The notes beneath the pieces were generated by a model. The model was given only the letters and a program-made list of their open reading frames with translations. It was not told the DNA's origin and searched no databases. Made by a program: the position numbers and the translations under genes. From NCBI RefSeq assembly GCF_910592395.1, contig NC_088314.1, positions 18,077,998-18,141,997 of the forward strand: a stretch of 64,000 bases of DNA, in the 5' to 3' direction. This document shows positions 1 through 64,000 of this stretch, one piece after another. The stretch is from Lineus longissimus (taxonomy: Eukaryota > Nemertea > Pilidiophora > Heteronemertea > Lineidae). Numbering within the stretch: the first letter of the stretch is position 1; every line of letters begins with the position of its first letter.

Positions 1-1496
1 TATCTTTAAACGTAGCCGGTCAAACTCGATGAGATGCAAAACCTTGGTGGTCAAGATGTCCTAAATTTGACCATCGGTGGGAAAACCCGGGTGGAAACAC
101 TGTAAAAGAGTATATAGCTGCATGCAGTTCATCTAAGTGCATCATTAGCGCACACAAAAGTAACCAAGCACACGGCTCTCGATGTTGACAGTGTGCAAAC
201 TACCTTTGAACACAAAATGGATACCACGAAGCGGCACAGTGCCGCGATTGTGCGACGAGCAAATTGTGGTCTTCCATTTGAATGCGGGTTGTAAACATAC
301 ATTAGGGAGTTTTTGCAAAAAATCCCTGAAACGTCAGCGCAAACGCCACTCCCACATGGCATGTTCGAGCTCCTGATCACGATGTCGAACAATGATGGGA
401 CATGCGATCGTGTAGGCGTTTCGAGAGGCTTTGCTGAAACTCAGTCCGTTATCTGTATTGAAGACTTATACGTTTTCAAGTCTATTTTTGGAATTTGGCA
501 CTCCCTTTTTTGGTGATTTCGAACAGAAAATGCAAGATTTTATGTTTCATTTGTAACTTCAAAGTGCAAAGGACGTAAAGGGGTACATCGTTCGTAATTA
601 CTGGTAGTCCAGTTAAATAGAAAATCCACTAATACACAATGCCGTAGCGCAGTTATTATGAAATTGTTGAAACTTTGTATTTATAGTATTTGGCTATCTG
701 TCTACAGAAAAGCAATGCTGAAATTTATTTATAGTATGTATTTACGCAATTTAAAATTCAATTCAAAATTCAAAATGTTTAACGAACGGCGTGGGCCAGA
801 ATCTTACTTACTTTGCCAGAATAAGACAAAGCATGACCAGGAATGAGTCGTTTGAAGCGACACACAGGGTGCCATAGCTTGCCAACCCGTTTTGGCTCTT
901 TTTGCATGCAGTGCCTGCCATTTTTTCCTGAAATGGAGTATGGAAACCAAATATTGTTGACAGATTTATCCATCCTAAAAACTGACAACACGACATCATA
1001 TTCGCAACTCAAACATTGCTTCAGCAAAATACTTGACCCTGCAGAAGGTGTGATGACGAATATCTGTCCAGTGAATACTTTGAGGCTGCTACGCCGTTCA
1101 ATCATGGGTTTTTGTTGCACGCACGCCCGTCCATTAGTCATGTGAAAGGTTAGCCTTTCAAACCGATACCATGGAGGATACTGAAGTGCCAAATCGCAAT
1201 TAACTTGTCCAAAGAACTTCATGTAGCTGTTGGTACATGTTAGTCCATAGTTTGTTGGAGTCTCAGAGAGTTCACACGGTGTTGGTAAACTGTCTGAATT
1301 TTATTGACCAGTAGAGGAATTTATCGCAGGATTCCAAATTTCTACAAACCATTGAAATTTTTTGCTGATATCCGAACATTCAGAGCTACATTGTACCTTT
1401 GAATCGAAAATGATGAGAAGGACATCCAGTTAGCCTATGGTACTAGCCGTGAGAATCAAAGGAACATTCGCGATAGAACGCAGCAAACTAGGCACA
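1..1496. other. 5' flank of channel gene A, no gene recognised
   Basis: Short ORFs occur on both strands but none has a recognisable domain. The stretch around 1199-1290 (AACTTGTCCAAAG followed by TTGTTGGAGT and a TTCAC block) is matched at about 6962-7050 in front of gene B. The tandem duplication therefore carried part of the 5' flank, which may include the promoter or 5'UTR. No TATA box stands out. Confidence 0.5.
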
Positions 1497-4400
1497 ATGA
1501 CTAAAGACAGGACAGTGACGACCAAGATAGGCACACGGGACGCCTGGGACAGTCCACCGGATTATGGCGAATCTGGCGGCATAACCATCGAGAAGGGTCC
1601 GCCAAAAAGCAAGAAGACATGGATGACCGCCATGTCTGCCGTGACAGCGGTGAAGGCCTTCAAGGACCCGTACCCCGTGGAAAGGGTAGAGAAGACCCCG
1701 GTTGACCCGTTAGAATGCGAAGCCAAGGATCCCACCTTCTTTCAACATTTCTGTTCACGGGTGGAAATCGCTGGCATAAAGAAAGTCTCTGATCCCGAAT
1801 ACGGTATATTTCGTCGTCTGCTTTGGCTGATGTTGATCTTGGGATGTTTGGGATTTGGCATCTTCCAATGTACCATCCAGATGGCGCAGTTCTTCAACCG
1901 GCCAATCAGGGTCAAGGTCAACGTGTCACGTGCCAAGGCGCTTGAGTTTCCGACCTTGACCTTCTGCAATTTTAACCTCTATAAGGAGAGTGCAACTGAA
2001 AAAGCAGGGATAACTGGGTTGCTTTTCGTAATCGTGAATCAGATAGATGGGGCGGACTTGACGCCTTACGACATGAAGAACTTCAACTGGACGGAAAATT
2101 ATATTCATTTTGGCCACCAGAAGAAAGACTCCATTGTGATGGTAAGTCCATTTAGTTCAGTAAGGAACGGACGCGACTCTCAAGGTGGCAGCACTTCTTT
2201 TGTTATGAAACTAGTGCTGCCACCTGGAGCTTTGCATTCGCTCCTGACTTTTAGTCTGTCCGGTGTTGCACTCGGAAGTATTTAAACGCCAAAAGTCATA
2301 TATAAAGAATTTGTTCTATTGCTAATAATGTGCCTTGTGCCTCAGCCCTTGATATCGTATGTCATTTGTAATTTCTATTTTCTCTCTGTGAGTCAAAACT
2401 AATTTCTTAAATAACTTCTTAAAACTTAAAGTTTGTTATAAGATGAACGTACCCGGGAACTTTTGTTCTTTGGAAGTTGATATTACCTCAACACTAGGCA
2501 TCCCCCATGAGAAACAGAAATAGTGAAATCCACGTTGGGGTTTGGGTACAGATGTGAGAGGTTGCGTTTCACTTCATCCTTTCTTGGATTACTTATGTGC
2601 CTGTGGAACATATCCAAAATTGTAGATATATTCTGCCTGATTTCCCATTGTTGAAATTGCACCCCCCCTCCCATTGCTTTGAGGATGGGAATATTTTTCA
2701 TTCAGTAAAATGTACCATATTTCAAAGTTGGCATTCCGAAGTTGGAACAAATATTTCAAAGATGGCAAACTTACAGAGTTGGCGAAATTCATTAAATCAG
2801 CAATGGGATAGCGACGTGATAGTAATTCGTGCAAAACGACAAGTCCAATTAATTCCAGGACTCTACGTTTCAGTGTTCCTTTCAACATAAGACTTGCACG
2901 GAGGCCAATTTTAGGCAGCTCACCACCGACATGGGCTGGTGTTTCCAGTTTAACTACGGTAAAAAAAAGTTAGCTGTGTCTTGTGCTTCAGTGTCTACAT
3001 TTATGCTGATTTTATCTTTCATCATATTCAACTTTACCTCACCAATAGCTATGTTCTTCTTCTTATTATGCAGTAAGACAAACTGTAGTCTATTTCACGA
3101 AAAAATGGCCCTTTTGGGATTTAGCATAGAAAATGCAGCATTTGTACAAATTTCCTCTAAAAAAATTCAAAGTCCAAGTATCTAAAAATACTTACTTTGT
3201 AAGATTCGGAAAATGCATCAACTAGAACGAGCCTTTAATATATAGTGAAATACTGATTTATTTCTCTAGCCATATTCAGCCGTTTCTCCGGACAGTGCCA
3301 TTTGAAATCAACTTTAAGATTTTTTTAGCACCCTTTTCTTCTAAAAAGAGCGCCCTTTATTGAAAGTTGAAAGAATGCAATAGGCAAATTCTAAACCCGA
3401 AACCTTTTTGATGTAAGATACAAAATATCTCAATCCTTTCCAGAGAATCCGTTGCTGAAAGTTGAGAATGCTGGCACCGATTTCGCTCTCCAACTTCATC
3501 TGTATGTCGAGACGGAAGAATATCTGGTGAGCGCCAATGGCCCTGGCATGGGCTTCAAGGTAGGTCCAAATAACAAACTAGAAACAGGACAGTCATAGCT
3601 ACTGACTCATCAATTAATACCATAAGTACCGACATCCAACTGTGGTATCATAATCTAAAACATCTAGATTTATAATGAACCGCAGTTTACAATGTAAATG
3701 CACTATACGCCTACGGTGCCTCGTTTTGGATTTAGCGGTAGGCAACTATAACCGCTTGGGTTGTTGCAAAATATGGGAGCAGTCAAAAAGCATTTAAAAC
3801 CACATTATTCGTTATCTAATTTGAGATGTTTTAGAACAGAAATTGATACCTCACTGTCGGTATTGATTGTCTCACCAAAACCGCTTGGGTGGAAGTTATT
3901 GGTCTACATTTTAGCGCCACCCTCGCGGTTTTGGTGAGACAACCAATACCTCCAGTTCGGTATTAAGGAATTGAACTGTGGCATCATACTTCCATTCCTT
4001 CCATTTCTCATCATATTTCTACGAAATAAGTAAAGTAAGACTGATTGATAGCATCCGTTGCCATCTTTTCTAAAGGTCACGTGCGGTGGCCATTTTATCC
4101 AGAAGTCGTTATCTGCTTGGCAATTGGGTCGCTATTTGTGACGTCACATGGGTATCAAAACGGCGTGAGTAATTCCTAATCGAACACTCTTATGGTTTCT
4201 CTCTCCCAGGTGTTGCCTCATGATCTGTACGACATCCCCCTGATGAGACCCTCGGGGATAGCGGTCAGTCCAGGAATGATGACTTTCATTGGACTCAAGA
4301 AGAGGAAGGTAGGTTGGCCCATAGGAATCCCTAGCCAGGATAGACACCACCAATCTTGGGCAGCCTTCGTCTGGAACCAGGGGTGGAAATCGTATGCCGG

Positions 4401-5616
4401 ATCGTACGAGACATAGTATATATATGTTGCAGCCGGTGATATGATCAGCACGCTGGCAAACAGATCGGTGCAGATTCTTCCAAACTGTCTTTGGCGTTCT
4501 GTTCTTATATACCAAGCGACTCTTGTACCAGCGACATTTGCAAGCCATACTTTGAACAGTCCAAGACAAAGGCAGACCACCGACCTCTCCAACGACTACT
4601 GTCTCTTTTAGGTCGAGAAGCTTGCGGCACCCCACGGCACTTGCGGGTCCAAGCCATTGAAGTACTTCGCCAACTACTCCACATCAGCCTGCCTCGTTGA
4701 GTGCAATACGGATTACATCGCTGAACATTGTGGATGCAAACTTGACTACCAGCCCGGTAAGATTTCGAGCCCAGGATTTACAGACCGCACATCCCGGGGC
4801 TTCCATAATGATTGCAAAGAGATCGGAGAGCCTTCATTTCAATGCATATCCGAAGACATCATTCATTAGCAAATAACAGCCACAACTTTTTTTCAAAAAG
4901 ATGAAAAATGGGCATTTAAACCTCACTGATCAATCTGTAGTGATTTTCGAATATTTTCGTATTTTCCAAAAATAATGCTTATCACGATGCTTAATATCAT
5001 TATCAATTAAGGTCATCAAAAACTGAAATTAGTGCTTTATCATCAATCAAGGCCACTAGAAAGTAAATGCCAACAGTGCCCTACAAAGAATCAAGGTCAT
5101 CAAAAGTAAATGCCAGACGTGCTTAATTTACCATCAGTATATATTGTTTCCTTCCTCCCAGGTAACTTCTCGTTCTGCAATCCCAAGGACATGTACGACT
5201 GTGCCTTCGACCGGTCCAAGCTGTTTGTCAGCGACCCAAACCAGACCTGTACGGACGCGTGCCCAGACGAGTGCAAGTCGACCACCTACGAAACCGACTG
5301 GTCGGCCATAGATATCAAGCCGGACTACTACGAAGGGGTTATCTATAAAGGCAACTTGTCCCACACTTACAACAAGAATGTCACTCCAGAGAGCATGGCC
5401 AAGAACCTTGCCGTCGTCTATATCTTCTACCGCGATATGAACGTGGAGGAGACGGTCCAGCAACCTGCTTACTCCTCCTTCGATATGTTCTGCGACGTTG
5501 GGGGTACCTTCGGCCTCGTTCTCGGCGCCAGTGTACTCACTTTCATCGACATCGTGGACTTCCTTGTCTACTATTTCGTCACTCGGAAAATGACGCAGAA
5601 GGTTGCAGTAAATTAA
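1497..5616 (+). CDS. DEG/ENaC-family sodium channel subunit, gene A (six exons)
   Basis: Exons 1497-2141, 2874-2958, 3444-3559, 4210-4308, 4612-4756 and 5162-5616 join in phase (0,1,0,0,1) to a protein of about 514 residues, the usual family length. Seen: a cytosolic N-terminus with a PPDY motif at residues 20-23; TM1 near 105-130; the post-TM1 signature FPTLTFCNFN; the exon-2 DMGWCFQFN block; the cysteine-rich thumb (HGTCGS, YSTSAC, CGCKLDYQPG); and TM2 with the GAS selectivity filter in LVLGASVL. Family members form trimeric amiloride-sensitive cation channels in the plasma membrane. The start ATG at 1497 was chosen because alignment with gene B begins there; an upstream in-frame ATG at 1437 is unmatched. 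The His of the usual HG gating motif is Ala (EIAG), and Cys precedes DVGG at the degenerin position. The ligand or stimulus cannot be read from the sequence. Confidence 0.93.
3841..3966. mobile_element. Foldback MITE in intron 3 of gene A
   Basis: Two imperfect inverted arms, TTGATACC...TGTCTCACCAAAACCGC and GCGGTTTTGGTGAGACAA...GGTATTAA, lie about 35 bases apart. Related but degraded sequence is visible near 6350-6450 and 36310-36420. The large palindrome at 29083-29244 shares the GGTATTAA ends and a CCAATGACC/GACCGC style core. It is a short non-autonomous element with no coding capacity. Confidence 0.65.
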
Positions 5617-7171
5617 AAAGTACATGTAGTAAATCAGATGTCAGAATGTGACAGACATTTTGGGGGAACCACCATGACAAAACAAATACCGCCTTGATGT
5701 TGCACTGCTGTTAGTGGCCGCCATCTTGAATTGGAGAATCAGTAAACCGAGTTTGACTTCCTTTGCAACAATGGTTACCAATGATTGTGATTTTCAAAAG
5801 CTGAAAAACAATCATTTGTGAGAGTGCATACTATACAATTTTTATGTAGTCGAGTGAAGGGTTGTGTAGTTATGGAATTAACCTAACTGAGTTTATCGCC
5901 GTGTCAACAAACATCGCAAGTCATTCTCCACCCTCGAATACTAGAGTCAGTCGTAATGCCGAGTATTGCCCTGAAGTTCAGGATGGGCATTTTCCTAAGC
6001 AGGCATGATATATGTAAGCATATTCTCTACGACAGTATCAGCTTCCACGTTGTATTAGTCACTGTGTATTATATACATTGCAATCGCGTAGTGTTATCGA
6101 ACTAAAATATGGCCTTGGCCACAGATTCGTACTCTGGGGATAAAATTACAAAAGCCTATTTCGTTTAAAACAAAACAGTGTCAATGGTTTCATATATCCC
6201 TAATCCGTCACAAACTTTTGGGTGACGAGAGGCCCTAAAATCTTATCAAAATGAAATAGCTTCGTCAAGGCCATTCGAGAGCAATGGCGGCCAATATAAA
6301 CAGGGACGGAACGACGTCATCAAGAATAAGAGTTCCGGATGGAACAAAAATGTAGGTCAAAACCGAAGCGCCTCGTCGTGGTTTAGAGTGAATTGACCGC
6401 TCCATTTGAGCTGAGTTTAGTGAGACAATCAAATCAATACCGACTGTAATATATCAACGTCTATTCTAAAACACTCAAAACAAAACATCGAAATGTGTTT
6501 TTTAGCTTCCATATTTTGCCCCACACCAAACGGCCATGGCCTCCTCACCATATCCGCTGCCACCAAAACGAGACACGGCACATTATGCACTTAACAGGGA
6601 ACAATTAACCAAGGTTAAATGATAAATATAGCTAGAATGATCAATTCAGCTAATATATGGTTGGAATAACAAATTAAACTATTAACGCTACAGTGAAAGA
6701 ATCAGTTCGAGAGTCATTGACAGTTTCATTGATAATGACAACTAGCAGCATGTCATCCTAAATTGCAAACCAAACATTACTTGTAAACAATCTCGTTCCC
6801 ATTAGGTGTGCAATGTGGAAATTGTTTGTGTATCTCACATATGTCTAGCGCTTTTAGAGTACTGGGTTCAGGTAGGCGCCCACATCCATTTGGTTTCGTG
6901 GGAATTTGCACTTAAACTCGATACAACGGAAGCAGTCCTAATTTATAGGCAGCAGTCCTAATTAAAAACTTGTCCAAAGTACTTCTGGTCATTAGTTGGC
7001 GGTGAGTGGAAGAGATTTTGTTGGAGTTCAAGCGAATTCACGCGTGGTTTTTTTGTCATCAGGTCCCAAAACCTTTTCTTACTATCAGAGTTCATCATAG
7101 ATACATACCATCCGGTGTTTGAACATAATGAGAGCGACTTCGCAGTAGAGGCGGCTAAGTACGTTGGCATA
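5617..7171. other. Intergenic region between channel genes A and B
   Basis: No coding region is recognised. Around 6290-6480 there is a degraded relative of the foldback family seen at 3841 (TGAGACAATCAAATCAATACC). A segment near 6060-6145 resembles one near 45355-45450 (GTGTTATC..., then ATGGCC...GACCACAGATTC-like words), probably an old dispersed repeat. The last ~200 bases are the duplicated 5' flank shared with gene A. Confidence 0.5.
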
Positions 7172-10100
7172 ATGGTCAAAGACAGGATAGTGAAGACTAG
7201 AAGGGGTGCACGGGACGCCTGGGACGGTCCGCCTGATTATAACGAATCGTGCGGCAGAACCATCGGGGAGGCTCCATCGTGGAAGACCGCCGTGTCTGCC
7301 GTGACCGCGGTGAACGCCTTTAAGGACCCGTTCCCCGTGGAAAAGGTGGAGAAGGCTCTAACTGACCCGCTTCAATACGAAGCCAAGGGTCCCACTTTCT
7401 CTCAACAATTCTGCTCACGGGTCGAGATGGCTGGTCTCCGTAAGGTATCTGATCCTGAATACGGCATACTTCGTCGTCTGCTCTGGCTCATTTTTATCTT
7501 AGGATGCCTTGGATTCGGAATATTCCAGTGTACCATCCAGATCACGCAGTTCTTCAACAGGCCAATCAGGGTCAAGGTAAACATAACACGTGTCAAGGAG
7601 ATGGAGTTCCCGACCTTGACCTTCTGCAATTTCAACTTCTGGAAGGAAGGGCCATCAACACGTGATGGAATAACTGAATTAGTTTGGATGATTGTTTATC
7701 AGGTTAAAGGTGCCGACTTGACGCCTTACGAGCCCTTCAATAACTTCAACTGGACGAGAGAGCATCTAAATTTTGGTCACCAGAAGAAAGACTCCATTGT
7801 ATTGGTAAGTCAATCTTGCTGGTCAAGAAGCTGACATGACGTGACTAGGTGGCAGCACCAGTTCTTTCAGCGGACATTGCTTTTGTTCTACCTTTCCTGT
7901 TAGAAGTGCTGCAATCTGGAAGGTTGCTCCTGACCGATGTGTAAAATTAGGGCCTTTGCCATATTTTGGAACCAGCCGAGCTACGGAACTAACACTGTGT
8001 GGGGAGGGAATACCAAGTGAGTGAGTAGGCCTTGGCCTCATCTCACCAATCCCTGTCTCCGTCTGGTAGAGAAAGTGCCCTTGATGGTAGGCGCCTTTAT
8101 CTTTCAGTGTTCCTTTCAACACAAGACATGCACGGAAGCAAACTTCAGGCACCTCACCACCGACATGGGCTGGTGTTTCCAGTTTAACTACGGTAAGGGG
8201 CGTTCTAGCCTAAAACTACAACGACAACAACGAGTGACGCGCCCCCGTGCGGAGGTTGGGAATGTCCAAGTCTTTCAAACCGGTCACCGAATTATTTTAG
8301 AGGCTACTTTAGTTCATTCTCAGTGAGTGATACAAAATTGGACCGTCGATTTTGTTAGCAACATCGGAACTACACGTTCTTTCTCCTTAAAAGATTTGAA
8401 AGAGTGCAATAGGCGAATTCTAAACCCAAAACCTTTGTGATGTCGGACGAAAAAATATCTCAATCCTTTCCAGAGAATCCGTTGCTGAAAGTTGAGAATG
8501 CGGGCACCGACTTCGCTCTCCAACTTCATCTGTATGTCGAGACGGAAGAATACGTGGCGAGTGCCAATGGTCCTGGAATGGGCTTCAAGGTAGGAAATGA
8601 AAAACAATCATGCTCTTGTGGGCCGATTCACGTCGGAATAGTCTGAGAGTTCGACCGGATGCGCCCTTTGAAGTGCGAGGCTAATTGCCGGTTCCCGGCC
8701 AGCATCAGTTTAGTTTGACTGCGACAGCGAGAGTGAGGACAGGATCCCTGTTTAGTGACTTGCAGTGGCAGCGCGAATGTTGCATGATGTAGCCTACCTC
8801 ACTCGGAGATCTCTCCATAATTCGTCATGTTAATACCAAGTACATTACCTCATTGGCAGCATAAGGCGTGTACCGAGGGCGCTGCAATATTTCGTCTTGT
8901 AGAATGTCCTACAACACCTTTAACAAGCTTTATCCCCCGTGTCACTGCTTCATCTCCGTCCAGCCTGCGCGGGTGACTTGTCATCTCCCAGCCTCGCTGT
9001 GTTCCCACTGTTTTGTTCTCGGTATCGGTGGCGGCGGGCCAGTTAACAGTAGGTGCTGGTGCATTAGGTATTGTTGGTGTGTGCATACCAGATAAGTGGT
9101 GAGCGCGTGCTTTTTGTCCATTCTTTCTTGACTTTCATTTGGGCAAGCATCAAGAATGCATTTTCCCCCCTATGATCCTCGAGCCACGTATGCGGTGGCT
9201 AATCGTCAGTCGGCGCGTACTCGCAACACGGGTCGGAGTGAAGGTCAAGGCCTCTCTTATGGTTTCTCTCTCCCAGGTGTTGCCTCATGATCTGTACGAC
9301 ATCCCCCTGATGAGACCCTCAGGAATAGCGGTCAGTCCTGGCATGATGACATTCATTGGACTCAAGAAGAAGAAGGTGAGTTGACCTCTCCAAACACACA
9401 GCTTTGGCCTCATTGGCCGATCATGCAGCCTGGACCCAGTTCTGGGTTAAATGTTTCATTACATTAGACAGCTGGAGAGACCATAACTTTTCAATACGAG
9501 GAAACAAAGAAAGACATGTCAATCTATTGTTCAGCGTTCCCAAACACTGAGGGGAAACACCCAGAAACGAACACTCAAAAACGTTACAACTGCCGACATC
9601 ATGCCCCACTTGTCAAACAGCAGTGTGGTCTTCGAATAAGATGTGATGTTATTACTGATATTATTTATTCTGCATATATTTATCAACAAATTAACATCAT
9701 CTTTCAACATTTCGCAGTCCGCGCCGAAACTGACTGATTCTTCTTGCTCCTCTTAGGTCGAAAAGCTTGCGGCACCCCACGGAACTTGCGGATCCAAGCA
9801 ATTGAAGTACTTCGCCAACTACTCTACGTCTGCTTGTTTCGTTGAGTGCAACACCGACTACCTGGCCGAATATTGTGGATGCAAATTGGACTACCAGCCT
9901 GGTAAGAGTTTGAGGACAGGGTTCCTCTTTGAATCGTGGATATCCATGACAACATTACTTGAGAGGTTAAATAGTGCTTTACGATCAGTCAAAAACATGA
10001 ATGTACCATCAGTCAAGGTCAAAAAGTGACTGCCAACAGTGCATTACTATCAGTCAAAGTCGTCAACAGTGCTTTACCATCAGTCAAGGTCATCTGAAAG

Positions 10101-10644
10101 TGACTGCCAACACTGCTTTACTATCAGTCAAGGTCAGCTGAAATTAAATGCCAAATAAATGTAAATGTGTTTTCTCTCTTTTTTTCAAGGAAACTTCTCG
10201 TTCTGCAGTCCCAAGGACATGTACGACTGTGCCTTCGACCGGGGCAAGCTGTTTGTCACCGATCCAAACCAGACCTGTACGGACGCGTGCCCAGACGAGT
10301 GTAAGTCGACCACCTACGAAACCGACTGGTCGGCCATAGAGATCAAGCCGGACTACTACGAAGGGGTTTTCGAGTCGAACAACTTGTCCAACACGTACAA
10401 CAAGGATGTCACTCCAGAAAAGCTGGCCAAGAACCTTGCCGTCGTCTATATCTTCTACCGCGATATGAACGTGGAGGAGACGGTCCAGCATGCTGCTTAC
10501 TCCTCTTTCGATATGTTCTGCGATGTGGGGGGTACATTCGGCCTCGTTCTCGGCGCCAGTGTACTCACTTTCATCGACATCATCGACTTCCTCGTCTACT
10601 ATTTCGTCACTCGGAAAATGACGCAGAAGGTTGCAGCAAATTAA
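7172..10644 (+). CDS. DEG/ENaC-family sodium channel subunit, gene B (tandem duplicate of A)
   Basis: Exons 7172-7804, 8108-8192, 8474-8589, 9277-9375, 9757-9901 and 10190-10644 join to about 510 residues. Exons 2-6 have exactly the same lengths as in gene A (85, 116, 99, 145, 455) and very similar sequence. Exon 1 is 12 bases shorter and diverges most after TM1. Seen: PPDY at residues 20-23, TM1 near 100-126, FPTLTFCNFN, DMGWCFQFN, HGTCGS, CGCKLDYQPG, and LVLGASVL in TM2. As in gene A, the HG motif is AG and the residue before DVGG is Cys. The ATG at 7172 aligns with that of gene A. A and B are a recent head-to-tail duplication about 1.5 kb apart. They could be co-expressed or form heteromers, but this is inference. 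Confidence 0.93.
9985..10145 (+). repeat. Short tandem repeats in intron 5 of gene B
   Basis: Degenerate units of roughly 30-60 bases built on ATCAGTCAAGGTCA and GTGACTGCCAACAGTGC. A related run (ATCAAGGTCATCAAAA, AAGTAAATGCCA) sits at the same place in intron 5 of gene A, about 5000-5115. The repeat therefore predates the A/B duplication and has changed copy number since. Confidence 0.7.
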
Positions 10645-11377
10645 GGAGGACAACTCCTACTAAGAAAATTCGATGTCAAATAGGGCAGAAAATTAAGGGA
10701 ATCCCGGCACTAACTAGAATTGCCATCTGTTGGGAAAGCCTATACTAGTATTTTCAGCGTGCTACATGTGAACAATGTACACGAACTTCGCAATGACTTT
10801 GAATCACGTAGAGATTAGATTTCACATCACCTAGAAAACCAACATTATTACCACAAATTTGTATATCTTCATTGACGACTTCTGCGCAACCCCGGAACTA
10901 GATTGAGTGATGACGTCATTCCATGAGTGCCAACACAAGCTACCATTTTGTTTACCAACTCACAGGCGCGTGAAAATATCAAAATCATCCCGCCGTTCCA
11001 GAATAAATAGAAACAGACAATTCACATAACAGTACTAGCGTTGTGTGTGATTTGATTGGGGGTTGGTCGATCGCTTACGGTATTTTCTGTGATGACATGC
11101 TGTAATGGCAGTGTGTATTGGCAGAGAGAATGTCCTACGCTCTGCGCAGAGAACACCTTCTTATATAACCCATTTCTCTCATAAGAAACCTCATCAATGT
11201 AGTGAGTATTTATCTTAGCCCTGCACTGGGTTGATGATTACACTTCTGTATGATAACTATAAATGTGCGAAGATGCTGTCATCATAAGACGACATCGACT
11301 AGTTGTGCTTTGTATCTATCCCGCATCCATAAACTGAATTCCGGCCATTTTTGACCAAAGTTGACTACGAGACTTAA

Positions 11378-11712
11378 AGGGAACTGGAACCGCCGAGCGA
11401 TTTATTCAACTTTTCCACTTTCACCGCCCGAGAAAGTCAAACTTCCAACTTCCTATTCAAGTTCAGATTTGTAGCTCCGCTCCCAGTGCCCGAGCATGCG
11501 CAGTTCAATTTGTTATTATTGAGAATCATGTGAGAATCACGTGAGTTTTGCGATCTTTCATTCATGAGTTTTCGTAGTAAATTCCATAGTAGTGACGTCA
11601 CTCAATGATTGACAGCTAGGCACCATGTTTCATTCATGCCTCGTTCTGATCACCCGATACGCGGGAAATGAAAACGAGGTCATACGAACTGGCTTGGCGG
11701 TTTCAGTTCCCC
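11378..11712. mobile_element. MITE flanked by TTAA
   Basis: The ends AGGGAACTGGAACCGCC (left) and the reverse complement of GGCGGTTTCAGTTCCCC (right) match at 15 of 17 positions, and TTAA lies immediately outside both (11374-11377 and 11713-11716). TTAA duplication is typical of Kolobok and piggyBac elements. There is no ORF, so it is a non-autonomous copy. Confidence 0.75.
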
Positions 11713-12121
11713 TTAAAGGGAAGGGCCCGCCAAAAAATGGGGAGTTTTGGACGGCCCGGTCAAAACCTTAGGCGGGAATAAGGTTTCATTGATAAATATA
11801 AGGAGTTTCAAGGCCCCCAAATTACTTGTAAGGTTCAATAGATACTGGCCTTTCATTGGTTTACCGTTTGCGTATCATTTACATACTCTCATCTTGAAAA
11901 ATATGACAATATTTACGATCACGTTATTGATTTTTGCAACATTTTCGGTAACGCGCCCCTTGCGGATCTGTAAGGTACCATTCGGATGCTTGAAAAATGT
12001 TAGTGGCGTGGCTCCATCTGCTACAGCTGTCACCGCGCCGGTGTTAGTCTCACGTCTTGGCGTCTGCACCACCCTTGGGGAACACCTCAATGCCGTTGGC
12101 GTACTGACGAGACCAGCGTCT

Positions 12122-12352
12122 CTAGAGGCTCCGACGTGACAGGTCACTTGGCTGGAATGGCCCCATCTCCTCTTCACTCATGTTCATTGCCGGCAATTCT
12201 GGCAAATATCTTGAGTCGTCATGGTTGTCAAACAAGTCTTGGATAATATGCTGCCTCATTTCTTCTGTACTGTTCGGATCAGGGGCCTCGCTCTCCACCG
12301 GCCCAGAATCCACCGGCGACTCGAAATCCATACTACTATTCTCGCCATTTTC
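12122..12352 (-). other. Acidic hypothetical ORF, possible exon
   Basis: Reading from an ATG at about 12352 gives an acidic, unstructured peptide (MENGENSSMDFESP... through a MSEEEMGPF block) of roughly 75 residues. Its composition looks coding, but I recognise no domain and see no convincing splice partner. It may be a first exon or a transposon ORF remnant. Confidence 0.2.
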
Positions 12353-12654
12353 CATTTTCTCCTCTCTCCAACTCACTACTATCGCTATTGACTGCGTAAC
12401 ATACACTAACATTGCTAACTTCATTTACCAGAACACTGGCCTCTTTGTAGCCGATTATGTAACCCATAGTGGAAACACCCGACAGCGTCGCCCGGCATGA
12501 TACACGTGCTACTGGCATATTTATAACTCGTAGTAAATAAGGTTGTAAAATTATGCAAATGAGATGCCGTATAGGGAAACCATGACGTCACTAAGCAGTG
12601 CTTATTTCTGCTACGGGTGGCGCTGTTGCTTGCTTCTGGAGGCGCTATTCAACC

Positions 12655-12775
12655 TCTTTAATGTGGACAAGATGTGGAGAGGCAGGAGGGGACTAGACCA
12701 ACCCCGTAGAGTGCGTAGTGCGATTAGGGCGGCGGACGGAAGAGTTATTTTTATACAGGTTAAAGGCCGTGGTTT
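12655..12775 (+). repeat. Dispersed repeat, copy 1
   Basis: ATGTGGACAAGATGTGGAG, GACTAGACCAACCC, GTGCGATTAGGGCGGCGGAC and GTTATTTTTATACNGGT occur in the same order here and at about 19073-19205. The two copies differ by small insertions. The family is unknown; a SINE or a fragment of a larger transposon is possible. Confidence 0.6.
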
Positions 12776-13203
12776 CCCCGGGCTCAAACTCCCATCTCAA
12801 ACCAATTAGACCCAATTAGAGATAGGCCCGCCTCCACCAGCACTGCCGATGGTTGCAAGTGGACTGATGCTAATTGGGTTAGACATATTGAAGTGTCCAG
12901 CTGAGAGATATGTCTACATTTCCATGAACTGGCACATGTGTTGCTGTCTAATATGAGGAAGGCTCAGGCCTTGATAGGGAGCTCTTCGTTAATAGGGAGC
13001 TCTAGCGAGCTTTATGGTTAGAGAGTGTGTGTATACCATCAACGAAAAAAACTTGACCCGGAACCAGAAAACCTCTGCACCCAGGTGACATTTTTGCACG
13101 CGAATCGTATACGCTAATGCACAGCAATTTACCTGGGGAGAGATTTTCTTTTCCAAACAATTCAGCGGGACGCTACGATGTTTACGCAGAGATGCCGCTG
13201 TTC

Positions 13204-14473
13204 GGTTGAAGATTTCGTCAAAACAGGGCCGAATCAAAGTGTAACGATACCCTGGGGTGAATCGAAATGCATTAAACAACAAGCTGCATCGCTGCCAGAG
13301 ATTATTTTTCTCTTTCCGCGAAGAAATCGTGCTTTGAACTGGCAAAATTCCGCAAAAGATTTTCCGTCTGCTAACTTTTCCGTAGTTTCAAGCGCACCAA
13401 CATGATCGGTCCGGGGCTGCCCGTTTCGACGACGATTTCGTCAATATCATGGGGTGTAACAATATGTCGACGGTCTGGTTCCATTAATAATGCAATAATC
13501 TTGAAAGTACATTGGTCTCAATGTCTATTTCCCCGTTTCCATGACAAATTCCTACCGTAAAACCTGAAACCACTCGTCCACAACTCTGGCCATTTCAACC
13601 GTAGAAAGCGCATGCGCACAAACTCAAACGCACGCGCTACCCTCAGGTCTCACAAGCCGGTGCGGAGGCCAGGCCTACCTGCCTCCAAAAATGACGCGAC
13701 GTCATTTCATGCATACCCCTGTTCCAGCGGCTGTAGACTTGGCAGTACCTTACTCTCACACAAACCTATACATTTCTGAATAGCTTGTCTCTTGTAGAAT
13801 ACATCTGATCAAGTTTCAACGTCGTCTAGACATACAGTCATGCATAGACTGATGTAGCACAATGCATGAGACACCCTGTATAACGCAAATTTGAAAAATT
13901 TCACCTCTATGCCTTATAACTTAACTTCAAGATTAACACCTGATCACCACTGGCTAGTGAGACCTCAAACTATTCAGGACAGGGGGTCGGCTAATGTCTT
14001 TTTGAATTCAAATCCTACACTTGGGTCTTGGGATCATTATGCTAATATCTCCGGGAAAAAATATCTACCTTCTCCTGTTGTGTTTAGTTTCCCCACATTC
14101 TCCCCACCTATTTTCTATACTGCGACAGCGTCTATTGGGTCAACTGCCATGATGGCATCATCCTAACTATATCCCCCCCCCTCTCCCAACCACCAACTAC
14201 TCGCCATCATTGACATTGACGTGCTAGCCAACTGCTTCTTCGGTCAACTGCCATGATGGCATCATCCTAACTATATACCCCCGCATGCGTACTACGGAAA
14301 AGTTAGCAGACTGAAAATCTTTTGCGGAATTTTGCCAGTTCAAAGCACGATTTCTTCGCGGAAAGAGAAAAATAATCTCTGGCACCGATGCAGATTGTTG
14401 TTTAATGCATTTCGATTCGCCCCAGGGTATCGTCACACTTTGATTCGGCCCTGTTTTGACGAAATCTTCAACC
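13204..14473. mobile_element. 182-bp inverted-repeat pair bounding ~0.9 kb
   Basis: The arms 13204-13385 and 14292-14473 are reverse complements of equal length with only scattered mismatches. The interior has no recognised ORF. It contains two direct copies of a ~34-bp segment (about 14139-14172 and 14244-14277), each holding the palindrome TGCCATGATGGCA. The best explanation is a long-TIR non-autonomous DNA transposon, or two solo copies in opposite orientation. The similar translated frames inside the two arms are mirror images of one sequence, not genes. Confidence 0.75.
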
Positions 14474-15111
14474 AAAAACCGGGTGGATGGCAATTACCAA
14501 AGCCCGGCCCACTGCTACCTGCAGACCGCTTGCCGGAGCAACAGCCAGATGAGATTAATTAGGCTTGACAAGTTGAGCGTGATAAGTATAAACAATCTCA
14601 AGAGGGTTGTTAGTTCAGCATACTTTGTGATTTACCAAAAATGAATCCTCTGCCTAAAGTTCGTTGGTTTGTTCATAAAATTGAAACAAAAGTTTTTGAA
14701 AGTATTTTTATTTCATTTAAAGACTACGGAAGTGTGCCATATGACCATCTCAAGAGAAATTAAAATAAATTGAGATGCCTTGCAAAATGGTCCTTGCAAA
14801 ATATTTATAAATATATTTCAACAAAATTTACTTCTGGCTGATCAAAACACAAGAAGACATGGAAGATGTATACAATGTAAAGCCTATACTCAGAAAATGT
14901 ATGAAATAAATCCAATAAAAGGAAAGTTTATGACTTTGGTCATGACAGTCAGCGGTTTGCAGTCACTCGCCTTTAGAAATAATGTTCATAATCCAAATAG
15001 TCGAATGTACATGTAATCCAGAGTTCAGATTCACGATTCAGCATTTTCAGCTATAGAATACTGCCATACATAGAAACTTTATAATCCATGATTATACCCA
15101 CGATGCATGAA

Positions 15112-17108
15112 TTAATCAGACACATCAGAATCAGAATCATCAACCGGCATGACTGGCCCTTGGGTCAGGGGTTGAAACACTTTATCCATGACGCGATCCC
15201 AAATATTCCGGCGGTATTGATATGTACACTTGACGTATGATTTCTTCAACTTTTTTTTCCTCTTTTCCTGGGCATTTTCAGAAGAGGACCACGTGCTTGT
15301 GTACCGACGACCAACATTTTCGTTCCAATGACAAACTGTCGGTAATTTCAAGCCTCAGCAACACATCTGTTTCCAATCTCTAGGCTTTTGCTTAGGCAGT
15401 TTTACGATGGTCATCCATCACCTCAAGTTGAGTTTGTCACAAAATACCTTCACTTCTCCCGGACATGAAAGTTCATGAACCATATAACATTTTGCTTGTG
15501 AGGAATAAAGTTAGCAGTTATGAGAAAGTATTCAACGTGTACAGTTCAGTTTATGCACGATTCTTTAGCCCATCATCACTAAGCCTTATAACTCCCTGGT
15601 CGGAATCTGGGATCAACGAGAGGGACCGCAATTCACCACACAAACTGCAAGATTAGACCTCAGCTTGTATTGTTTGTCACCGAAGGAGATGCGCTTATCT
15701 TGGAAAATGTTCATCACATTGTTAAAAGATTCCACGTAGAAAGTGTCCTTCGCGTGAATATAATTTTGGGGGTACATACTGACACTCGACTTTTTGATTG
15801 CATTCGCGAGGAGGGTTTCGGCCTTTGCGCTGGTGATTACGATTCTTGATGGTTCATTGTTGGGAACCTTACGACAGCGGGAACTTAGTTGACAATGGTC
15901 ATGCACATTTTTATAATGTTCGGTAATATTTTCAATCATGGCTTTTAATTTCTCACTGTCTTTATCACAATTTCGAATTGCCCAATGGACATGTGCTGCG
16001 ATCCCCAATGGTTTGTCCTGAAGTTCCTTGTGCCACATTATCTTGTGCTTCTTCTTTGGCCCCTCTGCTACCTTCTGAACTGATTTTGTAATGTTCTTCA
16101 CTGCGTGCCATGTGTCATTTTGGTTGATAGGGATTTCCTATCTCTGACCATCTTGTTTACTGCGGCGTTGAAATCATGACAATGAATGTTCACTGGTATG
16201 CCCCCATCTTCTGTCTCCTCCAGGTATTCATAAATCAGTTTCGTTCCAAGCGTTTCGTGTCTTTGCGTGACTGGATCGTCAGCCTTTGTGACGTGTTCAC
16301 ACCTTATCACTTTTTGAGTAACATTACCCATTGCCACCACACTCGAATCTTTTGCGTTTTTCCTCCAGCCATGTCGGGCGTCAGTGCCAATGTCTATGCC
16401 AGGGTGGTACTCTTCCTCCTCCCCGTCATCATTCACCGAAGTCTTGTACTCGTAGCTCCCAATCTCTTCAAGGAGCGCTCTGTGGGTGCTGTCTTCTACC
16501 TCTCTTTCGGAACTTGGCAAAAAGTACTCGTTTTGAAACTCTGCACGGTTTTATTTTGAAATGTGACCTATACCACTGCAATCCACGAAACGGCGGTACA
16601 TAACCGGTAATATACCGCTAGAGAAGTATCCATGCGCCATTCTAGCATTCACTAGTAGTTCTCTGTTAGGAAGACGTGATGAAGAAAACCAATCGTACAT
16701 GTGATGTCCATGTCTTCTTCGACAACGTAGTTTTGTCTTGACGGCATGGCCACGGTATTGAGTCTCGATGATTGAAAGTTCTGCAGTGCATAACCGTCCA
16801 TGGTGCTCTCCAATCTCTAAAGCTTTTTGAAATGCGTCCTTGCTTACAACGAATAACTCCTGATCAGTATTGTCCTTTTCCACGACATGGTACGTTGGAA
16901 TCCTTCCAGTTCTATCATCCTCCAAGTGACGATAATTCCAAAAGTCCAAGACAGTTTCTATGATCATCGCATTGTTGACCGGTCGATCTGTTTCCTTCAC
17001 CAAGAAGTCACGTACTTTCTGCATTTTCGCTCTAATGCCTTCTCTCACAGTTTCATTCCCGGGTATCTCAATTTTAAAACTTTTTGGACATGCACCTTTT
17101 TCAGCCAT
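15112..17108 (-). pseudogene. Kolobok-like DDE transposase, broken
   Basis: Reading from about 17108 downwards gives a long protein with blocks that look like a cut-and-paste transposase: DARHGWRKNAKDSS, IHCHDFNAAV, then DTWHAVKN, YVESFNNV and CHWNENVGRRY. The acidic residues in these blocks suggest a DDE-type catalytic core. An in-frame TAA lies at 16551-16553. A one-base frameshift near 16115 separates the second and third segments. A 301-bp insertion at 15339-15639 splits the C-terminal part. The copy is therefore inactive. The Kolobok assignment rests on recalled motif style and on TTAA-type elements nearby; I could not identify its own terminal repeats. Confidence 0.6.
15339..15639. mobile_element. 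301-bp insertion with 8-bp target duplication
   Basis: ACAAACTG occurs at both edges (15331-15338 and 15640-15647). Removing one copy plus the 301 bases restores a continuous transposase reading frame through the CHWNENV block. Sliding the boundaries along the duplication never gives GT-AG, so it is not a spliceosomal intron. Eight-base duplications suggest a hAT- or Mutator-type non-autonomous element. The ends have only weak inverted similarity. Confidence 0.6.
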
Positions 17109-17149
17109 TGAGAATTCTTGAGGTTTTCGAAGTTTGGACTATTCTGTTG

Positions 17150-17893
17150 ATGTATCAATGTGGGAATTCGAATGGACCTTTTTGGTCCAAGGATACTGCA
17201 TCATCAAATTCATCACAAGCTTTGTCAGAAGAAAATGGAAATACCGGTAGCAAAAATCGCCACGTATTCGCAATTGTTGTGACAGATGAACAAGAAAACG
17301 ATATCCGTGGATTTATGGAATTTTGTGAAATGGACATTGTATTTGCACCAGCTGCTCTATCGATGGTGGAACCAATGTTGGAAAATGGACATATCTTTGC
17401 CATTCTTGTGAGTGAAGAAGAGGAGCAAGAAATCCGTGCATTTATGCAATTCAGTGACATTGATGTTGTGGTTGCCCCAGCCCCGGCCGCCCCACCAGTG
17501 CCGATAGGAGAGCTAAATGAAAATCGCCACGTATTCTCAATATTAGTGACGGAGGAAGAAGAACAAATTATCCGTGAGTTCATGATAGTCAGTGAGATGA
17601 ACATTGTTGCAGCCACAGACACTAACAGCAATGATGGCGTTCAGGAAAATGCTGATGCTGCTTTCCATATCGAGCAGGACCACAATCAGGTTGAATGTGG
17701 TCATTGTTACTGCAGTCCATGCATCACGGGCGAATCGAACCGACAGATGTGGTGGGAAACGGATAACGCAGAACCAAGTGACGTCAATTCTGCCTCACGA
17801 AAATCAGCCTTCAGAAAATTTTGGACAATGATGCTACATCGAAATGTTTGGAATGATCCAAGGTACCAAGACAAAAAAACCAAAGCCTTATAA
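17150..17893 (+). CDS. Protein with three internal repeats and a Cys-rich tail, unknown function
   Basis: An intact ORF of about 247 residues from the ATG at 17150; an upstream in-frame ATG at 17084 would overlap the divergent transposase start. Three diverged repeats of about 35 residues each begin RHVFAIVVT, GHIFAILVS and RHVFSILVT, followed by an acidic EEE/QEN run and a FMxxxxMDIV-like end. They are separated by Ala/Pro linkers. The tail holds CGHCYCSPC, a WW, and FRKFW. The tail vaguely recalls the zinc-binding cytoplasmic domain of P2X7-like proteins, but I would not name it on that. It lies head-to-head with the broken Kolobok-like transposase, so it may be a second transposon ORF or a host gene using the same divergent promoter. 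Confidence 0.5.
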   Translation: MYQCGNSNGPFWSKDTASSNSSQALSEENGNTGSKNRHVFAIVVTDEQENDIRGFMEFCEMDIVFAPAALSMVEPMLENGHIFAILVSEEEEQEIRAFMQFSDIDVVVAPAPAAPPVPIGELNENRHVFSILVTEEEEQIIREFMIVSEMNIVAATDTNSNDGVQENADAAFHIEQDHNQVECGHCYCSPCITGESNRQMWWETDNAEPSDVNSASRKSAFRKFWTMMLHRNVWNDPRYQDKKTKAL

Positions 17894-18732
17894 CTTAGAC
17901 GTGGAAGGGGAAGAAGGTTTGTGACATACGGCTCTCATCGGGACATCATGCCCAACTGTGTTATTGACCTTTGTGAGAGGGTGGTATCCCAATTCAGACA
18001 AGACCCCATACATGGGACACAAATGGGAATAATCTGTATCTATGTGACAAACTGTTTTCGTAATGGAACTATCATCTAACTTTATGGGCAGGGTTTTTAA
18101 TCCCTATTTTTTCTTCAAGCTGTATTGCTGTGCAAATTTACCAGAGGCTGAAAGGGCTGTGATTTCAATGATTTCAATGTCAAAGGTTATAAACAATTAA
18201 AAAAATTATAAAACTTCAGAATATCAATTTATTTAGTATTTCAGACAGGATACACAAAATAAGCCAATTCCCCACACTCAAGAATTATCCTCCCCGAGGA
18301 AATCAACTGCTTGAGTTCACCAATTGATGCCGACAGCTTATCTAGCAAACTCAAGTACCCACTGTGATTACCTAAATAGCATGGCTTTGAAGTTTTCCTG
18401 GAAGCCAGCAAAATGTTGGAGTGCTCAGTGCAGCATCCTGATTCGTTCTAGGCTAGTGGTGGCGGGCTTATAAGTTAGGCTAGTAGCTGTCACTCACATT
18501 CAAAATATTGAACGGAAACCCCCTGAAAATTTAATTTCCCTGCTATTGGCTGAAAGACAGGATTCGAGCTTTGAGTATGATGTTCATTAGATATTCATAG
18601 ACATGACTGACACTTTTGAAGAGGTTCCACAGTCTCTTGACAAAGTTATTTGGGATAATTTGATTATGACCGTTGGAGGCCTGACCTAATCAGTTGGAGA
18701 ACTGGGGTCGTGACAGGTGATTAGCCTTTTAT
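17894..18732. other. Non-coding stretch after the triple-repeat ORF
   Basis: No ORF with recognisable content. ATTTCAATG is repeated at about 18160-18178. No clear terminal repeat closing the Kolobok-like element was found. Confidence 0.4.
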
Positions 18733-19047
18733 GCGATTTATTTTTTCACACCAGGTGCGGCCATTTTGTTTTCCATATATGGCATAATTTATGCAGCATC
18801 GTCATTGCATGTAGAATGTACGTTTTTCGAGAAAAAAATTGGGATCCTTGCGAGAGCTAAGCGAACTAATTATCGCGCGCTAAAACAAAAGGTAGGTCAT
18901 TCAGTGCGGTGACCGGCGCGCGAATTCAATGGGGATTTCCAAAACCAAAAACGTCAATTCATTCGTATCAATTAATGAATAAATTATGACGCGTTTGCCA
19001 TATATGGAAAACAAAATGGCCGCACCTGGTGTGAAAAAATAAATCGC
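18733..19047. mobile_element. Foldback element with ~50-60 bp inverted ends
   Basis: The left end GCGATTTATTTTTTCACACC, continuing through GGTGCGGCCATTTTGTTTTC and CATATATGGCA, recurs as its reverse complement ending near 19047. The right arm contains a short insertion (AACGCGT) before the AATTTAT block. It is non-coding and ends just upstream of the repeat at 19073. Confidence 0.75.
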
Positions 19048-19072
19048 GCCTTTCATACCCAGACTCGGTCTT

Positions 19073-19205
19073 AATGTGGACAAGATGTGGAGAGGGCGCT
19101 CGAAGCGGGGGTCTAGACCAACCCACTTGGATTGACCTCGTAGAATGCGCAGTGCGATTAGGGCGGCGGACGGACTGAGTTATTTTTATACTGGTCAAAG
19201 ACCGA
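19073..19205 (+). repeat. Dispersed repeat, copy 2
   Basis: Second copy of the repeat at 12655-12775 (same ordered words, including GTGCGATTAGGGCGGCGGAC). It abuts the 5' truncation point of the retrotransposon that follows. Confidence 0.6.
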
Positions 19206-19208
19206 GTA

Positions 19209-21304
19209 TAAACGTGCAATATTCTGGCACTCCATGTGGAAGGATGCCGGGAGTCCGCGAAACGGAGTGGTTGCTGATATTAGGAGAACAACCCGAGCTA
19301 GATATCACTTAGCTATAAAAGGACTAAAACAACAGAACGTCGCGCAGAGACAAATGCATATTGCCGAGGCCCATTTACAACACGATGATAAAGATTTCTG
19401 GAAAATGGTAAACAAAGTAAAGGGAGGCAAGAAACCAACTCCAAACAAAGTAGACGATGCCAATGACGAGCATTCAATAGCTGAGAGTTTCGCTGACAAA
19501 TATGAACAACTTTATTCGTCTGTGGGGTACGACCAGGCAGAAATGAATGAGTTGATTAATTCACTGGACAGAGACATCGGCAATGGCTGTATGCAGAATA
19601 AGTGTGCTTGCAAAAGTCACGTGATCACACCGGCAGAAGTCCGCGGTGCGGTTAAACTTTTAAACAAAGGAAAGCATGAAGGGCATAAAATTCTCTTCTC
19701 GGATCATTTAATACATGGCACTACAGACTTAGATGAACTTCTGGCTGCATTACTCACGGGTATGCTAACGCACTCATATGTCCCTGAAGCTTTCAAAAAC
19801 TCAGTTATCATTCCTATTCCTAAAAACACTAGAAAGTCTTTGAGCGACTCAGAAAACTATAGGGGTATAACGTTGAGTAACATTCTTGGGAAAGTTTTCG
19901 ACCACATTGTGATTAAGAAGTGCCCCGGCACGTTTAAGTCATCAGATTTACAGTTCGGTTTTAAAAGCAAAGGTTCTACCACGCAATGCACCTTTACCAT
20001 GCAACAAACTATCGACTATTTCAGAAAGAATGGGTCCAATGTGTACGCTATGTTCCTAGACGCTAGTAAAGCGTTCGATAGAGTCCAATATATCAAACTT
20101 TTTAATCTACTCAAAAAGAAAGGGTGTTGTCCACTTATAGCCAGATTTCTTGCTAGACTTTACGCGACTCAACAGTGTCGGGTAAAGTGGAAAACCGCAC
20201 TGAGCAGGCCAATTAGTGTTAAAAACGGGATTAAACAGGGGGGAGTTTTATCCCCAATTCTTTTTTGTATATAATGGATGTACTCCTTCAACGATTGGAA
20301 TGTTCCAAACTGGGATGTCATGTTGGTCACGTGTTTATGGGGGCCTTTGGCTACGCCGATGACATTGTCATTCTATCTCCAATGAAAAGCGGGTTGATGG
20401 AAATGTTGAAGATATGCGATACTTTCTCAGTGGAGTATCATGTCACGTTTAATCCCACAAAGAGCATTTTGCTTTTCTACGGTATAAAGAAGCCAAACGA
20501 GGAGATATTCATTATATGGAACGACAGAATTATTGCCCAAGACCACACAAAACACCTAGGACACATGGTTGGCGTTGACGTTAAGGATAACGTCATTAAC
20601 GATGTCATCGCGGAAATGTACAAACGAACAAACTGTCTGTTATCATTATTCGGTTTCTGTGATTTCGAAGTAAAGTACAGGCTGTTTAAATCATATGTCA
20701 TGACATTGTACGGTAGCGCTCTATGGGACTATTCTCACCGATCCTTCAGCAGATTCAACACTGCTTGGAGAAATTGCATTCGAAAGTTATTCAGGTTACC
20801 CTGCAGAACCCATTGTATACTGCTGCCGTCTATTTGTAGAGATGAACAGTCCGATATCCAGGTTTTTAAGAGATTTGCGAGATTCTTTAAAAGCTGTATA
20901 AACAGTGAAAGCAAGAGAGTTTCAATAAGTGTCGAATTGACTCTTCTGGGCGGAACGAGTGCATCACGAAATCTGCTGAAAATATGCGACTTGTTCCAGT
21001 GTACTATAGACAACCTACCAGTAAAGAAGGAGACATTTGAGGAAACGGAGCCTATAACGGACCAGTAATTAGGGACCTATTGAGAATGCGCGACCGCTGG
21101 GATTATTCTATTCTAAGTAAAACAGAGATTGAGCAGATGCTAAATGTAGTGTGTACAGATGAGACTTGATTAAACTGTATGTAATAACTATGTTCTTATT
21201 ATAACGCCTGTAATTGCACAAATATACATGTACATGCACCCTATTAACTCACTGTCTATTGTACTTCGTACGAAATAAATAAATAAATAAATATAAATAA
21301 ATAA
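19209..21304 (+). pseudogene. Non-LTR retrotransposon, 5'-truncated and frameshifted reverse transcriptase
   Basis: The reading frame from about 19209 shows reverse-transcriptase blocks in order: VIIPIPKN, YRGITLSN, QFGFKSKGST, FLDASKAFDRV, IKQGGVLSP and, after a frame change near 20272, GYADDIVIL and a HLGHMVG block. ORF portions run to 20274 and from about 20265 to 21068. The frame change is consistent with a single missing base right after the SPILF block. There is no endonuclease domain, so the copy is 5'-truncated. The 3' end is a run of AAAT repeats near 21272-21304, as in many LINEs. Inactive copy; clade not assigned. Confidence 0.85.
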
Positions 21305-21873
21305 TCTTCAAGTGTTCCGCGGCGTATCGAGAAATGGAAGTATCCGGAGATAAGATGAATCGGGAAAAGACATTCTTTCCAGGTACATATAAACATGATA
21401 TTGATATATGCATTTTTAATTTTTTGAATTTGAATTTTCACATTATCAAAAACCTATGCGCGTGATTTCTTCAGAGGGAGGCACGGGTTCATTCCTTGAC
21501 CTACATGCATGAAATACGCCGCGATAAGAGTAAATAATCACGGAAAATCTCAAGAACATACCTGAAGAACTGGGTCAAATCTATAATGCAAAGGCCCATT
21601 ATTCTATATTTTATCGTCGTTCTACATAAAACAGTACTACCGTGATTTAATATGTTCCGCTTTGTTGAGGATGAAACTCCTTGAACACGAGTGGTTTTGA
21701 TGATTTTCGGCTGGTCATGGCCAATGAGCACAGCATCCTGCTCTGCATGCTTCTCTCTCTTGACGGCACTGCGGCATTGTCTTCATTAGACGGGATACAG
21801 GCGACCCGGGACAGACGACTAGATCATGCTCGCGAGATCATGTTGATTTTCCCGGCTGCTATGACAAGGAAAC

Positions 21874-21972
21874 ATGACTGTATTTTTTATTGTTTGTGTG
21901 GTATGTAGCTGCTTGATAGTGGTAGATGTTGTGCTGGCGCAGCCGAGATGCAGTGATTGTTCACCATTGAAG
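21874..21972 (+). CDS. Possible signal-peptide exon of the downstream receptor
   Basis: An ATG opens 33 codons: a strongly hydrophobic stretch (VFFIVCVVCSCLIVV) ends in an Ala-Gln-Pro junction that fits signal-peptidase cleavage, then a CSDC pair and a good donor (AAG|GTAAGT) in phase 0. The first clear receptor exon at 22949 needs an incoming phase of 1. If this exon belongs to that gene, at least one intervening exon is missing from my annotation. A retained CSDC after the cleavage site would suit a secreted or receptor ectodomain. Confidence 0.35.
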
Positions 21973-22948
21973 GTAAGTGGAACTACAATGGCATTCTCAT
22001 GAAGTATATCAATGTTAGTAGGCCTATCTACAGGTATCGGGCATTGTATAGTGAAAAGTGGTGAGGTATGCCCCTCCCGCACTCAGCAAATTTAAAGAGA
22101 GGGGGCAGTGTTTGTTCCAATATTTCAAAATACTCCCCCCCCCCATCTCGGGATTTGTAAATTTTGAGGGGGGAGGTATTGCCTACAGTTTATGCGGTCC
22201 ATTTCGTCATTCTGATCATCTTTCCTTAATGGGTGACAAGACGAGGCCGGTACGCTGCGTCCGGAGTGTAGGAAAACCAGGACTAGGAATTACGAGAATA
22301 ACAGTATTTTTCACAGTAATCGGTGTAAATACCCGAATACCTAAATAATTGAAATAAAATTATGATATGTCCCTCTTTTCATATATTCACATATCTTGCG
22401 ACGACAGCATCTTTCCTGTGTCATCCCTAGCCAGGAAAAATGTAAGTTCATATGTATATACTTTTTGCTAACTCTGAAAACCACACAAACAGAGTATGAG
22501 GTGACACCATGCACCCTTCGCTTTTTATCACGTTTTGCTATTCGACGCCCGGCCGCAAATGGCGCTCCTTGATCTAGGTCTGACCTTGGGGTCCGAGCTT
22601 TTGATGGTTTTCGCCTTGGTCTTGGCTGCTCAGAAAGAGAAAATGAAATCGGTCATTACCACCTATAGATATTAAGTAAAATGAACTCTACATTTTTGTA
22701 AATGTGCAAAGCATTTTCGCCAAGTCAAGTAAGCTTAATATACAATGTAAATAAGATCGAATTTGAATGCATTTCGATTGTTTGCATTTGTTCGATTAAC
22801 ATTGCCTAAACCGTTGTAATTTTTAACCTTGGTGCCAAAATCCATCACTATGGTTGACATTCAGCTCAAGTGTAGGCCTCAAGAGCTTTGATAACCAAAA
22901 ATCAATTGATAACCCGAGTCTCTAGTAAAAACAATTCGTTCGTTTTAG

Positions 22949-25900
22949 ATAATTGTGGGGCTGATACGCCACGACGTGTGTCTGCGCACGATACACCTGG
23001 GCCTGCTCGTAATCTCAAGGTGAAATCGATAGTCAACCCGAGTAACCTGCTCCCGTCCTTCATAATTTCGTGGGAACCTCCCAGTGACTGTGAGTAGTAT
23101 TTGTAATATGGGAAGGTAATAGGAAGAGACAACATGCCATTATTACTCACATTACTTCTTCGTTTGTATATAGCTCTTCGTGAGGGTTGTGAAACCTGCC
23201 TATGATTAAATAGATTATTTGCGCACTAGTCTTATATCTCCATAGAAATCTAATTGATACATAATTCACTCTTCCTCCTTCTTATGACGCCATAAATGTT
23301 ATCAAGTACATGAATTTGATACCTACTCCAAAGCAACAAGGATAACGATGATATTTTTTGTAAAGCGCAACAACCCAATTAATATTTATAGAGGCTGCGT
23401 ATCTGGTTTATGGTTTTTCTGGCCAGAGGCCTAGTTATTTTGCACTCGACAAATGCTACATGTATATTATTGATGCGAGGTTTCTGCCAAGTAAAATAAA
23501 TACTTAATCTCGTTGTTGCTCGTTCTCAACCTCACCAGGTGTCACCTATTCAATGCATGAGTCGGAGAGAAAAGATGTTACACCGATAAATGTACGCATG
23601 GCTTCATCGTTCCTTTCAGCATCCATTCGGTATTTAACTGGATTTGAAATCACAATCTTTCCATTGACGCCTGAGAAGCAAACCTGTCGTCTGCTGAATC
23701 TGACGGTCAGACTGGAGCGGCCTAATGATCAGAATGTACGTAATATAGCGTTTGTACATGAGGCTTCGGATCCGCCCATCATGATATTTTGAAGAACCAG
23801 AGGAACATTGACCGCCATTACTATTTTCAATGTTGTGCATATACGCATTTTCCTGCGCACGCGTAGTGATATATGAAAGAGATCCAAATACGCCATGCAC
23901 AAAAGCTATTCAAGTGCAGGTTTTTTAATCAAGATCACTAATATCGTCACAATTAAATGACAAGACATCGTGCTTAAAGGCCATATATCAAGGTTTGAAA
24001 ACATGCTTGATACTCATGAAATATGTTGAGGGTTAAAAAAACAAGATCCCAGACATTAAAAAAATTCTAATAATAAAGTCATTATTTAGTTATTTCAATT
24101 TTCAATTTTAAACTATTTGAATTTCCCACCACACACAACTTTAGATTAGTTCCACATGTGGCCGCTAGGGACGTAGGCTGTTTCGCTACATTGCCAGTTC
24201 GCTACCAGTCGTTTCGCTACATGTGGCGGTCGTTTCGCTACATGGTAGGTCGTTTCGCTACATGGGTGGAGTCGTTTCGCTACGGTCGTTTCGCTACATG
24301 GAGGACGTTTCGCTACATGGGTGGAGTCGTTTCGCTACATGGATGTAGGTAATTTCGCTACATCGTAGGTCGTTTCGCTACATGGGTGGAGTCATTATTT
24401 TTTCAAGTTTGTGCTAAACTCCGGGCTAAATATTTGTTGTGAATTTAGGGAAAAAATGCTCGAGTATACTACAATCAAGATGTACAGACCGGGGGAGCTG
24501 GCGGTACGTACCCATAAGTCTTTGAGGTAGTCTCGCGCGTACCGGATATAACCCATCAAGCTTTTCTCCTTCAGAGAAATACTGCGTTGCGCTCAAGTGC
24601 CTTATAAGGCTCGGCGGAAAGCCCCCCACATGGCACTTTCAAAGTCAATAACGATGTTATCGACGCGAACCTCTCCGACAATCTCCTTCAACCTTTGCAA
24701 GATTGCTTTATAATCGCGCTTCTTTCGGCCGGACATCAATGCAAACGCGAGGGGCAACTGTTTTAAAGCTGACATTAATGTCCGAGATCGCCGGCATTTC
24801 ATCTTCGCAACAGATGAACAAATCCACCTCCTGAGTAAAGCAAAGACCTGGTACGCTGATGCCACGTTTAAACTTTGCCGGTCGCTTTCCGCCGAGTATT
24901 TCCAGGCATCAACATCACAGGATGTCTGTTCCACTGGACCCAAGCAATTTGGCGGAAAGTCCAAGAACTCGGCTTGCAAACGGCCTACGCGAACGATAGA
25001 AATGCACACGACTACATAAAGAAGTTAATGGCCCTACCATTCCTTCCCGCCGACAGGATACGCGAGATTTTCGATGTAATGAAAACAAGGGCAACCTCGC
25101 AGCCTCTGTCGCAATTGGTGACGTACATCGAGAATACGTGGTTCGATAACCCGAACTGGAATGAAACTTCTTGGAGCGTGTACATGTCACCCATACGGAC
25201 GAACAATGACGTCGAGGGGTGGCATAACGCGATAAACAGACGGGCCGGAGGACGCAGCGGACTCCCTTTCTACCAGTTGATCAACCTCTTGAATTCAGAA
25301 GCGCAAATTGCGCATCTTCAGGTACGGCTGGTTTCTGAGGGCAAGTTGCGCAGAATACAGCGAAAGAAGTACGTTGCGCTTCAAAGACGTATCTTTAAGG
25401 CATGGGACGATTACAGCGACGGGGAGATAACGACAGAACAGTTGTTGAGAGTTTGTTCGCACTTGAATGGACCAGTAACCTCATAGCCATCCATTCGCGT
25501 TGGCTCGCTCAATTACGTACTTATTATTGATTGACAGGGGTCATTCAACCGCACTTCATTCAACGCAGATTTGGAGGCCTTTGCAAGGCCTTCGCGTTGG
25601 CTCGCTCAATCGTCTATCCGTGTATACGTACTTATTATTGATTGACAGGGGTCATTCAAACGCACTCCAACGCAGATTTGGAGGCCTTTGCAAGGCCTTC
25701 GCGTTGGCTCGCTCGTCGTCCGTATCCGTGTTCGTACTTTATTATTGATTGACAGGGGTCATTCAAACGCACTCCAACGCAGATTTGGAGGCCTTTGGGT
25801 TATAACCTATCAAGATATAACCTATCAAGCTTTTCTCCTTCAGAGAAATACTGCGTTGCGCTCAACTGCCAATTATGCATTAGTCTGGTGGACACGAGGT

Positions 25901-28900
25901 TGGCCTTAAACTTGCTTGAAATCGAAAATTTGGACAACACACGTGTACTACAGCGCAAACGGCAGCATTCTGACATATAGAAACATGTGGTCTGATTCTA
26001 TTTTTACTTGTCATTTAGTGATCACGCGTCCAACCTCGTATGCAGGGTAATGTGGCTTTCTCATTGGTCGAACGTTAATTTTGTTCACAGCCTTATAAGG
26101 CACTTGAGCGCAACGCAGTATTTCTCTGAAGGAGAAAAGCTTGATGGGTTATATCCGGTACGCGCGAGACTACCGCAAAGACTTATGGGTACGTACCGCC
26201 AGCTCCCCCGGTCTGTACATCTTGATTGTAGTATACTCGAGCATTTTTTCCCTAAATTCACAACAAATATTTAGCCCGGAGTTTAGCACAAACTTGAAAA
26301 AATAATGACTCCACCCATGTAGCGAAACGACCTACGATGTAGCGAAATTACCTACATCCATGTAGCGAAACGACTCCACCCATGTAGCGAAACGTCCTCC
26401 ATGTAGCGAAACGACCGTACCCATCATGTAGCGAAACGACTCCACCCATGTAGCGAAACGACCTACCATGTAGCGAAACGACCGCCACATGTAGCGAAAC
26501 GACTGGTAGCGAACTGGCAATGTAGCGAAACGATATCCTTCTGTTTTGGTCGATACAGAAGGATATTTAAACGTTGAGCCGTACATGTTCGAGCCATTAA
26601 TATCACTAGATCATAATGAGAGTGATCATTCGGACGAAAGTGATTAGAATTTGTGGTTAATCAATTTGCATGGCAGACCTGCCGATATAGCAAAGAAGAC
26701 ATTGATAGACGGTTGCAGATGCATAACATGTATGATTTTTGAACAGACTAATGTTGCACAATATTGTTTCGCCTCGTCAGTGTTGTATCGCCAGTTATGT
26801 CATGACGCTGAACTACTATTGAAAAGTGACGGTATTATGCACAATCATCTTGACGTGACGATATAATGCTGTGCAACGTTAGATAGGCCTAGATGTCAGA
26901 TGACAATAATCTGTCATTGACAGTGGCTGTCACTGACACTGACCTGTGTCGCTGTCACCTTGCTATGGCTGGAACACAAGAAGACACTATGCGGTATCAC
27001 AGGCCCCAATAGGGCCTACACATTGTATAACAACCGACCTCAGCAGCCTCGGGCATTAAATGCAATTGACATGGTTGGAACAGCTGTTTTTAACAAGTGG
27101 CATTTAATATTCAGTTGGATGCAGATATCCGGCTTCATGTGATAATCCGTATCGATAAGGTGATCACTGCAAAGTTTGGCCGAAGGCCCAGGCTTCCAAC
27201 ACTCCAAACGTTTGCACTTCCGAATCCACAGCTTCCTCCTCTCTCGTTCAACTGGCTTTGGAAATTCATGAAAATGGGTCCCATCTGTCATTCGATTGTT
27301 CTTTGTGCTATCCTTGACACATTTCGGAGCCACACAACACCATAGTGAATGAAACACATTACTTCCAGGTGTGCATAATTAATTAAGGCCCTCCTGCTTT
27401 TATGATTGCATGACATGTACAGATAACCTGATCTACATCACAACTTTTGCTGAACCCGCCGCCTGGCTCTAACAAGCCAGTTGCTAGCCTGATTAGGTAA
27501 TCAAGTTGTCAAACACATAATTGGCTATATCTTCAAAATGGATGGAGCTAATTGCATTTGGTTTTCTGTATTGTATAAAGTGTTAGGTACACTTTTGAAA
27601 TCGTCTTACAGCAGAAAATGGCAAAAAACCTTGATATATGGCCTTTAATAGATTGCTGTTGATATCAAAATCATTATATCAAACAGCGTCAAATAGAGGG
27701 AATGGATTGTCACATGAGCGAGTGCCATACCCATTGACCATTTTCCCGGTTCTCCGGAAACATCCGAACGGGAATATACGAAGGTGATGACATATCTCAG
27801 TAATCGTCTACAAATTACAAGTTCCTCCTCTTCATTGTTGTCGGTTTGATTCCGACCTTGGACGTGTCGCAGTGGTTAACGACTTATGTGCCACAAATTT
27901 ACGACGGACGGCGCTGACATGACATGTTCTAACCAATCACTTTGTCTAATCGTTTCCACGCCATTGACGGTTGATGTACACCGCACTGCTATAGTCCATT
28001 CGTATATGTTATATCTGCATCGTTGCAGCTCTGGAGGTCAAACTATACTGGTCAACTCTGTTTGGTTTTGAGACAAGGATTAATAAAAACCAAACATTAA
28101 AGAAATCCGACCCGCCCTCCAAAGTCCCAACGATGCGAATACAACATTTACGAATGGAGTTTTTTTTATAGATATAAAGAATACGATGGTTGACCGATTT
28201 GATTTTTCTGCATCCGAATGTGTACATTGAAACTCTTATAAGAAAATGCTGCTCATTATTCAATAAAGGGTAGGCTATGATACCTTCGCTATTTCTTTTC
28301 TAGGTGGTGTTCACCTATCCCCCAGAAGGATGCTACATCCCCGGCCTTCTCTCAGCTACACCATACACTATCTTCGTACAGAGCTTGCCTGTCTCCAGTC
28401 TCGGGCCCGAAGCAGTTACTACGAATGCGACAACAAAGACATTTAAAGGTAAGCCAAAAGTTGTCAACAGTGCAATAAAGGGGGAACGCATATGAAAAAT
28501 GTGAGTTTGTAAGTAAGCAAGCAACGAAAGAGGGATATGCATTGTTAAGCCGATTTTGGCATACCGAGGGAAATTGGGAAAAAGTGTATGGAAAAGGGGG
28601 AGTTTGTACTGGGTAATAAAAGAGGGACGTGCAAGGAAAATTGGATCAGTTTGGACTTAGCAATGAAGGGGAAATGTGTATTGAAAATGGGATCAGTTTG
28701 AACTGGCAATAAAGGGGAAGGTGTATGGGAAAGAAAGGAGTTTGTAACTGAGTAGTGTAGGAGGAAATGTATGGAAAAGGGGGAGTTTGTAAGTGAACAA
28801 TAAAATAGGAATGTGTATGGGAATAAGCAGGGGAGTTTGTAACTAAGCAATAAAAGTGAACACGTTTGGAAAGGAAGGAGTTTGTAACTGAGTAATAAAA

Positions 28901-31900
28901 GGAGAAAGTGCATGGGAAAGGAAGGTTTTTTTACTAAGCAACTATGAAAGGGGAACGTATTTAGGCAAGGATGGAGTTTGTACTGAGCTTTAAAAGGGGA
29001 ACTTGCATGGGAAAGGGGGAGTTTGTGCTGAGCATTAAAAGGGGAACATATATGGGAAAGGGGGAGTTTGTACTTAAGGAATTAATACCGAGCTGGCGGT
29101 CATTGGTTGTATAATCAAGACCGCTCGGGTAGACCGAAAATGCAGTCCAAAACCCGAGGCGCTTCGCCGAGGGTTTTGGACGTAATTTGAGGTCTACCCG
29201 AGCGGTCTTGATTATACAACCAATGACCGCCAGCGAGGTATTAATTTCTATTCTAAAAGGTTTCAAAATTAAACAAATAAAATACGATTTGAAAGGTATA
29301 TATGTTCCGTTTTCGTCAAAGAATGATCCAGCCTGGTGTTCGGAACTCCGCCATATTGTTGCTTGTGAAGATGACGTCACGCAGCAAGGGAATTCCCAGT
29401 CAAGTGTCGTGATTTCCCGAGGCTCCTGCTTCTGCTAGCTCGATTTCTACCATTTCCTCGTCTTTGACCTCTTCTGAATCCTGACAGACGACCTCGAAAG
29501 AGTCCTCGGGTATCCTGCCTACTTCACAAATCCCAATATCGGGGAATACTTCAAAATCTCGTGTTCTTGACATTGTTTTGTGGGGCTGAGTCGTTGCTTC
29601 TTGGTGAAAATAATTCGTCTGCTAAAATTCAGAATTTTATACCAACCCAGGCGGTCATTGGTTACGATACCAAGACCGCTCCGATCAAAACGAGGCGTAA
29701 TGTATTTTGTATTAGATACAATGATATACTGTGACTAAGGCCTTTTAGAATGAGAATTAAAAGGGGAACATACATGGGAAAGGGGGAGTTTGTACTGAGC
29801 ATTAAAAGGGGAACTTGCATGGGAAAGGGGGAGTTTGTACTGAGCATTAAAAGGGGAACTTGCATGGGAAAGGGGGAGTTTGTACTGAGCATTAAAAGGG
29901 GAACTTGCATGGGAAAGGGGGAGTTTGTACTGAGCATTAAAAGGGGAACTTGCATGGGAAAGGGGGAGTTTGTACTGAGCATTAAAAGGGGAACTTGCAT
30001 GGGAAAGGGGGAGTTTGTACTGAGCATTAAAAGGGGAACTTGCATGGGAAAGGGGGAGTTTGTGCTGAGCATTAAAAGGGGAACTTGCATGGGAAAGGGG
30101 GAGTTTGTACTGAGCATTAAAAGGGGAACTTGCATGGGAAAGGGGATGTTTGTGCTGAGCATTAAAAGGGGAACTTGCATGGGAAAGGGGGAGTTTGTAC
30201 TGAGCATTAAAAGGGGAACTTGCATGGGAAAGGGGGAGTTTGTGCTGAGCATTAAAAGGGGAACATACATGGGAAAGGGGGAGTTTGTGCTGAGCATTAA
30301 AAGGGGAACTTGCATGGGAAAGGGGGAGTTTGTACTGAGCATTAAAAGGGGAACTTGCATGGGAAAGGGGGAGTTTGTACTGAGCATTAAAAGGGGAACG
30401 TGTATGGGAAAGGGGGAGTTTGTACTGAGCATTAAAAGGGGAACTTGCATGGGAAAGGGGGAGTTTGTACTGAGCATTAAAAGGGGAACTTGCATGGGAA
30501 AGGGGGAGTTTGTACTGAGCATTAAAAGGGGAACTTGCATGGGAAAGGGGGAGTTTGTACTGAGCATTAAAATGGGAACGTGTATGGGAAAGGGGGAGTT
30601 TGTACTGAGCATTAAAAGGGGAACTTGCATGGGAAAGGGGGAGTTTGTACTGAGCATTAAAAGGGGAACATACATGGGAAAGGGGGAGTTTGTGCTGAGC
30701 ATTAAAAGGGGAACATACATGGGAAAGGGGGAGTTTGTACTGAGCATTAAAAGGGGAACTTGCATGGGAAAGGGGGAGTTTGTACTGAGCATTAAAAGGG
30801 GAACTTGCATGGGAAAGGGGGAGTTTGTACTGAGCATTAAAAGGGGAACTTGCATGGGAAAGGGGGAGTTTTTGAGCATTAAAATGGGAACGTGTATGGG
30901 AATAAGAAGAATTTGTAACTGTGCAAAGATGAGGGAAACATTTGTGGGAATGACGCAGTCTGTCGGTTTCCCTGAGTAGGCAATTTCGGAGTACATTATC
31001 TGCCTTCTGCAAAGGAAGATGCTTTCTATCTAAAAGTTTGTCATTTATATTTCCAGATATCCCTTACAAGTGGTCCACGACAATTCTTATTTTAAACTAT
31101 TCCCCACAAGACCATGGTCGGGCGCAGGTATGGTTTGTCGCAGCCCCAGACAAGTACAATTTTACCAGCTACAGTGTTAGCCTTTACCCGGATGGGCCAA
31201 ACGTGGTGGTTAGAGAGGTAGGCAGAGTATTTCCGTTATCTATACGGTGATGTATTGACGATCGAAAAGAAAGAGTTTTTACTGAGCAATGTAAAGAGAA
31301 AGTGTATGGAAAATGGGTAGTTTGTTACTGAGGACTAAAAGGGGAACGAGTATGGAAATGGGGGCGTTTGTACTGAGTAAATAAAGGGTAACCTGCGAAG
31401 AGAAATTTCGTTTTGAAAGGAGTGGCGTGGTTGTTTTATTTATATCTCGGCCTTATATGATCAAAGGGTAGTGCGTTCGATTCCCGGCACTGTCCCCAGC
31501 TCGTTTGCAACCCTGAGCAAGCTGCTTGATTTTGATTGCCTCCTCTTTTACGTACACTCAGTCTACACTTAGTCTGAATGACTACCAGAAAAGGGTGGGT
31601 CATCCCGGCATGCTCCACACAACTGTTCGTATGAAAAGCTCCACACACGGCAATATACAGCAAAATACACTAGAGTCAGTCTGTTTAGTGGGCTAGAGAA
31701 TCCATTACATTTATTCGCCATTGTCGGTTCAGGCCGAATCGACCCTTCGAAATCTGTTTCGTGGGGGTCCATGCAATCAAGATTTGCCCCGATAACGTTT
31801 TGATGAGACACAAGAAAAATGGGAGTTTAGGCCTATGCGAGCGCGGGGTTTGTTTAAAGACAATAGACAGTGTATTATGGGTCGGCCTGAACTCTTTTAA

Positions 31901-34707
31901 CTGCTATCAGGTTCGAGCCAAAATGATGCACATGTAATGCATTTATGTTTGAAATCAAACAATACTCAGATCGCGCCCGTATAGTGCTCGAACCTATGAT
32001 GCATGGGGACAAATTTAATGTGGGCCCATGCATTTTGATCATTTTTATGAAATGCAATGGAAAGACAAGATAAAATCATTGCATCTTCATCACCGAAAGT
32101 CCATCTTACAATTTCAGCCATATAACTTTCACAACTTCAAAGGACTATGTCCCCAAAACGGTAGCAAACAGTACAGCGTAAGGGTGAGTATGCCTTGTAA
32201 CCCCAAACCTCTAATTTCACCTTGCGCCCATTTTCGAAACCAACATGTGACCGGAAATAACCCCAAAATAGAACCTGTCATTGGCTCGTTGCAAATAAGA
32301 ACGCCGGGGATGCATAATTCGGTACTTTTGATTGGACAACATAAGGACTCCTAATTTTTCTTTCCCTTTGACTTTGCATGCCGATCTTCTCCGCCTTCAC
32401 GGGTGTCGCTAAAATTCAATGTTTACCCTCACCTCTAGCTCGGTTTGACTAACCTTTAGCTCTACCCTCGAAAGTTTCGGGATCTCAACATACTCGTAAA
32501 CCCTCCACCTCGGGTTCGAATCTGAAAAAATAAACCTCTGCGTTCAAATCCGGGGTCTAAATCGAGGCCTACTGCACTTTTCAAATACTTCACGTCACCC
32601 ACGATGTGAACGATTTTATACAACATGCTCGGATTTACACTCCGAACGCAGTAATATCGGCTCGTCCCTCTCAATAAAAAGACCATATTTAAGAAGACGA
32701 ATGGACAGCCTCATGAATGTAGCTCTGAGTGGCATTCTACCATGATCTTCTCTTCTTACAGATAAAACCTACACGGAAGAATGCAGACGGGCAGATGGTG
32801 TGTGTGAATGAATTCGGTCTGGAGAAAAACGATTGCATGACAACGCGTGAGGACTTTAATATCACATATGGTGGGTAATTATATTAAAACTCTTATCAGG
32901 ATTTTTTCAAACTTTAACTTGTGCTATGAATTAAGTGTAACAAGTTTAAGCTCGTGGTTTGGTTTTGTACATTTCATGTTTTATCTTTTTTTCCAAAAGA
33001 GCATGGTTGGCTTTGACACTCTTAGAAATTAAGGTAACCTTTCAATGTTTTACATCCAACACTAATATGCACCCGGGAAACGTTTTTCGACGAAATTAAA
33101 ACCCCTTAGTCTATTAGGGTTTTTCATTTCACCGAAAAACCTCGGTGGTGTAGGTATTTGTGATGGCCAGATAAAAACCTTTAAATGTTTTTCAAAACCT
33201 AACAAGCCTTTATTTTATAAGAACTTAACACGTCTTCACAACAGAGACGATATGGTGTATGTGGGGCTGTACAATTCTGGTTTGGGATTCTGGTAGGACA
33301 GTGCTTCTATAGATACATATTCATGTGGTTGAAGAGATTGCAGCATCCTTGACAGAGTGTGAATAAGTATCAATGTCGATAACCGTTCAGCAAAATTTAA
33401 GGACTTGTTTACCAGAAAAAAGAAAAAAGGGTTTTTACTTACGACAGCGTTGGTTACTTTCCCTCCAAAATAATTTACAAAAATGTTTAATGCATAGTTA
33501 ATCCTTTACAGGCGATCCAAATATTTGTCCAGTCACCACTCCATTCCCCATGATACAAGTGATCGGCGGAACCTGTGGTGCCACCTTGGTACTGATCGTC
33601 ATTATTTCCATACTCGTCATGCGCAGGAAAAGGAGTAAGTATTTTACCTTGTCAATAGGTGGTGGGACGAGTCCTAAGTATTCTTCTCCCAACTTTTAAC
33701 ATAGCGCGCCAGATAGAGCGCTAAGCTATCCATCTTGACCACCAATGTGTTTACATCTCAGCGATTCAAATATAACTGTACATTCAAATATAACTGTATA
33801 TTAGAAGGAGTAGGCTATACATGTACAATGAAAGACTACGGTATACGAAGTACAGGGTATACTGCACATTCAAGCTATCAGACTTGTTCCCATGGGTACT
33901 TAGAATTTTATCGGTAAGTTTAGCTTTCACTATTTTTTGATAACTTTGCCGTTTCATGGTAAATTAAATGCCACAGCTACCGGCTATGGATCAAAGTCTG
34001 CATGAGTTTCACAATCAGATTACTACGAACGGTGTACCCCCTTCAAGACCAATCTGTTTAAATGCCGTGATTTGGTGTTTTCGAAAAGAGATTTTTGATG
34101 TTTCAGACTCCAATCCACCTCTCCATGTTGCAGATGATACTTATTGCTCTACGTGGTACACCACACAAAACTTTGGCCAAAATCAACAGACCTCTCCAAG
34201 CACGAGCCAAGTTTACCAGACTGGAAACCTACAAAATACGAGCTCTGAGAATCCGTGCTTTGAACCTGAGAGAGAGCATCGTCCCATTTCAAATGGTCAC
34301 GCGCCCTCGGTGCATTCAGAAGGTGTGCAGAGTCAGCGGACAGAGGGAGATGATGATGATAGTCTTTGTTCCAAAGGTAAGATTGAGAAAACATTATCCA
34401 TTATTAAACGTTTGCTTGTCAATCTATTTAATTTTAAGGTTTGACCAACCACAAAAAGCCAAATTCACCAGCATTTAAATCAGGACTAGGCCTAACATGA
34501 GTTGGTGAGACCAGAGTCTTTCAATAAAAAGGCTACTGAAAGACTCTGGTGTGCTGAGACGGATTATTCCCTGCCAACTTTTGTAAAATTGTATCGATTT
34601 TTTTTCTTTCAGATTCAAGCATTATTTCATCAAAAATAGGGGATGAGTTGGATGACACAACAGGAAAATACTACTACCCAGATATCTCTTGGAAGGCTTT
34701 TTCGTGA
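22949..34707 (+). CDS. Single-pass receptor with IL-17-receptor-like ectodomain and no SEFIR domain
   Basis: Exons 22949-23089, 23539-23735, 28304-28448, 31057-31217, 32118-32183, 32762-32870, 33512-33634, 34107-34376 and 34613-34707 (stop TGA) join without phase conflict to about 435 residues plus an unidentified N-terminus. Seen: a fibronectin-III style start (PARNLKVKSI, ISWEPPSDC) and end (LLSATPYTIFVQSLPV); then a second region (VWFVAAPDKYNFTSYSVSLYP, NFKGLCP, YSVRIKP) that resembles the second domain of IL-17 receptors; one TM helix (CGATLVLIVIISILVM) followed by RRKR; and a tail of about 130 residues rich in Asn, Ser, Gln and Asp, with no recognisable SEFIR fold. The IL-17R comparison is from memory of motif layout. 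A generic FN3 cytokine-type receptor is the alternative. Introns are heavily invaded by repeats. Confidence 0.6.
24610..25486 (+). pseudogene. MULE transposase with an internal inversion
   Basis: Plus-strand reading at about 24776-24875 gives HFIFATDEQIHLL...TWYADATFK, the start of a MULE core. From 24878 the plus strand gives FPGINITGCLFHWTQA, KVQELGL and NNDVEGWHNAINRR, the end of the core, then a basic tail to a stop at 25486. The middle of the core (PLAFALMSGRKKRDY and VIDFESAMWGAFRR) is encoded on the minus strand at about 24770-24610. The segment between the two plus-strand halves has thus been inverted. The C-terminal half is an unbroken ORF of about 200 codons, but the catalytic core cannot be translated as one chain. 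Confidence 0.75.
25492..25800 (+). repeat. Three ~105-bp direct repeats inside the MULE
   Basis: The words TTCGCGTTGGCTCGCTC, TATTATTGATTGACAGGGG and GCAGATTTGGAGGCCTTTG recur three times with small length differences. They follow the transposase stop and precede the right inverted repeat. Subterminal or internal repeats of this kind are common in MULEs. Confidence 0.8.
27040..27357 (-). pseudogene. THAP zinc-finger domain exon
   Basis: Reading from 27357: CCVAPKC near the start, FHEFPKP, then LCSDHL and a KTAVPTM end. This is the C2CH layout of a THAP domain (two Cys, a Trp/Phe-Pro core, Cys-X2-His, and the AVPT motif), about 90 residues. THAP domains are DNA-binding modules found in P-element and Kolobok transposases and in host THAP proteins. 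Here it sits inside a pair of TTAA-flanked terminal repeats with no downstream catalytic exon, so a transposon remnant is most likely. Confidence 0.7.
28490..31390 (+). repeat. 45-bp minisatellite array in a receptor intron
   Basis: The core array from about 29756 to 30895 has roughly 25 head-to-tail 45-bp units (AAAAGGGGAACTTGCATGGG then AAAGGGGGAGTTTGTACTGAGCATT). Variants include TGTGCTGAGC, ACATACATGGG and ACGTGTATGGG, and one unit has a short deletion near 30868. More diverged units run from 28490 to 29070 and recur at 31270-31390. Because 45 is a multiple of 3 and the unit lacks stops, frames stay open for over 400 codons on both strands. This is a by-product, since the array lies between receptor exons 28304-28448 and 31057-31217. 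Confidence 0.9.
29083..29244. mobile_element. Near-perfect palindromic foldback element
   Basis: Arms of about 54 bases (TTAATACCGAGCTGGCGGTC... and ...GACCGCCAGCGAGGTATTAA) are separated by a smaller palindrome around GGCGCTTCGCC. It interrupts the diverged part of the 45-bp array. A partial relative of the arm (GGCGGTCATTGGTTACGATACC) lies near 29650-29690. Confidence 0.85.
31440..31560 (+). mobile_element. Possible tRNA-derived SINE fragment
   Basis: GGGTAGTGCGTTCGATTCCC resembles an RNA polymerase III B box (GTTCGANTCC). It is followed by AACCCTGAGCAAGCTGCTTG, a phrase common in tRNA-derived SINE bodies. No clear A box or tail was seen. Low certainty. Confidence 0.35.
33060..33235. mobile_element. 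MITE with AAAACC/GGTTTT inverted words
   Basis: Inverted words ACGTTTTTCGACGAAATT.../...TTTCACCGAAAAACC and TTTTTCAAAACCT near the right end match the style of the elements at 36453-36672 and 47815-48010. It lies in a receptor intron. Boundaries are approximate. Confidence 0.4.
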
Positions 34708-34900
34708 ATGGCAGGAATACAGACATTACAGACTATCTGTTTGGGTTTATATGGAAATCAACCTCGCATTCGTGTATCTATATTATCTACACAACGGCAA
34801 TCCTGAAATTTATACTTAATACATATATATGTATATTTACGCAATTGGAAATTTTCTAATTCTCAATTGCCAATCTTTAACGAACTGCATTGGCCTTTAA

Positions 34901-34984
34901 AGGGGGACTATAGACAGGGGATTGGGGGTTGGTGACTAAGTGTAACTTAATCCGACCAACCTGGCTGCTTCCTATAGACTCCCT
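34901..34984. mobile_element. 84-bp MITE flanked by TTAA
   Basis: The ends AGGGGGACTATAG and CTATAGACTCCCT are imperfect inverted repeats, with TTAA directly outside (34897-34900 and 34985-34988). It lies just 3' of the receptor stop codon, perhaps in the 3'UTR or just beyond it. Confidence 0.65.
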
Positions 34985-34988
34985 TTAA

Positions 34989-37191
34989 GAACCATTGTCA
35001 AATCTACCAAGCGGATGACTCATGGACAATTCAGGTACGAGGTTTCAAAAGTTCTAATTAGGAATTTGTAATTGCAGTTTCTTTGCCTTTGTAAGCTGTA
35101 AAAGTGGTTTAATCGGACTCATCTGTGTCTTCTCCGCGGAGAATAGCCTGATTCACACTGGTGTCTTTCATCATCCTACTTAGGTAGCTCATTCAAATAC
35201 ATACTGAAATAGGCTCCGATCCGCTACGGTAGTGGGACGGCCTACTACGCATGCAGGCTGTTCGGCATCCTGAGATTCCGGGTTTTTTCACTCTATACTT
35301 TCACACTACAAACTATATCGAGACGCGGAGTATATTGAAAACCACTGGTAATACCAGGATGGCCGTTCGAGCGATGGATAGTGTTCTTGAATAGAGCGTA
35401 TACAGATATTTCTATAAACAATGCAGATCTCGTTTCCATACCGGTGGTGTCAACCGCTAATTTTCGTTGGCATTTTAGCGGATTTTGCGAAAAAAACCTA
35501 AAGGTTACAAAAAAATTAATCGCGGAAAAGTGCTTTTTACAGAAAACTTTGCGATTTGCAGTATTTTATTATCAGTTTTGTTCAAAGTTGTTCTATTTGT
35601 GACAATTCTGTCAGACATTCTCATATCATTCATCCCAGTCATTAAGAATGTGGGCCAATGGAAGTATGCCATTCAGGGTCAGGTGGGGCGAAATAATTTT
35701 CAATAGTTCATGGCATTGTTTCACGACCAGTAAACATATTCAAGAGCTGGATCTCTGTGCAATATCGTGAGCTTCTAATCTTTTTGGGTGTTTCATTTTT
35801 GCGAATTTGCGAAGATGCAAAACAAAATCGTGGAAATGTATTTTTTATGGACAAACCGAGGGAAATTTCATGATCCGCTATAAGTAAAATTGTAAAAATT
35901 ACAAAAAAACCCTTTATTTTTTCAACTCAGCCCAGTACCACTGCGTATTTGGCAACACGCACTGGTACTGGGCTGAGTTTTTCAAGACAACGTACCTTTA
36001 ACGGAAGCGTCCAGTCTTAAAATGAAATTTGTTAATGTGATTAACTGAAAGAGATAACGTAACGTAACCGTTAGGGGTAACACCGTGACATTTGTGCGTT
36101 TGAACAACCGGGCCCTTGGCCAGGACTGGCGGACTTCTCGCATTTTGTGAATTTATGCCATCATATTGTTTTTAAAATTATACTAGAAAAGAATAAAGAC
36201 AAAACCTTTTGTGTAACAGAAAGTATAGAAATTGGTCGTATTTTTATTTATGTACATGTACACGAACTACACCTAAACGTGTGATTTAACTGCTCCGCTT
36301 CTAAGGTCTTCCATGAATCCAAGCGGTTATGGTGACGTCACCAAAACCGCTGTGGTCAAAAAGAGGTGCGTGTATATGGCCTATATAGAAAACAATTATA
36401 ACCATGATGTTTTAGAGCAGACGACATGACCGAGACCATGATCATATCCTACACTCTTAAAAAAACAATGATTTGAGCTTTTGAAAAATCTTCAGCCACC
36501 GCAAATATGCTCCTCGTAGAGGTTTTTCAAGCAAATTAAAAACCGATGAATGATTCTGAGCCTGTAAAAAAACCTCGAAGGTTTCCTCATTTCCCTGAAA
36601 TACCTCAACGCGGTCCATGTTTGTACTGGCTGGTTATTGAAGAGCTCAAACCCCCTTATTTTGAAGAGTGTACCGCACATTTTGTGTAACAGAACAGAAC
36701 AGATTCTAAGTTCTCTATCCTGGAAAAATGTCTGCACCATCTGCAATTAATATTGGCCTGCCTTATTTCAACCGGGACGTCTGACTGCTCATAGTTCTCG
36801 TGAAAACACGCGTTGACTTTACTGAAACGTCTCATGTTTATTTGAAACTTCTCGATTGCAAAATGATCCTCGACACAAAATTTAATTGATGAAATCAAAA
36901 GTATACTTATAATGATATTTCTCATCATACAAAAGAGACAGATACGTTTCCCAGGGGAACATTTAAGACTATACTACGACGGAGCCAATGAAAGTCCACC
37001 CGTTGATCAAATTAATCATCCGATATCCGAGGTATTGAAGGTCACCAGTCTTGAAAAAACCATGTCTTAATCCGTCATCGTACAATGGTAGATACGTCCT
37101 CCAGGCAAACTGTTAAGACTATACTTCACCGGATCCGATGGAATTCCATTCGTTGATCAAAAAACAGAAAATAAGTTATGAGGGGATCCAA
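34989..37191. other. Intergenic region between receptor and channel locus C
   Basis: No coding exon is recognised. It contains a strong 22-bp hairpin at 35925-35978 (ACTCAGCCCAGTACCA and its complement) and a MITE-like element at 36453-36672 with ACACTCTTAAAA and the complement of TTTTGAAGAGTGT at its ends. A related short inverted word lies at 36310-36350. The two genes converge here. Confidence 0.5.
36453..36672. mobile_element. MITE, ACACTCTTAAAA ends
   Basis: The left end ACACTCTTAAAAAAACAATG is followed by TTGAGCTTTTGAAAAA. The right end is CCCTTATTTTGAAGAGTGT. Internal AACCTC/GAGGTT words resemble the element at 47815-48010. Probably one non-autonomous DNA-transposon family with several copies here. 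Confidence 0.5.
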
Positions 37192-40100
37192 TCATGCAGG
37201 TTTCACCCCTCCCGATAGGTGGCGCGTAAAAAAGTAATAGACGAAAAAATCGCATATTTCCAACCCAGTGATAATGCTCGCCCCTAGTGCCAGACCGAAC
37301 GACCCCCCAATGTCACATATCATATCAATCTCGGTATAAGCAACATTCTGAACGGTTTCCTCTACATTCATACTTGTATAGTATATGAAAACCAGAGCTA
37401 GATTTTTTCTTAAATAAGTTATATTTTTATCTATGTAGAAGTCTGCGCTCTTTTCTTCAAAGAACCAATCTGCTATTGGCACGGTTGAGACTTCCATCTC
37501 GAAGGTGGTGGTCTCGCATTGGTCCGGGCACCTCTCCCGAATGCACGTTTCGTTTGTATCCGTCACGAAGTCGACTTGCGCTTTCAGGCCACACTTATAC
37601 ATTTCTTCAGGGGTGCAGTCAGGATAAGACCCTGGGAAAATAAAGTGTTTATATGACGAATGGTTTGATAAGTGAAGAAAGCTATTTCTTGCGTGGCCTA
37701 CCTGATTTTACAACCGTGTGGCAGATGAATAAGCGGAAGAGAACACGTATGGAGAAGGGGGTTGAATTGAACTCCTAATGGGCTTTGTCAGTGCCGTAAG
37801 GTTTCTTATTTACTCCGTGGTCTGCCTTTAAATAGTGATTGATAGATGAATAGGCATAAGGGAACGCGTAGCAAAATGGTCCACCATACGTACCCAATTG
37901 GTAAGCATCTTTGCAGCCGCATTTCTGACCCATGTACTCCGTCAGGCACTCTAGTTGACACGCTGAGGTCGAATAATGGGTAAATTCCTTGAGTTTTCTG
38001 CTTCCGCACGTGCCGTGGGGTGGGCCGATCTTTTTAATCTGAAAAATACCAACAAATCGGTCTTTTGTATCAATAAATATAACATATTCTGGAACAAAAT
38101 AAAGTCTATCAGGAATCAATAGGGCCTGAGGTCAATGTCACTTGGGGCACAGGTCAAATTTAAGAATTCTCCCAGGCCCTTTCATAATCATTGAAATTCC
38201 AAGTTTGACTTTGGGATTACTGACGGACTGAGCACCAGGCAAATGTCAAAGTACTGGGGTCAAAGGTCAAACTTCGGTATTCTCCTGGGATCTTTAGGGC
38301 TGACTTTGCAACCCTCAAGTCCGCATGACGGATATACCAGTGTAAGTCTACCCCCCCCCCACACACACACACACAAACCTGCTTACCCTTTTTTGTTTGA
38401 TTCCAATAAAGGTCTGCATCCCTGGCCCCACAGCTATACCTGCCGATTTCATCAAAGGAATGTCATTGCGATCATGTGCAAGAATCTGTAATCATGAAAC
38501 TGTCTGATGAAACACAAATTGAAATTAAACATTTTATCAAGAACTAAACATAAAACTACATACAGCGCAGATAGGCTATGTGGCAACATAGAACACCATC
38601 ATGTACAGACAGGGGAAGTGAAACACCGGACACGAAAAAGTACTCACGATGTCATTCTACCAATAGCATTCCGCGAAGATGACATCACTGCAGCTGCTGA
38701 CCTCTATTTCCCCATCGCTGAATTACAGGCAATGTCGGACAAACATGCGGTTTCGTAATGGATTAGGGCTTTCTAACTAGGGCAGTTAGATTCAATCTGG
38801 CACATGTCCGAGTGTTGGAAATACATGTACTACATAATTGTTCTGAATATTTCTCTCTCTGACTCTATGGTATCATTCATGCTAAAAACAATGCAGGGTC
38901 AAAGATAATTGACTTTGAAATAAGCTCAAATGCGAAGAAATAAGTGTCGATGTCCGACTGTCACGTGACTAAAACGTCATCAATATCTTATGCAAATGAC
39001 CTTGTGAGCTATAAATAGTAACTTCGCGGGATGCTATTAAAAATGTGCGTTTTCGGAAGAATTGTTTTACAAATGTGTATGGTTGTTTTATTACATTTTA
39101 TATGTACTGGCACTTGTCCCGCTTAATGTTACTTGTTCGGGCAGTGTCGTTAACTGATTTAGGCTTGAAAACGTGACATGACATGGCATCCTAAGAGGGT
39201 GAAAGTGACATCGTGAATCGTATGCAGTCAGTTCTTTGCAAATGACTTGTTCTTTCTTTTTAAAATGACAGCGCGAACTACATGTATATGTAAACCCAGC
39301 CTCAGTTCCCGTTAACCATGTTTACACGGTACCAGACCAGACCAAACCAGATGTGGGACATTCGTGCGCGTTTAAACACAAAAGAAATCCGGATCAGCCT
39401 GGATCAGTTTGGTCACAGCGTGTAAACGGGCCTAAATTAGAAGTTTGTTTATGATACAGACACAGAACTATAAGATACAGAACTAAAACAGGTTGGTATT
39501 GTTACCTTGAACCCTTCGCCAAAGCCATGCCGACTGCCAATATACTGATCGAGTTCTGTATCCAGGTGGAGAAGAAGTCCGTAATCAGTCCCCGCGTTGT
39601 TCACAGACAGAGATGGCGTCGTCGTGTCTGTGCGGGTAAAGAGAAATTGTACTTGTAGTAAAAGTAGCAATGATCTACAAGGGCCATAAATGGTCTGTAC
39701 TCATTGGTAGCAATGATCTCTAAGGTACCTATGTCAATCTACAATGTACCCCGGTATATGAAGTCACCGATTCCGCCGACAAAATCTCTCGAAACCCCCG
39801 CCGATTCATTCCACGGCATTGCTAGCTTTGGGAGCTAGATCTAGTTGTGCGACATGTGGGCGAATGTATAGCATTGTACGCATATAAACAAGTGTGCGAT
39901 ATATCGCTAAATCATACTGATTGTCAACTGATCTTACTCAAACTGTGAATTCATCGTTGAAATCAATATATAAAGGACATGCGCAGATACGGTGTGCTTT
40001 TTGTGCAACCGATTTTTAGAAATGACACTGGTTATGGTAAGAGTGCGGTCAAGATCGGGGGTCAGGATCCCATCCTGAGTATGACGAAGGTCGTAAAGAA

Positions 40101-40256
40101 ACACGCCTTGCTGACTGGTGAATAACTGACCTACTTTACCTACATTTGGCAACTAAGAGTAGGATACTTACTGCTATTGAACTGGAAGCACCATCCCATA
40201 TCTGTTATGGTTTCCTCGAAGTCGTCATAATCACACGGCTTTTGTTTCCAGTCGCA
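37192..40256 (-). CDS. DEG/ENaC locus C, constant exons 2-6
   Basis: On the minus strand: exon 2 40256-40172 (85 b), exon 3 39627-39506 (122 b), exon 4 38485-38387 (99 b), exon 5 38038-37894 (145 b), exon 6 37631-37192 with stop TGA. Lengths and phases match genes A and B apart from two extra codons in exon 3 and a shorter exon 6. Seen: DMGWCFQFN, AGTDYGLLLHL, IPLMKSAGIAV, PPHGTCGSRK, YSTSACQLEC, CGCKDAYQLG, ERCPDQCETTTF, MNVEETVQ, CDIGGSFGLALGASII (TM2 with GAS filter). These exons occur once in the window, although five first exons lie upstream on the same strand. The product depends on which first exon is spliced to the acceptor at 40257. With the nearest one, the protein is about 484 residues. 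Confidence 0.92.
38351..38376. repeat. C-run plus (AC)n next to the exon-4 donor
   Basis: Ten C then CA repeats on the plus strand, giving a (GT)n-G tract on the transcribed strand starting about 10 bases inside the intron after the exon-4 donor at 38386. GU-rich tracts at this position can bind CELF/TDP-43-type splicing factors; that is inference. Confidence 0.7.
38662..39039 (+). mobile_element. ~380-bp element, copy 1 (intron of locus C)
   Basis: The ends AATAGCATTCCGCGAAG and the complement of CTTCGCGGGATGCTATT are inverted repeats. The body is a close reverse-complement match to 46169-46533. It lies between constant exons 3 and 4. There is no ORF of note; it is a non-autonomous DNA transposon. 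Confidence 0.8.
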
Positions 40257-40479
40257 CTAAAATAAAAATTAAGAACCGGATTCAAACCAAACGAGAGCCT
40301 GCTCTGACTTAAAGCTGAACTGTTAACAATAGATAGATGCCGCCATCTTGATTTTGTTTCGCCGTCAGGGGCACCTCACTTGTGTAGTTTGATGAGTGTT
40401 AGATTTAGCAATGTGTCCACTCAGCGGAGTAAGCAACAGCGCATCAGCCAAGCAACAATTTTGGTGGAAACCACATAAT

Positions 40480-40880
40480 CTACAGCGGTAGATGCCGGCG
40501 CGTCGGTCTTGCAACAAGCTGCACTGAAAACAGGAGGGAACGATTGGAACACGCAGAGATTCTGGCGTCCCTGGCGCACATCAGAAGTTGCATGAAAAAG
40601 ATCAAGGGAAGGATTCCAGGATCAGGGTATTCCGAGGGCACACAACAGCAAATTGCACTGAAAAAGAGAGAATGATTGCAGCACACCGGTTTTAGAACGC
40701 CGCTAGAGCGCACAATGCAGGTCGCCTATGGCAAAGAGGATAGAATTGCAGTACACCGTAAGTTACATCATAAATGAGGTAATGATATGAGCACATTTGG
40801 ATGAATACGTCTCTGTCGCACACAAGTTGCACTAAAAAGAGGGGGAGGATTGCCTTGCCAAAACTACCCCGCCGTCGAAC
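40480..40880 (-). repeat. Degenerate ~75-bp tandem repeats in intron 1 of locus C
   Basis: Units containing GTTGCACTGAAAAAGAG, GATTGCAGCACACCGG and GCGCACA recur about five times with heavy divergence between the nearest first exon and constant exon 2. Non-coding; the open frame that runs from the first exon into this stretch is read-through past the donor. Confidence 0.6.
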
Positions 40881-40901
40881 AAGGCCTACACGCTTACTTA
40901 C

Positions 40902-41465
40902 AGCTAGCAGAGAATCATGGAGTCTATGCCCTAACAGCTTGTAATTCTCCCACCAACTCCAGCCGTTAGCGATGATCTGCTTATTAAGTGCGGGTAAAGC
41001 CAAGAGGCTTTTCTTCTCCAGCAAAATCGCTTTCACGTAATCAGTCATGTATACTTTGTCCGTCTTTCTCTTTGCGAATATATTGAAGTTGCACACTGTA
41101 ATGGCGGGAAATTTCACGTGGTCATATCTTGAAATATTAACCAAAACTGTAATTGGCCGCTGGTTGTATTTTGCAATCTGGGAACACATCTGATAAAGTC
41201 CAAATGCTGTCATGCCTAAAATGAATACAAGCCAAATCATCCGTCTAAACAGGCCGTACTCCCCATCGATAAGTTTATTAAGTCCGCCGAGGTTGACTCT
41301 TGTGCAGAAGGAGGTATAAAACTTGCACCATCTATCTGTTTTCACGACTGGCCCATTGAACGCTTGAATCCGCGTTGTTTTGACTGGTTCGGCAATTTTC
41401 TTCTCATTCATGCTGAGAGTTGACCCACCATCGAAAAGGGTTAACCTTAATTTGGATGTTGACAT
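40902..41465 (-). CDS. Locus C variable first exon a
   Basis: 188 codons from the ATG at 41465 to a phase-0 donor (GCT|GTAAGT, exon end 40902). The ATG was chosen because MSTSKLRL aligns with the start of exon e (MSTNKLKL); an in-frame ATG at 41588 is upstream. Seen: CTRVNLGGLNKLID before TM1 (about residues 70-95), then RPITVLVNISR and FPAITVCNFNIF, then a divergent stretch ending HRLHDSLLA. It is the first exon nearest the constant exons, about 650 bases upstream of exon 2. It encodes the cytosolic N-terminus, TM1 and the first part of the extracellular palm and finger. Confidence 0.92.
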
Positions 41466-41581
41466 GATATCTATTGACATGATACCATTCACCGGTATAA
41501 TATGGATAGGAAATCCACCACTGACAACGACCAAAATACGGCACTTTCCAACTTGCGAATCAGAAAAGGCTGTTTTCCGTA

Positions 41582-41633
41582 CAGTCACATGACATGAAGA
41601 ATAACAGTGATTGGTTAATCCTCCTCACGTGAC
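41582..41633 (-). promoter_or_regulatory. Promoter module of first exon a (E-box, CCAAT, E-box)
   Basis: On the plus strand: CAGTCACATGAC at 41582, CAGTGATTGGTTAAT at 41605, CACGTGACC at 41626. Read on the transcribed strand this is a GGTCACGTG box, an ATTAACCAATCACTG box and a GTCATGTGAC box. It lies 117-168 bases upstream of the ATG. Element order and spacing are repeated at first exons b and c. Confidence 0.7.
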
Positions 41634-41639
41634 CTTTCG

Positions 41640-43302
41640 CGTGCCGCAGTAGATGCAATCCATGGTGAGAATTATCCAGGTCAGTCACGGAATGAGTTTG
41701 TCATAATGAACACACCGGATCCCTAAGAGTGGTAGATAAAATTATCCCGACGTTGCCTCACAAAATTGGGACTCGAGCTTAAATTACTCGGCAAAATTAG
41801 TATCGTTCTCACTGAACGACTCGGGCCAAATCAAGATATCGTGGTTTCGCTTTTCTTCTAGAAAGATTTTCGATCCACTAGTACTACAGTATGGCCAAGA
41901 AAACGTTTCCCTTGCACAATATAATTCTATTGTGTATACATTGTGCGAGTGAAAAGTTTTCTGGTCCACCCTGTAGTAGTTGGGGTCTCTGACGGGAACC
42001 GTATATAGTCCGTGTTTTTGCCTGTACACCATGTAAATGCAAATCACTGCATCGAAATTGAATATAGGTGTAAATGTAAAATCGGGGAGGCTGTGGCTTG
42101 GGCCACCGTCGCGTTCCGTGTCTGTGCTGGATTTGATCAGTGACTGAGCGTCATTAAAATTATTTATCAGCAATGATGTTGTCTCTCTTCACACATTTCC
42201 AATGGAAAATTACCTCGGAAACATCGTCAAAAGTAATCAGAATGGATATGAAGCCATATAAAAGCATCATGATATGATGGTTCAATGTCTATGTTGAACA
42301 AAGCGCGTCTCCACGGTGATTATCGCATAGACAAAGTGTACCCAGTTACTGATCAAATACACCATACGCCGTAAGAGATTGTAAACATGGCATCAATCAA
42401 AGTTGATTTTTGAGGCTGGACATGAACTCTGGTATTTCGATGCTGGCATTGTATGCGATTTTATGGCTCGGTTCAATTTGGTTACCTATTTGCATGACTA
42501 GATCATGTTCAGCGGTAAATATATTCGCTGAACCAGATCCCAATCCCTGATTTGGTCGTTGGGAACGAGTAACCAGATCGATCGCGCCAGAACATCCCCA
42601 ATCTCCAAGCCTCGCCAGCGATAACGTTTGCTTAGTAGTACTAGCACCGTTTACCTAACGTACTTTTGCTACGGAGCAAATGTTAGCTATTCTCTCATTT
42701 GGAGATTGGACACCCCATTGATTGAGGCGGGCCTCTGCTGAAGATGGTTCGAATCGGCACCTATATACGATTTTCTGAGCTAGGAATATATACCTAAATT
42801 CTAACCGTTGCAGGTCAACTTGATGACATGTACATGTATATCGCTGTAGCCTCAAAGTGTCTTCAATTCAGCATGAAACCGGCTGTATCGTTCGAAATTT
42901 TACGTGCAGGGGCGACGCCAGGGGGAGGTTGGAGGGGCCGGGACAGGGGCAAATGTCCCCTGGGGGGGGGGGGGGGGGGGGGGGTCGTGAACTCTTATGG
43001 CCGTACCATAACGAAACGTCACTTGCACGTCAGCTGTACTTCCGTTTTGACAATCTTGACACTAGAGGCGCTGATTTCGTTCCTTTAATTTCAGCACTGG
43101 GGCGAGTTTGCCATTTTGATCGCCAACATTTTTGCATCTGTGACGTAACACGAACCTTTTTTGTTTTTCTTTTATGACTCACAAATACTATTTTTCGCAA
43201 AAGCATTTTCAACTTTGATAAAATATATAATATCGGAAATTTTGATTCACGTCGAAGGCGATGGACTGTACATTTCTGTTTTAGTTGAGCTTATAGGTAG
43301 GC
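41640..43302. other. Between first exons a and b
   Basis: No exon recognised. A 129-codon minus-strand ORF at 41784-42173 lacks family motifs. A G-run of more than 20 bases lies at about 42961-42984. No copy of constant exons 2-6 was found here. Confidence 0.5.
42961..42984 (+). repeat. Poly-G tract
   Basis: An almost pure run of G preceded by GGGGCAAATGTCCCCTGG. It is able in principle to form a G-quadruplex. Its length is likely to be assembly-sensitive. Confidence 0.8.
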
Positions 43303-43314
43303 CTACCGACTTAC

Positions 43315-43827
43315 CTCAAATAGCGAATCGTTTAGTCTATGCGCATTATCTCGGTGAAAGGCTTCCATATCCCACCCAGAAAGGTTGTATCCAAATGCAG
43401 TTAAATTCACGTTTTGCTTATAGAGTACTATCGACTTCACGAACTCTGTGATGTTTTTCCAGTCAAGATTTTCCTTTCGATAGATGTTGAAATTACACAC
43501 TGTAATTGCGGGAAATTCCAGAATGTCTTCTTTAGAAATGTTTACAAAAACTGTAATCGGTCGGCTGTTGAATTTTGCAATCTGTGTACACATCTGATAA
43601 AGTCCGAACGCCAGCATGCTCAAGATGAAGAAGAGCCAAACAGCCCGTCTGAAACTGCCGTACTCAGCGTCAATAAGTTTTATAACCCCGCCGAGGTTCA
43701 CTCGTGTGCAAAACGACGTGAAAAACTTACTCTGTGTACCTGCTTTTACTTTTGGTTCGTTGCATCCCTGAACCGAGGGGATCTTTGTCACAGGTTCAGA
43801 CATTTCTATTTCAACAATGCTGAGCAT
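43315..43827 (-). CDS. Locus C variable first exon b
   Basis: 171 codons if started at the ATG at 43827, or 163 from the ATG at 43803 (MSEPVTK, which aligns better with exon a's AEPVKTT); ends GAG|GTAAGT in phase 0. Seen: CTRVNLGGVIKLID, TM1 (VWLFFILSMLAFGLYQM), RPITVFVNISK, FPAITVCNFNIY, and a divergent segment ending HRLNDSLFE. Intact throughout. The divergent segment (KENLDWKNITEF...) differs almost completely from exon a, while the TM1 region is highly conserved. Confidence 0.9.
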
Positions 43828-44091
43828 TGATTTCCAATAGAAAATTGTAAAACACGAATGTTGGTATGATATGTCGTCATGAGTCCCTAAGGTCTGATTC
43901 CACTTCAACGATTTAGGCAGTTTTGCCGATTTCGCAGGCTTGGTGGTCCGGTACCATCGCCGAGCAAAAACCTACACCAAATTTAACCCAACACCTATAA
44001 CACCTGAGCAATTCCCCGCTTTCACTGCTGGAATCTAAAAGCAAAAAAAAACAATCAGAATTTGACGCCTTCAGCTCGTATGCAAATCGAG

Positions 44092-44142
44092 CAGTCACAT
44101 GACCACATAAGATACAGTGATTGGTTAATGCACATCACGTGA
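44092..44142 (-). promoter_or_regulatory. Promoter module of first exon b
   Basis: CAGTCACATGAC at 44092, CAGTGATTGGTTAAT at 44115 and CACGTGAGC at 44136. The 23- and 21-base offsets are identical to those at exon a, and the central 15 bases are identical. An octamer-like ATGCAAAT lies just to its left at about 44080. It is 265-315 bases upstream of the ATG, so a longer 5'UTR or a small upstream intron is possible. Confidence 0.7.
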
Positions 44143-45230
44143 GCCCTCGACATATTGCCGAGTGAGAATGTCAACAATATGGGGTTTACTTGAGTGGCCA
44201 TTACCCCCTCTACGGGCATGGAGTCCATTATCTGTTCACACTCTTTGTGTGCGAACAGAAGAGTTGGACGCTCGTAAACAGTAATGGACATATCAGTTTT
44301 AAAACCTCATCAACGCACAATAATAGGTCTATCCTATTAAAACATACATGTGTACAAATTATACCGGTAGGCTTTTTCGAAAGTAAATGTCACTGTTCTT
44401 CTTGGCCGCTGTGCAAAAACTACTGGGCTGAATCTTTTGTTTTCTTCAATCTAATTTTGGGACCAAACACAATTTCAAGTTAGAGATTTGCAAATCCGGT
44501 AAAAAAACGATTTCTTCATTGGTCTTGGTTTGGAGCCCTTTGACCATTTGTTGACGATTTAGGTTATCTGGACAGGGCCTATTTTGCGCATAGATATTGT
44601 TGAATGAAAGATATGCCTGAAGATTTCATCAAAGTTCATTCAGAAATAAGCACTACAGAGGAGAAAATGCCGAAGTCAATGCACTACGTTAATGTACACG
44701 AATCACAAAAAAAATTTCATAACAATGGTTACTGAAATGTGAAAATCAGCCTAATAGTTTTCGCACAGCGGCTCAAAAAGACAGTGGCATTTACTTCTGA
44801 AAAAGGCAACTTTCAATATGGACCCAGTACGCACGTGCTTAGGCTGGAAGAAGTATGCCCATCCTCGTGTTTGCAAAATGACTTAGCGGATGAAATATTT
44901 GGATTCTGCTCAAACTAAATTGTAAACCAATCCTTACTCTTTTGATGGATGAATACATTTTTTGATGCTGTGTCGACCAACTAATTTTGTCAATAATGTT
45001 ACATTCATGGTAATGGTGATAGCCCCACTATTTTTTAGCACTATGCTTGAGGGACCTCACTTGTAAATATTTATATGAATTGAGGACTAAAAGTTGACAT
45101 TGTAGTATGCACAGAGAGGAAGAATGCCAAGTTGCCCTAACGCGCTAAACTACCACCTCGCGAGCACTATTTTTTTCGAACTTTTAGTTGAGCGGTGAAA
45201 GACCGGAAAACGGTAAAAAAACCTGCAATG

Positions 45231-45231
<1 letters not shown>

Positions 45232-45265
<34 letters not shown>

Positions 45266-45266
45266 G
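45232..45266 (+). repeat. (TGA)n microsatellite
   Basis: About eleven uninterrupted TGA units. They create poly-Ser and poly-Ile shadow frames on the minus strand. Confidence 0.9.
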
Positions 45267-46020
45267 TTTGACAATATTTGGCAGTGTATGGTACGGGTGT
45301 TGTGCATTTTTCAAATTCAAGCACACTCCCTCTTTGCCAGTATTTGCTGCCATGCTGTGATGTTACTGTACAATACACATTGCGATTACATAGTGTAATC
45401 AGACAGAAAAATGGCCGCGACCACAGATTCAAGATTGGACCGCCTCATCACACTAATTTTTCTGCATGGAGTATGATCATTTCGGTCAAGTGGTTAGAGT
45501 GACTCAACGACTATCTTGACGCAAGGACCCAACGCGCCGCGTAGCGGCAAAATAGCGAAGCTGGTGAAACATTTATACGGGTCACCGTGATCTCATTATG
45601 GACTTATAGCGCGATTATGGGGTTGGAACTATTTTGCTGTGTATTGTCACAAGGAAAGAAAAGCACGCGACTAAACGCCGACCTATTTATGTAAAGTGAT
45701 AATTAGAAGGTATGTAGTTCAGGAAATGTTAATAAATAATCATTCTATATCGTCTTTTGCGAGCATTTTTAATTGTAAAAAATATATGCCTACGTCACAG
45801 AGTCTCTGCAATGGTAATTTTTATCACAGTAGTCTCGCGCAGCCAGAAGTTCTTTACTTTTCTTTGTACGAGACGTTTTCCGGCACGATGTATGTGGGCA
45901 GATGCAGCACTGCGCAAGATTACCTCGGGGCAGGGGCTAATAATAGATTATGCTAATGAGCATACCTCCTCATTGAGTTTTCCCAGAATGGTCCATATCG
46001 CACGAAGCTCGGGACGGCAT

Positions 46021-46117
46021 GGTTGTCGGTTGACTGTGCTTTAAGAGAGACCGACTGTGCTTTAAGAGAGACTGACACCATGCCTAGTCTCTCTTAAAGC
46101 ACAGTCAACCGACACCC
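46021..46117. repeat. Hairpin with duplicated arm
   Basis: GACTGTGCTTTAAGAGAGAC occurs twice on the left and once as its complement on the right, flanked by TGTCGGTTG/CAACCGACA. Two alternative stems of about 20-30 bp could form. Probably a small foldback element. Confidence 0.8.
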
Positions 46118-46168
46118 CTATACCCGCTCACACTAAGAAACCACAAACGCCCACCCCTTCCTGCTACC

Positions 46169-46533
46169 TTAATAGCATTCCGCGAAGTTACTATTTATAG
46201 CTCACAAGGTCATTTGCTGATGACGTTTTTGTCACGTGACAGTCGGACATCGACACTTATTTCTACGCATTTGAGCTTATTTCAAAGTCAATTATCTTTG
46301 ACCCTGCATTGTTTGTAGCATGAATGATACCATAGAGTCAGAGAGAGAAATATTCAGAACAATTATGTAGTATTTCCAACACTCGGACATGTGCCAGATT
46401 GAATCTAAATGCCCTAGTTAGAAAGCCTGAATCCATTACAAAGCCGCATGTTTGTCCGACATTGCCTGTAATTCAGCGATGGGGAAATAGAGGGCAGCAG
46501 CTGCAGTGACGTCATCTTCGCGGAATGCTATTG
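46169..46533 (-). mobile_element. ~380-bp element, copy 2 (inverted relative to copy 1)
   Basis: Near-complete reverse complement of 38662-39039, including the AATAGCATTCCGCGAAG ends. It lies between first exons b and c. Primary transcripts from first exons c, d and e would contain both inverted copies, whereas those from a and b would contain only copy 1. Confidence 0.8.
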
Positions 46534-46978
46534 GCTACTTCTGGATTGCATTACAGATAGTGGCCCGGACCTTGCCAACAGTGGTTACAAACTGGCCACC
46601 TGGCGGGAGCCTATACGTAGGGACAACGTAGGCTATATTACAGAGGTTGGTCGCCGATTTTCAATCATGGAATATTTCATTGAATTAAATCCGCTAGTCC
46701 ATACTAACAATCCAATTTGTGTAGGCCTAATTTTATTTGACTGAAATAGACAACTCATATGAAAAACCAACTATTAGAACAAAAGTTGCGTCGTTAAAAC
46801 CCTAAAACTTATTCCAAGCCGAAGATCCTGCCATTACCGAATTTTGGTAAAGGATTACAAAAATAAAATCGTTTAGAATTAGGTCCCCGGCAGTGGCCGA
46901 CTCAGCACCACCGCGCGGGGCCTAATGGTATTAGGCTATCAAGTGGTCGGTCAAACGTATTGCAATGACAATACTTAC

Positions 46979-47494
46979 CAACAGAACTGAATCATTGAGT
47001 CTAGACGCGAAAATACTGTATTGATACGTCCAATTCCAGTTGCTGAAGTCGAACCCCGATGATTTCGTAGACACGTTTTGTTTATAGTATACAATGTTTT
47101 GTATATATTTAGTCGCATTCACTCGATCCGTCTTTTTCCTTTCGAATATATTGAAATTACATACCGTAATGGCGGGGAATTCGATGCTCTCTTCAAATGT
47201 AACCTTCACCAGAGAGTTAATTGGCCGGCTGTTTAATTTTTCAACCTGTTTACCCATCTGATAAATTCCTAATACCGTCATGAATAAGATGAATATCAGC
47301 CAAATTATCCGTCTAAACAGGCCGTACTCCCCATCGATAAGTTTATTAAGTCCGCCGAGGTTGACCCTGGTGCAGAAGGCGGTGCCAAATTTCCTCCAAG
47401 TTCCGCCTGCTTTGACGATTTGGCCATCGAACGCCTTCACCGGAGTCTCTGTGACCTCATCAGCCATCATTTTATTCATGTTGCGTATTGACAA
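46979..47494 (-). CDS. Locus C variable first exon c
   Basis: 172 codons from the ATG at 47494 (or 167 from the ATG at 47479) to TTG|GTAAGT in phase 0. Seen: a short cytosolic start (ADEVTETPVKAFDG), CTRVNLGGLNKLIDGEYGLFRR identical or nearly so to exon a, TM1, RPINSLVKVT, FPAITVCNFNIF, then a divergent segment ending SRLNDSVLL. Unbroken frame. It is most similar to exon a around TM1, suggesting recent duplication or gene conversion of that block. Confidence 0.92.
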
Positions 47495-47584
47495 GGCCCG
47501 CCTTCGGAAAAAATCAAATTTTTACAATTTTTTCACACAAAATGTCTTCACCACTCTTGAAAACTCCAGTCGACAAGTCTTTTG

Positions 47585-47638
47585 CAGAATCATGCGCATT
47601 TTCGGGCGCAGTGATCGGTTTATCCTCTACACCTGACC
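47585..47638 (-). promoter_or_regulatory. Promoter module of first exon c (diverged)
   Basis: CATG at 47591, CAGTGATCGGTTTAT at 47609 and CACCTGACC at 47630. The 30 bases from CAGTGAT match exon a's module at about 25 positions, and the 21-base offset to the right-hand E-box is the same. It lies 91-144 bases upstream of the ATG. Confidence 0.6.
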
Positions 47639-49259
47639 GTTATTTTCGCCGGTAGTATTCCATCGACATATCGACGAATTTTTTAAGGCATGCTAGTATC
47701 TCACGTAGACATTTATATTTTTTTTAATGGAGATCGTTTGAATATAGGGATAAACGGAACTCAGCGAGCATGTATCCAACTGCGTCAATACCTCGAAAGT
47801 GAAAAATGTCGGTTCGTCACTAAAAAAACCTTCGACAAAATTTCCACTTCTCTCCTCAACACAAACACACTTAAATACAAAGGTTTTTTGGGCTTAAGGG
47901 TTTTTCAGTCAACATAAATATGTACCCTGAAAAGTTTTTTTGTGTTGGCTGAAAAACCCTCCAAAGGTTTTTCAAAAGCTCAAAAACCTTTGATTTTTAA
48001 GAGAATTGGCAACTGAGTAACAAATGAACGCAAACGCATCGACGGTAAACATGGCATAAACAAAATTGAGAAAAATCGGCCTTGCGGTGACTTTTTCTTC
48101 AGCGGCAACAAACGTCCTGATCTGCTTTCTGAATAATCAAGAAAGTACCGCTTATCACTGGTTGCCTTTGGAATTGATGGAGCCCTATAAACACGAACGC
48201 CCGGCGTAAACTTGAAATAATGAACGCCTGATATTCAGTCCCGATGAGTAATATGTAGCAAAAAAATAAATAAATAAAAGGCTCTGGTCTGCAACGATCC
48301 ATTAGCCGATCACGAGAGGAAATAAAATTATTTCCTCCTGTCGATTATGACACCAAGAACATAAATTATGTAGCTGACCAATCTTTAAAGCTGACAGTCT
48401 ACGTCAGTAGTATTAAAAGGGTTACGCCATTCGTCCAGAAAAATAGAAATGCAGTTATACACAATGCCGAAGTGCAATTATCAGTGCAACTTTGCTGAAA
48501 TTGATTGTGAAGAGTACTTGTATATCTGTGTACAAAACGGCAATGTTGAAATTTTCAATGCGTATTTACGCAGTCGGAAATTTTCTAATGTAATTACATT
48601 ATTTTTTAATTTTGAGGGAACGGCTTAATAGACCGTACATAGTTAGAGGTAATATAATTAACAATTAAGTCCATAAACTTGATCGATTTTATGAACGTGT
48701 TTGATAATTGCGATTAAAAATTAGAAATGTATCCATTGTCACTTCTCATTATATTTGACATAACATTTCATATTGTAACTTGTGTTGTAGTGGTACTAGG
48801 TGTAAAATAAAACATGTTCGACTTTTGATTTTTAATTTAGTTATAATGTTCTTCAAGCATGAATTACATCACAACTGGAGAAAAATACACAGCATGCAGG
48901 TTTGTCCTATATGGAAAGCAAACAAATTGTAAATTATGCATAAACTCGGCTGATTTGTGAGTAAACTTTAAAGGAAATAGGCGGACATAATTGAACCTTA
49001 AAAATGTAATGCATATGATGTCTAAGTGTCATACAGTATATAAATACCAGATGGACACAAGTTTTTTTGGGAAATATAAACACATTCTTAAATTACTGTT
49101 TTTTTATTCATATTATCACTTCCACGTGGATACTTTGACCTCACATGGCAAAGTACTAGTATATAGAATTAAGAAACCTAAATCCAGTTTTTGGCGGGTA
49201 CCGAAAAAGATCGTATACCAAAAAAGAAGTTGGCGTCACGATATTCACTACATTCTTAC
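47639..49259. other. Between first exons c and d
   Basis: No exon recognised. A MITE-like element (AAAACCTTTGATTTTTAAGAG style ends) occupies about 47815-48010, and the rest is A+T-rich. No copy of constant exons was found. Confidence 0.5.
47815..48010. mobile_element. MITE with AAACC/GGTTT inverted words
   Basis: AACCTTCGACAAAATT..., a central TTGGGCTTAAGGGTTTTTCAG and the complement CTGAAAAACCC, then TTTTTCAAAAGCTCAAAAACC before TTTTTAAGAG. It shares the TTTGAGCTTTTGAAAAA and CTCTTAAAA words with 36453-36672. Boundaries are approximate. Confidence 0.5.
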
Positions 49260-49739
49260 CTTCAAAACCGACTCTTTTCGTCTGTGAGCAACCTCTCGGA
49301 AATATTGATACCAATCCCAGGAGCCATTATATCTACCATGGAACAGTACAGCTTTTGTTTTCGCAGTCTCCCCTCTCGCTTCCGTTTTCCCCTTCGAAAA
49401 CAAGTTGAAGTTACACGCAGTGATTGCTGGAAATTCCACGATTTCTTCCCGGGAAATGTTCACCAGAACGCTGATGGGTCGCCCATTGAATTTGATGACT
49501 TGAGTCGCCGCATGGTAAAGTCCGAACACCAGCATAACCAAGATAAATACCAGCCAAACAGCCCGTCTGAACAAGCCGTATTCCCTGTCGATGAGTTTGT
49601 TAAGTCCGTCAAGAGTGACTCTTGAACAAAATGAAGTGAAGATACTGTTCCATATGTTTTGCTCCTTCTTTATTGCCTGAACCGAGGTATTCTCAACTGC
49701 CTTTACCGTATTTGGGACTTCTAGATCCGTTTTAAACAT
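49260..49739 (-). CDS. Locus C variable first exon d
   Basis: 160 codons from the ATG at 49739 to AAG|GTAAGA in phase 0; the shortest of the five. Seen: CSRVTLDGLNKLIDREYGLFRR, TM1 (VWLVFILVMLVFGLYH), RPISVLVNISR, FPAITACNFNLF, then a short divergent segment containing SWDWYQYF and ending HRRKESVLK. The glycine preceding the conserved gating glycine is Asp here. Unbroken frame. No clear CCAAT/E-box module was found upstream. Confidence 0.9.
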
Positions 49740-51722
49740 TTTTTGCCTTATCAGATGTAGCGCATGCTATATCGTCCGATTAGGCTTGGAATTTATTAAA
49801 AAGAATGTTCCTGTGGGCAGGAATACAAAAAACTAAAACTTTTAACGGTGTGTCACCAACAGTTTTTATAACATGCACCAAGAGTCTTCAAAGAGTTATG
49901 GGCCTAATATTTGCATCAATACATACCTGTGCTTGTACTATAGTACTAAGTGCCAAATCTGACGCTAGTTAGGCTCGGTAGGCGGTATAGTTTGCTATTT
50001 TTATCAATCGAGTCCCACTTACCAACAAATTAAATCAACGCCTAACAACCAACAAATTGATTATGACAGAAGCTCACGGAGTGTCAATGATGCATCAAAT
50101 CAATTGTTCGCCAATTTTGTACACTGCCATCGATATTGACGCATTATACCTCTCACGCAAGTGGCTTAGTCATGATGGAAATGGTTGGTGACCAAGTTAA
50201 TTTTTTCGCATCAATAAGATATTCCGAAGAGCAAATGAAAAACCCTTATTTCGAGGTCAGATTACAGAAAATTGCCTTTGGGCGGCCTGTTCGATTCGGA
50301 GTGAAACCAGTTCAGATGCAAGCCAAATAAAAACTGCGAGTAAGATAAATAGGTAAATATTCGCCAGATCCATCTGCTGATGAAAATAGACAAAGTGGAT
50401 TATTATATTGTATTAGGGTCTGTTATTACATGTATTTCATTTGTCTGCGACTGACTATAACAGGGATAGCTGCTTGCTGTTAGCAACGTAATATAAAGCC
50501 GAATGCATTCTCCGACGCGCGATCACCGGCATCCATAAGTTCTGTACTGTTGATTTCCATCGGCAGGAACACAACCAATGAAAATGCTCGAGTTTGGATA
50601 TCACTGCATCAGCGGTGATGAACTTCCTAGAATCGTATGCTAGCGACTCTCTGATTGGGCGCATTTCGTTTTCGTTTCTTCAGACAAGGGAAATGTCTCA
50701 GGGGTTTGTGTGCAGGGCCGGAAAAGTAAGGCAGGTGCAGCGAGCATTGACCCCTGATTTTCTCCGGATGCACACTATCTGTAACGTAGACCGACCTGCC
50801 CCATCCCACTTACAAGAGGTCAGCTCATTTCGTCAGCCTCGGCGGACTAATCCGTGATATTCTTCGGAGTGAATGTACCGTATTTGACCTCGAAGACATT
50901 CACTCGCCCGATTTGTGCCAATTTCAATCTGTGGTACGACAAGGCCTCGCCCTTCGTTGTCATCTATTCGCTTCCACGTACCCATTGTGGGTGCGTGATG
51001 CCCAGTAGGGCCGTCTTCACGGGACTTAAACCGATCTAAATCGATCCGGATCGATGTCCGCGAAAACGGTGACCCAGCGTAACTTGACGCCCCTTCTCCA
51101 TACACGCACCCTTTCACTTGCTCATCTCGCAACAGTTTATGTCTGCGGAAACACATTTCCAAAAATCGATCAGGCCTCAAAGCACGCAGACGAATTCAAT
51201 ACGATCAATTAAAATAATCAAGCTTCACCATTACCATACAAAAGATTAGTTCATTTTGAGGGGGGTAAGGCCCGCATTTATTATTTTTATCCGAGTTCAT
51301 CCCACCAATGATTGGAGGGTCTTGTTTATATTGTGTTTCAGAGGTAAACCAATAGGCCATACATTCGTACCGTGACAGGGCCGGCTGGCCTGGCTGGAAG
51401 TCAAGGACCCTACCCACACCCGGAGCCAGGAGTAAAGGCACTTCCAACACTCGTCACAAACAAACACCACCTCAATCATCACCGTCACAAACACCGTAAC
51501 TGTGTTTCAGACGGTGCGAATAAGACCGGAAACAATGGCCCCATGCACCGTGGCGGTTCGAATAGCCAGTTCCAAACCAATAAATATCTCTACCCACCGT
51601 AAACACGAACGGCGTAACTTGTGCCGCGCTTGTCCACGTGCTATACAAGTTCTAGATTTTAAAAAAGTATCCATCTTTCAAGGTAACATTATTCATATAA
51701 GGCTTGAAATAATTGAACTTAC
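49740..51722. other. Between first exons d and e
   Basis: No exon recognised and no copy of constant exons 2-6. Contains one copy of a 28-bp element at 50823-50850 that recurs upstream of first exon e. Confidence 0.5.
50823..50850. promoter_or_regulatory. 28-bp shared element, copy upstream of first exon d
   Basis: GCTCATTTCGTCAGCCTCGG followed by CGGACTAA, identical over 28 bases to 52734-52761. It is about 1.1 kb upstream of the ATG of first exon d. It could be a regulatory element or the trace of a dispersed repeat. Confidence 0.35.
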
Positions 51723-52298
51723 CGAAAGGAGTGAATCGTGCAAACGAGGAGCGAATTTCTGATACTGCTCCGTCCAATTCCAATAGGTGAAGTCGTAGTT
51801 AAGAGCTTTCGCCAAAGCCCCAATATTATCCCCCTTACCAGTTATCAGTATCTTTTTGGTGAAATCCGAAGCTCCAATTCCAAAAGCATCAAGTTTTTCC
51901 TTCGAGAAAAAGTTGAAGTTACAAACAGTAAGTGTTGGGAACGTCACTTCGTTATACCTTGAGATGTTCACAAGAACCCGAATAGGCCTTTGCCGGAATT
52001 TTATTATTTGTAGTGTGGTGTTGTAAAGGCCAAGCGCGACCAAACTGAGGATACAGGCCAGCCAAAATACCCGCCGAGCAATACCATACTCTTTATCAAT
52101 GAGTTTCTCCAGGCCACCAAATTGGATTCTTGTGCAGAAAGATGTGATGAACGCGGCACAACTTGGCGTCCTTGCGGCAGAGTCGTTAAAAGCAACCACA
52201 GGTGTGCGGTGAATCGGTGAACCCTTCTTGTCGACATCCGCAAGACCCGGAGTCGAATCTTCTTTAATTGATTCTAGCTTCAGCTTGTTTGTTGACAT
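51723..52298 (-). CDS. Locus C variable first exon e (most distal)
   Basis: 192 codons from the ATG at 52298 to TCG|GTAAGT in phase 0. Seen: MSTNKLKL start shared with exon a, a longer cytosolic region (DSTPGLADVDKKG), CTRIQFGGLEKLIDKEYG, TM1 (VFWLACILSLVALGLY), RPIRVLVNISRY, FPTLTVCNFNFF, then the longest divergent segment, containing YWNWTEQY and ending PRLHDSLLS. It is the most divergent of the five and about 11.5 kb upstream of constant exon 2. Confidence 0.92.
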
Positions 52299-52634
52299 AA
52301 TGCCCCTTCCTCATCATCAAGTTTAACTCCTGAGATTCGTCATCCTACATGTAAACACAGCCGTCCTAGGGAGGGACGACGAGGTCGATCCAGTGAGTCC
52401 GGAGTGTGAGTCCGAATGCTGCGAACTAAACCCAGAAAATCACAACTACTCGATCAACTTCTATCTTAATTCCAAGCACGAAACTTCCCGCGAAAATATC
52501 ATAAAAACATAACACACTTGCCTGCCTTCCCATCAACAATTCAATTAACCACACCTAAAGATTTTCTTTTTCCTTCGTTTATTCCACAATATCTTAGCAA
52601 AGCACTGGATTTGAACTGATAAGTCGAGTATAGA

Positions 52635-52675
52635 CACGTGATGTACGTCATCAATATTGATTGGCTGGTCATGTC
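52635..52675 (-). promoter_or_regulatory. Partial promoter module of first exon e
   Basis: CACGTG at 52635 and GATTGG at 52659 (24 bases apart, versus 23 between the left E-box and GATTGG at exon a), then TCATGTC near 52669. The core CCAAT box is kept but the right-hand E-box is displaced. It lies 340-380 bases upstream of the ATG. Confidence 0.45.
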
Positions 52676-52733
52676 AAACCGTTAGATACCTGTCCGAAGA
52701 GTCGACAAGCCCATCCATCTACAAAAGAAATTT

Positions 52734-52761
52734 GCTCATTTCGTCAGCCTCGGCGGACTAA
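52734..52761. promoter_or_regulatory. 28-bp shared element, copy upstream of first exon e
   Basis: Identical to 50823-50850. It lies about 440 bases upstream of the ATG of first exon e and about 60 bases beyond the partial promoter module. Confidence 0.35.
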
Positions 52762-53210
52762 CCGTCCCGTTATTGTCTGACCACGCGATGCTCCAATCAC
52801 CACTGAGAGAGCGGGTAAATAGAAAAAACGGATCAATTACAACATATCAATGACATTTAGTTTACGGATCTCTGGTACACCTATTAGAGTGATTGGTCTG
52901 CTTTCCTTTATTTGATTTGAAAGCGATCAAAAGAGTCTTCTGTTTACCATGTAGACATATCGAATGATTTTAATCAACGTTAGCACAGATAAAAGATGGT
53001 AATTTTGGCAACATGAGGGCTTTTATACATTATTTTAGCATCTTGACACGTTTTCAGTACTTGACAGCTTTAACAAAGAATGTCCTACAAATCATGACAT
53101 TACCGCATTTTATTCTTTTTAGTCACGACGACTGTTATGGTTGTATTACATGACAACAGTAGCCATGGATGTGATTACAACATCGAAGAACTCTTTATAT
53201 AATCAGTCCT

Positions 53211-54586
53211 AAAGCCCGTAGCACACCAGCCGCCAACTTCGGCGTTCACAGGCGTTTTTTGCCGCAAGAGTCCTGAACGCCTGAAAAATCCCTAGTCTGC
53301 TACGAACGGCGTCGGCGAACGCGACTTGCCGCAACTAAACGCCAAATGTCCAACATGTTTGATTTTTGACGCGTGTCGCCGCGTTTGAACGCAAGAAGAA
53401 GCCAGGTGTGATACGGATTGCCGCCTGAATTGGCGGCGGCGGCGAGGCTATGGCCAATCAGTATGCGTCTTGATGTCACATGATTTCAGAATGGCAGTCT
53501 AAAGTATGGCAAGCCAAAGCGGAATTTATTCAAGACTTTAGAATTACCATTCAAGAAGTTAAATATAAGTTCAAGAAGGAAATATATGTTCAAGACTAAA
53601 ATATGTTCAACCTTGAATCAAATGTTTTCAACCTTGAATAAAATATGTTCAACCTTGAATAAAATATGTTCAACCTTGAATAAAATATGTCCAACCTTGA
53701 ACAAAATATATTCAACCTTGAACAAAATATATTCAAGACTCACGTGACCATATTCAAGACGCACGTGACCACAAAATTGATGACGTAGTTGCTCATGTTT
53801 TGATGCTTTACGGACTTTCCCGAACCCGCGTCCGGACTTTCCCGAACCCATGGTACTTGTGTTGCGTTTCGGAGCTCGAATTGTTCGCACGAGGTTCACG
53901 TACCTAGCCGCCTAAACCTGACATGTACTGTAATCCTACACATCATGACATGGATGCCGAGTGAATGTCAGAGTCGATACATGTTTCAAAGACATATCAG
54001 GCAAATTATAGGTTCAAAATGCGCAAAGCCTCTCACCTTTCATTCTTAAGGCCGACACCACTGTATCGGATTCTCGTTGTCTTTTGACATGTTTGAGTGT
54101 TTAGGCTATACAGGCAATCAATCATGTTGTGAAACAGAACGCATCAGAAGTACCACAGATTCTACGCTCTACGTCATCAATTTTGTGGTCACGTGCGTCT
54201 TGAATATGGTCACGTGAGTCTTGAATATATTTAGTTCAAGGTTGAATATATTTTGTTCAAGGTTGGACATATTTTATTCAAGGCTGAACATATTTTATTC
54301 AAGGTTGAACATATTTTATTCAAGGTTGAAAACATTTGATTCAAGGAGTCTTGAACATATATTTCCTTCTTGAACTTATATTTAACTTCTTGAATGGTAA
54401 TTCTAAAGTCTTGAATAAATTCCGCTTTGGCTTGCCATACTAAAGTGGCGGAAAAGTCGCTACTGGACGCCGATTCTGGGCAGGTGTGCTCTGACCGGGA
54501 TCCACTTGCCGCCAACTTCGGCGTCGAGAGGCGTCAGCTGAACGTTTCTTGTCGCCAAAGTTGGCGGCTAGTGTGCTGCGGGCTTT
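53211..54586. mobile_element. Outer foldback/MITE, split by a nested element
   Basis: The ends AAAGCCCGTAGCACACCAGC and the complement of GCTAGTGTGCTGCGGGCTTT form ~34-bp inverted repeats, continuing through CGCCAACTT. Without the nested element the outer one is about 435 bp. No coding capacity. An upstream stretch has tandem GCC/CGC-rich words (GGCGGCGGCGGCG). Confidence 0.75.
53505..54439. mobile_element. Inner long-armed foldback element with CTAAAG duplication
   Basis: Inverted arms of about 270 bp begin TATGGCAAGCCAAAGCGGAA and end with the complement; CTAAAG sits at both edges (53499-53504, 54440-54445). Each arm holds about six units of ATTCAAGGTTGAACATATTTT and ends in GTCACGTGAGTCTTGAATAT. 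The ~380-bp spacer has no ORF of interest. Confidence 0.8.
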
Positions 54587-55019
54587 ATAAAACAAATAAT
54601 AATAACCCTTCTCTTACTTTAAATCACGCCAAGTATGCGAAAATGTGCGCTTTTCGGCACAAAACTCTCTTTGAAGATCACTTCGGACAAGGAGTTGCAC
54701 TGAAGACTGGAACAGGCGCAGCCTGGTCAGGCTACGATCGGTCTATTGAGGAACCGGTCGGAAAACTGCTGAAGGTAAATCGTTCTCAGCACACGTAATA
54801 GGATATTGATGGAAAATCGTTGTCAACAGAAGCGTCGATCCGCACAACATTAGCTTTGTCTATCGACATCGTTAGTCATTACCAAAGCTAACAAACTAAT
54901 ACTCTCTCCTACCCGCACTCCACGCACTGCTAAAAATTGATGTGGATTTATTTCTTGGACGTGGAGATAGGGAAAGACTAGTTTGAATGTAGCCAATTCT
55001 TTAGGAGTGTATGAAGCAC

Positions 55020-56180
55020 CACTCAGTTTCGTTGCAACGTCCTCCACAAGAGGCATGAAGCGCCACCCAGTTTCGTTGCAACGTCCTCCACAGGAGACAT
55101 GAAGCACCACCCAGTTTCATTGGAACGTCCTCCACAGGAGACATGAAGCACAACCCAGTTTCGTTGGAACGTCCTCCACAGGAGACATGAAACACAACCC
55201 AGTTTCGTTGGAACGTCCTCAACAGGAGACATGAAGCACAACCCAGTTTCGTTGGAATGTCCTCCACGGGAGACATGAAGCACAACCCAGTTTCGTTGGA
55301 ACGTCCTCCACAGGAGACATGAAACACAACCCAGTTTCATTGGAACGTCCTCAACAGGACACATGAAGCACAACCCAGTTTCGTTGGAATGTCCTCCACG
55401 GGAGACATGAAGCACAACCCAGTTTCATTGGAACATCCTCCACAGGAGACATGAAGCACAACCCAGTTTCATTGGAACATCCTCCACAGGAGACATGAAG
55501 CACAACCCAGTTTCGTTGGAACGTCCTCCACAGGAGACATGAAGCACAACCCAGTTTCATTGGAACGTCCTCCACGGGAGACATGAAGCACTACCCAGTT
55601 TTGTAGCAATGTCTTCCACAGGAGACATGAAGCACTACCCAGTTTTGTAGCAATGTCTTCCACAGGAGACATGAAGCACAACCCAGTTTTGTAGCAATGT
55701 CTTCCACAGACACATGAAGCACAACCCAGTTTTGTAGAATTGTCTTCCACAGGAGACATGAAGCACAACCCAGTTTTGTAGCAATGTCTTCCACAGGAGA
55801 CATGAAGCACTACCCAGTTTTGTAGCAATGTCTTCAACAGGAGACATGAAGCACAACCCAGTTTTGTAGCAATGTCTTCCACAGACACATGAAGCACAAC
55901 CCAGTTTTGTAGAATTGTCTTCCACAGACACATGAAGCACAACCCAGTTTTGTAGCAATGTCTTCCACAGGAGACATGAAGCACAACCCAGTTTTGTAGC
56001 ATTGTCTTCCACAGACACATGAAGCACAACCCAGTTTTGTAGCATTGTCTTCCACAGACACATGAAGCACAACCCAGTTTTGTAGCAATGTCTTCCACAG
56101 ACACATGAAGCACAACCCAGTTTCATTGCAATGTCCTCCACAAGACACAAAGCACAACCATTGTTATTGCAATGTCCTCA
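55020..56180 (-). repeat. 44-bp minisatellite, two subfamilies
   Basis: About 26 units of ACATGAAGCACAACCCAGTT plus a variable half. Units from 55020 to ~55600 carry TCGTTGGAACGTCCTCCACAGG-type halves; units from ~55600 to 56110 carry TTGTAGCAATGTCTTCCACAG. Some units are three bases shorter (CACAGACAC). Overlapping minus-strand ORFs of 100-214 codons arise because the unit has no stop in most frames, and I do not regard them as genes. Confidence 0.9.
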
Positions 56181-56829
56181 TGAAGCACAAGCAGTTTCAG
56201 TGGAATGTCCTACAGAGGTGACATGAAACATAACAGTTTCATTGTAATGTTCTCCACAAGAGACATAGAGCAAAATCAATTTCTTTGCAATGTCATACGC
56301 AAGAGATGGGATCCTCCGCAGGAAACATGAGCATCCCAAATCCTCCACAAGAGACATGAAGTATGACCCAAATGTGCTCTGCAAACTGAAAACTATTCTC
56401 GCCTTCCAACCAAGGTGCCCATCCTGTCCTTAAGTTTTGAAAGGCAACAAGCAAAGAGTGAGCGTCTACAAAAATAGTACATGTATACCTCTTTATTATG
56501 ATAGCCACAAAGAAAACAAATCAACACACATGAATGAAGAGCTCGACGTCAATAAATAGGCTACATAAATAGGTACAGGAATGCACAAGTCACTTACTAA
56601 GTACTTAAAGGGTTGTCGATTTTGACTCAAAATTCTCCTAAGTAGTTTCACCCTGTAGAATGACTGTTAACAGATGCACAGAGAAGCAGATGAGGATGAC
56701 AGCTTTGTGACTACTTTGTGCTTATAGCCACAATTGCAGTGACCAATAAGTGACTATTTGAATTGATTAGTCACAATTACTATTGGTGAGTAATTAGTCA
56801 CAATATCAGTCACAATCCGAATGAACTCT

Positions 56830-58200
56830 ACTCATCGTCACTTCTCCTTCACTAGGTGGCACATCTATTCCTGTTTGATAGTTGATTAGTCACTAATTTG
56901 TCATAAATAGTCACTAATTAGTCACAATATCAGTCACTATCAAACTGAACAATGTTCATAAGTGCCCCTTTCACAAGTTTTATTTTTCCCTTATAGTTGC
57001 AGCAATCTTTTCCTAGTCAGGGTGCAGTATCTCTTCCCGTGGTAGATTTATCACTAATTAGTCACAATATCAGTCACTATCAAACTGAACAATGTTCATA
57101 AGTGCCCCTTTCACAAGTTTTCTTTTTCCCTTATAGTTGCAGCAATCTTTTCCTAGTCAGGGTGCAGTATCTCTTCCCGTGGTTGATTTATCACTAATTA
57201 GTCATCTGGTCACTAATTAGCCATAATTAGGGTCACTATCCAAGTGAACCCTGCTCATACGTATCCGTTTTTTTCGAATAGTTGCAACAATCTTTCCCCT
57301 GTCAGGGTTTAGCAATCAACTCCTGTTTGATGAATGATTAGTCACTAATTAGTCACAATATCAGTCACTTTCCAACTGAACCCTGCTCATAGGTATCCAT
57401 TTTTTTTTAATAGTTGCAACAATCTTTCCCCTGTCAGGGTTTAGCATCAACTCCTGTTTGATGAATGATTAGTCACTAATTAGTCACAATATCAGTCACT
57501 ATCTAAGTGAACCCTGCTCATAGGTATCCGTTTTTTTCGAATAGTTGCAACAATCTTTCCCCTGTCAGGGTTCAGCATCAACTCCTGTTTGATGAATGAT
57601 TAGTCACTAATTAGTCACAATATCAGTCACTATCCAACTGAACCCTGCTCATAGGTATCCGTTTTTTTCGAATAGTTGCAACAATCTTTCCCCTGTCAGG
57701 GTTAAGCATCAACTCCTGTTCGATGAATGATTAGTCACTAATTAGTCATAATATCAGTCACTATCCAACTGAACCCTGCTCATAGGTATCCGTTTTTTTC
57801 GAATAGTTGCAACAATCTTTCCCCTGTCAGGGTTAAGCATCAACTCCTGTTCGATGAATGATTAGTCACTAATTAGTCATAATATCAGTCACTATCCAAC
57901 TGAACCCTGCTCATAGGTATCCGTTTTTTTCGAATAGTTGCAACAATCTTTCCCCTGTCAGGGTTAAGCATCAACTCCTGTTCGATGAATGATTAGTCAC
58001 TAATTAGTCATAATATCAGTCACTATCCAAGTGAACCCTGCTCATAGGTATCCGTTTTTTTCGAATAGTTGCAACAATCTTTCCCCTGTCAGGGTTAAGC
58101 ATCAACTCCTGTTCGATGAATGATTAGTCACTAATTAGTCATAATATCAGTCACTATCCAACTGAACCCTGCTCATAAGTGTTCGTTTTTCTCTAATAGT
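56830..58200 (-). repeat. ~131-bp tandem array derived from the last coding exon
   Basis: About ten units; the best conserved lie between 57280 and 58200 with a period of 129-134 bases. Each unit has two parts: an AT-rich part with TTAGTCACTAATTAGTCA words, and a part homologous to the end of the final exon at 58147-58240. In the minus-strand reading the latter parts translate in the same frame and length as the exon's last 32 codons (MLNP, IVATIR, MSRV, LDSD, then TGA). The array starts directly after the true stop codon, so at least its proximal units may be in the 3'UTR. Confidence 0.88.
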
Positions 58201-61200
58201 TGCAGCAATCTTATCCTTCTTGGGGTTCAGCATCTCCTCCTGTTTTTCCATCGTCATCATCTTCTCGTGGAAGAGCGCCTGGCCCTGCAGAAGCTCACTG
58301 GAAAAGAGAAATATCAGCGTTTGACAATTTCAATTACTGATAAATATCAAACAAAAAGATTTTCAATGATAACAATGACTTTTATATTCATCCTCTAATA
58401 GCAGGCCTTTGAATCATTTCTACGTACCGGACTAGTCGAATGAACCATAGACGTATATTGGCTGAGACAATCGGATTTGAAGTATTTTTTCTTTTATCGT
58501 CTTAAGGTCTAAGACTAGTACCGGACTGTTTAGGCCAGACTTAGTAATTTTCATAATTTTCACAAAGCAGCTGACAAGGAGCATCAGTTTATTTTTGATG
58601 ACAACAACACATTTTCAACCTCACCTCCACAAAAATTTAGAAAAATACTGGGCATGAGGTTGTGTGTTATAACTCTCATGAGATCTTCATTTCACTGAAT
58701 CAAGTCGCTTTCAGTTATCTATATTTACCTGTACTCGATTGTTCCACTCTTGTCCGTGTCCATTTCTTCTAGAAGCAAGTCAATCATGCGCTGAAAAAGG
58801 ACAATTTGAGTTTTTTATCTAACGGCATAAAAAAGACCGCTGCCACCAAAACAAGACACTGTGCATGCTGTGTAAAGTTTGTTTATAGTGGTGCCCCTAA
58901 TGAAAGGGCCAGCCAGCTTTTTGGCTTATGGGACACTCTTTACTTCCAAACTACTATCTCTAATGCCAGGCCCCTGGAAAGAAGGCAGTTCGTACCCTAT
59001 TTAACTAGCTGGCGGCTAACCAACCGGCCGCATCGGAAAGAGGTTACCAGCGGGCCGCAAACCTTCGGCCTTCCGTTCACAAGGTGGATGCCTTAACCAC
59101 TCGGCCATCGAGATCTGTGTCTTTTACATGCAAGCCACTGCTACAACGCCTTCAAGGTGTCTGTATTTTAAAAGGAAGTGACTACTTGGCAAGCCCGGCT
59201 TACCAAACAGCGACTTTTTCTTGTCCTGAATGGAGAGCCGAACTCATTGATATTAAAGTAAAGTCTCCAGCTCGCCAAACAGGGTAGATTTTTTACCTGT
59301 TTGGCAAGCCGGGCTGGCCGAACAGGGTGGCTTTTTAGTGCTGTTTGGCAAGCGGCTCTCCAAACAGGACAAAAAAAGATGTCTGTTCGGCGAGCGGCTT
59401 GCCAAATAGACCCGGCCATTTTAAAAACCACTCACATTTGTCAAGCGTAATCCCTGCAATTTGAGTCCCTGTTTTAGCTCCTCGATGGACACATCTCCAC
59501 TCCCATCCTTGTCCAAATGCTTGAAGACCGTCTCAAGAGTCTGACGGTTGTCCGTGATGAATCGGTCAAACAGTTTGATCACCGTTGCATGAGCCTGTAC
59601 AGGAAGACCGAAAATAGATTCATGCGATACAATTAAGATAAGGAAGTTCCCATATTAGGTAAGGTGGTACAATTATATCCCAGGTACAATTATATCCCAG
59701 GTACAATTATAGCCTAAGTGTGCATCAGTGTGTGCAACAAGCTCTTTTCAACGCTGCAGGGGCTATAACCGTATTGCGACTATCATTGTACCACTTTACC
59801 TTACAATTTGACATATAGAATACCACAGGGCCATAATTAATTGTACCAGTTTACCTTACATGTCGACAGACAGAATAACACCAAGCGCAGAGCAAATGGT
59901 GAAGAAGAAGAGGAAGAAGATTGTCGAGTGAAAACTGTTCCACAAGCGATTTAAATCCAATGTTTGCGGGACGTTAAACGGAGTGTGGTACATTTACTCA
60001 CCCTAGCCTTGCTGTACCCTCCGAGGCCACCGTGGAGAATCAGCATCTCCTTTTTCTCCTCCAGTTCTTTGATCTTTAGATAGATGTTCGGCGTCAGAGT
60101 GATATCCTACAGATTTAAATCAAATCAATAAAGAGTAAACCGCAAAAAAATCACGTCTGTTTATTTTGCAAAAATTTCCGGAAAAATTATTTTGACCAGT
60201 TTTGTTTTTACAGACTCACGAAATTTCTCTTCCTTTTTCAAATAATTTTTTGGGGCAAAAATGTTTTTTTGGCCAGGGGGGGTACAAAGTACACATTGAC
60301 CGCTGCATAACTTCAATACATTTGTCATTGTGAACTAGATGTGCATGAGACTATTTGCAGCAGTGATCATGACATTTTTGTCATTGAGGACGTTTTCGAA
60401 AGCTAGGATGACAGATAAAGTGAAGATAGATAAAAGCTACAGGTGAGCATGAGGCTAACATAAGGGACAAAGAAGAATCCACAGTGGTATGAAAAGACTA
60501 ATAGGAAACTATTTTCCTCTGAAATCTGACGGAAATTTGATAGTGAGGTTCTACAGTACTTTATTCGGGACAGGACAATTGGGTTTTCTACAGGAATAGC
60601 CAGTGGTGGACCTGGGAGTGGGGTGTACGAGGTACTTGCTGCCATGGGGACCTGACTCTAAGAGAGTGGAGCTACAATCATAAATGTACAGGGCAATAAG
60701 CTGGGGATAATCATGTGAAGTGCTTTGAGCGACTCAAACCAGTTGCACTTGGGGCTATTAACAAGTGACATATAAACACTAGTCTTTCTCTATTCTTGGT
60801 GCTATAAAAGTCTCAATATCATTACTATTTACATAAAAATATCAAGGCCTTCCAAAATAAAACACTCTGACCAGAAAGACAGCAAAATTAAAGGTGCATC
60901 AAATTGAGAAACGATGTGACTGACAGGTGTAGCTGGGATGAACCGTCATAATATTGACAATCATACTCACTTATGACCTGAGTAAGCATTCGGAATTGAA
61001 AATGAAAAACACAATTTTAATACTGATATGTACCATGCCCCGGAATGGAAAAATGCCAAATCCTGAACGTTAAGGTAGAGACAAGACCACTAATGAATAT
61101 TCATAGGTTGGAGGGTCGAGGCCTATCAATTAGACGAGTGCATGTTTTTAACTCGCAAGTACATATTTGGAGAGGTATTGAAAAAATATTTGTTGTGGCA

Positions 61201-63445
61201 AGTCTACAGAAATAAAGAAATTATTTGATGAAAAAATTAATTTCGAATTTTGCTAATTGGATAATAGGGGGCGTGTTTTGAGTTTTTTCTGCCAGTTGGC
61301 TGAAAAGAGTGGAAATATCAAAGTCTGTCTAATTTGTCGATTATCAAAAAATTTCCGTGGTCAATCACCAGTTTATTTTTCACCATTTACTTGCCCGACT
61401 GTCCGGAATAACATAATCTAAATTTCAGATTCACAACCGCACACATTATATGATGCGTCGCCGTCAAACATTGACAATTTAACTGCTAAAAGGCTTAAAA
61501 AATCAATTGTGGTCTTGTCTCGGTATCTTATAAACAGATATGTGAATCCATCAAGATACGTATAAAGCAACGAACACCAGGGGACACCAAGAACTAACAT
61601 ATTCCTCGCTAGTGTCACCATTCAACACCAGGTGACACTACTGCTAATGATTTCTCAACAAAACCACTCCTGTCAAAACGAGGCTCAGTGGGCGCATAGT
61701 GCATTATACACTGTAAACTCAGGGTTCATTGTAACCAAGGTGTTTATAAATATTTCATTACAGGTGCTAATTACTACGTTAGGTACTTACAATGCCTCCC
61801 TGTTCCATGTGAGGTTTCCAGGTTATGGTTAGGTGCAGGTTCAGAGGTGTTATAGGGTGTGGGTGGGAAAAGAGAAAATGTTACACATTGATTATAAAAC
61901 ACCAATTTAACACAAAATTGCAATGACATTGCCAAAAAATCAACAGAGCCATCTTCGGTAAGCATGAAAGCTTTTGATAATAATTTCCAGTGAATTTGTC
62001 ATAGTTTGCTCATAAACTTTACTATCACACCTTCAGATTGGGAATAATCCTGTGAAAATCCATAAGATCAAGAGGTACAATGGTCAATCTGTGCACCTAA
62101 GACTGAATAATTTGTTGATGGCCAATATAATATCTGTATAAACAAGTTCAATTGAGTATCACTGGTAATTAGTTGTGGCATTCGCTGCCTGTTTCTAACT
62201 TGTTTTTAAAATGTTCTTCCATCTATTTATTTTTCTCACTGCACAATACAGCACTGCACTCTGTTGAATGTACTATTATGTACGATTAAATAAATAAATA
62301 AAATAAATAATTTATCGCTCAGGGAGTAGGCAAGCTGTGAAGTTATATTAATGTGAACCAGCTATTACGGTATGTGTCGTTTAACCCTTTCGCTACAGGC
62401 GACGTAGGCAGCACGTCATGTCACATCTCCCCATCCCGTGTGATGACTTGCACAGCACGTCATGCCCTCCGTTAATTCAAATTTACCAGCACTTGGCCAC
62501 AGCCTCTCTGAAAATGCCCTATGCAGTCAGAAATATCAGTGTGATCCAAATATTATAGACACTGTGACACTTTGGATATCATTTGCCCGTTCCCACAGGG
62601 GAAAAATGGCTACCACAGCAAAAGGGTTAAGGGGTGCCATTGGTGCAGTGATTTGATTCGTGTGCAACTATAAAAACATGAATTAACCTCTGTACACACC
62701 AAACTTGGACATAATTAGCTGAAAATGAAACCAGTTAAAACAAAGTTTTATAACATTATTTTCACATTAGAAACACAATGGGTTAAGGTGTTGCAAATAC
62801 AAAGATTGCATTGTCTGCAGCTAGCTTTAGCAATTGGTAATACTTTTTGTCTCGGCACATAGCAATTACATCATATGTGACCCGCTCTACCAAAACTAGG
62901 CGCTTGTCGCATCTGAACTTGACAGGTTGATACGGACTTGTTGTTCATTTCCCTATTGTAGACCTTTTGTGAAATGTGACCAAATCAGTTTGTAATAGAT
63001 TTCACAAAAGGTCTACAATAGGGAAATGAACAACAAGTCTGTATCAACCTGTCAAGTTCAGATGCGACAAGCGCCTAGTTTTGGTAGAGTGAGTCACATA
63101 TTTGACTGCACACATCTCAACTGTGACCCGTCACAGCAAAACCAGGCGCATGTCGCACAGAAGATGAGCCTAAACGACACGGAGATAAAGGAAGAAATTG
63201 ATGTAGTCAGATTTCACAAAAGGCATACGACAGTGAAATGAACAATCAGTCTGTCTCAACCTGATAAGCACGGGGCGTAATGGGCCTGGTTTTGCTGTGA
63301 CGGGTCACTATTATCATTGAATCGATCTAAAAAAGCTGTTTTGAGCATGACTCACCTCGATTGCCAATAATTTGAGAGTATCATTCACAGCCAGAGCTTT
63401 TACCAGTGCCTCCATCCCGGCTTCACCAGCTGGGTTCATACTCAT
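58147..63445 (-). CDS. LRR and EF-hand protein, LRRC74-like, 3' part
   Basis: Exons on the minus strand: 63445-63356, 60106-60002, 59594-59436, 58790-58729, 58297-58147 (stop TGA). Phases are consistent (0,0,0,2) and give about 189 C-terminal residues. Seen: a leucine-rich repeat (MNPAGEAGMEALVKAL, LKLLAIE); a charged helix (LKIKELEEKKEML) with GGLGGYSKAR; two EF-hands with canonical loops DKDGSGDVSIEE and DTDKSGTIEYSE; and a basic tail ending MSRVQLDSD. EF-hands bind calcium; the LRR part is a protein-binding scaffold. The layout is that of LRRC74-type proteins, but related LRR/EF-hand proteins exist. The 5' exons lie beyond 63445, most likely outside the window. Confidence 0.8.
58940..59110 (-). 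mobile_element. tRNA-derived SINE
   Basis: On the minus strand GATGGCCGAGTGGTTAAGGC (an A-box as in type-II tRNAs) is followed by GAAGGTTTGCGGCCCGCTGG (a B-box-like block) and a non-tRNA tail. The anticodon stem does not pair properly, so this is a tRNA-related SINE or pseudogene rather than a functional tRNA. It lies in an intron of the LRR/EF-hand gene. Confidence 0.55.
59180..59412. repeat. Palindromic CTGTTTGGCAAGCC repeats
   Basis: CTGTTTGGCAAGC(CG) and its complement GGCTTGCCAAACAG-like words occur about seven times in both orientations across this intron segment. It could fold into several alternative hairpins. Origin unknown. Confidence 0.6.
59658..59803. mobile_element. Small MITE with GGTAAAGTGGTACAAT-type ends
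   Basis: TAGGTAAGGTGGTACAATTA on the left and ATTGTACCACTTTACCTTAC on the right are inverted. A third related end (TTGTACCAGTTTACCTTACA) lies near 59842. ATATCCCAGGTACAATT is tandemly repeated inside. Confidence 0.65.
61069..61531. mobile_element. MITE in the LRR gene intron
   Basis: TTAAGGTAGAGACAAGACCAC at the left end and GTGGTCTTGTCTCGGTATCT at the right end are inverted repeats (with a small gap). The ~460-bp body has no ORF. Confidence 0.6.
62200..62312 (+). mobile_element. Possible LINE 3' end
   Basis: A short tract (GCACTGCACTCTGTTGAATG, TACTATTATGTACG) ends in AAATAAATAAAT repeats, as does the retrotransposon at 21304 (TATTGTACTTCGTACGAAAT then AAAT repeats). It may be a severely truncated copy of a related family. 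No coding sequence remains. Confidence 0.35.
62872..63101. mobile_element. 230-bp palindromic foldback element
   Basis: Arms of about 105 bases starting ATGTGACCCGCTCTACCAAA are near-perfect inverted copies around a short spacer with GACCAAATCAGTTTGTAATA. A second copy enters at 63834 and runs off the window end. A diverged member of the same family follows at 63123-63308. Confidence 0.85.
63123..63308. mobile_element. Diverged member of the same foldback family
   Basis: The ends GTGACCCGTCACAGCAAAAC and the complement of GTTTTGCTGTGACGGGTCAC are inverted, and internal words (TTTCACAAAAGG, GAAATGAACAA) match the 62872 element. It lies 47 bases from the LRR exon at 63356. Confidence 0.75.
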
Positions 63446-63833
63446 CTTAAAAGTCAGAACAATAAACATATCATCAATAGTAATAAGGGTACTTTCATAA
63501 TATAACTGACGTAGAGCCGTTTTCATAGCTGCCGACCTCCCTGGTCTGACATCTTTCCGACTTCACTCACTTCAGCAGCTTCTTTGGCAGTCCTCTTCCA
63601 TACCGACAACAAGTCCGTACGATCGGGGACGTCTAACTTTTAAGAGGGATGCTGCCAGCTGGTTGGTTCTTCTCCTAATATCAGTTGTCCTGACATGATG
63701 GAACCATCTGATCCCGAGAATGTGGCCAAGGCAGTGGCTGTCAAAAGTATCGAGTTGTTGCCAAGGTCCGTTTAGTATAACTGACGTCGAGCCATTTTCG
63801 TTGTTACTAATCTTCTCCCTGGTGTTACATCAA

Positions 63834-64000
63834 ATGTGACCCGCTCTACCAAAACTAGGCGCTTGTCGCATCTGAACTTGACAGGTTGATACGGACTTGT
63901 TGTTCATTTCCCTATTGTAGACCTTTTGTGAAATGTGACCAAATCAGTTTGTAATAGATTTCACAAAAGGTCTACAAAAGGGAAATGAACAACAAGTCCG
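63834..64000. mobile_element. Second copy of the foldback element, cut by the window edge
   Basis: Starts ATGTGACCCGCTCTACCAAA and follows the first copy with very few differences (for example CTACAAAAGGG instead of CTACAATAGGG) up to base 64000. Confidence 0.85.

Follow-up and report, generated by a model that had tools for sequence, protein, structure and literature searches.

A probable multiple-variable-first-exon DEG/ENaC channel gene with five alternative first exons in the nemertean Lineus longissimus

Alternative 5' exons that supply the N terminus, the first transmembrane segment (TM1) and about the first extracellular third of the channel are described for vertebrate ASIC1 and ASIC2 (PMC11335189, PMC4967927, PMC6882745). 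As these sources present them, rat ASIC1a and ASIC1b differ over residues 1-186 and have the thumb in common (PMC11335189), ASIC2a and ASIC2b have different N termini and TM1 segments and diverge over a third of the extracellular loop, which alters trafficking and the proton response (PMC4967927), and the first exon specific to ASIC1b and a promoter fragment of 4.5 kb have been used to manipulate that isoform (PMC6882745). Tandem variable first exons followed by one constant set are also described for UGT1 and the clustered protocadherins (PMC1885805, PMC3325998), and one of these accounts gives the organisation of Ugt1, Gcnt2 and Ugt2a as vertebrate-specific (PMC1885805). In the Drosophila gustatory receptor gene Gr39a, large alternative exons carry their own start and donor; tandem exon duplication, divergence and gene conversion are reported for it and for Gr28b and Gr23a, and the exon-A copies of Gr39a number up to six or seven in some species (PMC2204066).

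We analysed a window of 64,000 nt (the whole stretch of DNA under study), whose products have NCBI predictions from Lineus longissimus (bootlace worm, Nemertea) as their closest database proteins. The window contains a tandem array of five homologous first exons (E1a to E1e), each with its own start and donor, upstream of one common set of exons 2-6, and this locus is very probably a multiple-variable-first-exon DEG/ENaC gene encoding up to five subunits (Table 1). Such an arrangement had been proposed in an initial annotation of this DNA, and the reading frames, the donors and our profile and genome searches confirm it. The locus is a larger version of the established design of ASIC1 and ASIC2, members of the same superfamily, with five alternatives instead of the two found in ASIC1 (1a/1b) and in ASIC2 (2a/2b); two is, to our knowledge, the number of alternative first exons known in the DEG/ENaC family before this locus. 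It resembles UGT1 and the clustered protocadherins in placing tandem variable first exons before one constant set, although the arrays there are far larger and belong to other protein families; strong gene conversion between neighbours, known in the protocadherins, is suspected here for E1c and E1e. The likeness to Gr39a lies in tandem exon duplication, divergence and conversion, but the protein family is unrelated, and the Gr39a variable exon encodes six transmembrane segments whereas each worm first exon encodes one. An open-access literature search on alternative first exons in degenerins, ENaC and ASIC returned no paper describing the L. longissimus locus.

Table 1. Features of the array locus and of two neighbouring genes (positions within the window)
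Feature	Positions	Strand	Remarks
E1a	51723..52298	-	most distal alternative first exon; 192 aa; donor TCG/GTAAGT
E1b	49260..49739	-	alternative first exon; 160 aa; donor AAG/GTAAGA
E1c	46979..47479	-	alternative first exon; 167 aa; ATG 47479; donor TTG/GTAAGT; NCBI isoform X3
E1d	43315..43827	-	alternative first exon; 171 aa; donor GAG/GTAAGT; NCBI isoform X2
E1e	40902..41480	-	alternative first exon; NCBI start 41480; donor GCT/GTAAGT; NCBI isoform X1
Constant exon 2	40172..40256	-	sole acceptor for the five E1; phase 0 in, phase 1 out
Constant exon 3	39506..39627	-	
Constant exon 4	38387..38485	-	
Constant exon 5	37894..38038	-	
Constant exon 6	37192..37631	-	begins at 37631; TM2, GAS motif, stop
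Gene A	1437..5616	+	related channel; single exon 1; NCBI P0010
Gene B	7172..10644	+	related channel; single exon 1; NCBI P0009
58-bp block, E1e	41582..41639	-	upstream of E1e, common to E1d; candidate proximal promoter element
58-bp block, E1d	44092..44149	-	same block upstream of E1d; 44/58 identical
33-bp partial copy, E1c	47609..47641	-	weak partial copy of the d/e block, at similar distance upstream of E1c
59-bp stretch, E1c	47307..47365	-	identical to E1e 41239-41297; gene-conversion candidate

All five first exons are open, start in the same domain region and match the Pfam ASC family (PF00858) from profile position 1, and every donor reads GTAAG and is in phase 0, so that the five intact minus-strand exons and their phase-0 donors stand as originally annotated. 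Two starts differ from that annotation: 47494, proposed for E1c, is a TTG, the first ATG and the NCBI start both being at 47479, and E1e, although correctly recognised as an exon, is begun by NCBI five codons before the proposed 41465. The single phase-0 acceptor claimed for exon 2 is also borne out, with 40256 as the first exon base. If each first exon is spliced to it, the first introns measure 11,466 (a), 9,003 (b), 6,722 (c), 3,058 (d) and 645 nt (e). Joined in silico to exons 2-6, the first exons give products that are all open to one stop, of 488, 456, 463, 467 and 489 aa (a to e), the last counted from the NCBI start.

Three of these five products are, letter for letter, the NCBI isoforms X3, X2 and X1 (E1c, E1d and E1e plus the constant exons), which are predicted models and not cDNAs. 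The NCBI pipeline usually bases alternative variants on RNA-seq. For E1a and E1b we found no protein in a full-length protein search (7 matches among 7462 candidates) and none among the matches listed in a profile search of 8000 candidates, and an E1a-only protein search gave none with E1a among 234 candidates. The same full-length protein searches yielded only two distant non-Lineus proteins among the matches listed. The alternative-first-exon reading thus holds for E1c, E1d and E1e at the level of predicted products, while for E1a and E1b it applies to an intact coding anatomy only.

It is accordingly conceivable that only E1c, E1d and E1e are in use, and that E1a and E1b are relics of the array, recently silenced or very weakly expressed. 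NCBI products exist for c, d and e only, and the finger part of E1b is the shortest of the five (48 aa after NFN vs 57-63 in the others). However, neither E1a nor E1b has lost its open frame, start codon, donor, conserved cysteine or TM1, and their divergence bears the marks of coding constraint. Amino-acid identity among the ten E1a-e pairs is 40-55%, and codons differ at position 2 in 25-36% vs 42-68% at position 3. By the NG86 method, dN is 0.35-0.63 across the ten pairs and dS is 0.61 (c/e), 1.28 (d/e), 1.36 (b/d) and 1.73 (c/d), the other six pairs being saturated. In neutral simulations with no constraint and no indels (2000 runs per exon), 13-44 runs for each exon ended with both start codon and frame intact at 0.2 substitutions per site, and 1-7 did so at 0.4, so unconstrained frames would seldom persist through such divergence. 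This coding pattern argues that all five first exons were kept, and is compatible with a recent silencing of a or b, since a very recent one would escape both the codon-pattern and the simulation tests. We therefore regard the loss of E1a and E1b from use as rather unlikely, and their use alongside the other three as the preferred reading.

The array also carries a trace of exchange between its members. E1c and E1e have in common a run of 73 nt with at most two mismatches, a length reached in none of 1000 codon shuffles, and 59 nt of the run are identical; within it 21 of 24 third positions match, vs 76 of 142 beyond it; the next-longest runs, in the a/b and d/e pairs, were each reached in 18 of 1000 shuffles. 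Gene conversion would be the simplest reading of the E1c/E1e run, and would disturb any tree of the first exons. We do not claim an order of duplication from trees of the seven first exons (E1a-e, A and B), as their branches are poorly supported (60-69 where b joins A and B, 65-78 inside c/d/e) and protein and codon trees conflict on the inner order. The array itself most likely arose by tandem duplication of exon 1 alone, and the intron between exons 1 and 2 predates it, since genes A and B have an intron at this very place.

We determined the copy number of each exon by cutting the window into 3621 six-frame fragments and running hmmsearch --max with one profile per exon. Exons 2-6 each gave three matches of at least 73 bits (A, B and the array locus), the next best reaching at most 12.3 bits, the profiles having been built from these same three sequences. 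The exon 1 profile gave seven matches of at least 229 bits (E1a-e, A and B) and no other at E<=1 in the window. A relaxed tblastn of the window returned the same copy numbers; neither it nor hmmsearch --max turned up any further copy of exons 2-6 in the stretches separating the first exons, and at profile sensitivity no unannotated exon 2 copies lie near the distal ones, as expected from the earlier claim that exons 2-6 occur once at the array locus. Genes A and B have one first exon each, with a GTAAGT donor in phase 0, and agree exon by exon with P0010 and P0009, so the claim that they share the exon split with a single exon 1 is likewise upheld by the profiles and the NCBI proteins. Across the whole genome (391,118,348 bases in 30 contigs), E1a matched the same seven places and, weakly, two on contig C13, leaving no close further first exon elsewhere. 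Exon 6 found three close copies and one weak match on C13, so there are no displaced constant sets elsewhere in the genome.

These copy numbers bear on the possibility that the first exons are what is left of five complete genes, their exons 2-6 having been either lost or collapsed in the assembly. Whole-gene duplication does happen at this locus, as A and B are whole tandem copies, and the published 391-Mb assembly, as its source describes it, was made from PacBio HiFi, 10X and Hi-C data with hifiasm followed by purge_dups (PMC8593623). Yet the use of HiFi reads in that assembly, the lack of any exon 2-6 trace between the first exons at profile sensitivity, the lack of an extra exon 6 in the genome beyond the one weak C13 match, and the use of common exons by three products in the NCBI models all make such an origin very improbable.

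That downstream copies serve as internal cassette exons of longer transcripts, and not as first exons, is scarcely credible, for although every one of the five has a phase-0 3' end, and E1c and E1e are each preceded by one pyrimidine-rich AG, in-frame stops stand 15-147 nt upstream of each start, the product would contain two TM1 segments, and the NCBI models start inside each exon. For E1a, E1b and E1d, no pyrimidine-rich AG was found between the nearest in-frame stop and the start; those of E1c and E1e leave a slight chance of cassette use for these two.

We propose that the five exons act as alternative first exons in the following way. Transcription would begin at one of five places, each at one first exon; the donor of that exon would join the only coding acceptor, at 40256, and the copies further downstream, being first exons that lack a clear 3' splice site, would be skipped. 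The locus could thus make up to five subunits, distinct in their cytosolic tail, TM1, wrist strand and finger but alike in the remaining palm, the thumb and the TM2 that bears the GAS motif. As DEG/ENaC channels are trimers, the five subunits might also mix within one channel.

To place the junction within the protein, we aligned isoform X1 with human ASIC1a. The variable exon ends at the equivalent of ASIC1 S171 and the first constant residue aligns with C172; genes A and B have the same boundary as the array locus. By this alignment the finger (as the label is used for ASIC1 structures) falls in the variable exon, contrary to the initial annotation, which had assigned it to the shared part; the constant exons supply the remaining palm, the thumb, and TM2 together with its GAS motif. 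The cysteine equivalent to ASIC1 C93 is present in all seven first exons, and the equivalents of C172, C179 and C194 are in constant exon 2. A disulfide equivalent to C93-C194, the pairing in ASIC1, would anchor every variable exon to the constant part of the protein. Divergence among the five first exons is uneven: any two of them are on average 26% identical in the cytosolic tail, 63% in the pre-TM1 and TM1 part, 67% in the strands after TM1 and 31% in the finger part, whose length varies as well. A predicted structure was poor (mean pLDDT 54.8, pTM 0.47, seven sequences) and was set aside for this mapping; its best Foldseek matches were ASIC1 chains.

The worm junction thus lies about 15 codons before that of rat ASIC1a, where the difference extends to residue 186 (PMC11335189), and does not coincide with the ASIC1a/1b boundary, as it would in a split inherited by descent. 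The analogy with ASIC1a/1b that had been drawn for this locus consequently holds for the logic of the exons and fails for their boundary, and the distance between the boundaries suggests that the worm split probably arose independently of vertebrate ASIC1.

Since the finger has diversified (31% identity) while the segment before TM1, TM1 itself and the first palm strands have stayed at 63-67%, exon choice might tune ligand or pH sensing. A tentative picture, which we hold to be possible though not probable, is of a five-way modular sensor, evolved independently of vertebrate ASICs and devoid of most of their proton-gating residues, in which the promoter selects a module of finger plus TM1 on a common body of thumb and pore, with mixing of co-expressed subunits and a tuning of the response to ligand or pH. 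Were this true, up to 35 different trimers could form (three from five, order ignored), and DEG/ENaC channels would have reached the alternative-first-exon solution more than once, with five alternatives vs two and with the cut at almost the same seam of the structure, immediately ahead of the first cysteine pair where palm and finger meet. An architecture like that of protocadherins and UGT1 would then be placed in a nemertean ion channel, and five N-terminal modules on one identical body would offer a natural test of the part of TM1 and finger in gating, trafficking and ligand choice.

The class of the channel can be stated at two levels. The Pfam ASC domain, two transmembrane segments, extracellular cysteines and a G-x-S selectivity motif place it in DEG/ENaC, and its nearest solved relatives are ASICs: against PDB, P0006 scores 180.7 bits with ASIC1, 179.6 with ASIC2, 148 with ASIC5, 104.6 with ENaC beta and 93.7 with FaNaC. 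The label ASIC-like is therefore a safe one. Residues H73, D78, K211, E411 and E416 (rat numbering) are described as fairly conserved in ASICs, and the same survey, which covered L. longissimus transcriptomes, names in the sections consulted Notospermus geniculatus as the only nemertean with putative ASICs (PMC9949801). Of these five proton-gating residues the worm channel keeps one, the equivalent of E416; H73 is replaced by P and D78 by V in all seven first exons, K211 by N and E411 by T. Rat and human ASIC1 numbering are assumed to be offset by two residues, which fits the glutamates seen. None of the seven first exons keeps the histidine of the His-Gly motif, which has given way to G, D or A. 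With four of the five conserved residues absent, strict membership as a proton-gated ASIC appears doubtful.

Promoter choice among the five first exons is plausible, and each of them may have a promoter of its own. An unbiased repeat search of positions 37192-53600 found, first exons aside, two families of direct repeats of at least 30 nt. One is the 58-bp block of E1d and E1e, which precedes E1e by 117-174 nt and E1d by 265-322 nt, with TCACGTGA, ACCAATCA and TCATGTGAC at equal spacing in both; its best other place in the window matches at 32/58. Among 254 control pairs of unrelated 800-bp pieces the median was 31 identities and a single pair exceeded 44, at 51. This makes the block suggestive of a promoter element, though it is not proof of one, and fits promoters copied together with their exons. 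The partial copy upstream of E1c is borderline by the same control (36/58, with 36 reached by 4 of the 254 null pairs). The other family, an 82-bp block of E1a and E1b (E 8e-9, two copies within the window), was considered as a second promoter class and rejected as a dispersed repeat, four other places in the genome matching it at 83-87%; in 37192-53600 the repeat search thus revealed no recognisable promoter element common to E1a and E1b. A bacterial promoter scan of the locus was uninformative here, and poly(A)-like hexamers are dispersed across it and decide nothing. The spaced pair TCACGTGA-N9-ACCAATCA is no signature of this locus, as it occurs at least 109 times in the genome (reversed control 0); among ten such loci that we read, seven lie in a repeat with a period of about 132 bp, with flanks unlike the d/e block.

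The position usually held by His in the DEG/ENaC His-Gly motif is substituted in all seven first exons: by G in four of the five alternative first exons of the ASIC-like channel locus (E1a, E1c, E1d and E1e), by D in the fifth (E1b), and by A in the neighbouring genes A and B.

The locus also harbours an inverted repeat pair of ~375 bp, with arms that are 96-98% complementary and the terminal sequence AATAGCATTCCGCGAAG, which looks like two MITE copies in opposite orientation. The reverse transcriptase region is a broken element of the non-LTR type, and the 45-bp tandem array is open on both strands for >400 codons.

Repeats and other coding traces in the window
Feature	Position	Strand	Remark
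Reverse transcriptase (RVT_1)	19162-21068	+	split over two overlapping frames
ORF with THAP domain	27040-27378	-	
Large tandem array, 45 bp	29751-30902		
Inverted repeat arm	38660-39040		within intron 3; partner at 46169-46534
Inverted repeat arm	46169-46534		between E1c and E1d; partner at 38660-39040
Large tandem array, 44 bp	55011-56179		
Large tandem array, 131 bp	57209-58244		
EF-hand exon	59421-59654	-	belongs to another gene

Elsewhere in the genome, TCACGTGACTA(T/C)GATTGACCAATCA was found on many contigs inside a dispersed repeat with a ~132-bp period (loci L014-L018, L021 and L022). One contig of this genome, C7, has 21,155,069 bases versus 21,159,187 in the NCBI record for the same proteins, and the assembly versions therefore differ slightly.
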